Origin: Pseudomonas paralcaligenes
Lineage (GTDB): Bacteria > Pseudomonadota > Gammaproteobacteria > Pseudomonadales > Pseudomonadaceae
Reading direction: 5' to 3'
Assembly: GCF_019655855.1 (NCBI RefSeq)
Contig: NZ_BPFX01000029.1
Span: forward strand, 109,286 to 173,285
Length of the DNA: 64,000 bases
Shown here: positions 1 through 64,000 of the stretch, piece by piece
Numbering within the stretch: the stretch's first letter is position 1
Layout of the letters: each line of letters starts with the position of its first letter
Position numbers and translations under genes: made by a program
Notes under the pieces: generated by a model
Told to the model about the DNA's origin: nothing
Databases searched by the model: none
The model's input: the letters and a program-made list of their open reading frames with translations, nothing else

Positions 1-1768
1 ACATGGTGACTGCGAAGCCCTTGACCGGCCCCGTGCCGAGGGCGAACAGGATGCCGCCGACCAGCAGGGTGGTGAGGTTACTGTCGATGATCGCCGAATA
101 GGCGCGGTCGAAGCCCTCGTGGATGGCCCGCTGCACCGCCATGCCGTTGTTCAGCTCCTCGCGTATCCGCGAGTAGATCAGCACGTTGGCGTCGACCGCC
201 ATGCCCAGCGTCAGCACGATACCGGCGATGCCGGGCAGCGTCAGCGTCGCGCCGATCACCGACATCAGGCCGACCAGCAACACCAGGTTGAAGGCTAGCG
301 CCACGGTGGCCAGGATCCCGAAGAACTTGTAGATCAGGATCACGAAGATCGACACGAAGACCAGCGCCCACCAGGTGGAGTCGATGCCCTTGGCGATGTT
401 CTCGGCACCCAGGCTCGGGCCGATGGTGCGTTCCTCGGCGAAGTACATCGGCGCCGCCAGACCGCCCGCGCGGAGCAGCAGGGCCAGCTCGGAGGATTCG
501 CCCTTGCCGTCCAGGCCGGTGATGCGGAACTGGCTGCCCAGCGCCGACTGGATGGTGGCCAGGCTGATGATCTTCTTCTCTTCCTTGAAGGAGGAGACGG
601 CCACTTCCTTCTCGACGCCGTCGACCATCTGCTTGACGTACTGGGTCACCGGCTTCTGCTCGATGAAGATCACCGCCATGCTGCGGCCCACGTTGTTGCG
701 GGTGGCGCGGTTCATCAGCTCGCCGCCGTGGCCGTCCAGGCGAATGTTGACCTGGGGCCGGCCGTTCTCGTCGTAGCTGGCCTGAGCGTCGGTGACCTGG
801 TCACCGGTGATGATCAGGCTGCGCTCCAGCAGCACGGCCGGGCGGCCGGACTCGCGGAACTCGAAGGGCTCGGTGGTGGCGCGCGGCGCCTCGGACTCGG
901 CCTGCAGGCGGAATTCCAGGTTGGCGGTCTTGCCGAGGATGCGCTTGGCTTCGGCGGTGTCCTGCACGCCCGGCAGCTCGACCACGATGCGGTTGGCGCC
1001 CTGGCGCTGCACCAGCGGCTCGGCCACGCCCAGCTCGTTGACCCGGTTGCGCACGGTAGTCAGGTTCTGCTTGATCGAGTATTCGCGGATTTCCGCGCGC
1101 TTGGCCTCGCTCAGCGGCAGGCGCAGCACCGACAAACCGTTGCGCTCGGCGGTGGTCAGGTCGAAGTCGTTGAAGTTCTTGGTGATCAGGCCACGGGCCT
1201 TCTCCAGCGACTCGCTGTCGGAGAAGCCCAGCTGGATGGCGCCGTCCTGCTGCGGCAGGCTGCGGTAGCGCACGCGCTCCTTGCGCAGCAGGCTCTTGAT
1301 CTCGCTCTCGTAGACCTTGAGGCGGGCGTCCATGGCCTTGTCCATGTCCACCTCCAGCAGGAAGTGCACGCCGCCGGACAGGTCGAGGCCCAGCTTCATC
1401 GGGCCGGCGCCGAGGCTGCGCAGCCACTGGGGCGTGGTTGGGGCCAGGTTCAGCGCCACCACGTAATCGTCACCGAGGGAGCGGCGCACCAGCTCCTTGG
1501 CCGGCAGCTGGTCGCCGAGCTTGAACAGGCGGATCAGGCCGCCCTTGCCCTGGCCGGTCAGGCTCGCATCCTTGACCTTGATGCCCGCTTCTTCGAGCGC
1601 CTTGCCGACGCGGTCGAGGTCGGCCTGGCCGATCTCCAGCGCGGAGCTGGCGCCGCTGATCTGGATGGCCGGGTCATCCGGGTACAGATTGGGCGCGGAA
1701 TAGATTAAGCCGACGGCCAGTACGGCCAGGATCAGCAGGTACTTCCACAGAGGATATTTGTTGAGCAT
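1..1768 (-). CDS. secD: Protein translocase subunit SecD (3' end outside window)
   Basis: SecD is the inner-membrane subunit that, with SecF, uses the proton gradient to pull secreted proteins through SecYEG. The ATG at 1768-1766 opens a protein starting MLNKYPLWKYLLILAVLAVG, a first membrane segment. A long periplasmic region follows, including the GLDLSGGVHF motif typical of SecD. The C-terminal membrane bundle begins near residue 450, with the conserved GMAVDANVLIYSRIRE segment. About 589 codons are present; the family is about 620 residues, so only the last thirty or so residues lie beyond base 1. It follows yajC by 60 bp on the same strand, the usual yajC-secD-secF order. Confidence 0.97.
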   Translation of the reverse strand, partial: MLNKYPLWKYLLILAVLAVGLIYSAPNLYPDDPAIQISGASSALEIGQADLDRVGKALEEAGIKVKDASLTGQGKGGLIRLFKLGDQLPAKELVRRSLGDDYVVALNLAPTTPQWLRSLGAGPMKLGLDLSGGVHFLLEVDMDKAMDARLKVYESEIKSLLRKERVRYRSLPQQDGAIQLGFSDSESLEKARGLITKNFNDFDLTTAERNGLSVLRLPLSEAKRAEIREYSIKQNLTTVRNRVNELGVAEPLVQRQGANRIVVELPGVQDTAEAKRILGKTANLEFRLQAESEAPRATTEPFEFRESGRPAVLLERSLIITGDQVTDAQASYDENGRPQVNIRLDGHGGELMNRATRNNVGRSMAVIFIEQKPVTQYVKQMVDGVEKEVAVSSFKEEKKIISLATIQSALGSQFRITGLDGKGESSELALLLRAGGLAAPMYFAEERTIGPSLGAENIAKGIDSTWWALVFVSIFVILIYKFFGILATVALAFNLVLLVGLMSVIGATLTLPGIAGIVLTLGMAVDANVLIYSRIREELNNGMAVQRAIHEGFDRAYSAIIDSNLTTLLVGGILFALGTGPVKGFAVTM

Positions 1769-1786
1769 GACGCCGCCCGTTATGAC

Positions 1787-1809
1787 ACGGGGCGCCTGAA
1801 GCGCCCCGT
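1787..1809 (-). other. Intercistronic hairpin between yajC and secD
   Basis: A perfect 9-bp stem (ACGGGGCGC / GCGCCCCGT) with a 5-nt loop fills much of the 60-bp gap between yajC and secD. No T-run follows in the direction of transcription, so it is more likely an mRNA-stabilising or attenuating hairpin than a full terminator. Confidence 0.6.
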
Positions 1810-1828
1810 CGTGACTGAAGATGAATCG

Positions 1829-2170
1829 TTAGATGGCTTTCAGGGTGCCCTTCGGCAGGGTCGCCGCGATGGCCTGCTTCTGGAACCTGAGCTCGACGTT
1901 GTCGGAAACCTCGATCACCACGAAGTCGTCGGTCACCTTGGTGACCTTGCCGGCGATGCCGCCGCTGGTCACGACCTCGTCGCCCTTCTGCAGGCCGCCG
2001 AGCAGGGTCTTGTGCTCCTTGGCGCGCTTGGCCTGGGGACGCCAGATCATCAGATAGAAGATGACCAGGAAGCCAATCAGGAACACCCACTCGAAGCCGG
2101 TACCGGCGGGGCCGGCGGCAGCGGCCGGCGCGGCGGCGTCGGCATAGGCGGCGGGAATCAGAAAGCTCAT
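1829..2170 (-). CDS. yajC: Sec translocon accessory protein YajC
   Basis: YajC is a small inner-membrane partner of SecDF and of the holotranslocon. The 113-residue product has a short Ala-rich N-terminus, one membrane helix (FEWVFLIGFLVIFYLMIW, about residues 26-43), the RPQ-KR-KEH motif right after it, and a small cytoplasmic beta domain starting at the GDEVVTSGGIAGKV segment. Length and motifs match the family. It lies between tgt (112 bp upstream) and secD (60 bp downstream), as in other Pseudomonas genomes. Confidence 0.97.
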   Translation of the reverse strand: MSFLIPAAYADAAAPAAAAGPAGTGFEWVFLIGFLVIFYLMIWRPQAKRAKEHKTLLGGLQKGDEVVTSGGIAGKVTKVTDDFVVIEVSDNVELRFQKQAIAATLPKGTLKAI

Positions 2171-2282
2171 GGAAAACTCCTATTTCGAGGTCTTGAAACT
2201 GTTGTTGTCTGGTTGGCCGGCGGTTGTCGGCCATCGCGCATAGATGGAGGCGAAGCGGTGGATTTCAACCGCCCGGCCACTC

Positions 2283-4462
<2,180 letters not shown>

Positions 4463-4572
4463 GGGTCAGTCTCGCAGGGGGCGCAGAGCTTACCGGAAAG
4501 CGGGCCCGCGGGCCACGCACCGGCCGACTGAAGGCGCTGCGCGGCTCGCCGGAACCCCGGCGCCCTGCGACC

Positions 4573-6330
4573 TCAATGCCCGTGCTTGTCCTGCTCCAGC
4601 GTCTCCAGCAGGGCGATCTGCATCCGCGAATGCAGGCGGATCAGCCAGCGCCACAGCAGGGCGATGGCGCCGACCGCCACCAGGCCGATCACCACCAGCG
4701 CCTCGACGGTCGGCAGGATGCTGGCCGACAGCGCCATCAGCAGCAGCATGATCACCACCAGGGAGAACAGCGGGATCAGCTCGGCGATCACCTTGCGCAC
4801 GCGCACCGTGTGCCGGCCGGCCTTCTCCGGGCGCACCGCCAGCTCGGCGAGCAGCATGGCCAGTGCCTTCAGCTTGCGGTAGGCGGCGACCAGGAACGGC
4901 AGCGACACCAGTAGCGCGCCACCCCACACCAGGGAGCGCTGGACGTTCTCCCCCTCGACCCAGGGCGCCAGGTAGCCCTCCAGGGTCGCGGCGAAGTAGC
5001 GGGCACCGAGGAAGAAGGCCACCACCAGGGCGATGTTGACGCCCACCTGCAGCAGGATGCGCCGGATCATGCTCATCAGCATGACGTTCTGGCCCTGCGG
5101 CTGGATGCTGCGCAGCCAGTCGCCGTACAGGTTGAAGATGCGCGCGATACGCTCCGGCATCACCCGTGCCAGGGTGTTGGAGAAGGGGTCGGCGGCGCGG
5201 ATCAGGTAGGGCGTGGTCAGCGTGGTGATGGCCGACACGGCCACCGCCACCGGATAGAGGAAGTCGCTGGTGACCTGCAGGGTCATGCCCAGCGCGGCGA
5301 TGATGAAGGAGAACTCGCCGATCTGCGACAGGCCCATGCCGACACGCAGCGAGGTGCGCCCGTCGTTGCCGGCGATGAAGGCGCCGAGGCCGCAGGACAC
5401 TACCTTGCCGACGATCACCGCCACCGTGATCACCAGGATCGGCACGGTGTACTCGATGAGGATATTCGGGTCGATCAGCAGGCCGATGGCGACGAAGAAG
5501 ATCGCGCTGAACATGTCGCGCACCGGCTCGATCAGTCGCTCGATCTGCGGCAGCTGGCGCGACTCGGCCATGATCGCGCCGATCAGGAAGGCGCCCAGCA
5601 CCATGCTGTACTCCAGCTTGACCACCAGCAGGCAGAAGCCGAAGCACAGACCCAGCACGGTGACCAGCAACATCTCGTTGCTCTCGAAGCGGGCGACGTA
5701 GGCGAGCAGGCGCGGCACCAGCAGGATGCCGATCACCAGCGCTACGATCATGAACAGCGACAGCTTGCCGACGGTGGCGAACACCTCGCCGGTCTCCACC
5801 GAACCGGTGACCGCGATGCCGGACAGCAGGGCGATGATGCCGATGCCGAGGATGTCCTCGACGATCAGCACGCCGAAGATCAGCTGGGCGAAGCGCTCGT
5901 TCTTCAGCTTCAGGTCATTGAGCGCCTTGATGATGATGGTGGTCGAGGAGATCGCCAGGATGCCGCCGAGGAACAGCGAGTCCATCTTGCTCCAGCCGAA
6001 GTAGCTGCCGATCTCGTAGCCGATCCACAGCATCAGGCCGATCTCCAGCGACGCCGCGATGAAGGCGGTGGAGCCGACGCTGAACAGCTTGCGCAGACTG
6101 AATTCGAGGCCGAGGAAGAACATCAGGAAGATCACCCCCAGCTCGGCGAGGATCTTGATCGTTTCTTCTTCGTGGATCAGGCCGAAGGGCGGCGTGTGCG
6201 GGCCGATGAGGAAGCCGGCGAGGATGTAACCGAGCACCACGGGCTGGCGCATGCGATGGAACAGAATGGTGACCACGCCGGCGACCAGCATGATCACGGC
6301 CAGATCCTGGATGAAGCTTACGGCATGCAT
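4573..6330 (-). CDS. CPA2-family monovalent cation:proton antiporter
   Basis: The protein resembles the KefB/YbaL class of Na+ or K+/H+ antiporters of the inner membrane. From the ATG at 6330 (preceded by GGGAGGG eight bases upstream) it has 585 residues. The N-terminal two thirds carry a dozen hydrophobic helices, with AGFLIGPHTPPFG, FFLGLEFSLRKL and VEDILGI, the ion-binding region of this family. About 200 C-terminal residues contain further membrane helices separated by a charged loop; no TrkA-N nucleotide-binding domain is visible, unlike KefB/KefC. An upstream TTG at 6399 would add 23 residues but lacks a good ribosome site. Transported ion and regulation cannot be read from the sequence. 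Confidence 0.9.
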   Translation of the reverse strand: MHAVSFIQDLAVIMLVAGVVTILFHRMRQPVVLGYILAGFLIGPHTPPFGLIHEEETIKILAELGVIFLMFFLGLEFSLRKLFSVGSTAFIAASLEIGLMLWIGYEIGSYFGWSKMDSLFLGGILAISSTTIIIKALNDLKLKNERFAQLIFGVLIVEDILGIGIIALLSGIAVTGSVETGEVFATVGKLSLFMIVALVIGILLVPRLLAYVARFESNEMLLVTVLGLCFGFCLLVVKLEYSMVLGAFLIGAIMAESRQLPQIERLIEPVRDMFSAIFFVAIGLLIDPNILIEYTVPILVITVAVIVGKVVSCGLGAFIAGNDGRTSLRVGMGLSQIGEFSFIIAALGMTLQVTSDFLYPVAVAVSAITTLTTPYLIRAADPFSNTLARVMPERIARIFNLYGDWLRSIQPQGQNVMLMSMIRRILLQVGVNIALVVAFFLGARYFAATLEGYLAPWVEGENVQRSLVWGGALLVSLPFLVAAYRKLKALAMLLAELAVRPEKAGRHTVRVRKVIAELIPLFSLVVIMLLLMALSASILPTVEALVVIGLVAVGAIALLWRWLIRLHSRMQIALLETLEQDKHGH

Positions 6331-6478
6331 CGCGGCGTCCCTCCCCTGTGTAAGCGCCCCCGGCGCCACGTGCGCGGCCACCGCGAAAATAGATGTCAAA
6401 GCCTAACATCTTGATTTACCGGACTTATCGATGCCGGTCCAGGATTTTGTAAGCTCAGATGGCAGAACCGAAGCGCAA

Positions 6479-6507
6479 TTGACCGCCCTCCGGCGCCTCC
6501 CTATACT
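6479..6507 (+). promoter_or_regulatory. Sigma70 promoter of tRNA-Leu
   Basis: TTGACC (6479-6484) and TATACT (6502-6507) are separated by 17 bp and lie 13 bp before the mature tRNA 5' end. This is a near-consensus housekeeping promoter, as expected for a stable RNA gene. Confidence 0.85.
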
Positions 6508-6520
6508 GCGCGCCCATCGT

Positions 6521-6605
6521 GCCTCGGTGGCGGAATCGGTAGACGCGGCGGATTCAAAATCCGTTTTCGAAAGAAGTGAGAGTTCGAGTCTCTCCCGGGG
6601 CACCA
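6521..6605 (+). tRNA. tRNA-Leu (anticodon CAA)
   Basis: An 85-nt type II tRNA. The acceptor arms GCCTCGG and CCGGGGC pair with one G-U, and the gene-encoded CCA is at 6603-6605. The anticodon loop TTCAAAA sits on the GCGGA/TCCGT stem and gives anticodon CAA, which reads UUG. The long variable arm (TTTTCGAAAGAAGTGAGA region) and GTTCGAGTC T-loop fit leucine. No integrase or duplicated 3' end is seen, so there is no sign that it served as an attachment site here. Confidence 0.96.
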
Positions 6606-6632
6606 CGATATCCCTCCCAAATTGCCTGCGAG

Positions 6633-6660
6633 GCCCCTGGAATCGCCTGTTCCAGGGGGC
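6633..6660 (+). terminator. Hairpin downstream of tRNA-Leu
   Basis: GCCCCTGGAA and TTCCAGGGGGC form a strong stem with a 7-nt loop, 28 bases after the tRNA. Only a short TT follows, so it is a weak intrinsic terminator or a processing hairpin. Confidence 0.6.
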
Positions 6661-6859
6661 TTGGCAAATGAGTTTGAGTTAGCGTAGAGTGGGTCAACTG
6701 TGTTTGCATGGGTCGCCTTGAATCGTGACCTGGTGCAGTAGATCCCAAGATCCGCTACATCCCGCTCGACTTCTCTTACTCTCTGCAACCAGTTCCAGCC
6801 CTCTCGCGCCTGAAAATCCGGGAGGCTGTCATCAACTCTAGTTTCAAGGAAATAAGACA

Positions 6860-7072
6860 ATGTCGAATCGTCAAACCGGCACCGTCAAATGGTTCAACGA
6901 CGAGAAGGGCTTCGGCTTCATCACCCCCGAGAGCGGTCCGGATCTGTTCGTGCACTTCCGCGCTATCGAAGGTAGTGGCTTCCGCAGCCTGAAAGAAGGC
7001 CAGAAAGTGACTTTCGAAGCCGTGCAAGGCCAGAAAGGCATGCAAGCCGACAAGGTCCAGGTTCTGGGCTAA
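6860..7072 (+). CDS. Cold-shock domain protein (CspA family)
   Basis: A 70-residue single cold-shock domain, an OB-fold that binds single-stranded RNA and DNA and acts as an RNA chaperone. RNP1 is KGFGFI (residues 16-21) and RNP2 is LFVHF (29-33), with the aromatic WF at 11-12. The gene stands alone, with a weak AAGGAA ribosome site and a strong terminator right after it. The 200 bases between the tRNA hairpin and the start codon hold no other gene; long structured leaders are common for cspA-type mRNAs, but no defined element could be recognised here. Confidence 0.95.
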
Positions 7073-7090
7073 TCGCTGCTGCTACGAAAG

Positions 7091-7121
7091 AGCCCCTGAT
7101 GGCGACATCAGGGGCTTTTTT
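7091..7121 (+). terminator. Rho-independent terminator of the cold-shock gene
   Basis: AGCCCCTGATG / CATCAGGGGCT forms an 11-bp perfect stem with a GCGA loop followed by six Ts, 18 bases after the stop codon. Confidence 0.95.
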
Positions 7122-7135
7122 GTGCCCGGTGATTT

Positions 7136-7164
7136 TTGTGCCCGGCGGTTCCAGCCCGTACAAT
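7136..7164 (+). promoter_or_regulatory. Candidate sigma70 promoter of the RDD gene
   Basis: TTGTGC (7136-7141), 17-bp spacer, TACAAT (7159-7164), 32 bp before the RDD start codon. The -10 is good and the -35 moderate. Confidence 0.5.
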
Positions 7165-7196
7165 CCGGCGCGTTTCCCTTCCCTGTCGAGCTGTCC

Positions 7197-7694
7197 ATGC
7201 CCAAGCACATGCTGCGCCCCCAGGGCGACTTCCCCGTCGCCGGCCTGATCCGCCGCTTCGCTGCGATGTTCTACGACTTCCTGCTGTGCGTCGCGATGGT
7301 GATGGTGGTCGGCCTGATCTACCAGCAGGGCCTGCTGCGGATGATCTACGGCGGCGAACGGCTGATGGAGCTGTCCGAGATGGGCGCCCTGGACAACGAC
7401 CCGCTGCTGGCCAGCCTGGTGCTGCTCAGCCTGTTCGGTTTCTTCGCCAAGTTCTGGACCCACAACGGTCAGACCCTCGGCATGCAGGCCTGGGGCCTGC
7501 GCATCCAGAACGCGGACGGCTCGGCCATCAGTCTGTGGCAGGCGCTGCTGCGCTTCGTGGTTGCCATCGGCTCCTGGCTGTTCCTCGGCCTCGGCTTCCT
7601 CTGGGCCCTGTGGGACAAGGAGAAGCGCAGCTGGCACGACATCTATTCGGAAAGCCGCGTGGTGCAGCTGCCCAAGGGTATTCACAAGAAATAG
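7197..7694 (+). CDS. RDD family membrane protein
   Basis: A 165-residue inner-membrane protein of unknown biochemical role. The RDD signature appears as GLIRRFAAMFYDFLL near residues 15-29, followed by a membrane helix. Two more hydrophobic helices follow (about 65-80 and 120-140), with the family's GQTLGMQAWGLRI and SWHDIYSESRVV C-terminal motifs. The start at 7197 was chosen because the RDD domain begins about 15 residues later. The reading frame is open further upstream, into the preceding terminator, but that part looks non-coding. It is followed by a REPIN and then a convergent gene. Confidence 0.88.
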   Translation: MPKHMLRPQGDFPVAGLIRRFAAMFYDFLLCVAMVMVVGLIYQQGLLRMIYGGERLMELSEMGALDNDPLLASLVLLSLFGFFAKFWTHNGQTLGMQAWGLRIQNADGSAISLWQALLRFVVAIGSWLFLGLGFLWALWDKEKRSWHDIYSESRVVQLPKGIHKK

Positions 7695-7763
7695 GTGCGG
7701 CCTTGGCTGCGAGCGGTTTTCGGGCTGGGAGAAAAAGCTCGCGGCCAAGGCCGCTCCCACGGG
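7695..7763. repeat. REPIN-like inverted repeat
   Basis: Two inverted REP-type arms (GCGGCCTTGGCTGCGAGC and GCTCGCGGCCAAGGCCGCTCCCAC) flank a short spacer between the stops of the convergent RDD and EF-hand genes. The arm sequence is the common Pseudomonas intergenic REP and recurs at 55698-55772. Confidence 0.8.
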
Positions 7764-7807
7764 GCGGTCTGACCAGCCGATGTTCTCCGTGAACGGGTTG
7801 CAAACGT

Positions 7808-8731
7808 TCAGCCGGCAGCCAGCCCCGGTATCAGCACGTTGCTGACCAGCCAGGCGGTCGCCAGAGCGCCGATCAGGCAGACGATCGCGCCGCCGGCGGC
7901 CTGCCAGTAGAAGCGCCGCGCCAGTTCGTCCTCCCCGCTGTTGGAGAGGATGAAGGGATAGGACTCTCCCGGCCGGCTCAGCTGGTGATGCACCGGCGCC
8001 TCGCCGCGCGCCGCGTGGCGACGCTGGGCCTCGGCCCGCGCCGACTGGCGCATGCGCTCCCATTCCGAAGTGTCCAGCTGGCCGTCGCCGTTGACGTCGA
8101 AGCGCTGCAGCAGGCCGGCGAAGTCGCTCTTCCACTCGCGGATGACCTCGCCCTGCGCCTGGGTCAGGTCGAAGACCTCGGCGCCGCCCAGGGTGCGGAA
8201 ATTGCCGATGGCGTAGAGAGGCTGGTCGGCGTGCAGACGCTCCTCGGTGTAGCGGTAGTGGCCGCTACCGCCGAGCAGCATGCCGAACAGCCCCAGGCTC
8301 GGCCCGTTGGGGTTGCCCATGGGCCGGCGCTCATTGCCGTACCAGGTTTCGCGGACGACCGGCCGCACCTCCGCGCCGCGCGGGTTGATCAGGCATTCGC
8401 CGGTGGCGTCGCGCAGGCGCAGCCAGGCCTCGCTGGTGCCGCTCTCGAGCACACGCCAGGAGCGGCGCTTGCCCTGCTCGCTGTATTCCTCGACCTTGAA
8501 GCGCCACCACAGGCAGGACGTGCCGGACAACGGCGCGCGCACCTCGCCTTCGTCATGGGCATGCAGCACACCGTAAAGCTCGACGTAACCCTGCGCCGCC
8601 GAGCGAATCTTCGAGGTCGGCGTGTTGAGCAGGAAGCGCGCCTCGGACAGGCGCCTGATGCACCACCAGCCGCCGCCGGCGCAAGTGCCGACGCTGAAGA
8701 ACAGGCTGATCGCCAGCCCACCGACATCCAT
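7808..8731 (-). CDS. BAM/GIDE-domain-like membrane protein with an EF-hand
   Basis: The 307-residue protein resembles bacterial relatives of the GIDE (MUL1) family, with an N-terminal membrane helix and the beta-rich central region seen in those proteins (PLSGTSCLWWRFKVEEY). Near the C-terminus, residues 212-223 form a complete calcium-binding EF-hand loop: D212, N214, D216, Q218, D220 and E223. A final membrane helix lies at about 279-300, so the EF-hand is flanked by membrane anchors. Bacterial members lack the RING domain, so no ubiquitin-ligase activity is implied. It starts 2 bp after the lemA stop, so the two are co-expressed, a pairing common in proteobacteria. Its function is unknown. 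Confidence 0.75.
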   Translation of the reverse strand: MDVGGLAISLFFSVGTCAGGGWWCIRRLSEARFLLNTPTSKIRSAAQGYVELYGVLHAHDEGEVRAPLSGTSCLWWRFKVEEYSEQGKRRSWRVLESGTSEAWLRLRDATGECLINPRGAEVRPVVRETWYGNERRPMGNPNGPSLGLFGMLLGGSGHYRYTEERLHADQPLYAIGNFRTLGGAEVFDLTQAQGEVIREWKSDFAGLLQRFDVNGDGQLDTSEWERMRQSARAEAQRRHAARGEAPVHHQLSRPGESYPFILSNSGEDELARRFYWQAAGGAIVCLIGALATAWLVSNVLIPGLAAG

Positions 8732-8733
8732 GC

Positions 8734-9306
8734 TCAGTTGAACAGCGACTTGAGGTCGACGTCGGCCTTCTCTTCCTCGCTGAACTGCAGCAGTTCGGCT
8801 TCCTTGAAGGCGAACAGGCGTGCCAGGATCACGTCGGGGAACTGCTCGATGCGCACGTTGTTCAGGTTGACCGCCTCGTTGTACAGCTCGCGGCGGTCGG
8901 CGATGGCGTTCTCCAGGCCGGAGATGCGCTGCTGCAGGTGCTGGAAGCTCTCGTTGGCCTTGAGGTCCGGGTAGTTCTCGGCCAGGGCGAACAGCTGACC
9001 CAGGCCGGCGCGCAGGGTGCTCTCGGCCTTACCCAGGGCGCCCACGTCATGCTGCTCGCGGGCACTGGCCACGGCGCTGCGGGCGGCCACCACCCGCTCC
9101 AGGGTGGTGCGCTCGTGCTGCATGTACTGCTTGCAGGTCTCCACCAGCTTGGGAAGCTCGTCGTGGCGCTGCTTGAGCAGCACGTCGATGTTCGACCAAG
9201 CCTTGCTCACCCCGTGCTTGAGGCGCACCAGGCCGTTGTAGAGGACCACCGCCCAGGCGGCGAGGAGGAACAGCACGACGAGTACGACGACGGCAGTGAG
9301 GCTCAT
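8734..9306 (-). CDS. lemA: LemA family protein
   Basis: A 190-residue protein with an N-terminal membrane helix (MSLTAVVVLVVLFLLAAWAVVLYN, given here in outline) and a long helical domain. It has the LemA signature: NGLVRLKHGV, SNIDVLLKQRHDELPKL and ALAENYPDLKANESF. The start at 9306 is preceded by AAGGAG at a spacing of 8; an upstream TTG at 9312 is less likely. LemA proteins are membrane-bound with the helical part exposed; no enzymatic function is established. It is not the GacS sensor that was also once called lemA in Pseudomonas. Confidence 0.93.
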   Translation of the reverse strand: MSLTAVVVLVVLFLLAAWAVVLYNGLVRLKHGVSKAWSNIDVLLKQRHDELPKLVETCKQYMQHERTTLERVVAARSAVASAREQHDVGALGKAESTLRAGLGQLFALAENYPDLKANESFQHLQQRISGLENAIADRRELYNEAVNLNNVRIEQFPDVILARLFAFKEAELLQFSEEEKADVDLKSLFN

Positions 9307-9388
9307 GGGCAACGCTCCTTGTGGACTGCCGGCATTCTAGCGACAGCGCGTCCCGCCTCTCAACGCAGCGCGGGAAAACGGCTTTGCA

Positions 9389-9407
9389 ATTAATGAAAAT
9401 CTTTCGC
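9389..9407 (+). promoter_or_regulatory. Candidate Fur box upstream of the imelysin gene
   Basis: The 19-mer starting ATTAATGAAAATCTTTC matches 13 of 19 positions of the classical GATAATGATAATCATTATC Fur box. It sits 52 bp before the imelysin start, in an AT-rich stretch unlike the surrounding DNA. Imelysin-type lipoproteins are often iron-regulated, which agrees, but binding is inferred only from sequence. Confidence 0.45.
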
Positions 9408-9458
9408 ATCATTGGGCGGTTTTCCCGCCTTCCAACACTAGAAGCAAAGGACTCCGCC

Positions 9459-10805
9459 ATGACTCGCATGCCCCTGGCCACCGCCAGCCTGCTGGCCCTC
9501 GCCATTTCCCTCGCCGGCTGCGGCGACGACAAGAAAGAAGCCGCCGCGTCGCAAGCTCAGGCGCCGGCCGCCGCCAACACCGAAGCCCCGGCCACCGCCG
9601 CTGCGAACAAGGTGGACGAAGCCGCCGCCAAGGCCGTGGTCGCCCACTACGCCGACCTCGCCCTGGCCGTGTTCAGCGACGCCGCCAGCACCGGCAAGAG
9701 CCTGCAGAGCGCCATCGACGCCTTCCTCGCCAACCCCAGCGAAGACACCCTGAAGGCGGCCAAGGAAGCCTGGCTGGCGGCCCGCGTGCCGTACATGCAG
9801 ACCGAGGTGTTCCGCTTCGGCAACGCCGTGGTCGACGACTGGGAAGGCCAACTGAACGCCTGGCCGCTGGACGAAGGCCTGATCGACTACGTGGCCGGCG
9901 ACTACCAGCACGCGCTGGGCAACCCGGGCGCCAGCGCCAACATCATCGCCAACACCACCATCCAGGTCGGCGAAGACAAGATCGACGTCACCGAGATCAC
10001 TGGCGAGAAACTGGCCGAGCTGAACGAGCTGGGCGGTTCCGAGGCCAACGTCGCCACCGGCTACCACGCCATCGAATTCCTGCTCTGGGGCCAGGACTTG
10101 AACGGCACCAACCCGGGCGCCGGCAACCGTCCCTACACCGACTACCTGACCGGCGAAGGCGCCACCGGCGGCAACAACGAGCGTCGCCGCACCTACCTGA
10201 AGGCCGCCACCGACCTGCTGGTCGCCGACCTGGACGGCATGGTCGAGCAGTGGAAGGCCGGCGTCGCCGACAACTACCGCGCCAAGCTGGAGGCCGAGTC
10301 GGCCGAGAGCGGCCTGCGCAAGATGCTGTTCGGCATGGGCAGCCTGTCCCTCGGCGAGCTGGCCGGCGAGCGCATGAAGGTCGCCCTGGAAGCCAACTCC
10401 ACCGAAGACGAGCACGACTGCTTCAGCGACAACACCCACAACTCGCACTTCTACAACGGCAAGGGCATCCGCAACATCTACCTGGGCGAGTACAAGAAGG
10501 TCGACGGCACCACCCTGACCGGCCCGAGCCTGTCCTCCCTGGTCGCCAAGCTGGACGCCCAGGCCGACAGCGCCCTCAAGGCCGATCTGGAAACCACCGA
10601 GGCCAAGCTGCAGGCCCTGGTCGACAGCGCCGAGAAGAACAACGTGCACTTCGACCAGCTGATCGCCGCCGACAACGCGGACGGCCAGCAACTGGTGCGT
10701 GATGCCATCGCCGCGCTGGTCAAGCAGACCGGCTCCATCGAGAAGGCCTCCGCCGTGCTGGGCATCAGCGACCTGAACCCGGACACCGCCGACCACGAGT
10801 TCTGA
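9459..10805 (+). CDS. Imelysin-family (IcmP/IrpA-like) lipoprotein
   Basis: A 448-residue secreted lipoprotein. The N-terminus has a signal peptide ending in the lipobox LAGC (residues 18-21), so it is anchored through Cys21. An Ala/Pro-rich linker follows, then the imelysin-like domain with the family motif GYHAIEFLLWG (GxHxxE). P. aeruginosa IcmP, an insulin-cleaving outer-membrane protein, is a relative, but the proposed peptidase activity of the family is uncertain and many members act in iron acquisition. The start at 9459 gives the signal peptide; an upstream in-frame ATG would destroy it. It is a single gene between a candidate Fur box and a strong terminator. Confidence 0.88.
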   Translation: MTRMPLATASLLALAISLAGCGDDKKEAAASQAQAPAAANTEAPATAAANKVDEAAAKAVVAHYADLALAVFSDAASTGKSLQSAIDAFLANPSEDTLKAAKEAWLAARVPYMQTEVFRFGNAVVDDWEGQLNAWPLDEGLIDYVAGDYQHALGNPGASANIIANTTIQVGEDKIDVTEITGEKLAELNELGGSEANVATGYHAIEFLLWGQDLNGTNPGAGNRPYTDYLTGEGATGGNNERRRTYLKAATDLLVADLDGMVEQWKAGVADNYRAKLEAESAESGLRKMLFGMGSLSLGELAGERMKVALEANSTEDEHDCFSDNTHNSHFYNGKGIRNIYLGEYKKVDGTTLTGPSLSSLVAKLDAQADSALKADLETTEAKLQALVDSAEKNNVHFDQLIAADNADGQQLVRDAIAALVKQTGSIEKASAVLGISDLNPDTADHEF

Positions 10806-10823
10806 TCGGTCGCCAGCAGTAAA

Positions 10824-10856
10824 ACGGACGGGCCCACGAGGCCCGTCCGTTCTTTT
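10824..10856 (+). terminator. Rho-independent terminator of the imelysin gene
   Basis: ACGGACGGGCC / GGCCCGTCCGT, an 11-bp perfect stem with loop CACGA, followed by TCTTTT, 18 bases after the stop. Confidence 0.93.
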
Positions 10857-10891
10857 CCCTCCTCCGCTTTACCCTCTCCCCTCTCCCAGGC

Positions 10892-11827
10892 TCAGTCCGT
10901 CCGCTGCACGGCCGCGGCCACATCCACCCTGCGTGGCAACAGACGATGCTCGAAGAACAGGTCGGCGGTGCGCTGCTGCGCGGCGACGATCTCGGCCGTC
11001 AGCGGGCCGATCGGCGATGGCGGGCGGTGGCTGAAGGCCCTTGCGATCACCGCCTCGTCCAGGCCGGTGACCCGCGCCAGCAGGGCGATGCTGGCGGCTT
11101 CGTCGCTGCGGGTCAGCGCCTCGGCGTGGTTCAGCTCGGCGAGCAGTTCAGGCAGGAATCGCGGGTGCGCCTGCGCGAACGGTCGCGCCGCCAGCACGAA
11201 GGGCCCGCTCAGGTCGAGGCCCTCGCCGTTGACCAGCAGCCGCGCGCGGCCTTCCAGCTCGATGGCGGAGTAGAACGGGTCCCAGATCGCCCAGGCATCC
11301 ACGCTGCCGCGCTCGAAGGCGGCGCGGGCGTCGGCCGGCGGCAGGTAGATCGGCTGGATGTCGGCGAACGTCAGGCCCTCGCGGGCCAGCGCGCGCAGCA
11401 CCAGGTTGTGCGCGCTGGAGCCCTTCTGCAGCGCCACACGCTTGCCCTTGAGTTCGGCCACCGAGCGGATCTGGCTGTCGGTCGCCACCAGGATCACCTC
11501 GGCCTGCGGCTTGGGCGGCTCGGCACCGATGTACAGCAGGTCAGCCCCGGCGGCCTGGGCGAACAGCGGCGGGATGTCGCCGGTGGAACCCACGTCCAGG
11601 CTGCCGATATTCAGCGCTTCGAGCATCTGCGGCCCGGCCGGGAACTCGATCCATTGCACCCGCACCTGGGGGAAACGTTGCTCCAGCATCCGGTGTTCCT
11701 TGGCCAGCACCAGGCTGGTGGAGCCCTTCTGGAAGCCGATGCGCAGCACCTCGGGCTCGGCCGCCCGCGCCACGCCGGCGAAAGCCAGCAGCGCCAGCAG
11801 AGCGGCGCCGAATCGGATGGTCTTCAT
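10892..11827 (-). CDS. Sulfonate-type ABC transporter substrate-binding protein (SsuA-like)
   Basis: A 311-residue periplasmic protein with a signal peptide ending near VARAAE. The mature part begins VLRIGFQKGSTSLVLAK and carries the LNIGSLDVGSTGDIPPLFAQAAG and FERGSVDAWAIWDPFY segments typical of SsuA-type aliphatic sulfonate binders. The ATG at 11827 has AGGAG five bases upstream and starts 2 bp after the aldo/keto reductase stop, so they are co-translated. No permease or ATPase gene accompanies it. It has three methionines and no cysteine, matching the sulfur-poor composition of nearby genes. The ligand is unknown; a sulfonate or sulfate ester is inferred from family and neighbours. Confidence 0.85.
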   Translation of the reverse strand: MKTIRFGAALLALLAFAGVARAAEPEVLRIGFQKGSTSLVLAKEHRMLEQRFPQVRVQWIEFPAGPQMLEALNIGSLDVGSTGDIPPLFAQAAGADLLYIGAEPPKPQAEVILVATDSQIRSVAELKGKRVALQKGSSAHNLVLRALAREGLTFADIQPIYLPPADARAAFERGSVDAWAIWDPFYSAIELEGRARLLVNGEGLDLSGPFVLAARPFAQAHPRFLPELLAELNHAEALTRSDEAASIALLARVTGLDEAVIARAFSHRPPSPIGPLTAEIVAAQQRTADLFFEHRLLPRRVDVAAAVQRTD

Positions 11828-11829
11828 CT

Positions 11830-12873
11830 TCACTCCTGCCAGTCGGTGGACGGTTTTTCCCAGAGATTGATGCCGCCTTCCACCGCGTAGCGGTCGATCT
11901 CGGCCAGTTCCTCGGCGCTGAACGCCAGGTTGTCCAGGGCGGCGACGTTCTCGACGATCTGCTCCGGGCGGCTGGCGCCGATCAGCGCCGAGCTGACCCG
12001 CGGATCGCGCAGGGTCCAGGCCAGCGCCAGTTGCGCCAGGCTCTGACCGCGGCGCGCGGCGATCTCGTTGAGCGCGCGGGCGCGGGCGATGTTGGCCTCG
12101 GACAGGTGCTCCGGACGCAGCGAGGCGCCGCCCGGGCGGTTGACCCGCGCGTCCTGTGGGATGCCATCGAGGTACTTGTCGCTGAGCAGGCCCTGGGCCA
12201 GCGCGGTGAACACGATGACGCCGGCGCCCAGCTCGTCGGTGGTATCGAGCAAGTCCTGCTCGATCCAGCGGTTGAACAGGTTGTAGGCCGGCTGGTGGAT
12301 CAGCAGCGGCACCTTCAGCTCGCGCAGCAGCGCGGCGATCTCGCGGGTCTTGCCCGCCGAGTAGGAGGAGATGCCGACGTACAGCGCCTTGCCCTGGCGG
12401 ACGATGTCGGCCAGGGCGATGGCGGTCTCCTCCAGCGGCGTGTCGGCGTCGAAGCGGTGCGAGTAGAAGATGTCGACGTAGTCCAGCCCCAGGCGCTGCA
12501 GGCTCTGGTCGAGGCTGGAGATCAGATACTTGCGCGAACTGCCGCCCTGGCCGTACGGCCCCGGCCACATGTCCCAGCCGGCCTTGGTGGAGATGATCAG
12601 TTCATCGCGGTGGGCCTTGAAGTCTTCCTGCAGCAGGCGGCCGAAGTTGCTCTCGGCGCTGCCGTAGGGCGGGCCGTAGTTGTTGGCCAGGTCGAAGTGG
12701 GTGATGCCCAGGTCGAAGGCGGTGCGCAGCAGCGCGCGCTGGGTGTCGATCGGCGTGGCGTCGCCGAAGTTGTGCCACAGGCCCAGGGACAGGGCCGGCA
12801 GCAGCAGGCCGCTGCGGCCGACACGGCGGTAGGGGATGCGCTGGTAGCGGTTGGGCGCGGCGGTGTAGGTCAT
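11830..12873 (-). CDS. Aldo/keto reductase (YghZ-like)
   Basis: A 347-residue NADPH-dependent aldehyde or ketone reductase with a TIM-barrel fold. The catalytic tetrad region is visible as DLANNYGPPYG (Asp and Tyr), STKAG (Lys) and YSHRFD (His); the GISSYSAGK and SALIGASRPEQ segments fit the C-terminal cofactor-binding site. It resembles E. coli YghZ (L-glyceraldehyde-3-phosphate reductase) in length and motifs. Placed between a flavin monooxygenase and a sulfonate-type binding protein, it could reduce the aldehyde released when a sulfonate is cleaved; this is inferred from context only. Confidence 0.88.
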   Translation of the reverse strand: MTYTAAPNRYQRIPYRRVGRSGLLLPALSLGLWHNFGDATPIDTQRALLRTAFDLGITHFDLANNYGPPYGSAESNFGRLLQEDFKAHRDELIISTKAGWDMWPGPYGQGGSSRKYLISSLDQSLQRLGLDYVDIFYSHRFDADTPLEETAIALADIVRQGKALYVGISSYSAGKTREIAALLRELKVPLLIHQPAYNLFNRWIEQDLLDTTDELGAGVIVFTALAQGLLSDKYLDGIPQDARVNRPGGASLRPEHLSEANIARARALNEIAARRGQSLAQLALAWTLRDPRVSSALIGASRPEQIVENVAALDNLAFSAEELAEIDRYAVEGGINLWEKPSTDWQE

Positions 12874-12904
12874 ATGTGCGTCCTTAAAGCATTCAATTCG
12901 GGTT

Positions 12905-13017
12905 CCCCCTCTCCTCTGGGAGAGGTCTAGGGCGGCCCGCGTAGGGGTGAGGGGTTTCCAGGCAGCTCCGAGCTGCCCATGGCACCCTCACCCCGGCCCT
13001 CTCCCGGAGGGAGAGGG
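12905..13017. repeat. Inverted pair of dispersed CCCTCTCC...GGGTGAGGG repeats
   Basis: One copy (12905-12954) and an inverted copy (12985-13017) of a GC-rich dispersed repeat face each other around a small GGCAGCTC/GAGCTGCC palindrome at 12961-12977. The whole could fold into a cruciform or long mRNA hairpin between the flavin monooxygenase and the reductase. It may dampen read-through to the downstream genes. Confidence 0.75.
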
Positions 13018-13029
13018 AGTAGTTCGGCA

Positions 13030-14355
13030 TCAGGTGAAGAAGGGGTTGCTTGGGTACGGCAGGCCGAGGTGCTCGCGCAGGGTGCGGCCGCGGTACTCGG
13101 TGCGGAACAGGCCGCGCCGCTGCAGTTCGGGTACCACGCGGGTGGCGACGTCCTCCAGGCCGGTCGGCAGGTGCGGCACCAGCACGTTGAAGCCGTCGGC
13201 GCCGCGGCCCTCGAACCAGGCCTGCAGTTCGTCGGCGATCTGCATCGGCGTGCCGATCAGGCTGTGGTGGCCACGCCCGCCGGCGATGCGCCGGCCGAGC
13301 TGGGCCAGGGTCAGGTTCTCGTTGCCGGCCAGTTCGGTGAGCAGCACCTGGCGGCTGCGCTGGCCGTTGTCGGTCAGCGGCAGCTCCGGCAGCGGGCCAT
13401 CCAGCGGGTAGCCGGACAGGTCGAAGTTGCCGAGCATGCGCCCGAGCAGGGCCACGCCCACCTCGGGCTCGACCAGCTCCTGGAACTGCTCGAATTTCTC
13501 GCGGGCCTCGGCCTCGCTGTCGCCGACCACCACGAACACGCCGGGCATGATCTTCAGCTCGTCCTCGCCACGCCCGTACTTGGCCAGGCGACCCTTGAGG
13601 TCGGCATAGAAGGCCTGGGCATTGGCCAGCGAGGTCTGCGCGGTGAACACCACCTCGGCGGTCTCGGCGGCCAGCTCGCGGCCGGTCTCCGAGGAGCCGG
13701 CCTGCACCACCACCGGCCGGCCCTGGGGCGAGCGGGCGACGTTGAGCGGGCCGCGCACGCGGAAGTGTTCGCCGTGGTGGTCGAGCACGTGCAGTTTGGC
13801 CGGGTCGTAGAAGCGGCCGCCGGCCTGGTCGTGGACGAAGGCATCGTCGGCCCAGCTGTCCCACAGGCCGCGCACCACCTGGTGGAACTCGCGGGCGCGG
13901 GCGTAGCGCTCGGCGTGCGGGATGTGCGCGTCGCGGCCGAAGTTGAAGGCCTCGGCGGCGGCGTCCGAGGTCACCAGGTTCCAGCCGGCGCGGCCGCCGG
14001 AGATATGGTCCAGCGAGGCGAACTTGCGCGCCACGTGGTACGGCTCGTTGTAGCTGGTGGTCACCGTGCTCACCAGACCGATGCGCTCGGTGACGGCGGC
14101 CAGCGCCGAGAGCAGGGTCAGCGGCTCGAAGTACACCGAGCGCGGCGTGCGGCTGGCGATGGCGTCGCTCGGCGCAGCCACGCTGTCGGCGACGAACAGG
14201 GCGTCGAACCTGGCCGCCTCGGCGATCTGCGCGGCGCGGCGGTACTGGGCGAAGTCCAGCGGGTTCGGCACCACGTCCGGGTGGCGCCAGGCGGCGATGT
14301 GGTGCCCGGTGGCCATGAGGAAGGCGCCGAGGCTGAGTTGACGGGGTTGGCTCAT
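13030..14355 (-). CDS. LLM-class flavin-dependent monooxygenase (NtaA/SnaA/DszA family)
   Basis: A 441-residue FMNH2-dependent monooxygenase of the bacterial luciferase superfamily. Motifs seen: ATGHHIAAWRHPDV near the start, TVTTSYNEPYHVARKFASLDHISGGRAGWNLVTS (flavin and substrate region, in outline), and VQAGSSETGRELAA. DszA (dibenzothiophene sulfone monooxygenase) and NtaA (nitrilotriacetate monooxygenase) are relatives. Such enzymes need reduced flavin from a separate reductase; msuE at 31.9 kb is the only candidate in the window. It has five methionines and no cysteine. The start at 14355 follows a weak ribosome site; the frame is open further upstream but the extra residues do not belong to the family. 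C-S or C-N cleavage is inferred. Confidence 0.87.
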   Translation of the reverse strand: MSQPRQLSLGAFLMATGHHIAAWRHPDVVPNPLDFAQYRRAAQIAEAARFDALFVADSVAAPSDAIASRTPRSVYFEPLTLLSALAAVTERIGLVSTVTTSYNEPYHVARKFASLDHISGGRAGWNLVTSDAAAEAFNFGRDAHIPHAERYARAREFHQVVRGLWDSWADDAFVHDQAGGRFYDPAKLHVLDHHGEHFRVRGPLNVARSPQGRPVVVQAGSSETGRELAAETAEVVFTAQTSLANAQAFYADLKGRLAKYGRGEDELKIMPGVFVVVGDSEAEAREKFEQFQELVEPEVGVALLGRMLGNFDLSGYPLDGPLPELPLTDNGQRSRQVLLTELAGNENLTLAQLGRRIAGGRGHHSLIGTPMQIADELQAWFEGRGADGFNVLVPHLPTGLEDVATRVVPELQRRGLFRTEYRGRTLREHLGLPYPSNPFFT

Positions 14356-14460
14356 GAACAGATACCTGAATCGATGACGTTGCCGCCCGGCCGTTCTGCG
14401 CCGGCTCGGACGGGTTCTGCACGCGGCATGTCCGTAAAGTGCGCCATGGCCACGGAAGCG

Positions 14461-14480
14461 GTGCGCATGGCGCACCCTAC
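14461..14480. repeat. Dispersed GTAGGGTGCGC-type repeat unit
   Basis: GTGCGCATGGCGCACCCTAC is one arm of a family found repeatedly in this window (16983-17047, 25190-25453, 34860-34881, 52874-52893). It lies in the 221-bp gap between the TonB receptor and the monooxygenase, which otherwise shows no gene. Confidence 0.7.
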
Positions 14481-14576
14481 GGGTCGTGCGCACGGGTCAA
14501 GATAGGGGGGGCGCCGCGCGCACCACGGCCTCTCCAGCACGTAGGGCGGGTGCAACCCGCGTGGCGGCCGAATGGC

Positions 14577-16790
14577 TCAGAAGTCCTTGCGCAGCTGCAC
14601 GCCGAAATAGCGCTGGTCGTCGCGCGGCACCGCGCGATAGAGGTAGCTGCCGCCGCTGGCCAGGGCCTGGGCGTAGGACTTGTCGGCGAGGTTCTTGCCC
14701 AGCAGGGCCACGCGCCAGCCGGCGTTGTAGTCGGCCAGGGCGACGCTGGCGTTCCAGATGCCGTAGGCGCCCTGCACCGTGTCCGGGTTCTGGTCGAGGC
14801 TGAACTGCACCTCGTCCTGCCAGCTGTAGTCGGTGCTCAGTTCCACATCCAGGCCGTTGTCCAGCGGGATGCTGTAGTCTGCGCGCACGTAGCTCTTCCA
14901 GTCCGGGGTGAACGGCAGGCGGCCGCCGTCGATGTCGCAGGTGGCCGCCGCGCCCGGTGGGCAGTTGAAGTGGTCGACGCGAGCCTGGGTGTAGGCCAGC
15001 GCCGCCGACAGCTTGAGCTGGCGGGTGGCCTGCAGGCTGGCGTCCAGCTCCACGCCCTGGGTCTTGACGCTGCCGGCGTTGATCAGGCGGGTCACCACCT
15101 GGTTGGCCACGGTGTCGAAGAAGTTGGCCTGGTAGTCGTCGTAGTCGGTGTGGAACACAGCCAGGTTGGCGGTCAGGCGGTTGTTCCAGGCCGTGCTCTT
15201 GAGGCCCACCTCGTAGGAGTCGGAGGTCTCTGGCTTGAGCGCGCCGGTATCGCGCGGCTGCATGTTGAAGAAGGTGTTGTAGGCCGGGCCCTTGTAGCCG
15301 CGCGAGTAGGTGACGTAGCCGGTGAGGTTGTCGGTGAAGTCGTACTGCAGGCCGGCGCGGCCGCTGAAGCCGTCCTCGTCCACCGAGCCTGCGCTGCGGG
15401 TCGAGGGCTGGATGCCGGTGACCGGCGTGGCCGAGGTTGAGACCCGGCGGTGGTCGTATTCCAGGTCGTCGTGGGTCCAGCGCAGGCCGAGCAGGGCGCG
15501 GAAGTCGTCGGTGAAGTTGAAGGTGTTCTCGCCGAACAGGGCCACGCTCTCGTTGGTCACGCGGTAGTCGGCGCGGCCGTGGTTGAGCACGCCGCCGTTG
15601 GTCGACCAGCGCTGGTAGGCCTCGTCGGAGCGGCCGTGGAAGTAGTAGGCGCCGAGCACGTATTCGTTGAAGCCGCCCTTGGGCGAGGTCAGGCGGAATT
15701 CCTGAGAATACTGGTCGAAGTCCACCTCGCCCTTGTCGTGGGAGGCGGTCAGCGGCAGCTGGGCGCTGCGGTCGCCGTCCTGGTACTGGGTGTTGTCCCA
15801 GCCGCGCCAGGCGGTGATCGAGGTCAGGGTGAAGTCGCCCAGCTGCCAGTCGGCCTGGCCGGACAGGCCGGTGTTGCTGTCCTCGACCCGGGTCTTGAAG
15901 TCGGCGTTGATCTCGCGGTTGTGCCCGCTCACCGACACCGGGCGCAGCACGCCGGCGAAGGCCGCGTTGGCCGAGGTGATCACGCCGCTGGGCAGGCTGT
16001 CCTCGCCGTCCATGTAGTCGCCGATCAGGGTGAAGCGGAAGTCCTCGCTCGGCTCGAACTGCAGCTTGCCGCGCACGCCCTTGCGCTCGTAGCCGTTGAC
16101 GTCGTGACCGTTGTGAACGTTCTCCACGTTGCCGTCGTAGCTGCCCCATAGAGTGCTCAGCGAGCCCTTGAGGCTGTCGTTCAGGCGCCCGCCGAGGCCG
16201 AAGCGCAGGCGGTTCTCGTTGCCGCCGCCGAAGTGCGAGTAGTCGACGTAGCCGCCGGTTTCTTCCGGCGCGTCCTTGCTCACCACGTTGAGCACGCCGG
16301 CCGAGGCGTTCTTGCCGAACAGGGTGCCCTGCGGGCCGCGCAGCACCTCGATGCGCTGCAGGTCGAGCAGGTCCAGGGTGGACTGGCCGGGGCGGCCGAA
16401 CACCACCCCATCGACCACGGTGGCCACAGTCGGCTCGACGCCCGGCGAGGTGGAGATGGTGCCCACGCCACGGATGAACAGCGAGGTGTCCTTGTTCGAA
16501 GCGCCGGCCCGGTAGTTGAGGGTCGGCACTTCCTGGACGATGGCGGCGACGTTGTTGCGGTTGCCGCGTTCGAGCTGCTCGCCGTCGACCACCGAGACGG
16601 CCACCGGCACTTCCTGCAGCGAGGCTTCGCGGCGGGTGGCGGTGACGGTCACGGTGCCGAGGGCGGTGGCCTGTTCGGCGCCGTCGCGGGCGACCTGCTC
16701 GGCCCAGGCGGCCTGGCCCAGGGTGGTGAGGAGAACGGCCGCGGCCAGCGGGCTGCGGGTGAATTGGCGAGTGGATCGATTGCTGTGCAT
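14577..16790 (-). CDS. TonB-dependent outer-membrane receptor (sulfur cluster a)
   Basis: A 737-residue ligand-gated porin. A signal peptide ends near AAWAEQ. The TonB box region (LGTVTVTATRRE, about residues 45-56) is followed by the plug domain with the family signature VLRGPQGTLFGKNASAG and then a 22-strand barrel ending in aromatic Phe (VQLRKDF). It has three methionines and two cysteines, few for its length. The start at 16790 gives a clean signal peptide; an upstream start at 16904 does not. A LacI-type operator lies about 100 bp upstream, and the monooxygenase, reductase and SsuA-like genes follow on the same strand. Import of a sulfonate or sulfate ester is inferred, ligand unknown. 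Confidence 0.9.
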   Translation of the reverse strand: MHSNRSTRQFTRSPLAAAVLLTTLGQAAWAEQVARDGAEQATALGTVTVTATRREASLQEVPVAVSVVDGEQLERGNRNNVAAIVQEVPTLNYRAGASNKDTSLFIRGVGTISTSPGVEPTVATVVDGVVFGRPGQSTLDLLDLQRIEVLRGPQGTLFGKNASAGVLNVVSKDAPEETGGYVDYSHFGGGNENRLRFGLGGRLNDSLKGSLSTLWGSYDGNVENVHNGHDVNGYERKGVRGKLQFEPSEDFRFTLIGDYMDGEDSLPSGVITSANAAFAGVLRPVSVSGHNREINADFKTRVEDSNTGLSGQADWQLGDFTLTSITAWRGWDNTQYQDGDRSAQLPLTASHDKGEVDFDQYSQEFRLTSPKGGFNEYVLGAYYFHGRSDEAYQRWSTNGGVLNHGRADYRVTNESVALFGENTFNFTDDFRALLGLRWTHDDLEYDHRRVSTSATPVTGIQPSTRSAGSVDEDGFSGRAGLQYDFTDNLTGYVTYSRGYKGPAYNTFFNMQPRDTGALKPETSDSYEVGLKSTAWNNRLTANLAVFHTDYDDYQANFFDTVANQVVTRLINAGSVKTQGVELDASLQATRQLKLSAALAYTQARVDHFNCPPGAAATCDIDGGRLPFTPDWKSYVRADYSIPLDNGLDVELSTDYSWQDEVQFSLDQNPDTVQGAYGIWNASVALADYNAGWRVALLGKNLADKSYAQALASGGSYLYRAVPRDDQRYFGVQLRKDF

Positions 16791-16886
16791 GTGCTGCCCC
16801 GAGATGACCAGACGGTGTTGGTTCAGGGTTGTCGATGTCTGGTCTCGCTCGTGCGAGTGGCAGCGTGGTGCGCGCAACCCATGATT

Positions 16887-16900
16887 TGTTAGCGCTAACA
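16887..16900. promoter_or_regulatory. LacI-family operator upstream of the TonB receptor
   Basis: The perfect 14-bp palindrome TGTTAGCGCTAACA, with the central CpG usual in LacI-family operators, lies 97 bp before the receptor start. An identical copy precedes the LacI-type regulator at 17067. Confidence 0.88.
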
Positions 16901-16982
16901 TCACCAGTATCGGAGAGCGCCTTATAGAGCGTCAAATAATTAAAAATTACTTTTATATTCCAGTTCGCCAGCGATGAATCCG

Positions 16983-17047
16983 GTAGGGTGCGCCGCGCGC
17001 ACCGAGGGCATCGACGCCAACTTCACGGTGCGCACGGCGCACCCTAC
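16983..17047. repeat. Inverted pair of GTAGGGTGCGC repeats between the two operators
   Basis: GTAGGGTGCGCCGCGCGCACC and its near-exact inverse (GGTGCGCACGGCGCACCCTAC) flank a 23-bp spacer. It sits in the 332-bp divergent intergenic region (16791-17122), between the two LacI operators. Confidence 0.8.
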
Positions 17048-17066
17048 CCGTCTTTCCACAAGCCTT

Positions 17067-17080
17067 TGTTAGCGCTAACA
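17067..17080. promoter_or_regulatory. LacI-family operator upstream of the regulator gene
   Basis: A second perfect TGTTAGCGCTAACA, 42 bp before the GTG start of the regulator, which predicts autoregulation. The rest of the 16791-17122 gap holds the repeat pair and an AT-rich segment near 16930-16965, but no gene. Confidence 0.88.
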
Positions 17081-17122
17081 GATGCAGTATGGTGGAGCCC
17101 TTTTCGGTTCCGGGACCTCATC

Positions 17123-18169
17123 GTGAGCAGCAGCAAGGACTCCCCGCGCAAGCGCCGTGGCGCCGGGCGCGTCACCCTCAGCCAGGTGGCCGAGCGGGCC
17201 GGCGTCTCGGCGATCAGCGTGTCGCGCTTCTTCAACCAGCCGGAGCAGGTCTCGGGCGAGCTGCGCGAACGCATCCAGGCGGCGGTGACCGACCTCGGCT
17301 ACGTGCCCAACCTGGTGGCCGGCGGCCTGGCCTCGGCACGCGGGCGGATCGTCGGCATGGTCATCCCGAACATCTCCGGGCCGATCTTCGCCGCCACCAT
17401 TCAGGGCTTCAGCGACACCCTGGCGAAGCACGGCTACCAGTTGCTGCTGGCCTCCAGCTACTTCTCCGAGGAACAGGAGGAGAGCGCCGTGCGCGCCTTC
17501 CTCGGCTGGTCGCCGGCGGCGCTGGTGGTCACCAGCCACTTCCACAGCCCCGGCACCGAGAAGCTGCTGGCCGAGGCCGACGTGCCGGTGGTGGAGATCT
17601 GGGACTACCGCCCCGAGCGCGCGCCGCTGCAGGTCGGCTTTCTCCACTACGAGGTCGGCGTGACCGCCACCCGCCACCTGCTGCAGCGGGGCTACACCCG
17701 CATCGCTTTCGTGCAGAACAGCGCGGCCGGCGACCTCAGCGCCCTGGAGCGCCGCGACGGCTACGTCGATACCCTGCGCGCCGCCAGCATCGAGCCCTGG
17801 GTGTTCGTACCCTCGGCCGACGCCGCACCGTTCGAGGCCGGCAAGCAGGCGATGGACGCCCTGATGAAGCGCAGCCCGCGGCCGGACGCCATCGTCTTCG
17901 CCAACGACAACCTGGCCGCCGGCGGCCTGCTCGCCGGCCAGCGCGCCGGTCTGCGGATTCCCGAAGACTGCGCGGTGATCGGCTTCGGCGACTATCCCTT
18001 CGCCGAGATGCTGCTACCCAGCCTGACTACCGTGCGCCCGCCGGCCCGGGAGATCGGCGAGATCGCCGCGCTGCGGGTGCTGCAGAGCCTCGGCGTGGTG
18101 GAGACGGACGGCGAGCCCGAGCGGCTGAACCTGCTGCAGTGCGCGCTGATCGTGCGGGAAAGCGCCTAG
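17123..18169 (+). CDS. LacI-family transcriptional regulator
   Basis: A 348-residue repressor with an N-terminal helix-turn-helix (VTLSQVAERAGVSAISVSRF, about residues 14-33) and hinge (LGYVPNLVAGGLASAR), then a periplasmic-binding-protein-like effector domain (GMVIPNISGPIFAATIQG, FANDNLAAGGLLAGQR, GFGDYPFAEMLLPSLTTV). The GTG at 17123 is chosen because the helix-turn-helix then starts at the usual position; an open frame further upstream crosses the operator and repeat and is not credible. It resembles the GntR (gluconate) branch of LacI. The identical operators before it and the receptor suggest it represses both. The effector is unknown, probably a sugar-like acid or a cleavage product. 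Confidence 0.92.
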   Translation: MSSSKDSPRKRRGAGRVTLSQVAERAGVSAISVSRFFNQPEQVSGELRERIQAAVTDLGYVPNLVAGGLASARGRIVGMVIPNISGPIFAATIQGFSDTLAKHGYQLLLASSYFSEEQEESAVRAFLGWSPAALVVTSHFHSPGTEKLLAEADVPVVEIWDYRPERAPLQVGFLHYEVGVTATRHLLQRGYTRIAFVQNSAAGDLSALERRDGYVDTLRAASIEPWVFVPSADAAPFEAGKQAMDALMKRSPRPDAIVFANDNLAAGGLLAGQRAGLRIPEDCAVIGFGDYPFAEMLLPSLTTVRPPAREIGEIAALRVLQSLGVVETDGEPERLNLLQCALIVRESA

Positions 18170-18303
18170 TACCAGCCTTACGACGGGATGGACGGTGACT
18201 CGGCCCGGGCCGAATAGGGCATAATCGCCGCCTTCCTGCCTGCCCTGCCCCCGCGCCCTCGATCTCGATCATCGGCGCGGCGGCGTCGTTTTCCGGATGA
18301 TCC

Positions 18304-19482
18304 ATGCACCCCAGTACCCTGCTCTCCCTTCCCCTGCTGGCCCTCGCCCTCGGCGGTTTCGTCGTCGGCAGCAGCGAATTCATCATCATGGGCCTGCTGC
18401 CCGAGGTGGCCGCCGACCTGGGCGTGAGCCTGGCCGACGCCGGCCTGCTGGTCAGCGCCTATGCCATGGGCGTGGTGATCGGCGCGCCGCTGCTCGGCCC
18501 GCTGCTGGGCCGCCTGCCGCGCCGGCAGGCGCTGTTCTGGCTGATGGGCACCTACGCCCTGGGTAACCTCGGCTGCGCCCTGGCGCCGGACTACCACTGG
18601 CTGCTGGCGATGCGCATGCTCACCGCCTTCAGCCATGCCGGCTTCTTCGGCTGCGCCACCCTGCTGGCCGCCGAGCTGGCGCCGCTGCACCGCCGCGCCT
18701 CGGCCATGGCCCTGGTGCTGAGCGGGCTGACCATCGCCAACGTGCTCGGCGTGCCGCTGGGCGCCTGGCTGGGCCAGGCCACCAGCTGGCGGGTGACCTT
18801 CGCCGTGGTCGCCGGCATCGGCCTGCTCGCGCTGCTCGCCCAGGCCCTGTGGCTGCCCAGGGTGGCGCCGCCGATGCACGGTACCCACGGCGCCTGGGCC
18901 GGCATCCTGCGCCGGCCGGTGCTGCACGCGCTGCTGGTGTGCAGCCTGTCGTCGGTGGCGCTGTTCAGCGTGTTCACCTACATCGCCCCGCTGCTGCGCG
19001 ACATCAGCGGCTTCAGCCCGTCGCAGAGCAACGGCGCGCTGCTGCTGTTCGGCGTCGGCCTGACCTTGGGCAACCTGCTCGGCGGCCGCCTGGCCGACCG
19101 CGGCGTGCGCCACGCCATCCCGCTGGCCCTGGGCAGCGGCCTGCTGTGCATGCTGGTGTACTACGCCTTCGGTGCCTCGCAGGTGCTGACCCTGGCGCTG
19201 CTGTTCGTCTGGGGAGTGGCCAGCTTCGCGGTGTCCTCGCCGCTGCAACTGCTGCTGGTGGAGCAGGCCGGCGAGTCGGCCAGCCTGGCCGCCACCCTCA
19301 GCCATGCCGCCTTCAACCTGGGCAACGCCAGCGGCGCCTTCCTCGGCGGCGTCTGGCTCAGCGCCCACTACGGCCTGGCCGAGCTGCCGCTGTTCGGCGC
19401 CGCGCTGCTGGCCGTGGCGGCGCTGGTGGCGTTGCCGCTGCCGCGCCTGCTCGCCACCCGCGAGCGGCTCACGCCGCACTGA
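18304..19482 (+). CDS. MFS transporter, DHA1 drug-efflux type (AraJ/YdhP-like)
   Basis: A 392-residue protein with 12 hydrophobic helices. It has the motif A region between helices 2 and 3 (GPLLGRLPRRQAL), and the N-terminal GSSEFIIMGLLPEVAADLGVS, the signature of AraJ/CmlR/YdhP-type exporters. Motif C-like residues are in helix 5 (SGLTIANVLGVPLGAWLG). The gene is alone between the LacI regulator (134 bp upstream) and a convergent methyltransferase. It may export a by-product or a toxic compound; nothing ties it clearly to sulfur metabolism. Confidence 0.88.
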   Translation: MHPSTLLSLPLLALALGGFVVGSSEFIIMGLLPEVAADLGVSLADAGLLVSAYAMGVVIGAPLLGPLLGRLPRRQALFWLMGTYALGNLGCALAPDYHWLLAMRMLTAFSHAGFFGCATLLAAELAPLHRRASAMALVLSGLTIANVLGVPLGAWLGQATSWRVTFAVVAGIGLLALLAQALWLPRVAPPMHGTHGAWAGILRRPVLHALLVCSLSSVALFSVFTYIAPLLRDISGFSPSQSNGALLLFGVGLTLGNLLGGRLADRGVRHAIPLALGSGLLCMLVYYAFGASQVLTLALLFVWGVASFAVSSPLQLLLVEQAGESASLAATLSHAAFNLGNASGAFLGGVWLSAHYGLAELPLFGAALLAVAALVALPLPRLLATRERLTPH

Positions 19483-19500
19483 GGTCGGGCAGGCGGCCGG

Positions 19501-20244
19501 TCAGCGCTTCACGCAGACGAACAGCGCATTCCCGGCAGCGCCGTCCCAGGGCGTGATCCGCTCATAGTCGTGGGCGAACACATGCACCTCGAAACACGGC
19601 TGCAACAGCCGTTGCAGCTCGGCGAAGTCCAGCGCGACCATGGCGTGCTCGTCCTGCCAGGCCTGGGTCACGCCGGCCGTGGTCTTCTCGATGCTCAGGC
19701 GTAGCGCCTGGCGGTCGCCCTCGCCGCCGTAGTACCAGCCGGAGCCGAAGGCGAACCGGCTGCCCTCGTGCTCCACGCTGTGGCGCACGAACGAGCGGTT
19801 GTCGATCTGCCGCTTGTCCACCGCGTTGAAACAGAACACCCCGCCTTCGGCGAGCGCGGCATGCACGCTGGCCAGGCATTGCCGCAGCTTCGCCAGCCCG
19901 GAGTTGTAGTGGATGGAGTAGAGGAAGCAGGTGATCAGGTCCAGCGGCGCGTCCACGGTGAAGTCGGCCATGTCCTGCACGCTGAACCGCGCCTCGGGGC
20001 AGCGCTGCCGGGCGAGGTCCAGCATCGGCGGGTTGATGTCCAGGCCGGCGCAGCGGTAGCCGAAGTCGAGGAAGTGGCGCACGTGCGGGCCGGTGCCGCA
20101 GGCGAGGTCCAGGTGCTCGCGCCCCTGGTTGCCGAACAACTGGTGCAAGCGGCGCACGCTGTGGCTCTGCGCCTGGTAGTCGATGTCGGCGCACATCAGG
20201 TCGTAGTAGGCGGACAGGTCGGTGTACAGCGCGTTGGTGGACAT
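19501..20244 (-). CDS. Class I SAM-dependent methyltransferase
   Basis: A 247-residue methyltransferase with a Rossmann-fold SAM site: LDLACGTGPHVRHF (motif I, about residues 48-61) and the acidic end of strand 2 in AGLDINPPML. The start MSTNALYTDLSAYYDLM is usual for small-molecule methyltransferases of the Methyltransf_25 type. The ATG at 20244 is preferred over an upstream ATG because the conserved part begins right there. It lies between the convergent MFS gene and sfnR. The substrate is not predictable. Confidence 0.85.
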   Translation of the reverse strand: MSTNALYTDLSAYYDLMCADIDYQAQSHSVRRLHQLFGNQGREHLDLACGTGPHVRHFLDFGYRCAGLDINPPMLDLARQRCPEARFSVQDMADFTVDAPLDLITCFLYSIHYNSGLAKLRQCLASVHAALAEGGVFCFNAVDKRQIDNRSFVRHSVEHEGSRFAFGSGWYYGGEGDRQALRLSIEKTTAGVTQAWQDEHAMVALDFAELQRLLQPCFEVHVFAHDYERITPWDGAAGNALFVCVKR

Positions 20245-20342
20245 AGGCGGCCAGCGGCGGAGGTTTCGGCGCGGCATGGTACCTCAGTCCTGTCCGCTCA
20301 CCGCCGCAAACGGACGAGCCGCCCCGCGCAACGCCGCCCGCG

Positions 20343-21413
<1,071 letters not shown>

Positions 21414-21599
21414 GTCGGCGAGTCCGTTGGAAGCCAGGTGCGCCGATAGTGCATGAATCTCTTATATATAAAAAATCATCAATATTCATTTAGTTATTCC
21501 TATTAGAGATAAATGCAAAGCTGCTTCCCCAGCAGCAATCCACCAGCAGCCATTGCTGGCCTGGCAGTAACCGGCCGAGGCCGGCCGCACCCATCGATC

Positions 21600-21615
21600 T
21601 GAAAATTTATTTTCA
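21600..21615. promoter_or_regulatory. Perfect AT-rich palindrome in the sfnR/receptor intergenic region
   Basis: TGAAAAT-TT-ATTTTCA has 7-bp perfect arms, about 40 bp upstream of the -24/-12 element. The 359-bp divergent region is otherwise AT-rich near sfnR (21440-21520) and GC-rich near the receptor, with no gene. It may bind a regulator; the protein is unknown. Confidence 0.5.
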
Positions 21616-21656
21616 AATTCAATGACTTGAAAAATATCAACACTGGATCAGCAGCC

Positions 21657-21672
21657 CGGTACGGTTGTTGCG
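21657..21672 (+). promoter_or_regulatory. Candidate sigma54 (-24/-12) promoter of receptor 2
   Basis: CGGTACGGTTGTTGCG aligns with the TGGCACG-N4-TTGCW consensus: GG and GC are exactly 10 bp apart and the ACG and TTGC blocks match. It would start transcription near 21684, about 90 bp before the receptor gene, divergent from a gene for a sigma54 activator. Confidence 0.6.
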
Positions 21673-21772
21673 ATAGAGCCAGGGCGGCCCCACTCACGGC
21701 GGCCGCCCAACACGACATCGCATCGCGTCGCCGCCCTTCGGCGACGGGACCAAAAGCAAGACTGGGGGCTCC

Positions 21773-24025
21773 ATGTTCAGAAGTACCGCTCTATCCACCG
21801 CCATCGCCTTGGCCCTGGGGGGCCTCGCCGGCTCCTACCTGGCGACGGCGCAGGCCGCCGAGACGCAGCCCGCCGGCACGGACGCCGACGCCGCCGTCGA
21901 GGCGACGACCAGCACGCCGACCCTGGCCAAGGTGACGGTGACCGCGCAGAAGCGCGAGGAGACCGTGCAGGAAGTCCCCAGCTCGATCTCCGTGCTCGGC
22001 GGCGACAAGGTGCGCGACGCCTCGCTGCAGTCGGCCAACGAGATCACCCGCTTCATCCCCAACGCCTCGGCCGGCACCACCGAGGGCCACGGCCGGCCGC
22101 GCTGGTGGATCCGCGGCCTCGGCAGCGGCGACCAGAACGCCAACACCGTGAGCCCGGTGGGCATCTACGTCGACGACGTCTACATCGCCAACATCAGCGC
22201 CAGCGGCTTCCCCCTGTTCGACCAGGAGCGGGTGGAAGTGCTGCGCGGCCCGCAGGGCACCCTGTGGGGCAAGAACACCACCGCAGGCGCGATCAACTTC
22301 ATCTCGCGCAAGCCGACCTTCGACCGCTCCGGCTACTTCAAGGTCGGCCTCGGCGACTACGCCGACCGCGTGGTGGAAGGCGCGATCAGCGACGCGCTGG
22401 TCGACGACCGCCTGGCCGCGCGCCTGTCGCTGCGCCACCAGGGCCGCGACGGCTATAACGAGAACCTCAATGACAACGACGACCAAGGCGCCCTGGAAGA
22501 CGACGCCGTGCGCCTGCAGTTCCTCGCGCGGATCAACGACGACCTGGAGGCCAACCTCAACCTCCACGCCCGCCACTACCACGACACCGGCGGCTACAGC
22601 ACCGTCAGCTACGGCCTGCGCCCGGACGGCACCAACCAGTTCGGCTACGCCATCGACCCGAAGAAGGGCAAGGTCAACTACAACGCCAAGTACGACGCCG
22701 ACATCGACCAGGCTGGCGCCAACCTCAACCTCACCTGGCAGCTCGGCGACCTGTCGCTGACCTCGATCACCGCCTTCGAACACTTCCAGCGCGAGGGCGT
22801 GACCGACAGCGACAACACCCCGCTGGACCTACAGCGCAGCTACAGCGACGTGGACAGCAAGCAGTGGTCGCAGGAACTGCGCCTGGCCTCGCCACGCGAG
22901 GACCGCCTGAACTGGGTGATCGGCTTCCACTACTTTGACGAGGACCTCAACTCGGAAAGCGCCGCCGCCGCGCTGACCAATCCCTACATCCCGCGCGCCT
23001 ACAACAACAGCAAATACAACCAGGGCACCGAGAGCTACACCCTGTTCGGCAGCACCACCTACCGCTTCACCGACGACTTCAGCCTCACCGCCGGCCTGCG
23101 CTGGACCCGCGAGACCAAGGACATCGACCTGCGCCGCCTGCAGAACCAGGGCCAGGCCGGCTTCGCCGGCGGCGACTGGTGGCAGGTCGGCAACGTCACC
23201 ACCCCGCTGCTGGTCAACGCCGTGCAGGACGAGAGCAACACCTGGAGCGACTGGACCTACGACCTGACGCCCGAGTACCGCCTCTCCGACAACGCACGGG
23301 TCTACTTCCGCTACGCCTACGGCTTCCGCTCCGGCGGCTACAACACCAGCGCGGTCAACCAGGCCACCGTCGCCACCGTGGACCCGGAATACCTGACCAG
23401 CTACGAGCTGGGCCTCAAGTCGGAATGGTTCGACGGCCGCCTCAACGCCAACGCCGCGCTGTTCTACTACGACTACGAGGACATCCAGCTCAACATCGTC
23501 ACCGCGGTCAACAACCAGACCGTCTCGCGCCTGGCCAACGGCGCCCAGGGCGAGGCCTACGGCGCCGAGTTCGAGCTGGAGGCGATCCCGCTGGACAACC
23601 TGCACCTGAACTTCGCCCTCGGCCTGCTGCACACCGAGTTCACCGACTACACCTCGGGCAACGACGACTTCTCCGGCAACAAGTTCGTCCGCGCGCCCAG
23701 CGTCTCGGCGGTGATCGGCGCCGACTACCGCATCCCGCTGAACGTCGGCGGCGCGATCATCCTCGCCACCGACTGGAACACCCGCAGCCGCCAGTACTTC
23801 TTCTCCAACGACCAGGGCCAGAACATGCGCAGCGGCGGCTACACCCTGGGCAACGCCAGCGTCACCTACGAGCTGCCGGACGAGACCACTCGCGTCACCG
23901 CCTACGTCAACAACCTGACCGACAAGGAATACCGCAACCACACCCTGCCGGGCGGCTTCCAGACCGCCGCGGTGATGTTCGGCGACCCGCGCACCGTGGG
24001 CGTCTCCCTCACCACCGACTTCTGA
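21773..24025 (+). CDS. TonB-dependent outer-membrane receptor (sulfur cluster b)
   Basis: A 750-residue receptor. The signal peptide ends near AQAAET; the TonB box region LAKVTVTAQKREE lies at about residues 51-63; the plug has LRGPQGTLWGKNTTAGAI; the C-terminus is the aromatic SLTTDF. Over 750 residues there are only three methionines and no cysteine was seen, an extreme sulfur economy for an abundant surface protein. GGGGG lies 7 bases before the ATG. It is followed 50 bp later by a substrate-binding protein, and preceded by a candidate sigma54 promoter. An organosulfur ligand is inferred. Confidence 0.92.
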   Translation: MFRSTALSTAIALALGGLAGSYLATAQAAETQPAGTDADAAVEATTSTPTLAKVTVTAQKREETVQEVPSSISVLGGDKVRDASLQSANEITRFIPNASAGTTEGHGRPRWWIRGLGSGDQNANTVSPVGIYVDDVYIANISASGFPLFDQERVEVLRGPQGTLWGKNTTAGAINFISRKPTFDRSGYFKVGLGDYADRVVEGAISDALVDDRLAARLSLRHQGRDGYNENLNDNDDQGALEDDAVRLQFLARINDDLEANLNLHARHYHDTGGYSTVSYGLRPDGTNQFGYAIDPKKGKVNYNAKYDADIDQAGANLNLTWQLGDLSLTSITAFEHFQREGVTDSDNTPLDLQRSYSDVDSKQWSQELRLASPREDRLNWVIGFHYFDEDLNSESAAAALTNPYIPRAYNNSKYNQGTESYTLFGSTTYRFTDDFSLTAGLRWTRETKDIDLRRLQNQGQAGFAGGDWWQVGNVTTPLLVNAVQDESNTWSDWTYDLTPEYRLSDNARVYFRYAYGFRSGGYNTSAVNQATVATVDPEYLTSYELGLKSEWFDGRLNANAALFYYDYEDIQLNIVTAVNNQTVSRLANGAQGEAYGAEFELEAIPLDNLHLNFALGLLHTEFTDYTSGNDDFSGNKFVRAPSVSAVIGADYRIPLNVGGAIILATDWNTRSRQYFFSNDQGQNMRSGGYTLGNASVTYELPDETTRVTAYVNNLTDKEYRNHTLPGGFQTAAVMFGDPRTVGVSLTTDF

Positions 24026-24075
24026 TCCGCCCGCCCGCGTCCCCCCAGGGCGCGGGCCCTCGCGAGGACCTCGCC

Positions 24076-25155
24076 ATGCAAGCATCCCCCCTCACCCGCC
24101 TGCTGCGCCGCCTGGCGCTGCTGCCGGCCGCGCTGCTCGCCGCCCAGGCGGGCGCCGCCGACGCGCCGCAGAGCGTGCGCATCGCCACCGTGGCCTACGC
24201 CAACGCCGGCCAGATCACCTTCAACGGCCCAGCCTACGTGATGGACCGCGACAAGTGGCTGGAGCAGGAACTGGCCAAGCGCGGCGTCAAGCTCGAATGG
24301 GTGCCGGCGGCCACCGCCTCGGTCGGCACCTTCGTCAATGAGGAGTTCGCCAACCGGCGCATCGACTTCGCCTTCTACGGCGACCTGCCCTCGATCATCG
24401 CCAACGCCTCGGGCATCCCGACCCGGCTGATCGCCCCGGGCGGCAGCGGCAACAACGTCTACCTGGTGGTGCCGCCGGGCTCCGCCGCGACCTCCATCGC
24501 CGACCTCAAGGGCAAGCGCGTCGCCCTGCACCGGGGCCGGCCCTGGGAGCTGTCGTTCGCCAAGCTGCTCGAAGCCAACCAGCTCGACTTCGGCGACTTC
24601 CGCATCTTCAACCTCAACCCCCAGGCCGGCGGTGCGGCGCTCAGCGCGGGCCGGGTGGACGGCTTCTTCACCCTCAGCGACGCCTTCCTGCTGGAAGACA
24701 AGAAGGTCGGCAGGATCATCTGGTCGAGCAAGCAGGCCCCGCGCGACTGGAAGATGCGCGCCGAACTGTGGGGCGCCAGCGACTTCGTCGCCGAAAAGCC
24801 GGAGCTGACCCAACTGGTGGTCAACGCCTACCTCAAGGCGGCCCACTGGACCTCCCAGGAAGAGAACAAGGACACCTACCAGGGCTACCTGTCGAAATCC
24901 GGCCAGCCGCTCAGCGTGCTGCAGCGTGAGGTCGAGGGCGAGTCCTGGCCGCAGCACTTCACCCCGCTGTACGACCAGGCGCTGAAACAGCACTACGCCG
25001 ACGCCATCGCCTACAGCCGCAAGGCCAAACTGATCCGCAGCGATGTCGACGTGAACGCGCTGATCGAGCCGAGGTTCGTCGAGCAGGGGTTGAAGGACTT
25101 GCAGCTGGAACACTACTGGCAGGACGCCCCGGAGACGGTGGCGCGGCAGCCCTGA
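24076..25155 (+). CDS. ABC transporter substrate-binding protein (sulfonate/sulfate ester type)
   Basis: A 359-residue periplasmic binding protein, signal peptide ending near GAADAP. The mature part begins VRIATVAYANAGQITF and contains FYGDLPSIIANASGIPTRLIA and SIADLKGKRVALHRGRPWELSFAKLL, motifs of the SsuA/AtsR/TauA fold (NMT1-like). GAGGA lies 9 bases before the ATG. It has three methionines and no cysteine. It is co-directional with the receptor and probably takes its ligand on in the periplasm. No permease or ATPase genes follow: the next 885 bp hold only repeats. Transport may rely on AtsBC at 48.5-50.9 kb or on a system outside the window. Confidence 0.87.
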   Translation: MQASPLTRLLRRLALLPAALLAAQAGAADAPQSVRIATVAYANAGQITFNGPAYVMDRDKWLEQELAKRGVKLEWVPAATASVGTFVNEEFANRRIDFAFYGDLPSIIANASGIPTRLIAPGGSGNNVYLVVPPGSAATSIADLKGKRVALHRGRPWELSFAKLLEANQLDFGDFRIFNLNPQAGGAALSAGRVDGFFTLSDAFLLEDKKVGRIIWSSKQAPRDWKMRAELWGASDFVAEKPELTQLVVNAYLKAAHWTSQEENKDTYQGYLSKSGQPLSVLQREVEGESWPQHFTPLYDQALKQHYADAIAYSRKAKLIRSDVDVNALIEPRFVEQGLKDLQLEHYWQDAPETVARQP

Positions 25156-25189
25156 GTGGGTGACTTTGTGAGGGGCCGAGGCCCTCGTA

Positions 25190-25313
25190 GGGTGCGCCGT
25201 GCGCACCAGTGCCGACAATTCCGACGTTCCGTTTGAATGAAAGCAACGCTTTCACGTAGCCCGGATGCAATCCGGGATGGGTAGACACCTTCCCCGGATT
25301 TCATCCGGGCTAC
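25190..25313. repeat. Dispersed repeat units at the left of an 885-bp gene-free stretch
   Basis: The 25156-26040 gap has no credible gene and is packed with repeats. First comes one GTAGGGTGCGCCGTGCGCACC unit (25190-25210). Then an inverted pair of another family, GTAGCCCGGATGCAATCCGGG and CCCCGGATTTCATCCGGGCTAC (25256-25313). Confidence 0.75.
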
Positions 25314-25315
25314 CA

Positions 25316-25379
25316 GTAGGAGCGAGCTTGCTCGCGAAGCTCTTTACGGGCCTTCTTCGCGAGCAAGCTCGCTCCCACA
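25316..25379. repeat. REPIN
   Basis: Two inverted REP arms, GTAGGAGCGAGCTTGCTCGCGAAG and CTTCGCGAGCAAGCTCGCTCCCAC, around a 15-bp spacer. This is the classical Pseudomonas REP doublet mobilised by RAYT transposases; no RAYT gene is in the window. Confidence 0.85.
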
Positions 25380-25396
25380 AAAGCCAAACGGCCCGC

Positions 25397-25453
25397 GTAG
25401 GGTGCGCCGTGCGCACCGATGGCTCGGAGGGCGGTGCGCATAGCGCACCCTAC
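25397..25453. repeat. Inverted pair of GTAGGGTGCGC repeats
   Basis: GTAGGGTGCGCCGTGCGCACC and GGTGCGCATAGCGCACCCTAC in inverted orientation, the same family and layout as 16983-17047. Confidence 0.8.
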
Positions 25454-25462
25454 AACCACCCG

Positions 25463-25493
25463 AGCACCACAGCACCACAGCACCACAGCACCC
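25463..25493. repeat. Octanucleotide tandem repeat (AGCACCAC)
   Basis: AGCACCAC occurs three times perfectly and a fourth time partly. It is non-coding and probably prone to length change. Confidence 0.85.
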
Positions 25494-25630
25494 GAGACAG
25501 CTGCTTTACCCGGACTGCCAGGCAACACCAAACGCCCCTTCAGGAGGGTGAGCGGAATCGTTGCGGAAGGGGACGGCCGGGGAGGTTTGAGCGGCATGGA
25601 TGCCGCGAGAGGCGCGATGGCCGGAGCCGC

Positions 25631-25957
25631 CTAGGTGGGGCCGCCTAGGTAGGGATGGCCCTTCGCGCCGGGCCCCTGGAGCGACGATGGAACGAACGAA
25701 ACGTAGCGCAGCGAAGTAACAGCCGCAGGCTGGCCCGAAGGGCGAGCGTAGCGAGTCACTCGGAGCGAAGCGTAGGGACGGATGGCGGGGCAAGCCCTTT
25801 TGGTTCCTTTTGGCGGGGCCGGCCATCCGGGCCACTGCCAAAAGGAACTCGCCGGGGGGGGGGGCGAAACCAGAAGCGTCCGAACACTCGGCAATGAGCT
25901 GGAAACCGAATCCCCGGATTTCATCCGGGCTACGACCGCTGCGCACAGCGCACCCTA
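25631..25957. repeat. Composite dispersed element with an 11-G run
   Basis: It contains GCAGGCTGGCCCGAAG-GCGAGCGTAGCGA (25731-25759), a run of 11 G (25854-25864), GAACACTCGGCAAT (about 25881-25894), CCCCGGATTTCATCCGGGCTACGACC (25912-25937) and GCGCACCCTACGG. The same modules in the same order occur at 52764-52896. No credible coding signal; short open frames here are shadows of the repeats. Confidence 0.7.
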
Positions 25958-26040
25958 CGGACCGCAACCCCCATCCCGAACAAAAACGGCGTACCCCTCC
26001 AGGGAGCACGCCGCCGAGGATCAAGCCTCCGAAGCCCTTC

Positions 26041-26931
26041 TCAGAACGGCCGGCTCCCCGCCAGGCTGATGCGCTTCAGGCGCCGCCGCTGGGTGGCCGG
26101 GAAGGCGTTGCGGGCGTGCAGGGTGGCCTGGTTGTCCCAGTACACGATGTCGCCCACCTCCCACGTGTGGGTGTAGGAAAAGCGCGGGTCGCCCAGGTGC
26201 TCGCGCAGGCGCGCGATCAGCGCCGCGCCTTTTTCCGGGTCGTAGCCGGGAATCTCCACTTCGGTGTGCACGCTGAGGAACAGCAGCTTCTTGCCGCTCT
26301 CCGGATGGGTACGCACCAGCGGGTGCTCGGTGCCCTGGATCGGCTCGATGTCCGGCGTGCGGTAGGTGACGAAGCCGCCGTTGTAGCCGCCGCTCTTGAT
26401 GCGCACGAAGGGGTTGTAGTTGATCAGTTTGAGGCCGTCGATCTCGCGCCGGGTGTCCTCGTCCAGCGCGCTGTAGGCCAGGGCCAGGTTGGTCCAGCGG
26501 GTCTCGCCTCCCTCTTCCGGCACTTCCAGGGCGTAGAGCAGCGAGCCGGCCGAAGGCGTCGGCGTCCACTGGTGGTCGCTGTGCGCCGGCAGGGCGAAGT
26601 TGCCCAGTTCGCCGTCCTCGGTGTTGGCCACCTTGACGATGTCCGGCGCCTTGCCGTCGGCCCCGGAGGACAGCACCGGGAAGTCCGGGTGCGGCTGGAA
26701 CACCGAGCCGAACCAGGAGGTGAAGCGCAGGAACTGGGCGTCGTCCAGCTGCTGCCGCTTGAAGATCAGGATGTGGTGGTCGCGCAGGGCCTGCTTGAGG
26801 GCCAGGACCTGTTCGGGCGTCGGGTCGACGCGCGCATCCAGATTGTGGATCTCGGCGCCCAGGGGCGCGGTGAGCGGCTGGATGCGCAGGCCGTCGGCGG
26901 GCTGGCGCAGGGCGGTGACGTTGTAGCTCAT
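26041..26931 (-). CDS. TauD/TfdA-family Fe(II)/2-oxoglutarate dioxygenase
   Basis: A 296-residue dioxygenase. The iron-binding facial triad reads H117-x-D119 (AHSDHQW) and H272 (TLHAR), with 2-oxoglutarate-binding arginines in QRRRLKR (282-287). It contains a single methionine, the initiator, and no cysteine. It starts 10 bp after the AtsK stop, so it belongs to the same operon behind a TonB receptor. The substrate pocket region differs from AtsK (GGYNGGFVTYRTPDIEP in place of its counterpart), so it probably attacks another compound: taurine-like sulfonate, sulfate ester or a phenoxy acid. Oxygenative release of sulfite or sulfate is inferred. Confidence 0.88.
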   Translation of the reverse strand: MSYNVTALRQPADGLRIQPLTAPLGAEIHNLDARVDPTPEQVLALKQALRDHHILIFKRQQLDDAQFLRFTSWFGSVFQPHPDFPVLSSGADGKAPDIVKVANTEDGELGNFALPAHSDHQWTPTPSAGSLLYALEVPEEGGETRWTNLALAYSALDEDTRREIDGLKLINYNPFVRIKSGGYNGGFVTYRTPDIEPIQGTEHPLVRTHPESGKKLLFLSVHTEVEIPGYDPEKGAALIARLREHLGDPRFSYTHTWEVGDIVYWDNQATLHARNAFPATQRRRLKRISLAGSRPF

Positions 26932-26941
26932 GGCGTTCTCC

Positions 26942-27856
26942 TCAACCCTTGCGGGTGGTCTGGCTGCGGCGGCCGTCGACGCCCACCGGCACGTCGCCGG
27001 CCAGGGTCACGCGGCGCACCACGCGGTCCTGGGTGCCGTAGTCGTCCACCGCGTAGTGCTGGGTGGCGCGGTTGTCCCAGATGGCCACGTCGCCTTCACG
27101 CCAGCGCCAGCGCACGGTGTTCTCCAGACGGGTTACATGGCCCTGGAGGATGTCGAACAGGCGCTGCGAGTCGTCCCGCGACAGGCCCTTGATGCGCTTG
27201 ACGAAGTGGCCGAGCAACAGGCTGCGGCGGCCGCTGACCGGGTGCACGCGCACCACCGGGTGCTCGGTCTCGTAGACGGTGGAGGCGAACACCTTGCGGT
27301 ATTCCTCCAGCCTGGCCAGTTCGACGTTGGGGCGCACGCCGGCGTAGTCGTATTCGTTGCTGTGTACCGCCCAGAGCTTGTCGGCCAGTTCGCGCAGTTC
27401 CGCCGGCAGGTCGTCGTAGGCGGTCTCGGTGTTGGCCCAGACGGTGTCGCCGCCGGCCCGGGCGGCCACCACCGAGCGCAGGATCGAGGCCTTGGGGTAG
27501 GCGTCGACGAAGGTCACGTCGGTGTGCCAGGAGTTGGCCCGCTGGCCCTGGGCGCCGTCCAGCTCCAGCAGGTAGCGGGTGCCGTCGCGCACCGGCACGG
27601 TCGGGTGGGCGACCGGCTCGCCGAGCAGCTTGGCGAAGGCTTCCTGGGCCTGGTCGTCGAGCTGGGTCTGGTCGCGGAAGAACAGCACCTTGTGTTCGAC
27701 CAGGGCGGCTTGGAGGGCCTCCACGGTGGCCGCGTCCAGCTCGGCGGAGAGGCGGATGTCGCGGATTTCGGCGCCGATGCGGCCGGCGACCGGGTGGATG
27801 TCGAGTTGTACGGCGGCTTTTGTGGAAGCAGGTACGGCGATTGCGGCGTTGCTCAT
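26942..27856 (-). CDS. atsK: Alkylsulfatase, Fe(II)/2-oxoglutarate-dependent (AtsK)
   Basis: AtsK splits medium-chain alkyl sulfate esters by hydroxylating the carbon next to the ester, giving an aldehyde and sulfate. The 304-residue sequence is very close along its whole length to P. putida S-313 AtsK as I remember it. The iron ligands are H111 and D113 (WHTDVTF) and H267 (TQHYAVDDYG); arginines at 281-282 bind 2-oxoglutarate. It has one methionine (initiator) and no cysteine, a strong mark of a sulfur-starvation protein. It has no signal peptide, so it acts in the cytoplasm. It is 242 bp after the receptor and 10 bp before the second dioxygenase. Confidence 0.93.
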   Translation of the reverse strand: MSNAAIAVPASTKAAVQLDIHPVAGRIGAEIRDIRLSAELDAATVEALQAALVEHKVLFFRDQTQLDDQAQEAFAKLLGEPVAHPTVPVRDGTRYLLELDGAQGQRANSWHTDVTFVDAYPKASILRSVVAARAGGDTVWANTETAYDDLPAELRELADKLWAVHSNEYDYAGVRPNVELARLEEYRKVFASTVYETEHPVVRVHPVSGRRSLLLGHFVKRIKGLSRDDSQRLFDILQGHVTRLENTVRWRWREGDVAIWDNRATQHYAVDDYGTQDRVVRRVTLAGDVPVGVDGRRSQTTRKG

Positions 27857-27948
27857 GGTAGTGCTCCTTGGGGGCGAAGAATCTGTTTGCGATCTTTCCG
27901 AACCTGCCAGCCGCTCGGTCCTTCTCTAAAACGCTAGGCTACGAAGCC

Positions 27949-28034
27949 CGTCATACCGGCGCAGGCCGGTATCCAGTGGCCTGCGCCGAGTCGCCTGTCG
28001 GTTTCCCGGACCCCGGCCTGCGCCGGGGTGACGG
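27949..28034. repeat. Inverted dispersed repeats between receptor and atsK
   Basis: CGTCATACCGGCGCAGGCCGGTATCCAG and CCCCGGCCTGCGCCGGGGTGACGG are inverted copies of the common Pseudomonas repeat, also seen once at 50941-50967. Their hairpins could uncouple atsK expression from the receptor gene upstream. Confidence 0.7.
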
Positions 28035-28098
28035 ATTGCAAACCAAGGTTTCAGTAAAAGAACCGTGCCGCTCGAAAGATCGTAAGCAGGGCTAAGGA

Positions 28099-30492
28099 TC
28101 AGAAGTCGTAACGCAGGGTCAGGCCGGCGGTGCGCGGCTGGCCCACGGATGCGGTGTAGGCGCCGTTGGCCATGGCGAAGGCGGTCAGGTAGTAGTCCTC
28201 GTCGGTGGCGTTGCGTACCCAGAGCGAGGCGTCCAGCTCGCCGTCGCCCAGGTCGGCGCGCACGCCGGCGGCCAGGTTGAGCAGGCCGTAGCCGTCGATC
28301 TTGGAGAGGTCGGAGTTGTCCAGCGTGCCCTCGGCCTCGGAGCGGTAGGAGTAGCCGGCGTTGACGTAGGGGCGCAGGCCGCCGTCGAGCTGCCAGGTGT
28401 ATTCGCCGTTGGCGTTGCCGATCCATTTGGAGGCGCCCACCACCCGCTCGCCGGTGAGGTCGCACACGGCGTTGGGGTTGACAGTGTTCACCTCGCCCGG
28501 GCACGGCGCGTTCTCGAAGCTGAGGTAGGTGACGTCGTTGTAGGAGCCGTTGAAGTTCAGGGTCAGGCCGCGCAACGGCCGGTAGCTGGCCTCGAATTCC
28601 ACGCCGCGCGAGCGCACGCTGCCGGCGTTGGCCAGCACCGACACCGGGGTCAGCGAGCCGGCCGGGGTGGTCAGGGTGGTGGCCTGGTAGCCGTGGATGC
28701 CGGTCCAGAACAGGTTGGCGTTGAACAGCAGGCGACCATCATCGAGGGTGCTCTTGAAGCCCAGCTCGGCGTCGTTGGCGCGCTCCGGGCCGACCACCAG
28801 CGAGTCGGCGCCGAAGCCGGCCACCGGCGCCACCAGGTTGACCCCGCCGGATTTCTCGCCGTGGGCCAGGCTGGCGTAGCCGAGCAGATCGTCGCTGAAG
28901 CGGTAGCTGAGGCTGACCAGGCCGGACGGCGCGGCGTTGTGCAGGCCGAAGTCGCCGGTGTCGAGGGCGCCCATCTGCCGTTGGCGGATGGCGTCCAGCG
29001 CCGGCGGCAGGGCCGCGCCGCCGTCCGGGGCGAAGCGGTGCAGGCGCGCGGTCTTTTCCTCGTAGGTGCCGCGCACGCCGACGGTCAGGTCGAGGCGGTC
29101 GCTGAGGTGCCAGTTGGCCTGGCCGAACAGGGCGAAGCTGTCGGTCTCGATCTTGCCGTTGGTCTGGGTGCGGGTGTTGTTGAAGATGCCGAGGTTGGCG
29201 CCGGTCAGGAACGGGTCGGCGTAGGGGCCGAAGTCCTGCTCGGTCTTGTTGCCCAGGTTCTGGTTGAACAGGTAGGCGCCGACCACGTAGTCGAAGCTGC
29301 CGCCGGTGGGCGAGGCCAGGCGGAATTCCTGGGAGAACTGCCGGTCGTGCACCTCCACGCCGCTGTGGATGAAGGCGTCGACTTCGGTGAAGTCGACGTC
29401 GTTGCGCGGGATGAAGTGCCAGTAGCGGTAGCCGCTGATGGAGGTGAAGGTGTAGCCGCCGTCCAGGTTCCAGTTGGCCTCCAGCGAGGAGCCGCCCTGG
29501 TAGACGTTGACCGACTGTGCGCCGTTGATATTGACCTCGCGCTTCTTCGGGTCGTACTGCGGGTTGCCACCGATCAGCGCGGCGCGCTCGCGGAAGCGGT
29601 CGGTGACGCCGTACAGGGCCCACACGCCATTGGTGGAGTTTTCCTGGTTGTAGTCGGTGATCCAGCGCAGGCTGAAGTCGTCGTTCGGCTCGAACAGCAG
29701 CTGGCCGCGCGCGCCCTCGCGCTCGCCGCCGACGAAGGTGCGGTCGTCGTGGCGGTTGTCGATGTAGCCGTCGTCGCGGGTGCGGTAGAGCGACAGGCGC
29801 CCGGCCAGGGTCTCGGTCAGCGGCCCGGAGACGGTGCCCTTGCCCTGGAACAGGCCGCGCTCGCCGCCGGTGATCTCGACGCTGCGCTCGGGGGTGAAGG
29901 TCGGCTTGCGGGTGCTGATGTTGATCACCCCGGCCGTGGTGTTCTTGCCGAACAGGGTGCCCTGGGGACCGCGCAGCAGTTCCAGCTGCTCGACGTCGAG
30001 CAGGTCGAACACGGCCATGCCCGGGCGGCCCAGGTAGATGTTGTCCAGGTAGATGCCGGCGCTGCCTTCCAGGCCGTCGCTGGCCGGGTTGTTGCCGATG
30101 CCGCGCACCGCGACGCTGGACTGGCGCGCGTGGATGTAGGCGACGTTGACGCTGGGCAGCACCTGCTGCAGGTCCTGCACCTTGTACACCTTCTGCTGCT
30201 CCAGGGTGGCGCCGCTGAGGGTGGTGATGGGGGTCGGCACGTCCTGCACGTTCTCCTCGCGGCGGCGCGCGGTGACGGTGACCTTGCCCAGCGCCACGTC
30301 CTCCTCGGCGCCCGGCGTGGCGACGCCCGGCGCGGCAGCGGCCTCCTCGGCCAGCACATGGCCCGGCGCGGCCAGGGCCAGCAGCAGGGTCAGGGCATAT
30401 TCGGGTGCCACCAGGCGCCGCGGCGAGAGCGGCCGGGAGCGTGGCAGCGTGAAGGGGCTGGCGAGGGTCTGCGGCGTTCGGAGATGACTCAT
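28099..30492 (-). CDS. TonB-dependent outer-membrane receptor (sulfur cluster c)
   Basis: A 797-residue receptor with a long N-terminal leader; the hydrophobic signal core is YALTLLLALAAPGHVLAEEA near residues 32-51. The plug has VALGKVTVTARRREE and LLRGPQGTLFGKNTTAGVI; the barrel ends with TLRYDF. Four methionines and two cysteines in 797 residues is low. It is the first gene of a minus-strand set with atsK and a second dioxygenase, so alkyl sulfate esters are plausible cargo. A start nearer the signal core is possible, since the predicted leader is longer than usual. Confidence 0.9.
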   Translation of the reverse strand: MSHLRTPQTLASPFTLPRSRPLSPRRLVAPEYALTLLLALAAPGHVLAEEAAAAPGVATPGAEEDVALGKVTVTARRREENVQDVPTPITTLSGATLEQQKVYKVQDLQQVLPSVNVAYIHARQSSVAVRGIGNNPASDGLEGSAGIYLDNIYLGRPGMAVFDLLDVEQLELLRGPQGTLFGKNTTAGVINISTRKPTFTPERSVEITGGERGLFQGKGTVSGPLTETLAGRLSLYRTRDDGYIDNRHDDRTFVGGEREGARGQLLFEPNDDFSLRWITDYNQENSTNGVWALYGVTDRFRERAALIGGNPQYDPKKREVNINGAQSVNVYQGGSSLEANWNLDGGYTFTSISGYRYWHFIPRNDVDFTEVDAFIHSGVEVHDRQFSQEFRLASPTGGSFDYVVGAYLFNQNLGNKTEQDFGPYADPFLTGANLGIFNNTRTQTNGKIETDSFALFGQANWHLSDRLDLTVGVRGTYEEKTARLHRFAPDGGAALPPALDAIRQRQMGALDTGDFGLHNAAPSGLVSLSYRFSDDLLGYASLAHGEKSGGVNLVAPVAGFGADSLVVGPERANDAELGFKSTLDDGRLLFNANLFWTGIHGYQATTLTTPAGSLTPVSVLANAGSVRSRGVEFEASYRPLRGLTLNFNGSYNDVTYLSFENAPCPGEVNTVNPNAVCDLTGERVVGASKWIGNANGEYTWQLDGGLRPYVNAGYSYRSEAEGTLDNSDLSKIDGYGLLNLAAGVRADLGDGELDASLWVRNATDEDYYLTAFAMANGAYTASVGQPRTAGLTLRYDF

Positions 30493-30817
30493 GGTGTGTT
30501 CCTTGGCTGATCACCCGCCGCCGGATGCGGGCGGCAGCGGGCCGCATCACGCACGCGGGGCGATGGCGGAAACGGTCGGGGTGGTGGGGGTCGGGCCGTG
30601 AAGGCCCGGCAACGGATCAGCGACAGCGCGGCGCGGACCACGGGGAAACGGATGCCCGCATGACGGTGCCCTCGGATTGCTCGGCCATATTCATATTCTT
30701 TTTTGATCTAATTTTATTAATTTACTTAGATTGACGGAATAAGAGCCTGCATTTAAAACCTGCACCACGGAAGGCACAAATGCCTTCGTCCTATATTTTC
30801 AATGCCGGTAACGCATC
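30493..30817. promoter_or_regulatory. Divergent intergenic region, receptor 3 / LysR
   Basis: This 325-bp gap has a GC-rich half next to the receptor and an AT-rich half (30685-30780) next to the LysR gene. A possible sigma70 site for the LysR gene is TTGACG (30731-30736), 17 bp, TAAAAC (30754-30759). No gene, no clear -24/-12 element and no obvious palindromic operator were found. Confidence 0.4.
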
Positions 30818-31741
30818 ATGGATCTGCGACAGCTCCGCTATTTCCTCGCCCTCCACGAACACCGCAGCTTCGTCCGCGCGGCCGATGCCATGGGCATCAC
30901 CCAGCCGGCCTTCAGCCGCAGCATCCAGGGCCTGGAGCACGAGCTGGGCTGCGTGCTGGTGGACCGCGCCAGCAAGGACCTGCGGCCCACGCCCGAGGGC
31001 CAGGTGGTGCTGCAGCACGCCCTGGCGCTGGTGCGCGGCGCCAGCAACCTGACCCACGAAATCAACCAGATGACCAAGCTCGACGCCGGCGAGCTGCGCT
31101 TCGGCTGCGGCCCGGCGCTGGCCGCGCGCCTGGTGCCGGACGCCCTGCTGCAGTTCATGCAGCGCTACCCGCGCATCCGCGCGCGCTTCGAGGTGAACAA
31201 CTGGGAGAGCCTGAGCCGCAGCCTGGGGCGCGACGAGATCGAGTTCTTCATCGCCGACATCCGCCATTTCGAGTCCGACCCCAGCGTGCAGACCCAGGCG
31301 CTGCGGCCGCGCCCCGGCCTGTTCTTCTGCCGCCCCGGGCACCCGCTGCTGATCAAGGAGAGCCTGTCGACCAACGACCTGTTCGACTACCCGCTGGCCG
31401 CCACGCGCATCCCCATGGGCGCGCGCAAGGCGCTGGCCAACCTCAGCGGCAAGGCCAGCTTCGAGCCGCAGCTGGAATGCGAGCACTTCCCCCTGCTGGA
31501 GGAACTGGTGCGGCGCAGCGACGCCATCGGCATCGCCACCTTCGAGTCGCTGGGGCAGCACCTGCGCAGCGGCGAGCTGGTGCAACTGCACCTGCGCAAC
31601 CTGCCGACCAACCTGGACAGCCTGCAGGCGCGCTGCGGCATCGTCACCCGCACCGGCTTCCGCCTGTCGCCGGCGGCCAAGGCGATGATCGAGCTGCTGA
31701 TCGAGCTGGACGGCCAGCAGAGCCAGACGGCCGCCGCCTGA
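30818..31741 (+). CDS. LysR-family transcriptional regulator
   Basis: A 307-residue regulator with the standard N-terminal winged helix-turn-helix (LRQLRYFLALHEHRSFVRAA, ITQPAFSRSIQGLEHELG) and a C-terminal co-inducer domain starting near residue 88 (GELRFGCGPALAARLVPDALLQF). It is divergent from the receptor-atsK-dioxygenase operon and upstream of msuE, so it could control either. It is not CysB or Cbl: the sequence lacks their characteristic N-terminus. The effector is unknown; a sulfate ester or related compound is inferred from position. Confidence 0.9.
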   Translation: MDLRQLRYFLALHEHRSFVRAADAMGITQPAFSRSIQGLEHELGCVLVDRASKDLRPTPEGQVVLQHALALVRGASNLTHEINQMTKLDAGELRFGCGPALAARLVPDALLQFMQRYPRIRARFEVNNWESLSRSLGRDEIEFFIADIRHFESDPSVQTQALRPRPGLFFCRPGHPLLIKESLSTNDLFDYPLAATRIPMGARKALANLSGKASFEPQLECEHFPLLEELVRRSDAIGIATFESLGQHLRSGELVQLHLRNLPTNLDSLQARCGIVTRTGFRLSPAAKAMIELLIELDGQQSQTAAA

Positions 31742-31755
31742 AGAGTGTTTCCGGA

Positions 31756-31818
31756 GCAACAGCCGGGCAACTGTCCGCCCGGCAACAGCGAATCAACAGT
31801 TCGCCCGCCGGACAACAG
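31756..31818 (+). promoter_or_regulatory. Tandem 26-bp repeats upstream of the msuE sigma54 promoter
   Basis: Two direct copies of a 26-bp unit (31756-31781 and 31782-31807) share GCAACAGC-N4-CAAC-N-GT-N-CGCCCG; a third partial CAACAG is at 31813-31818. CAACAG-type half-sites repeat at 31757, 31768, 31783, 31794 and 31813. They lie 55-115 bp upstream of the -24 element, the usual place for activator-binding sites, so SfnR is the likely ligand. Confidence 0.6.
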
Positions 31819-31872
31819 CCGCGCCCGGCGCGGAAAAACGACAAGCCATTGATTAGCAAGGATTTAACGGCA

Positions 31873-31888
31873 TGGAACGGGACTTGCT
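31873..31888 (+). promoter_or_regulatory. Sigma54 (-24/-12) promoter of msuE-sfnC-sfnR
   Basis: TGGAACGGGACTTGCT matches the TGGCACG-N4-TTGCW consensus at all positions but one. Transcription would start near 31899, 29 bp before msuE. Confidence 0.85.
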
Positions 31889-31927
31889 CTGGAACAGACC
31901 CCGCCCCCTGCCAAAGGAACACCAACC

Positions 31928-32503
31928 ATGAGCACCTCCTTCAACGTCGTCGCTGTCTCGGGCGGAGCCTATCGCCCGTCGCGCACCCAGGTCCTGACCG
32001 TGGCCCTCGTCGAGGCCCTCGGCCGGCACCTGGACTTCGACAGCCGACTGATCGAGCTGGGCGACATCGCCCGGCCGGTCGGAGGCGCCCTGTCGCGCGG
32101 CGAACTGCCCGCCGACGTGGAAGCGCAGCTCGCCGCCATCGAGCGCGCCGACCTGCTGATCGTCGCCGCGCCGGTCTACCGCGGCTCCTACCCGGGCCAG
32201 TTCAAGCACCTGTTCGACCTGATCGACCAGCACGCGCTGATCGACACTCCGGTGCTGCTGGCCGCCACCGGCGGCAGCGAGCGCCATGCGCTGGTCATCG
32301 ATCACCAGCTGCGCCCGCTGTTCAGCTTCTTCCAGGCGCTGACCCTGCCCATCGGCGTGTACGCCGCCGAGGCCGACTTCCACGACTACCGCATCGCCAG
32401 TGCGGCGCTGCAGGCGCGCGTCGAGCTGGCCGCCGAACGGGCCGCCCAGGTGCTGCGCGGCGCGACCGAGCCGCGCGCCGCCGCGCTGCGCAAGATCGCC
32501 TGA
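31928..32503 (+). CDS. msuE: NADPH-dependent FMN reductase (MsuE/SfnE type)
   Basis: A 191-residue flavodoxin-like reductase that supplies FMNH2 to two-component monooxygenases. Motifs: VVAVSGGAYRPSRT (phosphate-binding loop, residues 7-20), AAPVYRGSYPGQFKHLFD (about 80-97), and LLAATGGSERHALVI. It has no cysteine and no methionine beyond the initiator. It is the first gene after the sigma54 promoter and is followed 22 bp later by sfnC. Its likely partners are the SsuD-like, SfnC-like and NtaA-like monooxygenases in this window. MsuE and SfnE are close relatives, so the exact name is uncertain. Confidence 0.9.
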   Translation: MSTSFNVVAVSGGAYRPSRTQVLTVALVEALGRHLDFDSRLIELGDIARPVGGALSRGELPADVEAQLAAIERADLLIVAAPVYRGSYPGQFKHLFDLIDQHALIDTPVLLAATGGSERHALVIDHQLRPLFSFFQALTLPIGVYAAEADFHDYRIASAALQARVELAAERAAQVLRGATEPRAAALRKIA

Positions 32504-32525
32504 CGAGCCGAGCGGGAAGACCACC

Positions 32526-33713
32526 ATGAGCCTGAATCAGCAACCCACCCTCCTCAAACCGCTGCAGACCGCGCGCCGCCTCGCCGCCCAGTTCGCCGAG
32601 ACCGCGGTGGAGCGCGACGCCCGTGGCGGCACGCCGAAGGCCGAGCGCGACGCGCTGCGCGCCAGCGGCCTGCTGGCGCTGGCGATCCCCACCCAGTTCG
32701 GCGGCATCGGCGCCAGCTGGAGCGAAATCTTCGAGGTGAACCGCGAGTTCGCCCGGGTCGACAGCTCCATCGCCCACGTCTTCGGCTTCCAGCACTTGAT
32801 GCTGGCCACCGTGCGCCTGTTCGCCCGCCCCGAGCAGTGGCAACCCTGGTTCGAGCAGACCGCGCGCAAGAACTGGTTCTGGGGCAACGCCCTCAACCCG
32901 CTGGACACCCGCACCGTGGTGAAGAAGTTCGACGGCTGGTACGAGTTCTCCGGCAAGAAGAGCTTCTGCTCCGGCGCCAGCGATTCGGAGATGCTGATCG
33001 CCTCCGCCGTGGACGAGGGCGCCGGCGGCAAGCTGCTGATCGCCGCCATCCCCAGCGGCCGCACCGGCATCAGCCTGCACGACGACTGGGACAACATCGG
33101 CCAGCGCCAGACCGACAGCGGCAGCGCCACCTTCGAGCGGGTGCGGGTAGAGCACGGCGAACTGCTGCTCGACCCCGGCCCGCTGAGCACGCCGTTCGCC
33201 TGCCTGCGCCCGCTGATCGCCCAGCTGCACTTCGCCAACCTGTTCCTCGGCATCGCCGAAGGCGCCTTCGAGGAGGCGCGCCAGTACAGCCTCAAGGAGA
33301 GCCGCCCCTGGTTCCGCTCCAGCGCCCGCCACAGCAGCGAGGACCCGTACATCCTGCGCCACTACGGCGAGTTCTGGGTCGGCCTGGAGAGCGTGCGCCT
33401 GCTGATCGAGCGCGCCGCCGCCCAGCTCGACGAGGCCTGGAGCAAGGAGCACGCGCTGAGCACCGAGGAACGCGCCCAGCTGGCGCTGGCCATCGGCACC
33501 GCCAAGGTGGCCGCCACCCGCCACGGGCTCGACCTGTGCAACCGGCTGTTCGAAGTCACCGGCGCGCGCGCCACCCACGCCTCGCTGCGCCTGGACCGCT
33601 TCTGGCGCAACCTGCGCACCCAGACCCTGCACGACCCCGTGGACTACCGCATCCACGAGCTGGGCGACTGGGCACTGAACGGCACGCGCCCTACCCCGTC
33701 CTTCTACTCGTAA
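32526..33713 (+). CDS. sfnC: Acyl-CoA dehydrogenase-fold flavin monooxygenase (SfnC/DszC-like)
   Basis: A 395-residue protein with the acyl-CoA dehydrogenase fold used by flavin monooxygenases such as DszC. Seen: [35 protein letters not shown] near the N-terminus (in outline), GKKSFCSGA in the beta domain, and the C-terminal helical segment [33 protein letters not shown] with the family's ARAT. The catalytic glutamate of true acyl-CoA dehydrogenases is not evident, which fits an oxygenase. It sits between msuE and sfnR in one operon, as in sfn clusters. Oxidation of a sulfide, sulfoxide or similar organosulfur compound is inferred. The name is used for the family. Confidence 0.82.
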
Positions 33714-33722
33714 GGCACGCCC

Positions 33723-34823
<1,101 letters not shown>

Positions 34824-34859
34824 ACGACAGGCGCCATGTCACCCGTCAACGCCAGAACC

Positions 34860-34881
34860 GTAGGGTGCGCCGCGCGCACCG
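34860..34881. repeat. GTAGGGTGCGC repeat unit
   Basis: A single GTAGGGTGCGCCGCGCGCACC unit in the 158-bp gap between sfnR and the SsuD-like gene. The gap shows no clear promoter. Confidence 0.7.
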
Positions 34882-34981
34882 ATGCGCACGGTGCCCTGCG
34901 GCGGACGACGGGGACCATGGCCACACAAGAATGCCACGCGTGCACCCCCACCCTATCGACGATGGCAACGAGGACAACATC

Positions 34982-36112
34982 ATGAGTCTGGATATCTTCT
35001 GGTTTCTGCCTACTTCCGGCGACACCCGCTACCTGGGCCACTCGGCCAGCGGCCGGCCGGCCACCAACGCCTACATGCGGCAGATCGCCGTGGCCGCCGA
35101 CCAGCTCGGCTACGACGGCCTGCTGATCCCCACCGGGGCGAGCTGCCTCGACCCCTGGGTGACCGCCGCCAGCCTGGTGCCGGTGACCCAGCGCATCAAG
35201 CTGCTGGTGGCCCTGCGCACCTCGCTGGGCAACCCCACCGCCTCGGCGCGCCAGGCGGCCAGCCTGGACCAGGCCAGCGGCGGGCGCCTGCTGCTCAACG
35301 TGGTGCCCGGCGGCGACGCCACCGAACTGGCCGCCGACGGCGTGTTCCTCCAGCACGACGAACGCTACGAAGCCTCCGACGAATTCCTCACCATCTGGCG
35401 CCGCCTGCTCGAAGGCGAGACCGTCGACTTCGCCGGCAAGCACCTCCGGGTCGAGGGCGCGCAGAACTTCTTCCCGCCGGTGCAGCAGCCCTATCCGCCG
35501 CTGTACTTCGGCGGCTCCTCCCCCGCCGCCCACGAACTGGCGGCCAAACACGTGGACGCCTACCTGACCTGGGGCGAGCCGCCGGCCGCGGTGGCCGAGA
35601 AGATCGCCGACGTGCGCGAGCGCGCCGCCAAGCACGGCCGCACCGTGCGCTTCGGCGTGCGCCTGCACGTGATCGTGCGCGAGACCAACGAGGCCGCCTG
35701 GGCCGCCGCCGACGAACTGATCAGCCACCTCGACGACGCCACCATCGCCGCCGCCCAGGCCAACTACGCCAGGATGGACTCCGAGGGCCAGCGGCGCATG
35801 GCCGCGCTGCACGGCGGCGATCGCAACAAGCTGGAAGTGGCGCCCAACCTGTGGGCCGGCGTCGGCCTGGTGCGCGGCGGCGCCGGCACCGCGCTGGTCG
35901 GCGACCCCGAGACCGTGGCCGCGCGCCTGCTGGAATACGCCGAACTGGGCGTCGACAGCTTCGTGCTGTCCGGCTACCCGCACCTGGAAGAAGCCTACCG
36001 CTTCGCCGAACTGGTGTTCCCGCTGCTGCCCGGCAAGGGCAAGGTCACCGTGGACGGCGCCTTCACCGGCGGCGCCTTCGACGTGCGCGCCGGCAAGGAG
36101 AAGGTGGCATGA
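34982..36112 (+). CDS. FMNH2-dependent alkanesulfonate monooxygenase (SsuD/MsuD family)
   Basis: A 376-residue luciferase-like enzyme that splits alkanesulfonates to an aldehyde and sulfite using reduced FMN. It aligns along nearly all of Ssu[27 protein letters not shown] (active-site Cys55, the only cysteine seen), [46 protein letters not shown] (catalytic His region), [21 protein letters not shown], and [14 protein letters not shown]. The C-terminal tail after the last motif differs from E. coli SsuD. Its stop overlaps the next ATG by 4 nt, coupling it to the amidohydrolase-like protein. It has four methionines. Substrate range is not readable; the unusual partner suggests a special sulfonate. 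Confidence 0.93.
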
Positions 36113-36954
36113 AGGTCATCGACCTGCGCTGCCGGCCGGCCTTCCTGCATCCCTTCTTCGGCGGCGTGCCGGGCTCGCCCGAACACGCCACCGCGCGCTG
36201 GCTCAACCGGCGCGTGGGCACCCGGGGCGCGGACGACCACTTCGAGCGCTCGCTGACCCAGGAGGGCTTCCTCGCCGAAGTGCGCGAGGCCGGCCTGCAC
36301 AAGGCGGTGGTGGTCGGCCGCCACACGCCGGGCCAGCACCTGCCCAACGACCGCATCCACGGCATCGTCCACGGCCACGCCGAACTGCTCGGCGTCGGCT
36401 CGGTGGAGCCGGCGCTGCAGGGCGTGGAAGGCGCGCTGGCGGAAATCGACCGTGCCATCGACGTGCTCGGCCTGGCCGGCATCGACCTGGAGCCGGGCTT
36501 CGCCGAGCCGGCGCGGCACCCGGACGACGCGCTGTACTGGCCGATCTACGAGCACCTGCAGCAACGCGGCATCCCGCTGTTCCTGATGAGCGGGCCGACC
36601 ACCCCGGACCCGGCCTACAACGACCCCGGCCGCCTGGCGGCCGTGGCCCGCGCCTTCCCGGAGCTGCGCATCGTCGCCTACCACGGCTACTGGCCCAACG
36701 TGCAGCAGGCCATCGGCGTGGCCTTCCGCTACGAAAACATCTCCCTGGTGCCGGACATGTACCTGTTCCTGCCCGGCAGCGAAGGCTACGTGCAGGCGGC
36801 CAACGGCTTCCTCGCCGACCAGCTGCTGTTCGGCTCGTCCTACACCTTCCGCCCGATCCGCCAGAGCATCGAGGACGCCCAGCGCCTGGGACTGAAGGAC
36901 GAGGTGCTGGAGAAGTTCTTCCACGGCAACGCCGAGCGCCTGTTCGGCCTGTAA
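36109..36954 (+). CDS. Amidohydrolase_2-like protein lacking the metal ligands
   Basis: A 281-residue TIM-barrel protein of the amidohydrolase_2 type, ending in the family hallmark [10 protein letters not shown]. Strikingly, the usual N-terminal DxHxH is IDLRCRP (residues 4-10), the middle metal histidine (PVxxHxG) is IPLFLMSGP (155-163), and the final catalytic Asp (GSD) is GSS (242-244). Only H192 of YHGYWPN remains. It may be metal-free, a decarboxylase-like variant, or a binding partner. Its start overlaps the SsuD-like stop (ATGA), so the two are made together; it may process the aldehyde or ring product of desulfonation. Confidence 0.75.
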
Positions 36955-36981
36955 AAGCGGGCGCGCCTCCGCTAGGGTGAC

Positions 36982-37001
36982 GCGCGGCCGCCCGGCCGCG
37001 C
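36982..37001. other. GC-rich palindrome before the nucleotidyltransferase gene
   Basis: GCGCGGCCG / CGGCCGCGC, 9-bp arms with a 2-nt centre, between the amidohydrolase stop and the next start. No T-run follows; its role is unknown. Confidence 0.5.
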
Positions 37002-37023
37002 GCTCCCGGAGGACGAGACACCC

Positions 37024-37560
37024 ATGCACATTCCCACCCGCTGGCAATCCCCGAGCATCCCGCAGTTGCAGACCCACCTGGCAGACTTCCGCGACTGGGT
37101 GCTCTGCGGCGGCCACTCCGTGGACGCCCTCCTCGGCCGCCAGACCCGCGCCCACGGCGACATCGATATCGGCGTGTTCCGCTCCCGGCTGACGGCCTGC
37201 CTGAACGCCATCGGCCGCGACCGGGTGTTCCTCTGCGACCCGCCGGGCCAGCACCGCGCCTGGGACGGCGGCGAGGTACCGGCGCGGGTCCACGACATCT
37301 GGATCAGCGATGCCGCGCGGGAACACTGGGTGATGCAGATCCTGGTGTTCGACGACGAGGGCAACGAGGTCTACTATCGCCGCGATCCGCGCATCCGCTG
37401 GCCGCAGCGCAGCCACGCCGTCGCCGGCGCGAACGGCATCGCCCTGCTCAACCCGCTGATCACCTTCCTCTACAAGGCCAACCGCCAGGCGCTGGAAGAC
37501 AAGGACGCGCTGGACCTCGGCAACCTGATCGCCGCCCTGCCCGACCTGCTCCGGCGCTGA
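37024..37560 (+). CDS. Nucleotidyltransferase-fold protein (aminoglycoside adenylyltransferase-like)
   Basis: A 178-residue protein with the Pol-beta-type nucleotidyltransferase core: CGGHSVDALLGRQTRAHGDIDIGVF, where GGHSVD is the helix turn and D46-x-D48 are metal-binding aspartates. This pattern (GGW/H-x-D, GR-T-R-H-DID) is that of the ANT(2'')-like and related small nucleotidyltransferases. GGAGG lies 12-16 bases before the ATG. Whether it modifies an antibiotic is unknown; most chromosomal relatives have no proven resistance role. It is followed by a NUDIX gene 24 bp later. Confidence 0.75.
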   Translation: MHIPTRWQSPSIPQLQTHLADFRDWVLCGGHSVDALLGRQTRAHGDIDIGVFRSRLTACLNAIGRDRVFLCDPPGQHRAWDGGEVPARVHDIWISDAAREHWVMQILVFDDEGNEVYYRRDPRIRWPQRSHAVAGANGIALLNPLITFLYKANRQALEDKDALDLGNLIAALPDLLRR

Positions 37561-37584
37561 CATCACCATTCAAGGACCATTCCC

Positions 37585-38019
37585 ATGCCCCGCCAGATAC
37601 GCGCCAAGGTGCTCTGCCTGTTCCGCCAGGGCAACCGCATCCTGGTCAACCAGGCCTACGACGCCATCAAGCGTCAGGACTACTGCCGCCCGCTGGGCGG
37701 CAGCATCGAGTTCGGCGAGACCTCGGCCGAGGCCCTGGTGCGGGAAATCCGCGAGGAGCTGGGCGCCGAAGTCGTCAACCTGCGCAAGCTCGGCACCCTG
37801 GAGAACCTGTTCATCTACAACGGCGAGCCCGGCCACGAACTGGTGGTGATCTACGACGGCGAGTTCGCCGATGCCTCGCTGTACGACCGGCCGTTCCTGC
37901 CCGGCGAGGAAAGCAACGGCGAACCCTTCCAGGCCCGGTGGCGCACCCTCGACGCGTTCTCCACCGAGCTGCCGCTGTATCCCGATGGCCTGGCGGCGTT
38001 GCTGCACTCGGCGAACTGA
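37585..38019 (+). CDS. NUDIX hydrolase
   Basis: A 144-residue protein with a complete NUDIX box, GX5EX7REUXEEXGU, read as GGSIEFGETSAEALV then REIREELGA (about residues 39-62). The N-terminal RAKVLCLFRQGNRILVNQAY is a common opening for this family. NUDIX enzymes cut nucleoside diphosphates linked to another group; the substrate here is unknown. It probably forms a two-gene unit with the nucleotidyltransferase, and is convergent with the copper chaperone gene (21-bp gap). Confidence 0.9.
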   Translation: MPRQIRAKVLCLFRQGNRILVNQAYDAIKRQDYCRPLGGSIEFGETSAEALVREIREELGAEVVNLRKLGTLENLFIYNGEPGHELVVIYDGEFADASLYDRPFLPGEESNGEPFQARWRTLDAFSTELPLYPDGLAALLHSAN

Positions 38020-38040
38020 CCGCGAGGACGACACGCCCGC

Positions 38041-38523
38041 TCAATGCCCGTGGTGCTGCATCCCCTGGCCCTGGCTCGCCGGCGGATCGCGCAGCACCGG
38101 CACCTCGACCTGCACCTCGCCGGCGTGTTCGAAGCGCAGGGTCAGCGGGAAGCGGTCGCCGTCGGCGTGCTGCTTCGGCAGGTCGAACAGCATCACGTGG
38201 TAGCCCATGGGGGCGAAGGCCACCGAGCCGTTCTCGGGGATGTCCACGGCGCTGACCTGCTGCATCTTCATCATGCCGTTCTGGTGCAGGTGCTCGTGCA
38301 GTTCCGCCTTGCCGGCGGCCGGGGTCGAGGCGCCCAGCAGGCGGTCGGCGCCGCCTTCGTTGCGCACGGTGAAGTACACCGCGGCCGTGGGCGCCGTGGG
38401 CGGCATTTCCCGCGACCAGGGCGCGTCGATGTGCAGCGCGCCGCCATCGTCGTGCCCGTGGGCGGCGGCCACAGCGGGCAGGCCCGCCAGGGTGGCGAGG
38501 AGGAGTAATCCGGTCAGCTTCAT
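38041..38523 (-). CDS. Periplasmic copper chaperone PCu(A)C
   Basis: A 160-residue secreted protein, signal peptide ending near VAAAHG. It has the PCuAC copper site: HEHLHQNGMMKM, then about 20 residues later MGYHVM, giving His and Met ligands for Cu(I). The C-terminus is His-rich (MQHHGH). PCuAC proteins deliver copper to cytochrome oxidase CuA centres or scavenge copper. The start overlaps the stop of the PepSY gene by 4 nt. A much longer open frame on this strand runs through neighbours and is a shadow. The cluster suggests copper acquisition. Confidence 0.92.
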   Translation of the reverse strand: MKLTGLLLLATLAGLPAVAAAHGHDDGGALHIDAPWSREMPPTAPTAAVYFTVRNEGGADRLLGASTPAAGKAELHEHLHQNGMMKMQQVSAVDIPENGSVAFAPMGYHVMLFDLPKQHADGDRFPLTLRFEHAGEVQVEVPVLRDPPASQGQGMQHHGH

Positions 38524-40028
38524 GGGGTGTCTCCTTGGGGGATGAGTGTTCGCAGGATACGCCGGCGGCGGCCGCGCAGGCGGCGCCAGCCGAGGACGAT
38601 GCCGGTGACGCTGATGGCCAGGCCGCCGAGGCTGAAGGCGATCATCAGCGCCTCGCGCAGCCGAGGGCGCTCCAGCAGCGGTTGCCAGTCCCAGCTGTGC
38701 AGCAGGTTGAACAGCCAGCGCGAGGTGCGCTGGCGGGCGTCGAGCTGTTCCAGCAGCGCGCCGCTGTACGGGTCGAGGTGCAGCCAGGTGGCGGCCGGGT
38801 CGTCGAAGCGCACACGCAGCACGGGCAGGCGCCGGCTCTGGTGGCCGTACATGCTCTGCTCGGCGCGCCGGTAGTAGTAGGCGCCGTAGGCCTCCAGCCA
38901 TTCGAAGCGCACGGCGCCGGCGGGCCGCATGGCGCGGGCGGCGCTTTCCAGGGTGGCGGCGGGCAGTCGTCGCAGCACGACGGCGCCCTCGGCGACCGGC
39001 AGGATGCGGCTGTCGCCCGCGCCGTCGTAGGCCACCCGGTAGACCTCGCCGCCGACCACCTGCCAGTGCAGCTCGCGCGCGGCCAGCCCGGCCTGGCGGA
39101 AGCGTTCCAGGGTCTCGGCCACCGGCTGCGGGTCGCTGCCGACGCCCAGCTCGGCGCCGCGATAGGCGGCGGCCGGCAGCGTCGATGCGCTGGCGAACAT
39201 GCGCCAGGGGTTCATCGACATCAGGCCGCTGAAGATCCAGGCGATCAGCACCAGGCCGAACAGCAGGCCGCCGATATGGTGCCAGCGGGCGAAACCGCCC
39301 GCGTAGGGCGAGCGCGAGCCGCTGCGGTAGGGCTTGCCGAAGCGCCAGCGCAGCAGGCCGACGGCCTGGCCGAGCACGGCCATGAGGGTGGCGGCCAGCG
39401 ACAGGTAGATGACGATGGGCGTCCACCAGGCGCTGTCGCGCAGCGGGTACAGCCAGTGCAGCCAGGCGCCCAGCCAGTTCCAGGCCCGTTCGGTGCGGCT
39501 GGCGTCGCGCACCACGGCGCCGGTGCGGCCGGAGACGTAGAGCAGGCTGCCGGCCGCGTCGTCCACCTGCACCCGGTGCAGCGGCCGGTCGCGGTCGAGG
39601 GCCCGCGAGCGGGTCCAGGCGTCTTCCTGGATGCGGTCGAGGTAGCGCACCGGCGCGGTGCCGGCGAACTGCCGCGCGCTGGCCAGCGCGGCGGCCGCGT
39701 CGACCTGCTCGATCCGCCGGCCGCTGCGGCCGTCCACCGCCAGGCGGGCGCCGTCGGCGTAGTCGAGCAGGTAGCGCGGGCCGCCCGCCACGCTGCTCAG
39801 GCGCAGCGCTTGCGGGGCGTCGCCGCGGCCGCTGGCCGCCAGGGCCCGGGCCGGGCCGACGCAGCAATCCTGCGCCGGCAGCTCGGGCAGGTGGGCCAGG
39901 TGTTCCGCCGGCGTCAGCTTGGGGTAGCCGACGTAGAGCATGACCACGCCGGACACGAACCACAGCGCCATGAACAGGCACAGGACGATGCCCAGCCAGC
40001 GGTGCCAGAGGTACAGGTAGCGCTTCAT
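38520..40028 (-). CDS. PepSY-domain membrane protein
   Basis: A 502-residue inner-membrane protein of the PepSY-associated TM family. The first helix is preceded by MKRYLYLWHRWLGIVLC (HRWLG motif); further helices lie near residues 195-225, 250-270 and 465-485, with RWHHIGGLLFGLVLIAWIFSGL and a large periplasmic PepSY region between. Relatives sit beside TonB receptors and are thought to act as reductases for imported metal complexes. It starts 9 bp after the receptor gene and overlaps the PCuAC start. Confidence 0.87.
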   Translation of the reverse strand: MKRYLYLWHRWLGIVLCLFMALWFVSGVVMLYVGYPKLTPAEHLAHLPELPAQDCCVGPARALAASGRGDAPQALRLSSVAGGPRYLLDYADGARLAVDGRSGRRIEQVDAAAALASARQFAGTAPVRYLDRIQEDAWTRSRALDRDRPLHRVQVDDAAGSLLYVSGRTGAVVRDASRTERAWNWLGAWLHWLYPLRDSAWWTPIVIYLSLAATLMAVLGQAVGLLRWRFGKPYRSGSRSPYAGGFARWHHIGGLLFGLVLIAWIFSGLMSMNPWRMFASASTLPAAAYRGAELGVGSDPQPVAETLERFRQAGLAARELHWQVVGGEVYRVAYDGAGDSRILPVAEGAVVLRRLPAATLESAARAMRPAGAVRFEWLEAYGAYYYRRAEQSMYGHQSRRLPVLRVRFDDPAATWLHLDPYSGALLEQLDARQRTSRWLFNLLHSWDWQPLLERPRLREALMIAFSLGGLAISVTGIVLGWRRLRGRRRRILRTLIPQGDTP

Positions 40029-40037
40029 CGCCGCCTC

Positions 40038-42185
40038 CTAGAACCGGGTATCGACCGCCACCTCGAAGCTGCGCGGCGCCCCCATGTAGTACTGGCTGCC
40101 GTAGGCCTGCTTGGCGTAAATCTCGTCGGTGAGGTTGCGCACGCGGGCGGTGATGGCGGTGTGCTCGTCGACCCGGTAGCGGGCGAACGCGCCGTACAGG
40201 GTGTAGGACGGCGCCTCCAGGGTGTTGGCGTTGTCGGCGAACACCGCGTCGACGTAACGCACGTCCACCCCGGCGGCCCAGGACGGCGCGATGTCGTAGG
40301 TCAGCCAGAGGTTGGCGACGTTGTCCGGCACGTTGACCGGGGTGTTGCCCTTGCGCGACACGGAGACGCCGCCGACCGCCTCGTTGAAGCGGTCGTACTC
40401 GGCCTCGACGTAGGCGTAGTTGGCCTCGGCCAGCAGCTTGGGGGTGATCTGCAGCTTGCCGGCCAGCTCGATGCCACGCGAGGTCTGCTGGCCGGCCTGG
40501 ACGGTGAGGTTGGGGTTGCTCGAATCGCGCACGGCGAAGTCGCGGCGCACGATCTGGTACAGCGCCACGGTGGCCGAGCCGCGCCCGTCGAGGAAGTCGA
40601 ACTTGCTCCCGGCCTCCCACTGCTCGCCCTCGGAGAGGTCGAACAGGCCGACGTTGGAGTAGGTGGCCGAGGCCAGGGCGCCGGCCGGCAGGTCGGCGGA
40701 GGTGCTGTATTGCAGGTAGAGGTTGGCCGTGGGCGTGAGGTCGTAGAGCAGGCCGACACGCCCGCTGAGCGGCTCCCAGGTGCGCTCGAAGTAGGCCGGG
40801 CTGGTGGGCGACACCGGGCCGTGGTTGGTCACCTCCATGTCCAGGTGGTCGTAGCGCAGGCCGGTGAGCAGCGCCAGGCGCTCGCTCAGCATCAGGCGGT
40901 TTTCCAGGAACACGGCGGCGGTGGTGATCTCGTGGCGGCGCTGCTTGCGCAGGCCGGCGTTGACCCCGGGGATGTCGTCGAAGCTGCCCGGGTCGAAGCG
41001 GTCGGGGTCGACCGTGTCGCTCCAGGCGCTGCCGGTGGGGTGCAGGGTCTGGCGCATGCGCGAGTAGTCCAGGCCCAGCGACCACTGGCTGGCGAGGTCG
41101 AACAGGGCGGCGTCGTGGCGCAGTTCGAGGCGGTTGCCGAGCACGTTCTGGTCGTGCCGCTGCAGGTAGGCGCCGGAACGCACCACGTCGCCGGCCGCGT
41201 TGTAGGCGTAGGTCTCCAGGTTGCGGTAGTCGCGCTGGGCGGCGTAGTGGTAGAGGGTGTTCTGCAGGCTGCTGGCCTCGCCCAGGTGGTAGTCGGTGAT
41301 CGAGCGCAGCCAGCGCACGCGCTGCTCGTAGCGGCCGTCGCCGACGTTGTAGTTCTCGAAGCGGCGGCTGCGGTCGATCTTCAGGGTGTCCCTGCCGCGC
41401 AGGACCGGCGAGCCCCAGTAGGGGCTGTCTTCCTGGTCCTCCAGGTATTCCAGCGCCAGGGTGTGGCTCAGGTCCGGGGTGAAGTCGCTGAGCAGGGAGA
41501 CGGCGAAGCTGTTGGTCTCGCGGCGGTTGCGGTCGATGTAGCCGTTGCCGTCGCCTCGGCTCACGTCCAGGCGCAGGAAGTGCCGGGCGTCGGCGCCGCC
41601 CAGGGCGCGGTTGAGGCCCAGCGAGACCTCGGAGTCGTCGAAGCTGCCGTAGCGCAGGCGACCCTCGAACAGGCTGTCGTCGCGGCTGGCCAGGCGCGAG
41701 ATGTAGTTGATCGAGCCACCCACGGCGCCGGCGCCGTAGAGGAAGGTGGACGGCCCGCCGATCAGCTCGACGCGGTCGATCATCCAGGCGTCCACCGGGC
41801 GGGTGGCGCTGCTGTAGCCGAGGTTGATGCCGTTGAACAGCTGGGTGATCTGGTTCTGGGTGAAGCCGCGGTAGGAGACGAAGCCGCCGTAGCCGGGGTT
41901 GGCCGAGGCGTTCACGCCGGTCATGGCGTTGATCACGTCCTGGGTATCCTTGGCGCCGCGCTCCTCGATCACGGCGCGGTCGGAGACGCTGACCGAGGCC
42001 GGCGTTTCCCGCGCCGTGAGGCCCAGCCGCGAGCCGGTGCGGATCGGCTGGTCGAGGGTCAGACCGGAGGGTCTGTCCTGCTCGCCCTCGATGGTCAGGG
42101 CGTCGAGTTTCAACGGGGCGTGGTCCGCCCATGCGATGGCGCTGGTGCTCATTAGGAGCACCAGCGAGGTGTTCTTCAATGACAT
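40038..42185 (-). CDS. TonB-dependent receptor, siderophore/copper type
   Basis: A 715-residue receptor. Signal peptide MSLKNTSLVLLMSTSAIAWA (20 residues), TonB-box region LKLDALTIEGEQ, plug with ETPASVSVSDRAVIEERGAKDTQDVI, ELIGGPSTFLYGAGAVGG and a barrel ending VAVDTRF. The plug sequence (RVELIGGPSTFLYG) is of the siderophore-receptor class. It has eight methionines, unlike the three receptors of the sulfur region. The gene order DUF2946, receptor, PepSY, PCuAC points to copper or a copper-binding metallophore; iron is the alternative. The start at 42185 gives a clean signal peptide. Confidence 0.9.
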   Translation of the reverse strand: MSLKNTSLVLLMSTSAIAWADHAPLKLDALTIEGEQDRPSGLTLDQPIRTGSRLGLTARETPASVSVSDRAVIEERGAKDTQDVINAMTGVNASANPGYGGFVSYRGFTQNQITQLFNGINLGYSSATRPVDAWMIDRVELIGGPSTFLYGAGAVGGSINYISRLASRDDSLFEGRLRYGSFDDSEVSLGLNRALGGADARHFLRLDVSRGDGNGYIDRNRRETNSFAVSLLSDFTPDLSHTLALEYLEDQEDSPYWGSPVLRGRDTLKIDRSRRFENYNVGDGRYEQRVRWLRSITDYHLGEASSLQNTLYHYAAQRDYRNLETYAYNAAGDVVRSGAYLQRHDQNVLGNRLELRHDAALFDLASQWSLGLDYSRMRQTLHPTGSAWSDTVDPDRFDPGSFDDIPGVNAGLRKQRRHEITTAAVFLENRLMLSERLALLTGLRYDHLDMEVTNHGPVSPTSPAYFERTWEPLSGRVGLLYDLTPTANLYLQYSTSADLPAGALASATYSNVGLFDLSEGEQWEAGSKFDFLDGRGSATVALYQIVRRDFAVRDSSNPNLTVQAGQQTSRGIELAGKLQITPKLLAEANYAYVEAEYDRFNEAVGGVSVSRKGNTPVNVPDNVANLWLTYDIAPSWAAGVDVRYVDAVFADNANTLEAPSYTLYGAFARYRVDEHTAITARVRNLTDEIYAKQAYGSQYYMGAPRSFEVAVDTRF

Positions 42186-42240
42186 GTCTGGCTTCCAGGC
42201 AGAAAGGACTGTGCGGGTCCGCGTGGGCGGACCCTGGGCG

Positions 42241-42636
42241 TCATGCGTGGAAGGCGGCGGGCGAGGCGCGGGGGTTGAGGCTGTGGCGCAGGAAGCGCGG
42301 CGGCGGTTGCGCACACAGGGTGGCGATGGGCGCGGGCCCGCCGGCGGCGGGCAGCAGGTCGATGCCCCAGCCGGCGGTATTGACCGCCACCGAGGCGCCG
42401 AACGAGGAACACAGCGGGCAATCCATCGCCTGGACGGCGGAGCCGCCGTGGGAGGCGTCGCCCAGGTCGATGCTCGGGCCGTTGTCACCGACCAGCGAGC
42501 AGAACCCGCCGCCGAGCCCGCTGAGGGCGAGGCCGGAAGCCTGGCCGTGGTGCAGGCCGCAGGCGAACAGCCCCAGCAGGAGGCTGCAGTACAGCGTCCA
42601 GGTGGTCAGCGCGCGGTGGCGGGAAATGAACTTCAT
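42241..42636 (-). CDS. DUF2946 family protein
   Basis: A 131-residue protein with an N-terminal membrane or signal helix (TLYCSLLLGLFACGLHHGQ) and the family's MDCPLCSSFG motif near residues 70-79, a possible metal-binding CxxC. DUF2946 proteins commonly stand next to copper-related TonB receptor clusters. It is 55 bp upstream of the receptor, on the same strand. Function not established. Confidence 0.8.
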   Translation of the reverse strand: MKFISRHRALTTWTLYCSLLLGLFACGLHHGQASGLALSGLGGGFCSLVGDNGPSIDLGDASHGGSAVQAMDCPLCSSFGASVAVNTAGWGIDLLPAAGGPAPIATLCAQPPPRFLRHSLNPRASPAAFHA

Positions 42637-42723
42637 GGAGCGGAAATCTAGCACCGGCCCCGGGATGCCGAAAGCCGGGCTGGCGATTTGTCGCACACCC
42701 GTCCGGTGGCTCGCTTCCGCTTC

Positions 42724-42748
42724 CGTGGGAGCGGGCTTGCCCGCGAAG
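42724..42748. repeat. Single REP element
   Basis: CGTGGGAGCGGGCTTGCCCGCGAAG. It lies in the 338-bp gap 42637-42974, which has no gene; its right end is AT-rich and carries the Zur box. Confidence 0.75.
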
Positions 42749-42944
42749 CCCTTTGTGTTCTGGTTCGCAGACAGAGTCCGCGCCCCAAGAATGACCAGCC
42801 CATGCGCCTCCACTGCCCTCGGCGTAGCGGCCCCGAAGGGCAAGCACTCCCGGCAAACAGCTTGCGCCTGGAGCGACCGTCACCCAGCCCAAGCCCCAGG
42901 GAATGCCAAGAACCTATTGAAAGAATTTCTCATCCAAGTGTATC

Positions 42945-42957
42945 GTTATTATATAAC
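42945..42957. promoter_or_regulatory. Zur box upstream of rpmE2
   Basis: GTTATTATATAAC is a perfect palindrome fitting the GTTAT-N3-ATAAC Zur operator of gamma-proteobacteria. It lies 17 bp before the start of a cysteine-free L31 gene, a classical Zur target, so repression with zinc is expected. Confidence 0.9.
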
Positions 42958-42974
42958 ATTATGGAGACTACCCC

Positions 42975-43241
42975 ATGAAACCCGGCATCCACCCCACCTA
43001 CCGCCCCGTCCTGTTCCACGACACCTCCGCCAACGTGTTCTTCCTGATCGGCTCCACCGTGGAGACCGACCGGACCCACGTCCACGAAGACGGCAACACC
43101 TACCCCTACGTCGCCCTGGACGTATCCAGCGCCTCCCACCCGGTCTACACCGGCCAGCAACGCCAGACCAAGAGCGAAGGCCGGGTCGCGGGCTTCCAGA
43201 AGCGCTTCGCCGGGTTCGTGTCGTCCGCCGGCAAGAGCTGA
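42975..43241 (+). CDS. rpmE2: 50S ribosomal protein L31 type B (zinc-independent)
   Basis: The 88-residue protein begins [16 protein letters not shown], with STVETDRT and [24 protein letters not shown], the type B (YkgM/RpmE2) pattern. It contains no cysteine, so it cannot bind zinc like the C+ form (RpmE). Under zinc shortage it replaces RpmE in the ribosome and so frees zinc. The Zur box just upstream supports this. The ZnuD receptor follows 125 bp later on the same strand. Confidence 0.96.
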
Positions 43242-43280
43242 TCCGCAGGGGTGCGGGCCTCATCGGGCCGCACCAATAAC

Positions 43281-43293
43281 GCAACACTATAAC
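43281..43293. promoter_or_regulatory. Candidate second Zur box upstream of znuD
   Basis: GCAACACTATAAC matches the right half of GTTAT-N3-ATAAC fully and the left half poorly. It lies about 75 bp before znuD. Alternatively znuD is read from the rpmE2 promoter. Confidence 0.4.
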
Positions 43294-43366
43294 GTCCTTA
43301 TAAAGAGATCGGCGAGCCTCGCTCGCCGCTCCATCTGCCCCCTGAAACACTAGACATGAGGTCAAC

Positions 43367-45484
43367 ATGAACCGTCGTCACCCCCTGGCCTGGGCCATCG
43401 CCCTCGCGCTGGCGCCCAACGCTCCCCTGCTGGCCGCCGAAACCCGGGAACCGCTGCAGCTCGGCTCCTCGGTGATCAGCGCCAGCGCCCTGAACAGCAC
43501 CCTCGCCGAGATGGCCAGCCCTGCCGAGGTGCTGGAGGGCGAGGAACTGGTGCAGCGCCGCGAGTCCACCCTGGGCGAGACCCTCAACGGCCTGCCGGGC
43601 GTGCATTCCAGCAGCTTCGGCGCGGGCGCCAGCCGGCCGGTGATCCGCGGCCTGGACGGCGCGCGGGTGAAGGTGCTGAGCGACGGCGTGGACGTGCTCG
43701 ACGCCTCGACCATCAGCCCCGACCATGCGGTGACCAGCGAGCCGCTGCTGGCCGAGCGCATCGAAGTGCTCAAAGGCCCGGCCACGCTGCTCTACGGCGG
43801 CGGCGCCATCGGCGGGGTGGTCAACGTTCTGGACAAGCGGATTCCCACCCGGGTGCCGGAGAAGGGCTACGAGGGCGAACTGGAGCTGCGCGCCAACACC
43901 GTCGCCAACCAGGGCGCGGGGGTGTTCGGCATCACCGCCGGCACGGGCAACTTCGCCGTGCGCGCCGAGGGCACCAAGCGCCAGGACAACGAATACGAGA
44001 TTCCCGGCTCGCCGGGCAAGCAGGCCGGCTCCTTCAACGACACCGACAGCTACAGCCTGGGCGCCAGCTTCATCGGCGAGCGCGGCTACCTGGGCCTGGC
44101 CTACGGCGAGCAGAACCTGAGCTACGGGCTGCTCGCCCACGAGCATGCCGACTGCCACACCCACGCCGCCCGCGACTGGCACTGCGTCGGCGAGGAGGAC
44201 GGCCACGGCGGGCACGAGGATGAACACGACCACGACGATCACGATCACGATCACGATCACGATCACGATCACGATCACGAAGATGAGCATGACCACGACC
44301 ACGGCCATGATCACGACCACGCCGGCGTGCCCTACATCAAGATGAAGCAGAAGCGCTGGGACCTGCGCGGCGAACTGAACGACCCGCTGCCGGGCTTCGA
44401 GCTGGCCCGGCTGCGGGTCGGCCACAGCAACTACAGCCACGACGAGATCGAGGGCGGCGAGGCGGCCACGCGCTTCAGCAACGACGCCACCGACGCGCGC
44501 CTCGAACTGACCCACGAACCGCTGTTCGGCTGGCGCGGCGTGCTCGGCGGGCAGACCCAGCGTCGCGACTTCCAGGCCCTGGGCGAAGAGGCCTACGTGC
44601 CGCCGACCCTGACCCGCAACCACGCGCTGTTCCTGCTCGAGGAATACAGCGTCGGCAACTGGCGCTACGAGCTGGGCCTGCGCCACGAATGGCAGGACAT
44701 CGACGCCGAGGGCGAGCCCGACACCAACCACAGCGGCACCTCGGTATCCGCCGGCGCGGTCTGGACCTTCGCCCCGGAATACTCGCTGGGCTTCTCCCTG
44801 TCGCGCTCCCAGCGCCTGCCCACCGCCGAGGAGCTGTACGCCAAGGGCCCGCACGCGGCCACCCGCACCGTCGAGCTGGGCAACATCGACTTGGACGAGG
44901 AGACCTCGCACAACGCCGAGCTGACCCTGCGCAAGTTCGCCGGGCGCACCACCTTCAGCTTCAGCCTGTTCCGCAACCAGGTCAGCGACTTCATCTATGC
45001 GGCGGACACCGGCCACGACGTGGGCGGCGGCTACCGCGAGATCGAGTACCGCCAGCAGGACGCGGTGCTGACCGGCGCCGAGGGCTCGGTCACCTACGCG
45101 CTCACCGACGCCACCGACATCACCCTGTTCGGCGACCACGTGCGCGGCAAGCTCAAGGGCGACGGCGACCTGCCACGCATCCCGGCGGACCGCCTCGGCG
45201 TGCGCGTCAACCAGGCGTTCACCCCGGCCGTCAGCGGCGAGCTGGAGTTCTACCGGGTGCAGCGCCAGGACGACCTCGCCGACTACGAAACCGAGACCTC
45301 GGGCTACAACATGCTCGGCGCCGGCCTGAGCTACCGCGGCGCGCTGAACGAGACCAAGTACCAGCTGTTCCTCAAGGGCAACAACCTGCTCGACGAGCGC
45401 GCCCGCAACCACAGCTCCTTCATCAAGGACGACGTGCTGCTGCCGGGCCGCAACCTCACCGTGGGCATGCGCCTGAGCTTCTAG
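43367..45484 (+). CDS. znuD: TonB-dependent zinc receptor (ZnuD-like)
   Basis: A 705-residue receptor. Signal peptide ends near PLLAAET; plug shows LGETLNGLPGVHSSSFGAGASRPVIRGLDGARVKVL (in outline) and EVLKGPATLLYGGGAIGG. A His/Asp-rich surface loop (about residues 260-322) has CHTHAARDWHC then DH repeats, as in ZnuD of Neisseria and pseudomonads, and can capture zinc. The barrel ends TVGMRLSF. The loop has a GATCAC hexamer repeat. With the Zur box and L31B it forms a zinc-starvation unit. Confidence 0.93.
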   Translation: MNRRHPLAWAIALALAPNAPLLAAETREPLQLGSSVISASALNSTLAEMASPAEVLEGEELVQRRESTLGETLNGLPGVHSSSFGAGASRPVIRGLDGARVKVLSDGVDVLDASTISPDHAVTSEPLLAERIEVLKGPATLLYGGGAIGGVVNVLDKRIPTRVPEKGYEGELELRANTVANQGAGVFGITAGTGNFAVRAEGTKRQDNEYEIPGSPGKQAGSFNDTDSYSLGASFIGERGYLGLAYGEQNLSYGLLAHEHADCHTHAARDWHCVGEEDGHGGHEDEHDHDDHDHDHDHDHDHDHEDEHDHDHGHDHDHAGVPYIKMKQKRWDLRGELNDPLPGFELARLRVGHSNYSHDEIEGGEAATRFSNDATDARLELTHEPLFGWRGVLGGQTQRRDFQALGEEAYVPPTLTRNHALFLLEEYSVGNWRYELGLRHEWQDIDAEGEPDTNHSGTSVSAGAVWTFAPEYSLGFSLSRSQRLPTAEELYAKGPHAATRTVELGNIDLDEETSHNAELTLRKFAGRTTFSFSLFRNQVSDFIYAADTGHDVGGGYREIEYRQQDAVLTGAEGSVTYALTDATDITLFGDHVRGKLKGDGDLPRIPADRLGVRVNQAFTPAVSGELEFYRVQRQDDLADYETETSGYNMLGAGLSYRGALNETKYQLFLKGNNLLDERARNHSSFIKDDVLLPGRNLTVGMRLSF
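44237..44278 (+). repeat. In-frame GATCAC hexanucleotide repeat in znuD
   Basis: Seven perfect tandem copies of GATCAC encode alternating Asp-His (DHDH...) from codon 291. Units of six bases keep the frame, so slippage would change loop length without disrupting the gene. Confidence 0.95.
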
Positions 45485-45523
45485 GCCGGCGCGACGTCCA
45501 CCCCGGTGCGCCGAGGTGGAGGT

Positions 45524-46010
45524 CGCAGGAGTCAGGCCCGGGCAAGCCCACCGCTCTTGTGGGAGGGGCCTTGGCCCCGAGCTTTTCTGCTTCCGGTAAA
45601 AGCTCGCGGACAAGTCCGCTCCCACACATCCCCCGCATCCCAGACGCAGGAGCCAGGCTCAGGCAAGCCCGCCGCTCTTGTGGGAGGGGCCTTGGCCCCG
45701 AGCTTTTCTGCTCCCGGCAAAAGCTCGCGGACAAGTCCGCTCCCACACATCCCCCCGCATCCCAGTCGCAGGAGCTAGGCTCAGGCAAGCCCGCCGCTCT
45801 TGTGGGAGGGGCCTTGGCCCCGAGCTTTTCTGCTCCCGACAAAAGCTCGCGGACAAGTCCGCTCCCACACATCCCCCGCATCCCAGACGCAGGAGCCAGG
45901 CCCGGGCAAGCCCGCCGCTCTTGTGGGAGGGGCCTTGGCCCCGAGCTTTTCTGCCCCGGTAAAAGCTCGCGGACAAGTCCGCTCCCACACATCTCCCGCA
46001 TTCCAGACGC
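45524..46010. repeat. Four tandem 121-122-bp REPIN units
   Basis: The stretch between znuD and the ZapE paralogue (45485-46057) has no gene. Units begin near 45524, 45645, 45767 and 45889. Each contains TGTGGGAGGGGCCTTGGCCCCGAGCTTTT and the inverse arm AAAAGCTCGCGGACAAGTCCGCTCCCACA, i.e. a REPIN of mixed arms. The copies differ at only a few positions, so the array expanded recently. Small open frames in it are repeat shadows. Confidence 0.92.
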
Positions 46011-46057
46011 TCCCGAGCCATGGGCAAGGCCGCCGCATCCCGCTACAGTGGCGCCCC

Positions 46058-47158
46058 ATGCCGACACCGCCCTCCCCCCTCGACGCCTACCGCCAGGCCC
46101 TGGCGCGCGGCGAGCTGTACCCGGACACCGCCCAGCAACGCGCCGCCGAATGCCTGGAGAACTGCCGCGAGGCGCTGCGAACCGGGCGCCCATGTCGCGG
46201 CGTGTACCTCTGGGGCCCGGTGGGCCGGGGCAAGACCTGGCTGCTCGACCGCTTCCACGAGAGCCTGACGGTGCCGTCGCGGCGCCAGCACTTCCATCAA
46301 TTCATGCGCTGGGTCCACCAGCGCCAGTTCCAGCTCAGCGGCACCGCCGACCCGTTGCGCGCCCTGGCCCGCGAACTGGCCGGCGAAGTGCGGGTACTGT
46401 GCTTCGACGAACTGTTCGTCAGCGACATCGGCGACGCCATGCTGATCGGCGGGCTGCTGCGCGCGCTGCTCGACGAAGGGCTGGTGCTGGTCGCCACCTC
46501 CAACCAGCCGCCGGAGCAGCTGTACGCCGGCGGCTTCAACCGCGAGCGCCTGCTGCCGGCCATCGCCGCCCTGCAGGAGAAGCTCGACGTGGTGGAAGTG
46601 GACGGCGGCCAGGATCACCGCCTGCACCCCGGCGCCGCGGTGCAGCGCTACTGGGTCGACGACCCCGCCGCGCTGGCCGAAGCCTTCGCCCACCTGGCCG
46701 GCGCCGGTCCGGTGTCGGACGCGCCGCTGGAACTGGGGCCGCGCCGGCTGCCGGTGATCCGCCAGGCGCCGGGCGCCGTGTGGTTGGACTTCACCACCCT
46801 GTGCGAGGGGCCGTACTCGACCCTGGACTTCATGCAGTTGTGCGAGCGCTTTCCGGCGATCCTCCTCGGCGGCGTGCCGTGCCTGTCCGGCGAGCCGCGC
46901 GAGGGGCGCATCGCCCGCGGCACCGAGGACGCCGCCGAGCGGGTGGTCGCCGGCGACCGCGAGCTGCCGCGCCTGGCGCCCCACGACGACGGCGTGCGCC
47001 GCTTCATCGCCCTGGTCGACGAGTGCTACGACCGCCGCCGCCCGCTGTACCTGGAGGCGGCGGTACCGCTGGACGCGCTGTACACCCGCGGCTACCTGGA
47101 ATTCCCCTTCCGCCGCACCCTCAGCCGCCTGCGCGAGATGCAGCAGGCGCGCTACTGA
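46058..47158 (+). CDS. AFG1-like ATPase, ZapE paralogue
   Basis: A 366-residue P-loop ATPase. Walker A is GPVGRGKT, near residues 51-58; then FHQFMRWVHQR, CFDELFVSDIGDAM (Walker B), TSNQPPEQLY (sensor), and the C-terminal YTRGYLEFPFRRTLSRLREMQ, which are all AFG1/ZapE features. ZapE is a cell-division protein in E. coli; pseudomonads have the main zapE elsewhere, so this looks like a specialised second copy. The start at 46058 was chosen because the conserved DAYRQAL begins there; the open frame further upstream is repeat DNA. It ends convergent with atsR, overlapping by 7 bp. Its role beside zinc genes is unclear. Confidence 0.83.
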   Translation: MPTPPSPLDAYRQALARGELYPDTAQQRAAECLENCREALRTGRPCRGVYLWGPVGRGKTWLLDRFHESLTVPSRRQHFHQFMRWVHQRQFQLSGTADPLRALARELAGEVRVLCFDELFVSDIGDAMLIGGLLRALLDEGLVLVATSNQPPEQLYAGGFNRERLLPAIAALQEKLDVVEVDGGQDHRLHPGAAVQRYWVDDPAALAEAFAHLAGAGPVSDAPLELGPRRLPVIRQAPGAVWLDFTTLCEGPYSTLDFMQLCERFPAILLGGVPCLSGEPREGRIARGTEDAAERVVAGDRELPRLAPHDDGVRRFIALVDECYDRRRPLYLEAAVPLDALYTRGYLEFPFRRTLSRLREMQQARY

Positions 47159-48204
47159 GCCGCCGCCACGGCCTTGCGCTCGCCCAGCGCGGCGTCGAGG
47201 AACTTCGGCTCGGCCCAGTCGGCCACCACGAAGCCCTTGCGCACCAGGCGTTGCTCGGCGGCCAGGTCGACGCTCTGCTGCAGGCGGCCGAGGAAGCCGG
47301 CGTCCAGCTGCGGGTCGAAGATCTTGCTGAAGCTGGCGTTGTGCAGGTCGTTCTGCAGGATCAGCGTCGGGTAGTTGGCCAGGCCCGACACCAGGTCGAT
47401 GTAGGCCTGCTTGTTGTGCTCGTCGCGCAGCCAGGTCACGGCCTTCTGCTGGGCCTTGACCAGGCGCGCGGTGATCTCCGGGTGGCGGTCGACGAAGCGG
47501 CCGTCGGCCACCAGCACGCCCTGGATGCTGCCGACCCCGCCCAGGTCGTCGGTGGACAGCGGCAGCTCGGCCACCCCGCGGGCCTTGAGCGCGATCAGGT
47601 TGGACAGGCCCCAGGTGGCGTCGATCTGCTTGGCCGCCAGCGCCGCGGTGGCGGCGTTGAAGTCCAGGTTGATCACCTGCAGGTCGCGTTCTGAGAGCCC
47701 CTGGCTGGCCAGCGCGGCGTCGAGCGACAGCTGCGAGGCGGTGCCGCGGAATATGCCGACGCGCTTGCCCTTGAGGTCGGCCAGGGTGTGGATGCCCGAG
47801 CCGGGCACCACGCCCAGGTAGTGCTTGATGTCGCGCGCGGTGGCGCTGAGCAGGCGGGTGTCCAGGCCGTTGGCCTTGCCGATGATGGCGGCCAGGTCGC
47901 CCAGGTAGGCGAAGTCCACCTGGCCGTTGGCGAGCGCCTCGTTGATCACCGGGCCGGCGCCCTTGAAGAAGCTCCACTGCACCTTGATGCCGTCGGCGGC
48001 GAACTCCTGCTCGAAGATTTCCTGGGCGCGCAGCACATCGACCACGCCGCCGCCACTCGGCTGGCTGCCGGCGCTGACATCGGGCACCGCGATGCGGATT
48101 TCCTCGACCCGGTCCGCCGCCTGGACGGGCGGCAGGTAGGCCAGCAGGCCGATCAGCGCCGGCGCGGCGAACAGCGCGGCGAAGGTAGTGAAGAGGCTTT
48201 TCAT
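47152..48204 (-). CDS. atsR: Sulfate ester ABC transporter, substrate-binding protein (AtsR-like)
   Basis: A 350-residue periplasmic binding protein, signal peptide ending near VQAAD. Motifs: EIRIAVPDVSAGSQPSGGGVVDVL, VQWSFFKGAGPVINEALANGQVDFAYLGDLAAIIG (in outline), LADLKGKRVGIFRGTASQLSLDAAL, fitting the AtsR branch of the sulfonate/sulfate ester binders. Its only methionine is the initiator and it has no cysteine, striking for 350 residues. It is divergent from atsBCA (310-bp gap). Its 3' end overlaps the ZapE paralogue stop by 7 bp. Binding of aryl or alkyl sulfate esters is inferred from the family and the adjacent sulfatase. Confidence 0.88.
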   Translation of the reverse strand: MKSLFTTFAALFAAPALIGLLAYLPPVQAADRVEEIRIAVPDVSAGSQPSGGGVVDVLRAQEIFEQEFAADGIKVQWSFFKGAGPVINEALANGQVDFAYLGDLAAIIGKANGLDTRLLSATARDIKHYLGVVPGSGIHTLADLKGKRVGIFRGTASQLSLDAALASQGLSERDLQVINLDFNAATAALAAKQIDATWGLSNLIALKARGVAELPLSTDDLGGVGSIQGVLVADGRFVDRHPEITARLVKAQQKAVTWLRDEHNKQAYIDLVSGLANYPTLILQNDLHNASFSKIFDPQLDAGFLGRLQQSVDLAAEQRLVRKGFVVADWAEPKFLDAALGERKAVAAAQ

Positions 48205-48514
48205 GGCGTGGCTCCTGGAATGTCTGGCCCGGAGCGCGCGGTCGGCGCTCCCTTGGCCGGCACTTAGGCATGGCCGCCTTAGCGAATTTAAATACTAAAA
48301 GATTATTTTTTTATCACTTAAAGACCTAAATCAGCACCGCTGCGGCTTCCCGGCCGAATGCCCGGCAGGCATAAAAAATATGAGCCAAAGGCATTGGCCG
48401 GGGCCTGCCCGCCTTCTTTAAATGACCGCTCTTATCACTCAATCGAATTGATATGAGCTTTTATATGCTTTTGCTGCAAAGCGCTTATATCGGCCGACGC
48501 AGAGGTGCTCCACG
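48205..48514. promoter_or_regulatory. Divergent atsR/atsB intergenic region
   Basis: The 310-bp gap is AT-rich in 48270-48330 and 48415-48490 against a GC-rich background, as expected for back-to-back promoters, and may hold CysB sites, which have a loose consensus. No -24/-12 element, clear palindrome or gene could be defined. Confidence 0.4.
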
Positions 48515-50083
48515 ATGAGCCTGGCCACCGCCCTGCCCCTCGGTCGCTCCCGCCCCACCGGCGAACACCTGCTTCCCTGGCTGCTGCCGATCGGCCTGCT
48601 GCTGCTCTGGCAGGCCGCCAGCCACTGGGGCTGGATGAGCGGGCAGGTGCTGCCGGCGCCCGAGCAGGTCTGGCAGACCCTGCTGGAGCTGAGCCGCGGC
48701 GAGCTGTGGCAGCACCTGGCGATCAGCCTCAAGCGCCTGGCCTGGGGCCTGCTCGGCGGCGTCGCCGCGGGCATCGCCCTGGGTGCCCTGCTCGGCTCCA
48801 GCGCCCGTGCCGAACGGCTGATCTTCCCCACCTTCGCCGCCCTGGCGCAGATCCCGACCCTGGCCTGGATTCCGCTGTTCATGCTGCTGTTCGGCATCGG
48901 CGAAGCGCTCAAGCTGGTGGTGCTGGTCAAGGCCATCGTCGTGCCCGTCACCATCCACACCCTGGTCGGCGTGCGCGACGCCCAGCCGCGCCTGCGCGAG
49001 GCGGCCGAAGTACTGCGCCTGCCGCCGCTGCTGCGCCTGTGGCGGCTGACCATCCCGGCCGCCCTGCCCTCGTTCATGGCCGGCCTGCGCCTGGCCCTGG
49101 CCACCGGCTGGGCCTCGCTGCTGGCGGTGGAACTGCTGGCCTCCAGCGAGGGCATCGGTTACCTGATGGTGTGGGGCCGCCAGCTGTTCATGCTCGATAT
49201 CGTGTTCGTCTGCATCCTCGTCATCGGCCTGTTCGGCGTGGTGCTGGACCGCGGCATCCAGTGGCTCGACGGCCGCCTGCTGCACTGGCCGCACCCGCCG
49301 GCCGCCGAGTTCCGTCGGGCGCCGGCCGGGCGCGGCTGGCAGCGCCTGCAGGCCGGGTGGCTGCCGCTGGCGCTGCTCGCCCTGTGGCAGCTGACCTGCA
49401 GCGCCGGCTGGGTCGACGCCAACATCCTCGCCAGCCCGGCCCAGGTCGCCCGGGCCACCTGGCAGGGCCTGGCCGACGGCAGCCTGGTCGAGGGCCTGCT
49501 GCTCAGCCTGCGCCGCGCCCTCGGCGGTCTGCTGCTGGGCGGTGGCCTGGGCCTCGCGCTGGGCGTGCTGCTCGGCCTGTGGCGCCCGGCGGAGCGCGTG
49601 CTCGGGCCGACCCTGTCGGCGCTGCGCCAGGTCGCCATCTTCGCCTGGGTGCCGCTGCTCACCGCCTGGTTCGGCCTCGGCGAGACGGCCAAGCTGGTGT
49701 TCGTCGGCATGGCCACCTTCTTCCCCCTGCTGATCGCCAGCCAGCGCGGCATCGCCGCCCTCTCGCCACAGCTGGACGAAGCCGCCCGCGCGCTGCGCCT
49801 GAACCGCCGCCAGCGCCTGCTGCGCCTGGTGCTGCCGGGCGCCGCCCCGGCCATCTTCGCCGGCCTGCGCCTGGCACTGATCTTCGCCTGGCTGGGCACC
49901 ATCGGCGCCGAATACTTCATGCCGTCGAACGGCGGCCTGGCCAGCCTGATGATCGGCGCCCAGCAGCTGTTCCGCATGGACCAGGTGATGGCCGGCATGC
50001 TGCTGATCGGCATCACCGGCGCCCTCCTCAACACCCTCGGCCAATCGATCGAAGCGCGCGCGACGCGCTGGAGAACCGCATGA
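48515..50083 (+). CDS. atsB: Fused double ABC permease (AtsB-like)
   Basis: A 522-residue inner-membrane protein made of two SsuC-type permease halves in one chain. Each half has about five or six helices and its own EAA loop: EAAEVLRLPPLLRL...PAALP at residues 162-184 and EAARALRLNRRQRLL...PGAAP at 422-445; a hydrophilic linker lies at about 251-280. The halves are only moderately similar. Usual permeases of this family are about 260 residues and form dimers, so this is an internal heterodimer. AtsB of P. aeruginosa and P. putida is a recognised case. It overlaps atsC by 4 nt. Confidence 0.9.
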   Translation: MSLATALPLGRSRPTGEHLLPWLLPIGLLLLWQAASHWGWMSGQVLPAPEQVWQTLLELSRGELWQHLAISLKRLAWGLLGGVAAGIALGALLGSSARAERLIFPTFAALAQIPTLAWIPLFMLLFGIGEALKLVVLVKAIVVPVTIHTLVGVRDAQPRLREAAEVLRLPPLLRLWRLTIPAALPSFMAGLRLALATGWASLLAVELLASSEGIGYLMVWGRQLFMLDIVFVCILVIGLFGVVLDRGIQWLDGRLLHWPHPPAAEFRRAPAGRGWQRLQAGWLPLALLALWQLTCSAGWVDANILASPAQVARATWQGLADGSLVEGLLLSLRRALGGLLLGGGLGLALGVLLGLWRPAERVLGPTLSALRQVAIFAWVPLLTAWFGLGETAKLVFVGMATFFPLLIASQRGIAALSPQLDEAARALRLNRRQRLLRLVLPGAAPAIFAGLRLALIFAWLGTIGAEYFMPSNGGLASLMIGAQQLFRMDQVMAGMLLIGITGALLNTLGQSIEARATRWRTA

Positions 50084-50928
50084 ACAGCCTGACCCTGCCC
50101 GACTCGCGCACCTTCCAGGGCCTGCCGCCGTCCCCGCCGCTGGTGAGCTTCATCGGCGTCGGCAAGCGCTTCGGCGAGCTGCAGGCCGTCAGCGACTTCA
50201 ACCTCGACATCCGCGAGGGCGAATCCATCGCCATCCTCGGCTCCAGCGGCTGCGGCAAGTCCACCCTGCTGCGCCTGCTGGTCGGCCTGGACCGCGAGTT
50301 CGACGGCCGCATCGAAGTGGCCGGCCAGCCGGTGGCGGGCATCGGCGGCGAGCGCGGCATCGTGTTCCAGGAGCACCGCCTGTTCCCCTGGCTGACGGTG
50401 CAGCAGAACGTCGGCCTCGGCCTGGTCAACGAGGACCTGACCCAGGCCGAGCGCTTCCGCCGGGTCGAGGAATTCATCCATCTGGTCGGCCTCGACGGCT
50501 TCCAGCGCGCCTACCCGCACCAGCTCTCCGGCGGCATGGCCCAGCGCGTGGCGATCGCCCGCGGCCTGGTGGCCAGCCCGCGCATCCTGCTGCTCGACGA
50601 ACCCTTCGGCGCCCTCGACGCCCTGACCCGCCAGCAGATGCAGGAAGAGCTGCTGGCCATCCGCGCCCGCGCCGGCATCACCAGCCTGCTGGTCACCCAC
50701 GACGTGGAGGAAGCGATCTTCCTCGCCGACCGCGTGGTGGTGCTGGCGCCGCGCCCGGGGCGGATCAAGCGCATCGTCGAGATCGACCTGCCGCACCCGC
50801 GCGACCGCGCCGGCTACGACTTCCACCAGTTGCGCGGCGAGCTGCTGTTCGAGCTGACCGGCGACGGCGACTACCGCGCCCCGCCGCCGCGTCTGGAAGA
50901 CCTGCCGCTGGCGTCCCTGGCCTACTGA
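50080..50928 (+). CDS. atsC: Sulfate ester ABC transporter ATPase (AtsC-like)
   Basis: A 282-residue ATPase: Walker A GSSGCGKST near residues 54-62, Q-loop VFQEHRLFPWLTVQQNV, signature LSGGMAQRVAIARGL, Walker B ILLLDEPFGALDALTR, and H-loop VTHDVEEAIFLADRV. It belongs to the nitrate/sulfonate/taurine (SsuB/TauB) group. The ATG overlaps the permease stop (ATGA), so a single AtsB chain would pair with an AtsC dimer. It is the only ABC importer ATPase in the window. Confidence 0.93.
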   Translation: MNSLTLPDSRTFQGLPPSPPLVSFIGVGKRFGELQAVSDFNLDIREGESIAILGSSGCGKSTLLRLLVGLDREFDGRIEVAGQPVAGIGGERGIVFQEHRLFPWLTVQQNVGLGLVNEDLTQAERFRRVEEFIHLVGLDGFQRAYPHQLSGGMAQRVAIARGLVASPRILLLDEPFGALDALTRQQMQEELLAIRARAGITSLLVTHDVEEAIFLADRVVVLAPRPGRIKRIVEIDLPHPRDRAGYDFHQLRGELLFELTGDGDYRAPPPRLEDLPLASLAY

Positions 50929-50940
50929 TCGTTTTTTATT

Positions 50941-52695
<1,755 letters not shown>

Positions 52696-52763
52696 GTTCC
52701 ATTGCCTGCACGAGGCTCCGCATAACGTGCCAGGGATGGTGCTCCCGGAGAGAGGGAATCCCG

Positions 52764-52896
52764 CCGCAGGCTGGCCCGAAGAGCGAGCGTAGCGAATCAA
52801 GAGACCCGCCCAGGAGGGCAGTCCTGGAACACTCGGCAATCCCGTTCCCCGGATTTCATCCGGGCTACGACCGGTGCGCACGGCGCACCCTACGGA
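52764..52896. repeat. Composite dispersed element downstream of atsA
   Basis: It has the same module order as 25731-25957: GCAGGCTGGCCCGAAG-GCGAGCGTAGCGA, GAACACTCGGCAAT, CCCCGGATTTCATCCGGGCTACGACC, then GGTGCGCACGGCGCACCCTACGG. There is no gene in 52696-52977. Confidence 0.75.
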
Positions 52897-52906
52897 GCAC
52901 ACACAT

Positions 52907-52941
52907 AAAAAAGCCGCGCCTCCTCACGGAAGTCGCGGCTT
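52907..52941 (-). terminator. Rho-independent terminator of clpB
   Basis: On the minus strand, AAGCCGCG / CGCGGCTT encloses a 15-nt loop region and is followed by six Ts, 37 bp after the clpB stop. Confidence 0.85.
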
Positions 52942-52977
52942 CGTGGCCCGGTATGCATTCCGGGAAGAACGGGCGCC

Positions 52978-55542
<2,565 letters not shown>

Positions 55543-55616
55543 GAATATGTCCTTCCTTCAGATAGCGGGCCGGAGCGCTGAACTGCTCCCGATAGTGAAG
55601 CCCGGAATAGCTCTTT

Positions 55617-55644
55617 AGATAAGGACAGTTTTCACCGATTCAAG
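55617..55644 (-). promoter_or_regulatory. Heat-shock (sigma32) promoter of clpB
   Basis: On the minus strand, CTTGAA (55644-55639), 14 bp, CCTTATCT (55624-55617), close to the CTTGAAA / CCCCATNT consensus, 75 bp upstream of the clpB start. Confidence 0.65.
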
Positions 55645-55697
55645 CGCCGGTCCGTTGACGCGGATCAGTCCCGGTCCGGGCCAGGGACTGCCCCCCC

Positions 55698-55772
55698 TGT
55701 AGGAGCGGCCTTGGCCGCGAGCTCTTGCCCGGGACCACGCACAAGGGTTCGCGGCCAAGGCCGCTCCCACAG
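55698..55772. repeat. REPIN between clpB and pgeF
   Basis: Inverted arms TGTAGGAGCGGCCTTGGCCGCGAGC-type (55698-55722) and GTTCGCGGCCAAGGCCGCTCCCACAGG-type (55746-55772). Same family as 7695-7763. Confidence 0.85.
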
Positions 55773-55791
55773 GAACATGGGGGCACCACCG

Positions 55792-56526
55792 TCAGGGTTC
55801 GAGCCACACCAGCGAGGCGAAGCGGCCGGTGCGGGCCGCGCGGCGGTAGGAGAAGAAGCGCGGATCGGCGAAGGTATCCAGCCCGCCGCCATGCACGGCG
55901 GTGACGCCGACGGCGGCCAGGCGGATGCGCGCCAGGGCATAGATATCGGCCATGAACTTGCCGGCGTTGCGGCTGGCGCCGAAGGCCCTTTCGGCCTGGG
56001 CATGCTGCGCCAGGAACGCCTCACGCACCTCGGGACCGACCTCGAAGGAGCCAGGACCGATGGCCGGCCCCAGCCACACCAGCAGCTCGCCTGGCTCTAC
56101 GCCGAGGGCGGCCACCGTGTTCTCCAGCACCCCGCCGGCCAGCCCGCGCCAGCCGGCATGGGCGGCTGCCACGCGGGTACCGGCGCGGTCGCAGAACAGG
56201 GCGGGCAGGCAGTCGGCGGTCAGCACCGCGCAGGCGGTGCCCGCGGCGGTCGTCCAGCTGGCGTCGGCGACCGCCACCCTCGCCGGGTCGGCCTCGACCG
56301 CGTCGGCGCTGTGCACCTGCTGCAGCCAGGCGGGCCGACAGCCGAGGCGCTCGCTCAAGCGGCGGCGGTTCTCGGCGACGGCGGCGGTTTCGTCCTCGAC
56401 GTGGTCGCCCAGGTTCAGGCCGTCGAAGGGCGGCAGGCTGATGCCGCCGGCCCGGGTGGTGACGCAGGCGCGGACGTTGGCCGGGGCCGGCCAGTCCGGC
56501 AGCAGCCAGTCAGACGAAGGATTCAT
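55792..56526 (-). CDS. pgeF: Peptidoglycan editing factor PgeF (YfiH)
   Basis: A 244-residue multicopper-oxidase-like purine nucleoside/peptidoglycan-editing enzyme that helps prevent wrong L-Ser incorporation in UDP-MurNAc. Zinc-binding motifs are visible: QQVHSAD (His), TADCLPALFCD (Cys) and AAHAGWRGLAGG (His). It starts 17 bp inside the 3' end of rluD, so the two are co-translated, the typical rluD-pgeF arrangement. Confidence 0.93.
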   Translation of the reverse strand: MNPSSDWLLPDWPAPANVRACVTTRAGGISLPPFDGLNLGDHVEDETAAVAENRRRLSERLGCRPAWLQQVHSADAVEADPARVAVADASWTTAAGTACAVLTADCLPALFCDRAGTRVAAAHAGWRGLAGGVLENTVAALGVEPGELLVWLGPAIGPGSFEVGPEVREAFLAQHAQAERAFGASRNAGKFMADIYALARIRLAAVGVTAVHGGGLDTFADPRFFSYRRAARTGRFASLVWLEP

Positions 56527-57481
56527 TGTCCTGGCGCAGCAGCGACAGCAGCCAGACCAGGTCTTCCGGCAGCGGCGACTCCCAACGCATGCGCTGGCCG
56601 GTGGCCGGATGCTCCAGCTCCAGGAAGCGCGCGTGCAGGGCCTGACGGGGGAATTCACGCAGGGTCTGCACCAGGGTCGGGCTGGCGGCCGGCGGAATGC
56701 GGAAGCGCCCGGCGTAGAGCGGGTCGCCCACCAGCGGGTAGCCCGCATGGGTCATATGCACGCGGATCTGGTGGGTGCGACCGGTCTCCAGCTTGACCCG
56801 CACGTGGGTGTGCGAGCGGAAGCGCTCCAGCACCCGGTAGTGGGTGATGGCCGGCTTGCCGCCGTCGATCACCGCCATGCGCTGGCGGTTGGCCGAGCTG
56901 CGGCCGATCGGCGCGTCGATGGTGGCGCCGGAGGTGATCACGCCGATGCAGATGCATTCGTAGATGCGGCTGACGCTGCGCTTCTGCAACTGGTCGACCA
57001 GTCTGGTCTGCGCCTGCAGGGTCTTGGCCACCACCATCAGGCCGGTGGTGTCCTTGTCCAGGCGGTGGACGATGCCCGCGCGCGGCACGTTGACGATGTC
57101 CGGCACGTGGTGCAGCAGGGCGTTGAGCAGGGTGCCATCGGCGTGCCCGGCGGCCGGGTGGACCACCAGGCCGGCCGGCTTGTCGATCACCAGCAGGTGC
57201 TCGTCCTCATAGACGATGTTCAGCGCGATGTCCTGCGCCGCCCACTCGCCCTGGGCCTCCTGCTCGGCCTGCAGGCTGAGCACGGCGCCGCCGTGGACGA
57301 TGTCGCGCGGGCGCAGCACGGCGCCGTCGACGGTCAGGCGGCCGTCCTTGATCCAGCCGGACAGGCGCGAGCGCGAATACTCGTCGAACAGCTGGGCGGC
57401 GACTTGGTCGAGGCGCTGGCCACCGAGGTCGGACGGTACTTCGGCGGAGAGTTGGATGAGCTGATCGGAATCTTCGGACAT
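56510..57481 (-). CDS. rluD: 23S rRNA pseudouridine synthase RluD
   Basis: RluD makes pseudouridines 1911, 1915 and 1917 in helix 69 of 23S rRNA. The 323-residue protein has an N-terminal S4-like RNA-binding domain (QRLDQVAAQLFDEYSRSRL) and the catalytic motif HRLDKDTTG (active Asp142), followed by ETGRTHQIRVHMTHAGYPLVGD. The start MSEDSDQL at 57481 is preferred; longer in-frame sequence upstream runs over bamD. It is divergent from bamD, as in other pseudomonads. Confidence 0.96.
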   Translation of the reverse strand: MSEDSDQLIQLSAEVPSDLGGQRLDQVAAQLFDEYSRSRLSGWIKDGRLTVDGAVLRPRDIVHGGAVLSLQAEQEAQGEWAAQDIALNIVYEDEHLLVIDKPAGLVVHPAAGHADGTLLNALLHHVPDIVNVPRAGIVHRLDKDTTGLMVVAKTLQAQTRLVDQLQKRSVSRIYECICIGVITSGATIDAPIGRSSANRQRMAVIDGGKPAITHYRVLERFRSHTHVRVKLETGRTHQIRVHMTHAGYPLVGDPLYAGRFRIPPAASPTLVQTLREFPRQALHARFLELEHPATGQRMRWESPLPEDLVWLLSLLRQDNESFV

Positions 57482-57628
57482 GGGCTGCTGCGGAGGGCTG
57501 TGCGGCTTTTGGTTTCGGCTGCACGCTGTGGTTAAATACGGCGTCTTTGTCCCGGCCTTTTCCGGGGCGCCCATCATAACAGGACGGTAGAGGCCTAGAC
57601 AGCCGCCGTCACAGGGACGCAAGCCACC

Positions 57629-58651
57629 ATGCAAGTGAAACACCTGCTGCTGATCGCCACCCTCGTCGTCGTCGCCGCATGCTCTTCCAACAAGCCGGAA
57701 GTGGATGAGAACCTGAGCGAGACCGAGCTCTACCAGCAGGCCCAGGAAGACCTCAACAACAAGAGCTACAACAGCGCCGTCAGCAAGCTGAAGGCCCTGG
57801 AGTCGCGCTACCCGTTCGGCCGCTACGCGGAGCAGGCCCAGCTCGAGCTGATCTACGCCTACTACAAGAACGTCGAGCCGGAAGCGGCCAGGTCCGCCGC
57901 CGAGCGCTTCATCCGCCTGCACCCGCAGCACGCCAACGTCGACTACGCCTACTACGTCAAGGGCCTGGCCTCGTTCGACCAGGACCGCGGCCTGGTGGCC
58001 CGATTCCTGCCGCTGGACCTGACCAAGCGCGACCCGGGCGCGGCGCGCGACTCGTTCAACGAGTTCGCCCAGCTCACCAGCCGCTACCCCAACAGCCGCT
58101 ACGCGCCGGACGCCAAGGCGCGCATGATCTACCTGCGCAACCTGCTGGCCGCCTATGAGATCCACGCCGGCCACTACTATCTGACTCGCCAGGCCTACGT
58201 CGCCGCCGCCAACCGCGGCCGCTACGTGGTGGAAAACTTCCAGGAAACCCCGGCCGTCGGCGACGGCCTGGCCCTGATGGTCGAGGCCTACCAGCGCCTG
58301 GAACTGAACGACCTGGCCGCCACCAGCCTGGAAACCCTGAAGCTGAACTACCCCGACCACCCGTCCCTGGTCGACGGCCAGTTCGTGCCCCAGGAAGAGG
58401 AAGCGGACAACCGCTCCTGGCTGGCCAAGGCCACCCTGGGCCTGATCGAGTCCGACGCGCCGCTGCCGCCCGGCGAGACCCGCGCCAACCAGGACGTGAT
58501 CCGCCAGTACGAAGACGCCCAGGAGCAGATTCCGGACGAACTGCTGCCGGAGAACCGGGAAGAAGCCCGGGAAGACCTGGACAGCGAGGCGGAAGCCGGC
58601 GGCAACGACCGCTCCTGGTTCAGCTACATGACCTTCGGTCTGTTCGACTGA
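57629..58651 (+). CDS. bamD: Outer-membrane protein assembly factor BamD
   Basis: An essential lipoprotein of the BAM complex that inserts beta-barrels into the outer membrane (formerly ComL). The signal peptide ends in the lipobox VVAACSS, with the lipid-bearing Cys at about residue 18. Five TPR-like helical repeats follow ([35 protein letters not shown] begins the first, in outline). The 340 residues include a C-terminal acidic tail longer than that of E. coli BamD (245 residues), as in pseudomonads. Confidence 0.96.
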
Positions 58652-58670
58652 TCCACGACACGACACGAAC

Positions 58671-58694
58671 AAGGGAGGCCATGCCTCCCTTTTT
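58671..58694 (+). terminator. Rho-independent terminator of bamD
   Basis: AAGGGAGGC / GCCTCCCTT, 9-bp stem with CAT loop, followed by Ts; 20 bp after the stop. Confidence 0.93.
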
Positions 58695-58778
58695 CATGCC
58701 CGCGCGACGACCATTTCCTGCTGCGCCGGCACGGCCTCCTTGGCTACACTGCGCCTCTGCCAACAAGAAGGGCACAAC

Positions 58779-59006
58779 ATGTTCCGTCTGCTGTTCTGGA
58801 TCGCCTTGATCGCCGCCGCCGTGTGGCTGTGGCGACGCTTCAAACGCCCCGCCCGACCGGCCGACCGGCCGCGGGAAGAACAGGCCTCGCCGATGGTCCG
58901 CTGCGCCCGCTGCGGCGTGCACGTGCCGCGCGAGAAGGCCCTGCCCCAGGGCGAGAACTGGTACTGCAGCCAGGCCCACCTGCCGCAGGAACAGTCCGGC
59001 CAATGA
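58779..59006 (+). CDS. PP0621-like small membrane protein with a Cys/His cluster
   Basis: A 75-residue protein: N-terminal membrane helix MFRLLFWIALIAAAVWLWRR, an Arg/Pro-rich linker, then CARCGVHVP and WYCSQAH, a possible C2-CH zinc site. It resembles the PP0621 family common in pseudomonads. The ATG at 58779 was chosen since the hydrophobic helix follows at once. It overlaps pilS by 4 nt (ATGA). Function unknown, but co-expression with pilS-pilR is likely. Confidence 0.85.
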   Translation: MFRLLFWIALIAAAVWLWRRFKRPARPADRPREEQASPMVRCARCGVHVPREKALPQGENWYCSQAHLPQEQSGQ

Positions 59007-60595
59007 TCGCCGACCAGCTGGCCCTGAACGGCATTCCCGGGCGGCGGGTACTGCGTCTCTACCACCTGTACCGCGTCGCCGTCGGCCTCGCCCTGATCCT
59101 GCTGATCTCCACCAAGCTGGACAGCGAACTGCTGGAACTGGCCCACGTGCAGCTGTTCCGCTACGGCAGCTGGGCGTACCTGATCGTCAACGTGCTGGTG
59201 GCGGTGCTGATGCACCGGCCGCGGCACCTGCTCCAGGTGTTCGGCCTGGCCCTGCTCGACGTGCTGATGCTCTGTGCGCTGTTCTACTCGGCGGGCGGCA
59301 CGCCCAGCGGTATCGGCAACCTGCTGATCGTGGCGGTGGCCATCGCCAACATCCTGCTGCGCGGGCGGATCGGCCTGCTGATCGCCGCCACCGCCGCCAT
59401 CGGCATGCTGTCGCTGACCTTCTATCTGAGCCTGACCCGCCCCGCGGTCAGCGCCCAGTTCGTCCAGGCAGGCGCGCTCGGCGGGCTCTGCTTCGCCGCG
59501 GCGATCCTGCTCCAGGGCCTGACCCAGCGCCTGCAGATGAGCGAAAGCCTGGCCGAGCAGCGTGCCGTCGACGTGGCCAGCCTGGAGGCGCTCAACTCGC
59601 TGATCCTGCAACGCATGCGCACCGGCATCCTGGTGCTGGACAAACAGCACAGGGTGCTCCTTGCCAACCACGGGGCGCTGGGCATGCTCGGACGCGGCAG
59701 CCTGGAAGGCAAGGTGCTCGACCCGCACTGCCCCGAGCTGGTCAAGCGGCTCCAGCAATGGCTGCACAACCCCACCCTGCGCCCGCAGAGCCTGCAGGCC
59801 ATGCCCGACGGCCCGGTGCTGCAACCCAGCTTCATCCCGCTGCAGCGCGGCGAGGATCAGCACACCCTGGTCTTCCTCGACGACATCTCGCAGATCACCC
59901 AGCAGGCCCAGCAGCTGAAGCTGGCCTCCCTCGGGCGGCTCACCGCCGGCATCGCCCACGAGATCCGAAACCCGCTCGGCGCCATCAGCCACGCGGCGCA
60001 GCTGCTGCAGGAATCGGAAGACCTGGAGGAGCCGGACCGACGCCTCGCCCAGATCATCCAGGACCACTCGCGGCGGATGAACATGGTGATCGAGAACGTC
60101 CTGCAGCTGTCGCGCCGCCGTCAGGCCGAACCCCAGCTGCTCGACCTGAAGTACTGGATGCACCGCTTCGCCAGCGAATTCCGCAGCTCGGCGCGCCTCG
60201 ACCAGACATTGCACCTGGAGACCCACGGCAGCGGGCTGCAGACCCGCATGGACCCGCACCAGCTGACCCAGGTGCTGAACAACCTGGTGCAGAACGGCCT
60301 GCGCTACAGCGCCCAGGCCCACCAGTTGGGCCAGGTCTGGCTGAAGCTGTACCGCGACGAGGAAAGCGACCTGCCGACCCTGGAAATCCTCGACGACGGC
60401 CCCGGTGTCGCCCCCGAGCAGATGCAGCACATCTTCGAGCCCTTCTACACCACCGACAACAAGGGCACCGGCCTGGGCCTGTATATTTCCCGCGAGCTGT
60501 GCGAAAGCAACCAGGCACGGCTCGACTACAAACCCCGCGAAGGCGGAGGCAGCTGCTTCCGCATCACCTTCGCCCATCCACGCAAGTTGAGCTGA
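59003..60595 (+). CDS. pilS: Sensor histidine kinase PilS
   Basis: A 530-residue kinase that controls type IV pilin gene expression. Six N-terminal membrane helices lie in residues 23-172, followed by a PAS-like region (about 195-295), the phosphorylated histidine H319 in AGIAHEIRNPLGAI, and an ATPase domain with NNLVQNGLRY, DDGPGVAP and GTGLGLYIS boxes. The start at 59003 overlaps the preceding gene; an upstream start would include its coding region. It is 3 bp ahead of pilR. Confidence 0.95.
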   Translation: MIADQLALNGIPGRRVLRLYHLYRVAVGLALILLISTKLDSELLELAHVQLFRYGSWAYLIVNVLVAVLMHRPRHLLQVFGLALLDVLMLCALFYSAGGTPSGIGNLLIVAVAIANILLRGRIGLLIAATAAIGMLSLTFYLSLTRPAVSAQFVQAGALGGLCFAAAILLQGLTQRLQMSESLAEQRAVDVASLEALNSLILQRMRTGILVLDKQHRVLLANHGALGMLGRGSLEGKVLDPHCPELVKRLQQWLHNPTLRPQSLQAMPDGPVLQPSFIPLQRGEDQHTLVFLDDISQITQQAQQLKLASLGRLTAGIAHEIRNPLGAISHAAQLLQESEDLEEPDRRLAQIIQDHSRRMNMVIENVLQLSRRRQAEPQLLDLKYWMHRFASEFRSSARLDQTLHLETHGSGLQTRMDPHQLTQVLNNLVQNGLRYSAQAHQLGQVWLKLYRDEESDLPTLEILDDGPGVAPEQMQHIFEPFYTTDNKGTGLGLYISRELCESNQARLDYKPREGGGSCFRITFAHPRKLS

Positions 60596-60598
60596 ACC

Positions 60599-61939
60599 AT
60601 GAGCACCCGGCAGAGAGCCCTGATCGTCGACGACGAACCCGACATCCGCGAACTCCTGGAAATCACCCTCGGGCGCATGAAGCTCGACACGCGCAGCGCA
60701 CGCAACGTCAAGGAAGCACGCGAGTGGCTGGCGCGCGAACCCTTCGACCTGTGCCTGACCGACATGCGCCTGCCCGACGGCACCGGCCTCGACCTGGTCC
60801 AGCACATCCAGCAGCGCCACGCCCAGGTGCCGGTGGCGATGATCACCGCCTACGGCAGCCTGGACACCGCCATCAACGCCCTCAAGGCCGGCGCGTTCGA
60901 CTTCCTGACCAAGCCGGTGGACCTCGGCCGCCTGCGCGAACTGGTGGGCACGGCGCTGCGCCTGCGCGCGGGCGACAGCGAGGAAGGCTCGGTGGACACC
61001 CGCCTGCTCGGCGAGTCGCCGCCGATGAAGGCCCTGCGCAACCAGATCCAAAAACTCGCCCGCAGCCAGGCCCCGGTCTACATCAGCGGCGAATCGGGCA
61101 GCGGCAAGGAACTGGTGGCCCGCCTGATCCACGAGCAGGGCCCGCGGGCGGAGAAGCCGTTCGTGCCGGTCAACTGCGGCGCCATCCCCTCCGAACTGAT
61201 GGAAAGCGAATTCTTCGGCCACAAGAAAGGCAGCTTCACCGGCGCCATCGAAGACAAGCAGGGCCTGTTCCAGGCCGCCAACGGCGGCACCCTGTTCCTC
61301 GACGAAGTCGCCGACCTGCCGCTGACCATGCAGGTCAAGCTGCTAAGGGCCATCCAGGAAAAGGCCGTCAGGGCCGTGGGTGGCCAACAGGAGCTGGTGG
61401 TCGACGTCCGTATCCTCTGCGCGACGCACAAGGACCTGGCTGCCGAGGTGGCGGCGGGCCGTTTCCGCCAGGACCTGTTCTACCGCCTCAACGTCATCGA
61501 ACTGCGCGTGCCACCGCTGCGCGAGCGCCGCGAGGATATTCCCCTGTTGGCCGAGACCATGCTGCAGCGCCTGACCGACGGCAGCGGCCTGCCCGCCGCG
61601 CGGCTGAGCGCAGAGGCGCTGGACAAGCTCAAGTGCTACCGCTTCCCGGGCAACGTGCGCGAGCTGGAGAACATGCTCGAGCGCGCCTACACCCTGTGCG
61701 AGAACGACCAGATCCAGGCCGCCGACCTGCGCCTCGCGGACGCCGCCCCGGTCGCCGACGGCGACACGGCCTCGCTGGCGCAGATCGACAACCTGGAAGA
61801 CTACCTGGAGGAAATCGAGCGCAAGCTGATCATGCAGGCCCTCGAGGAAAACCGCTGGAACCGCACCGCGGCGGCCCAGCGCCTGGGCCTGACCTTCCGC
61901 TCCATGCGCTACCGTCTGAAGAAGCTGGGCATCGATTGA
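60599..61939 (+). CDS. pilR: Sigma54-dependent response regulator PilR
   Basis: A 446-residue NtrC-type activator of pilA. Receiver domain with phosphoacceptor D55 (LTDMRLP), AAA+ domain with Walker A GESGSGKE at 164-171, the sigma54-contacting GSFTGA at 211-216, and a C-terminal Fis helix-turn-helix ([24 protein letters not shown]). It is cognate to PilS. The minor pilin genes that flank this locus in P. aeruginosa are not seen here: ispH follows. Confidence 0.96.
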
Positions 61940-62057
61940 TGCCCGGCTGTCGACCGGCGGCAAGCGCTGTCCATCGGCGGCACGACGTTTTCTGTCCGCA
62001 GCGCCGGGCCTTACCGCTAAACTACGCAGCCTGAACCAGCCTGCGCCGAGATCCAGC

Positions 62058-63005
62058 ATGCAAATCAAACTCGCAAACCCTCGCGGCTTCTGCGCCGGCG
62101 TCGATCGTGCCATCGAGATCGTCAACCGAGCCCTTGAGGTTTTCGAGCCGCCCATCTACGTCCGCCACGAGGTCGTGCACAACAAGTTCGTCGTCGAGGA
62201 CCTAAGGGCCCGTGGCGCGGTGTTCGTCGAAGAGCTCGACCAGGTGCCGGACGACACCATCGTCATCTTCAGCGCCCACGGCGTCTCCAAGGCGGTGCGC
62301 GACGAAGCCGCGCGCCGCGGCCTCAAAGTATTCGACGCCACCTGCCCGCTGGTGACCAAGGTGCACATGGAAGTCCTGCGCTACAGCCGGGATGGCCGCG
62401 AATGCATCCTGATCGGCCATGAGGGACATCCCGAGGTCGAGGGCACCATGGGGCAGTACGACACCGCCAACGGCGGCGCCATCTACCTGGTGGAGGACGA
62501 GGAAGACGTGGCCCGCCTGCACGTCCGCGACCCGGAGTCGCTGGCGTTCGTCACCCAGACCACACTCTCCATGGACGACACCAGCCGGGTCATCGACGCC
62601 CTGCGCGCCCGCTTCCCCAGCATCGGCGGGCCGCGCAAGGACGACATCTGCTACGCCACCCAGAACCGTCAGGACGCCGTGAAGCAGCTGGCCATCGCCT
62701 GCGACGTGGTGCTGGTGGTCGGCAGCCCGAACAGCTCCAACTCGAACCGCCTGCGCGAACTGGCGGAAAGGCTGGGAACCCCTGCGCACCTGATAGACGG
62801 AGCCGAAGACCTGGAACGCGCCTGGTTCGACAATGCCCGGAACGTCGGCATCACCGCGGGCGCATCGGCCCCCGAAGTGCTGGTGAAAGGCGTAGTGGAA
62901 AAGCTCAAGGAATGGGGCGCCAACGTGGCGGAAGAACTGGAAGGACGCCCCGAGAACATCACCTTCTCGATGCCGAAGGAACTGCGCGTCAAAGAGATCG
63001 GCTGA
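62058..63005 (+). CDS. ispH: 4-hydroxy-3-methylbut-2-enyl diphosphate reductase
   Basis: IspH (LytB) makes IPP and DMAPP in the last step of the MEP isoprenoid pathway and carries a 4Fe-4S cluster. The 315 residues show cluster cysteines in [10 protein letters not shown] (C12), [11 protein letters not shown] (about C96) and [11 protein letters not shown] (about C197), and the HGVS and SAPE-type active-site motifs. The family normally sits beside lspA and fkpB; here it lies between pilR and thiO. Confidence 0.97.
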
Positions 63006-63014
63006 CCCGCCCAA

Positions 63015-64000
63015 CTACGACCGGAGCGAGCCCGAGCTCGTCAGCCCGATCGGCCGGTATGGTTCCGGCTCGACGATCGGCGTCAGCCCGAGCATGAGAT
63101 CGCTCAACAGCCGGCAGGACGCGGGCGCCAGCACCAGGCCATTGCGGAAATGCCCGCAGTTGAGCCACAGCCCGGGCAACTCCGGCACCTCGCCGATGAA
63201 AGGCACACCTGATGGAGAGCCCGGCCGCAGCCCGGCCCAGTGCCCTACCCGCTCGGCCTCCGCCAGCGCCGGCAGCAACGCCCGGGCGGAAGCCTCCAGG
63301 CTCTGCAGGGCTTCGTCCGTCGGTGTCTTGTCGTAGCCCTGATATTCCAGCGTACTGCCAACCAGCACATGCCCGTCGCGACGCGGAATGGCGTACCGCC
63401 CCTTGGCCAGCACCATGGACGGCAGAAAGTCGCGATCGCAGCGGTAGAGAATCATCTGCCCCTTCACCGGCTGCACCGGCAGCTCCAACCCCAGGTTACG
63501 AAGCAGATCGCCACTCCAGGCTCCGGCGGCCACCACCACCTGGTCGCCTCGCAGCACGCCTTGCGCCGCCTCTACTCCAACTACCCGCCCTTGCTGGATG
63601 ACGAAACCCTGCACCGGGCATTGTTCGCGCAGCTCGACATTGGCGCGCCGCGCCAAGTCCGCGCGAAGCGCCTGCAGGAGGCGAGGATTGCGCACATTGG
63701 CCACACCCGGCATGTGCAACGCACGCTCGAAGCCTTCGCCCAACGCGGGTACAGCCTCACGGACCTGCACAGCCGAGACCTGGCAGAGCCTGCGCCCGTG
63801 CTCGGCGGCCCAGTCCAGCGCTTTCGACTCATCGGGCAGATCAAGCCAGTAAAGCCCGGTGACATGCAGTTCGGGGTCGATGCCTGAGTCGCTCAGCAGC
63901 TGCGACACAAGGAACGGGTAGAAGTCCTGCGACCAGTGCGCCAGCGCCGAGACCGCCGGGCTGTAGTTCCACGGGTACAGTGGCGAAACAATCCCGCCCC
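63015..64000 (-). CDS. thiO: Glycine oxidase ThiO (5' end beyond the window)
   Basis: ThiO is an FAD amine oxidase that turns glycine into the iminoglycine needed for the thiazole of thiamine. The visible 328 codons cover most of the protein. The first seen residues read GGIVSPLYPWNYSPAVSALA and continue through VVVAAGAWSGDLLR, RYAIPRRDGHVLVGSTLEYQGYD, HWAGLRPGSPSGVPFIG and NCGHFRNGLVLAPAS, all typical of DAO-family glycine oxidases. The N-terminal FAD-binding GxGxxG lies beyond base 64000. It is convergent with ispH (9-bp gap). Confidence 0.92.
   Translation of the reverse strand, partial: GGIVSPLYPWNYSPAVSALAHWSQDFYPFLVSQLLSDSGIDPELHVTGLYWLDLPDESKALDWAAEHGRRLCQVSAVQVREAVPALGEGFERALHMPGVANVRNPRLLQALRADLARRANVELREQCPVQGFVIQQGRVVGVEAAQGVLRGDQVVVAAGAWSGDLLRNLGLELPVQPVKGQMILYRCDRDFLPSMVLAKGRYAIPRRDGHVLVGSTLEYQGYDKTPTDEALQSLEASARALLPALAEAERVGHWAGLRPGSPSGVPFIGEVPELPGLWLNCGHFRNGLVLAPASCRLLSDLMLGLTPIVEPEPYRPIGLTSSGSLRS

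Follow-up and report, generated by a model that had tools for sequence, protein, structure and literature searches.

Near-absence of cysteine and methionine from putative organosulfur-scavenging proteins of Pseudomonas paralcaligenes, probably reflecting selection for low sulfur cost

The window, a stretch of 64,000 nucleotides of the Pseudomonas paralcaligenes genome, is predicted from its sequence to carry organosulfur-scavenging gene sets (Table 1): an atsK/receptor/LysR set, an msuE/ssuD set, an atsR-BCA-type set and a set of binding protein, monooxygenase and receptor. We take the products of 47152-50928 to be AtsR-, AtsB- and AtsC-like, and the receptor at 28099 and LysR regulator at 30818 to be SftP- and SftR-like. 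The best PDB match of AtsK was 1oih, itself AtsK (540.5 bits, E 1.1e-161; residues 1-304 on 1-301), a close full-length match to the solved enzyme that places the protein among the AtsK-type alkyl sulfatases; the aligned 1oih sequence likewise has no Cys and no internal Met. TauD identity was rejected for both AtsK and the second dioxygenase, which at 242.2 and 133.1 bits fell below the NCBIfam equivalog cut-off of 313. MsuE exceeded its TIGR03566 cut-off (254.6 vs 212.5 bits), as did SsuD its own, on a shorter 345-aa reading starting at 35075, and AtsR reached 142.4 bits against the SsuA family, under the cut-off of 163.5. Together with the sulfatase, these matches point to a function in sulfur acquisition. 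The receptor at 40038 has the eight Met given in the initial annotation but not the copper-receptor identity: TIGR01778 (cut-off 472.45) was not among the best 25 of the 29 families it matched, which reach down to 28.1 bits, and the protein passed an NCBIfam siderophore-receptor cut-off (254.3 vs 223.5 bits). PCuAC and PepSY_TM genes adjoin it.

Direct translation reproduced the sulfur counts with which the initial annotation had begun. AtsK, the second dioxygenase, MsuE and AtsR contain no Cys and only the initiator Met, the receptor at 21773 and the binding proteins at 10892 and 24076 each have three Met and no Cys, and AtsA and SsuD each have a single Cys, at positions 51 and 55, which we take to be the known catalytic cysteines. 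The receptor adjoining AtsK had been absent from that list. Sulfur content is ordinary in the window's LysR regulator and fused permease.

Table 1. Genes of the window considered here, with their cysteine and methionine content (Cys+Met as a percentage of residues where counts are not given).
Product	Position	Strand	Length (aa)	Cys	Met	Remark
SsuA-family binding protein	10892..11827	-	311	0	3	top SsuA match of the genome
Aldo-keto reductase	11830..12873	-	347	0	2	lowest of the genome's 6
NtaA/DmoA-family monooxygenase	13030..14475	-		1	6	0 Cys in shorter 441-aa reading
TonB receptor	14577..16901	-	774	3	4	2 Cys in shorter 737-aa reading
TonB receptor	21773..24025	+	750	0	3	third lowest among 55 genome receptors
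SsuA-family binding protein	24076..25155	+	359	0	3	under family cut-off
Second dioxygenase, TauD/TfdA-type	26041..26931	-	296	0	1	Met1 only
AtsK, alpha-ketoglutarate-dependent alkyl sulfatase	26942..27856	-	304	0	1	Met1 only
TonB receptor adjoining AtsK, SftP-like	28099..30492	-	797	2	4	
LysR-type regulator, SftR-like	30818..31741	+	307	5	6	undepleted internal control
MsuE FMN reductase	31928..32503	+	191	0	1	Met1 only; over NCBIfam cut-off
DszC/SfnB-like, acyl-CoA dehydrogenase fold	32526..33713	+	395			1.27%; under both model cut-offs
Sigma-54 activator	33723..34823	+	366			1.10%
SsuD alkanesulfonate monooxygenase	34982..36112	+	376	1	4	Cys55
Amidohydro_2 protein adjoining SsuD	36109..36954	+	281	1	3	
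TonB receptor (earlier label: copper receptor)	40038..42185	-	715	0	8	
AtsR-like SsuA-family binding protein	47152..48204	-	350	0	1	Met1 only
AtsB-like fused permease	48515..50083	+	522	2	12	undepleted vs genome
AtsC-like ATPase	50080..50928	+	282	1	3	
AtsA-like sulfatase	51022..52695	+	557	1	7	Cys51, in CSPTR

The genome background was taken from 1108 genes of a sample of 1357 genes (33.5% of the genome) that is not strictly random and was called with a home-made gene caller; genes under 100 aa were left out of the background, and two loci shorter than 300 bases (L150 and L154) were dropped. Cys+Met made up 2.77% of this background, and the sulfur-scavenging set of the window fell clearly below it, with uncorrected binomial P values of 2.0e-4 for AtsK, 2.5e-4 for the second dioxygenase, 5.5e-5 for AtsR, 4.8e-3 for MsuE alone and 2.4e-7 for the receptor at 21773 (738-aa reading). 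Genes at most 2 kb from 17 family-defined markers had a pooled content of 1.25%, compared with 2.77% beyond 20 kb, and 86 non-marker genes within 5 kb were poorer in sulfur than 1169 genes beyond 20 kb (P = 9.7e-12). The depletion is not due to chance. Sulfur-free proteins numbered 17 among the 1077 of at least 180 aa, 14 of them linked to sulfur through neighbourhood or family, and a sulfur-free MetQ-family protein turned up in the sample.

Low sulfur content had also been proposed as a guide to genes of sulfate starvation. As a raw genome ranking we rejected it: flagellin, RmuC, HlyD-type, FecR, YhdP/AsmA-like, efflux and Lys/Ala-repeat proteins ranked low as well, and content alone flagged flagellin, two FecR proteins, an outer-membrane efflux protein and HlyD-type proteins. 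Because sulfur is scarce in these proteins, and in TonB receptors generally, the guide is valid only against a class baseline.

Within families, the depletion was linked to sulfur genes. In five of six families, members near organosulfur markers were poorer in sulfur than paralogues elsewhere, and overall the near genes lay below same-family paralogues of the same genome, a difference reached in 0 of 200,000 family-stratified permutations (137 genes, 25 near). The near members of the acyl-CoA-dehydrogenase fold occupied ranks 1-4 of 29 (0.74-1.27%), compared with 3.2-6.8% for 24 of the remaining 25 and 1.37% for the other. FMN reductases (2 of 12 near), sigma-54 activators (3 of 16 near; 8 of 24 rows dropped, seven weak and one without a start) and TonB receptors (12 of 55 near) moved in the same direction, and aldo-keto reductases (3 of 6 near) were lower without reaching significance (P = 0.10). 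Among 19 SBP_bac_3 proteins, counted after dropping 4 of 23 rows (long multidomain frames or an internal stop), the sole near-marker member was undepleted at 2.70%. The only outlier of that family was a cystine-binding protein (0.38%; 457.6 bits vs a cut-off of 312), whose gene adjoins a D-cysteine desulfhydrase gene. From the SsuA family, 3 of 21 rows were dropped as extra pieces of counted genes.

These comparisons contradict, for enzymes and binding proteins, the outcome that the initial annotation had named as fatal to its reading, namely that proteins of comparable size and class commonly show such depletion. Receptors far from markers already had a median of only 1.29%, so that the class baseline makes up about 70% of the receptors' raw deficit. 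The split into 12 near and 43 far receptors followed a mechanical 10-kb rule, which superseded an earlier hand-set grouping into 9 clustered, 3 ambiguous and 43 other receptors (P = 0.002), and 5 of the 55 run into the end of their stretch. Four of the six receptors lowest in sulfur lie away from any marker, which counts against a sulfur-cost reading. Near or among the markers, a receptor (C3:239780, 2.19%) and a marker monooxygenase (C4:448974, 2.11%) were undepleted.

The depletion was specific to Cys and Met, the two most depleted residues in all four comparisons made, although for these two residues the SsuA comparison is circular because its groups were picked by sulfur content, and the TonB comparison used a slightly different distance rule (11 near, 44 far). 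Trp was higher in AtsK and in members of the acyl-CoA-dehydrogenase fold and stayed level in the two remaining comparisons; Tyr was lower in all four, far less so than Cys and Met.

The sulfur-free state was also conserved in orthologues. Across 80 named AtsK loci, six of them from Bacillota, all 80 proteins lacked Cys and 67 lacked internal Met, giving about 300 residues with essentially no sulfur from 34% to 71% GC; these lineages are not fully independent, since the Bacillota AtsK may have come through transfer. Differences between nearest AtsK pairs involved Met in 3 of 1401 cases over all genera and 3 of 513 in the Pseudomonas loci alone, and Cys in none of either, compared with 29 Met and 6 Cys among 461 differences in the adjacent LysR regulator of the same Pseudomonas loci (Met, P = 3e-15 and 2.3e-7, respectively). 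Against AtsC, the AtsK contrast in Met or Cys differences gave P = 0.067. Of 798 differences between AtsR pairs, 6 involved Cys and 4 Met. The state is kept less strictly by MsuE and the second dioxygenase, with 74 and 69, respectively, of 120 homologues among the matches listed being sulfur-free. A limited literature search, with subscription journals mostly outside it, found no statement that AtsK proteins are free of sulfur in more than one phylum.

If high GC or protein class alone yielded few Met and Cys, one would expect low values such as those of the far receptors, flagellin, FecR and HlyD-type proteins. Paralogues of the same fold in the same genome nonetheless differ several-fold, and Metabacillus AtsK is sulfur-free in a stretch of 34% GC whose local median is 2.53%. 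The within-family tests thus refute a compositional artefact for the enzyme families; as a general account it is very unlikely, yet it still explains the larger share of the receptors' deficit. Descent of each family from one sulfur-free ancestor, too recent for Met or Cys to have reappeared and with no present selection, would fit the state shared by AtsK orthologues, perhaps through transfer, and the weak AtsK-AtsC contrast. We give this the slightest chance of the alternatives, given that the state appears in unrelated folds within one genome and that Met and Cys are so rare among AtsK pair differences compared with the neighbouring regulator.

Avoidance of oxidation, in which O2-using enzymes or oxidising compartments with low thiol buffers drive the loss of Met and Cys, draws on the fact that several of the proteins are oxygenases or periplasmic or outer-membrane proteins, and on the induction of antioxidant genes by sulfur starvation recorded in the accessible text of PMC12581299. 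Against it, 28 remote TauD-fold relatives were undepleted (median 2.96%, minimum 0.99%), although these are relatives by fold, only 5 of the 28 matching AtsK at E <1e-5 (28-30% identity). They come from other genomes only (5 of 33 rows dropped, three from the own genome and two without a locus), with starts set at the nearest ATG or GTG at or before the match, so that some N-termini may be short. Moreover, 18 of the 19 SBP_bac_3 proteins stand at 1.2% or more, and neither Trp nor Tyr follows Cys and Met in extent. We therefore regard oxidation as an unlikely driver.

Collectively, these findings support the interpretation offered in the initial annotation: selection for low sulfur cost is very probably the best explanation for the near-absence of Cys and Met from several products of these sets. 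On exhaustion of sulfate, the genes would be turned on and their products made in bulk, and because bulk products made during sulfate shortage spend the element being sought with each Cys or Met, sulfur-free substitutions would be favoured and new Met or Cys purged, while cysteines at known catalytic positions (AtsA C51, SsuD C55) would be kept. That the genes are induced in this strain, that their products are abundant and that selection acts on cost are our inferences. Two exceptions to the abundance pattern are the near-marker sigma-54 regulators, which are also low (1.0-1.4%), and a 283-aa protein at C2:102214 with 0.35%, adjoining a sulfur-free SsuA protein and perhaps its permease. A broader proposition seems somewhat favoured: that whole families of sulfur-acquisition proteins share near-total sulfur exclusion as a conserved trait, which ongoing purifying selection maintains in Pseudomonadota as well as Bacillota and from which catalytic cysteines alone are exempt, so that unknown genes can be placed in the sulfur-starvation regulon by their class-corrected Cys+Met content, with nothing but sequence to go on.

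Published sulfur economy, as far as the accessible parts of those papers go, takes its examples from proteins that were chosen or induced; the contrasts within families used here lead instead to a class-corrected score, which could nominate starvation-regulon genes from sequence, without expression data. The score surfaced cystine- and methionine-binding proteins that were unsought, and in the AtsK family element-specific selection can be put to a clean test. If the proposition is true, the score nominates in this genome DszB-like/aldolase_II/receptor clusters, a sulfur-free OprD porin and a family-2A encapsulin operon.

The same elemental economy is known from other organisms and proteins: Mazel and Marliere in 1989 reportedly described cyanobacterial light-harvesting proteins from which Met and Cys had been eliminated, and Baudouin-Cornu in 2001 is said to have treated protein atomic composition. 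Older Pseudomonas proteome work may already hold the same observation. The principle of sulfur economy is in print, as the accessible text of PMC7661421 and PMC8557817 indicates, so the present case is a strong new instance of it. According to the available portion of PMC12581299, sulfur-starved P. aeruginosa raises sfnG about 260-fold, atsA more than 95-fold, and msuD and msuE more than 50-fold. Gordonia sp. NB4-1Y shares low-sulfur acquisition proteins, in that sulfur amino acids make up 0.88-1.33% of its more highly expressed oxygenases, compared with 3.01% of the proteome, and 0.2 and 0.67% of two FMN monooxygenases; it differs in being an actinobacterium with a set defined by expression, and the part of that paper available holds neither a within-family control nor a cross-phylum orthologue count, both present here (PMC7661421). 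The sulfur-sparing response of Rhodococcus qingshengii IGTS8, in the text at hand, comprises SfnG, TauD, AtsA and Dsz enzymes with few or no Cys and Met, DszB having one Cys and no Met; that work concerns selected proteins and proteomics, whereas ours ranks a genome sample against class baselines and takes in receptors and binding proteins (PMC8557817).

Direct translation bore out the sulfur counts of the initial annotation: AtsK, the second dioxygenase, MsuE and AtsR contain no Cys and no Met beyond Met1 (hereafter sulfur-free), and the 750-aa receptor and both SsuA-family binding proteins have three Met and no Cys each. AtsA and SsuD each retain one Cys, at position 51 (motif CSPTR) and position 55, which we take to be the catalytic positions. 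The receptor at 40038 does contain eight Met; its label as a copper receptor derives from its neighbours (PCuAC, PepSY_TM), and its NCBIfam score is above the siderophore-receptor cut-off. At 10892-16901, one strand of the window carries a binding protein, an aldo-keto reductase (no Cys, two Met), an NtaA/DmoA-type monooxygenase and a TonB receptor; together they resemble another organosulfur set.

The window is the final 64 kb of contig C29 in a genome of 5.47 Mb. We sampled stretches at contig starts, at regular steps and at clusters targeted by family matches, which with the window comprised 1,832,250 bases (33.5% of the genome) and 1357 genes of at least 100 aa by our own gene caller. The 1108 genes outside targeted clusters gave a background of 0.95% Cys and 1.82% Met (Met1 excluded), and 4 of their 856 proteins above 180 aa had no sulfur beyond Met1. 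Across the sample, 17 of 1077 proteins of at least 180 aa were sulfur-free. Markers were assigned purely on family membership and numbered 17 (luciferase-like monooxygenases, 11; SsuA above cut-off, four; TauD-type proteins, two). Eleven of the sulfur-free proteins lay within 10 kb of a marker (near), and six of these 11 are themselves markers. With markers left out, the sulfur-free state was observed in 5/108 near and 6/953 far proteins (P = 0.0028). Three of the six far proteins are also sulfur-linked (the window's AtsR, a taurine-binding protein and a MetQ-family protein), and the others are FecR-type, NAD-binding and FMN-binding-domain proteins. Pooled Cys+Met of non-marker genes climbed with marker distance, from 1.25% at 0-2 kb (n=46) through 2.01% at 2-5 kb (n=40), 2.32% at 5-10 kb (n=44) and 2.65% at 10-20 kb (n=42) to 2.77% beyond (n=1169).

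The proposal that low sulfur cost can guide gene finding would fail if such depletion were usual for the protein class. Over six families taken together it was not (stratified permutation, 0/200,000), although SBP_bac_3 showed no difference between its one near and 18 far members. Acyl-CoA-dehydrogenase-fold proteins had medians of 0.90% near (n=4) versus 4.40% far (n=25; P = 4.2e-5). Sigma-54 activators (3 near, 13 far; P = 0.0036) and FMN reductases (2 and 10; P = 0.015) were likewise poorer in sulfur near markers, and aldo-keto reductases (3 and 3; P = 0.10) leaned that way without reaching significance. TonB receptors had medians of 0.70% near (n=12) and 1.29% far (n=43; P = 0.0008), so that the class baseline (2.77 to 1.29%) accounts for some 70% of the full drop from 2.77 to 0.70%. 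Four TonB receptors away from the markers used (C3:442716, C1:7034, C34:39681 and C3:541889 of this genome, G000) contain 0.15-0.46% sulfur; they may be unrecognised sulfur-source receptors or class variation. Among 18 SsuA-family proteins, 11 had 0-0.85% (three of them DszB-like rather than binding proteins), one 1.51% and six 2.5-4.5%.

The depletion of AtsK extends across phyla. Among 80 named orthologous loci (the top 80 of 583; identity 61-91%), of which the closest are from Pseudomonas, 80/80 lack Cys and 67/80 lack internal Met. Burkholderia and sphingomonads are represented, as are six Bacillota, namely five Paenibacillus and one Metabacillus (34% GC). In the Metabacillus stretch (local median 2.53%), one of 12 frames was sulfur-free and had the length of AtsK. 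The aligned sequence of the P. putida structure 1oih likewise has neither Cys nor internal Met. Among the 120 best-listed proteins per query, query counted, 101 were sulfur-free for AtsK, 74 for MsuE and 69 for the second dioxygenase. Medians over 36-41 Pseudomonas loci, including L185, a locus titled Pantoea, were zero for AtsR and AtsK, 0.77% for the receptor, 1.97% for the ATPase, 2.45% for the permease and 3.28% for the LysR regulator. Fold does not account for the AtsK depletion: in other genomes of the same class, 28 distantly related TauD-family genes had a median sulfur content of 2.96%, and none fell below 0.99%.

Selection probably continues. Substitutions counted in disjoint nearest pairs of orthologues showed Met in 3/1401 AtsK differences over all genera and 3/513 over Pseudomonas loci, with Cys in none, versus Met in 29/461 and Cys in six for the neighbouring LysR regulator at the same Pseudomonas loci (Met, P = 3e-15 and 2.3e-7, respectively; Cys, all genera, P = 2e-4). 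The contrast with AtsC was weak (P = 0.067), and AtsR was looser than AtsK (Met in 4/798, Cys in 6/798). Depletion could instead reflect general cost or oxidation avoidance. Cys and Met were the most depleted residues in all four composition comparisons, the SsuA comparison being circular for these two, but Trp, which is both costly and oxidation-prone, was unchanged or raised; we therefore favour sulfur cost over either alternative.

Low-sulfur genes were also found elsewhere in the genome.

Low-sulfur genes outside the window (L, stretch examined; C, contig)
Feature	Stretch position	Contig position	Detail
Family-2A encapsulin operon and HEAT gene	L118:12346-18262	C3:557346-563262	0.31-1.29% sulfur
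Two DszB-like proteins	L103:9278-10330 and 10456-11511	C3:229278-231511	
Third DszB-like protein	L105:11238-12305	C31:16238-17305	Basis: YTRC start only
Small Aldolase_II-domain proteins	L021:15409-16077; L103:13676-14413	C31; C3	Zero and one sulfur residue beyond Met1
OprD-family porin, 439 aa	L111:9814-11133	C2:99814-101133	No Cys, Met1 alone; SsuA-type binding proteins on both sides
1-Cys peroxiredoxin-like protein	L108:12142-12780	C4:274142-274780	Pfam AhpC-TSA, 1-cysPrx_C

Two of the hits, a cystine-binding protein and the encapsulin operon, came up blind. The sole SBP_bac_3 outlier (C8:38080, 0.38%; n=19) is a cystine-binding protein (457.6 bits against a cut-off of 312) adjoined by a D-cysteine desulfhydrase. 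The encapsulin operon (rhodanese, hexapeptide protein, SrpI-like shell and cysteine desulfurase cargo) has 0.5-1.3% sulfur and the preceding HEAT-repeat gene 0.31%, with 3.5% in the genes flanking the set on both sides; passages of PMC8049743 describe sulfate starvation raising the same encapsulin type in Synechococcus. One of the paired DszB-like proteins has a single Cys that aligns to the CPVP motif of PDB 2de2; in its neighbour, which is sulfur-free, a natural Ser occupies that position. The Aldolase_II-domain proteins lie in two organosulfur clusters, each with a monooxygenase, a DszB-like protein and a TonB receptor, and are possibly an uncharacterised desulfurisation partner. The porin is a candidate outer-membrane channel for organosulfur compounds. 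The peroxiredoxin-like protein has one Cys and no internal Met, and an FMN reductase and SsuA adjoin it. The single Cys left in AtsA, SsuD, the DszB-like protein and the peroxiredoxin is a known or likely catalytic position in each.

Collectively, the depletion probably arises through selection on sulfur spent per protein made during sulfate scarcity. Across the window's sets, sulfur content is at its lowest in enzymes and binding proteins, still low in receptors, and greater in the LysR regulator, the permease and the ATPase, a gradient that fits abundance; exceptions are the near-marker sigma-54 regulators, also low, and the C2:102214 protein, perhaps a permease, at 0.35%. The window's low-sulfur proteins would be induced and abundant, an expectation to which work on P. 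aeruginosa (PMC12581299) lends support.

The low-sulfur principle is itself already published: sections of PMC7661421 give 0.88-1.33% for more highly expressed oxygenases versus 3.01%, and sections of PMC8557817 describe few or no Cys and Met in TauD, AtsA and Dsz enzymes. To this we add a class-corrected test within one genome and the near-absolute sulfur-free state of AtsK across phyla.
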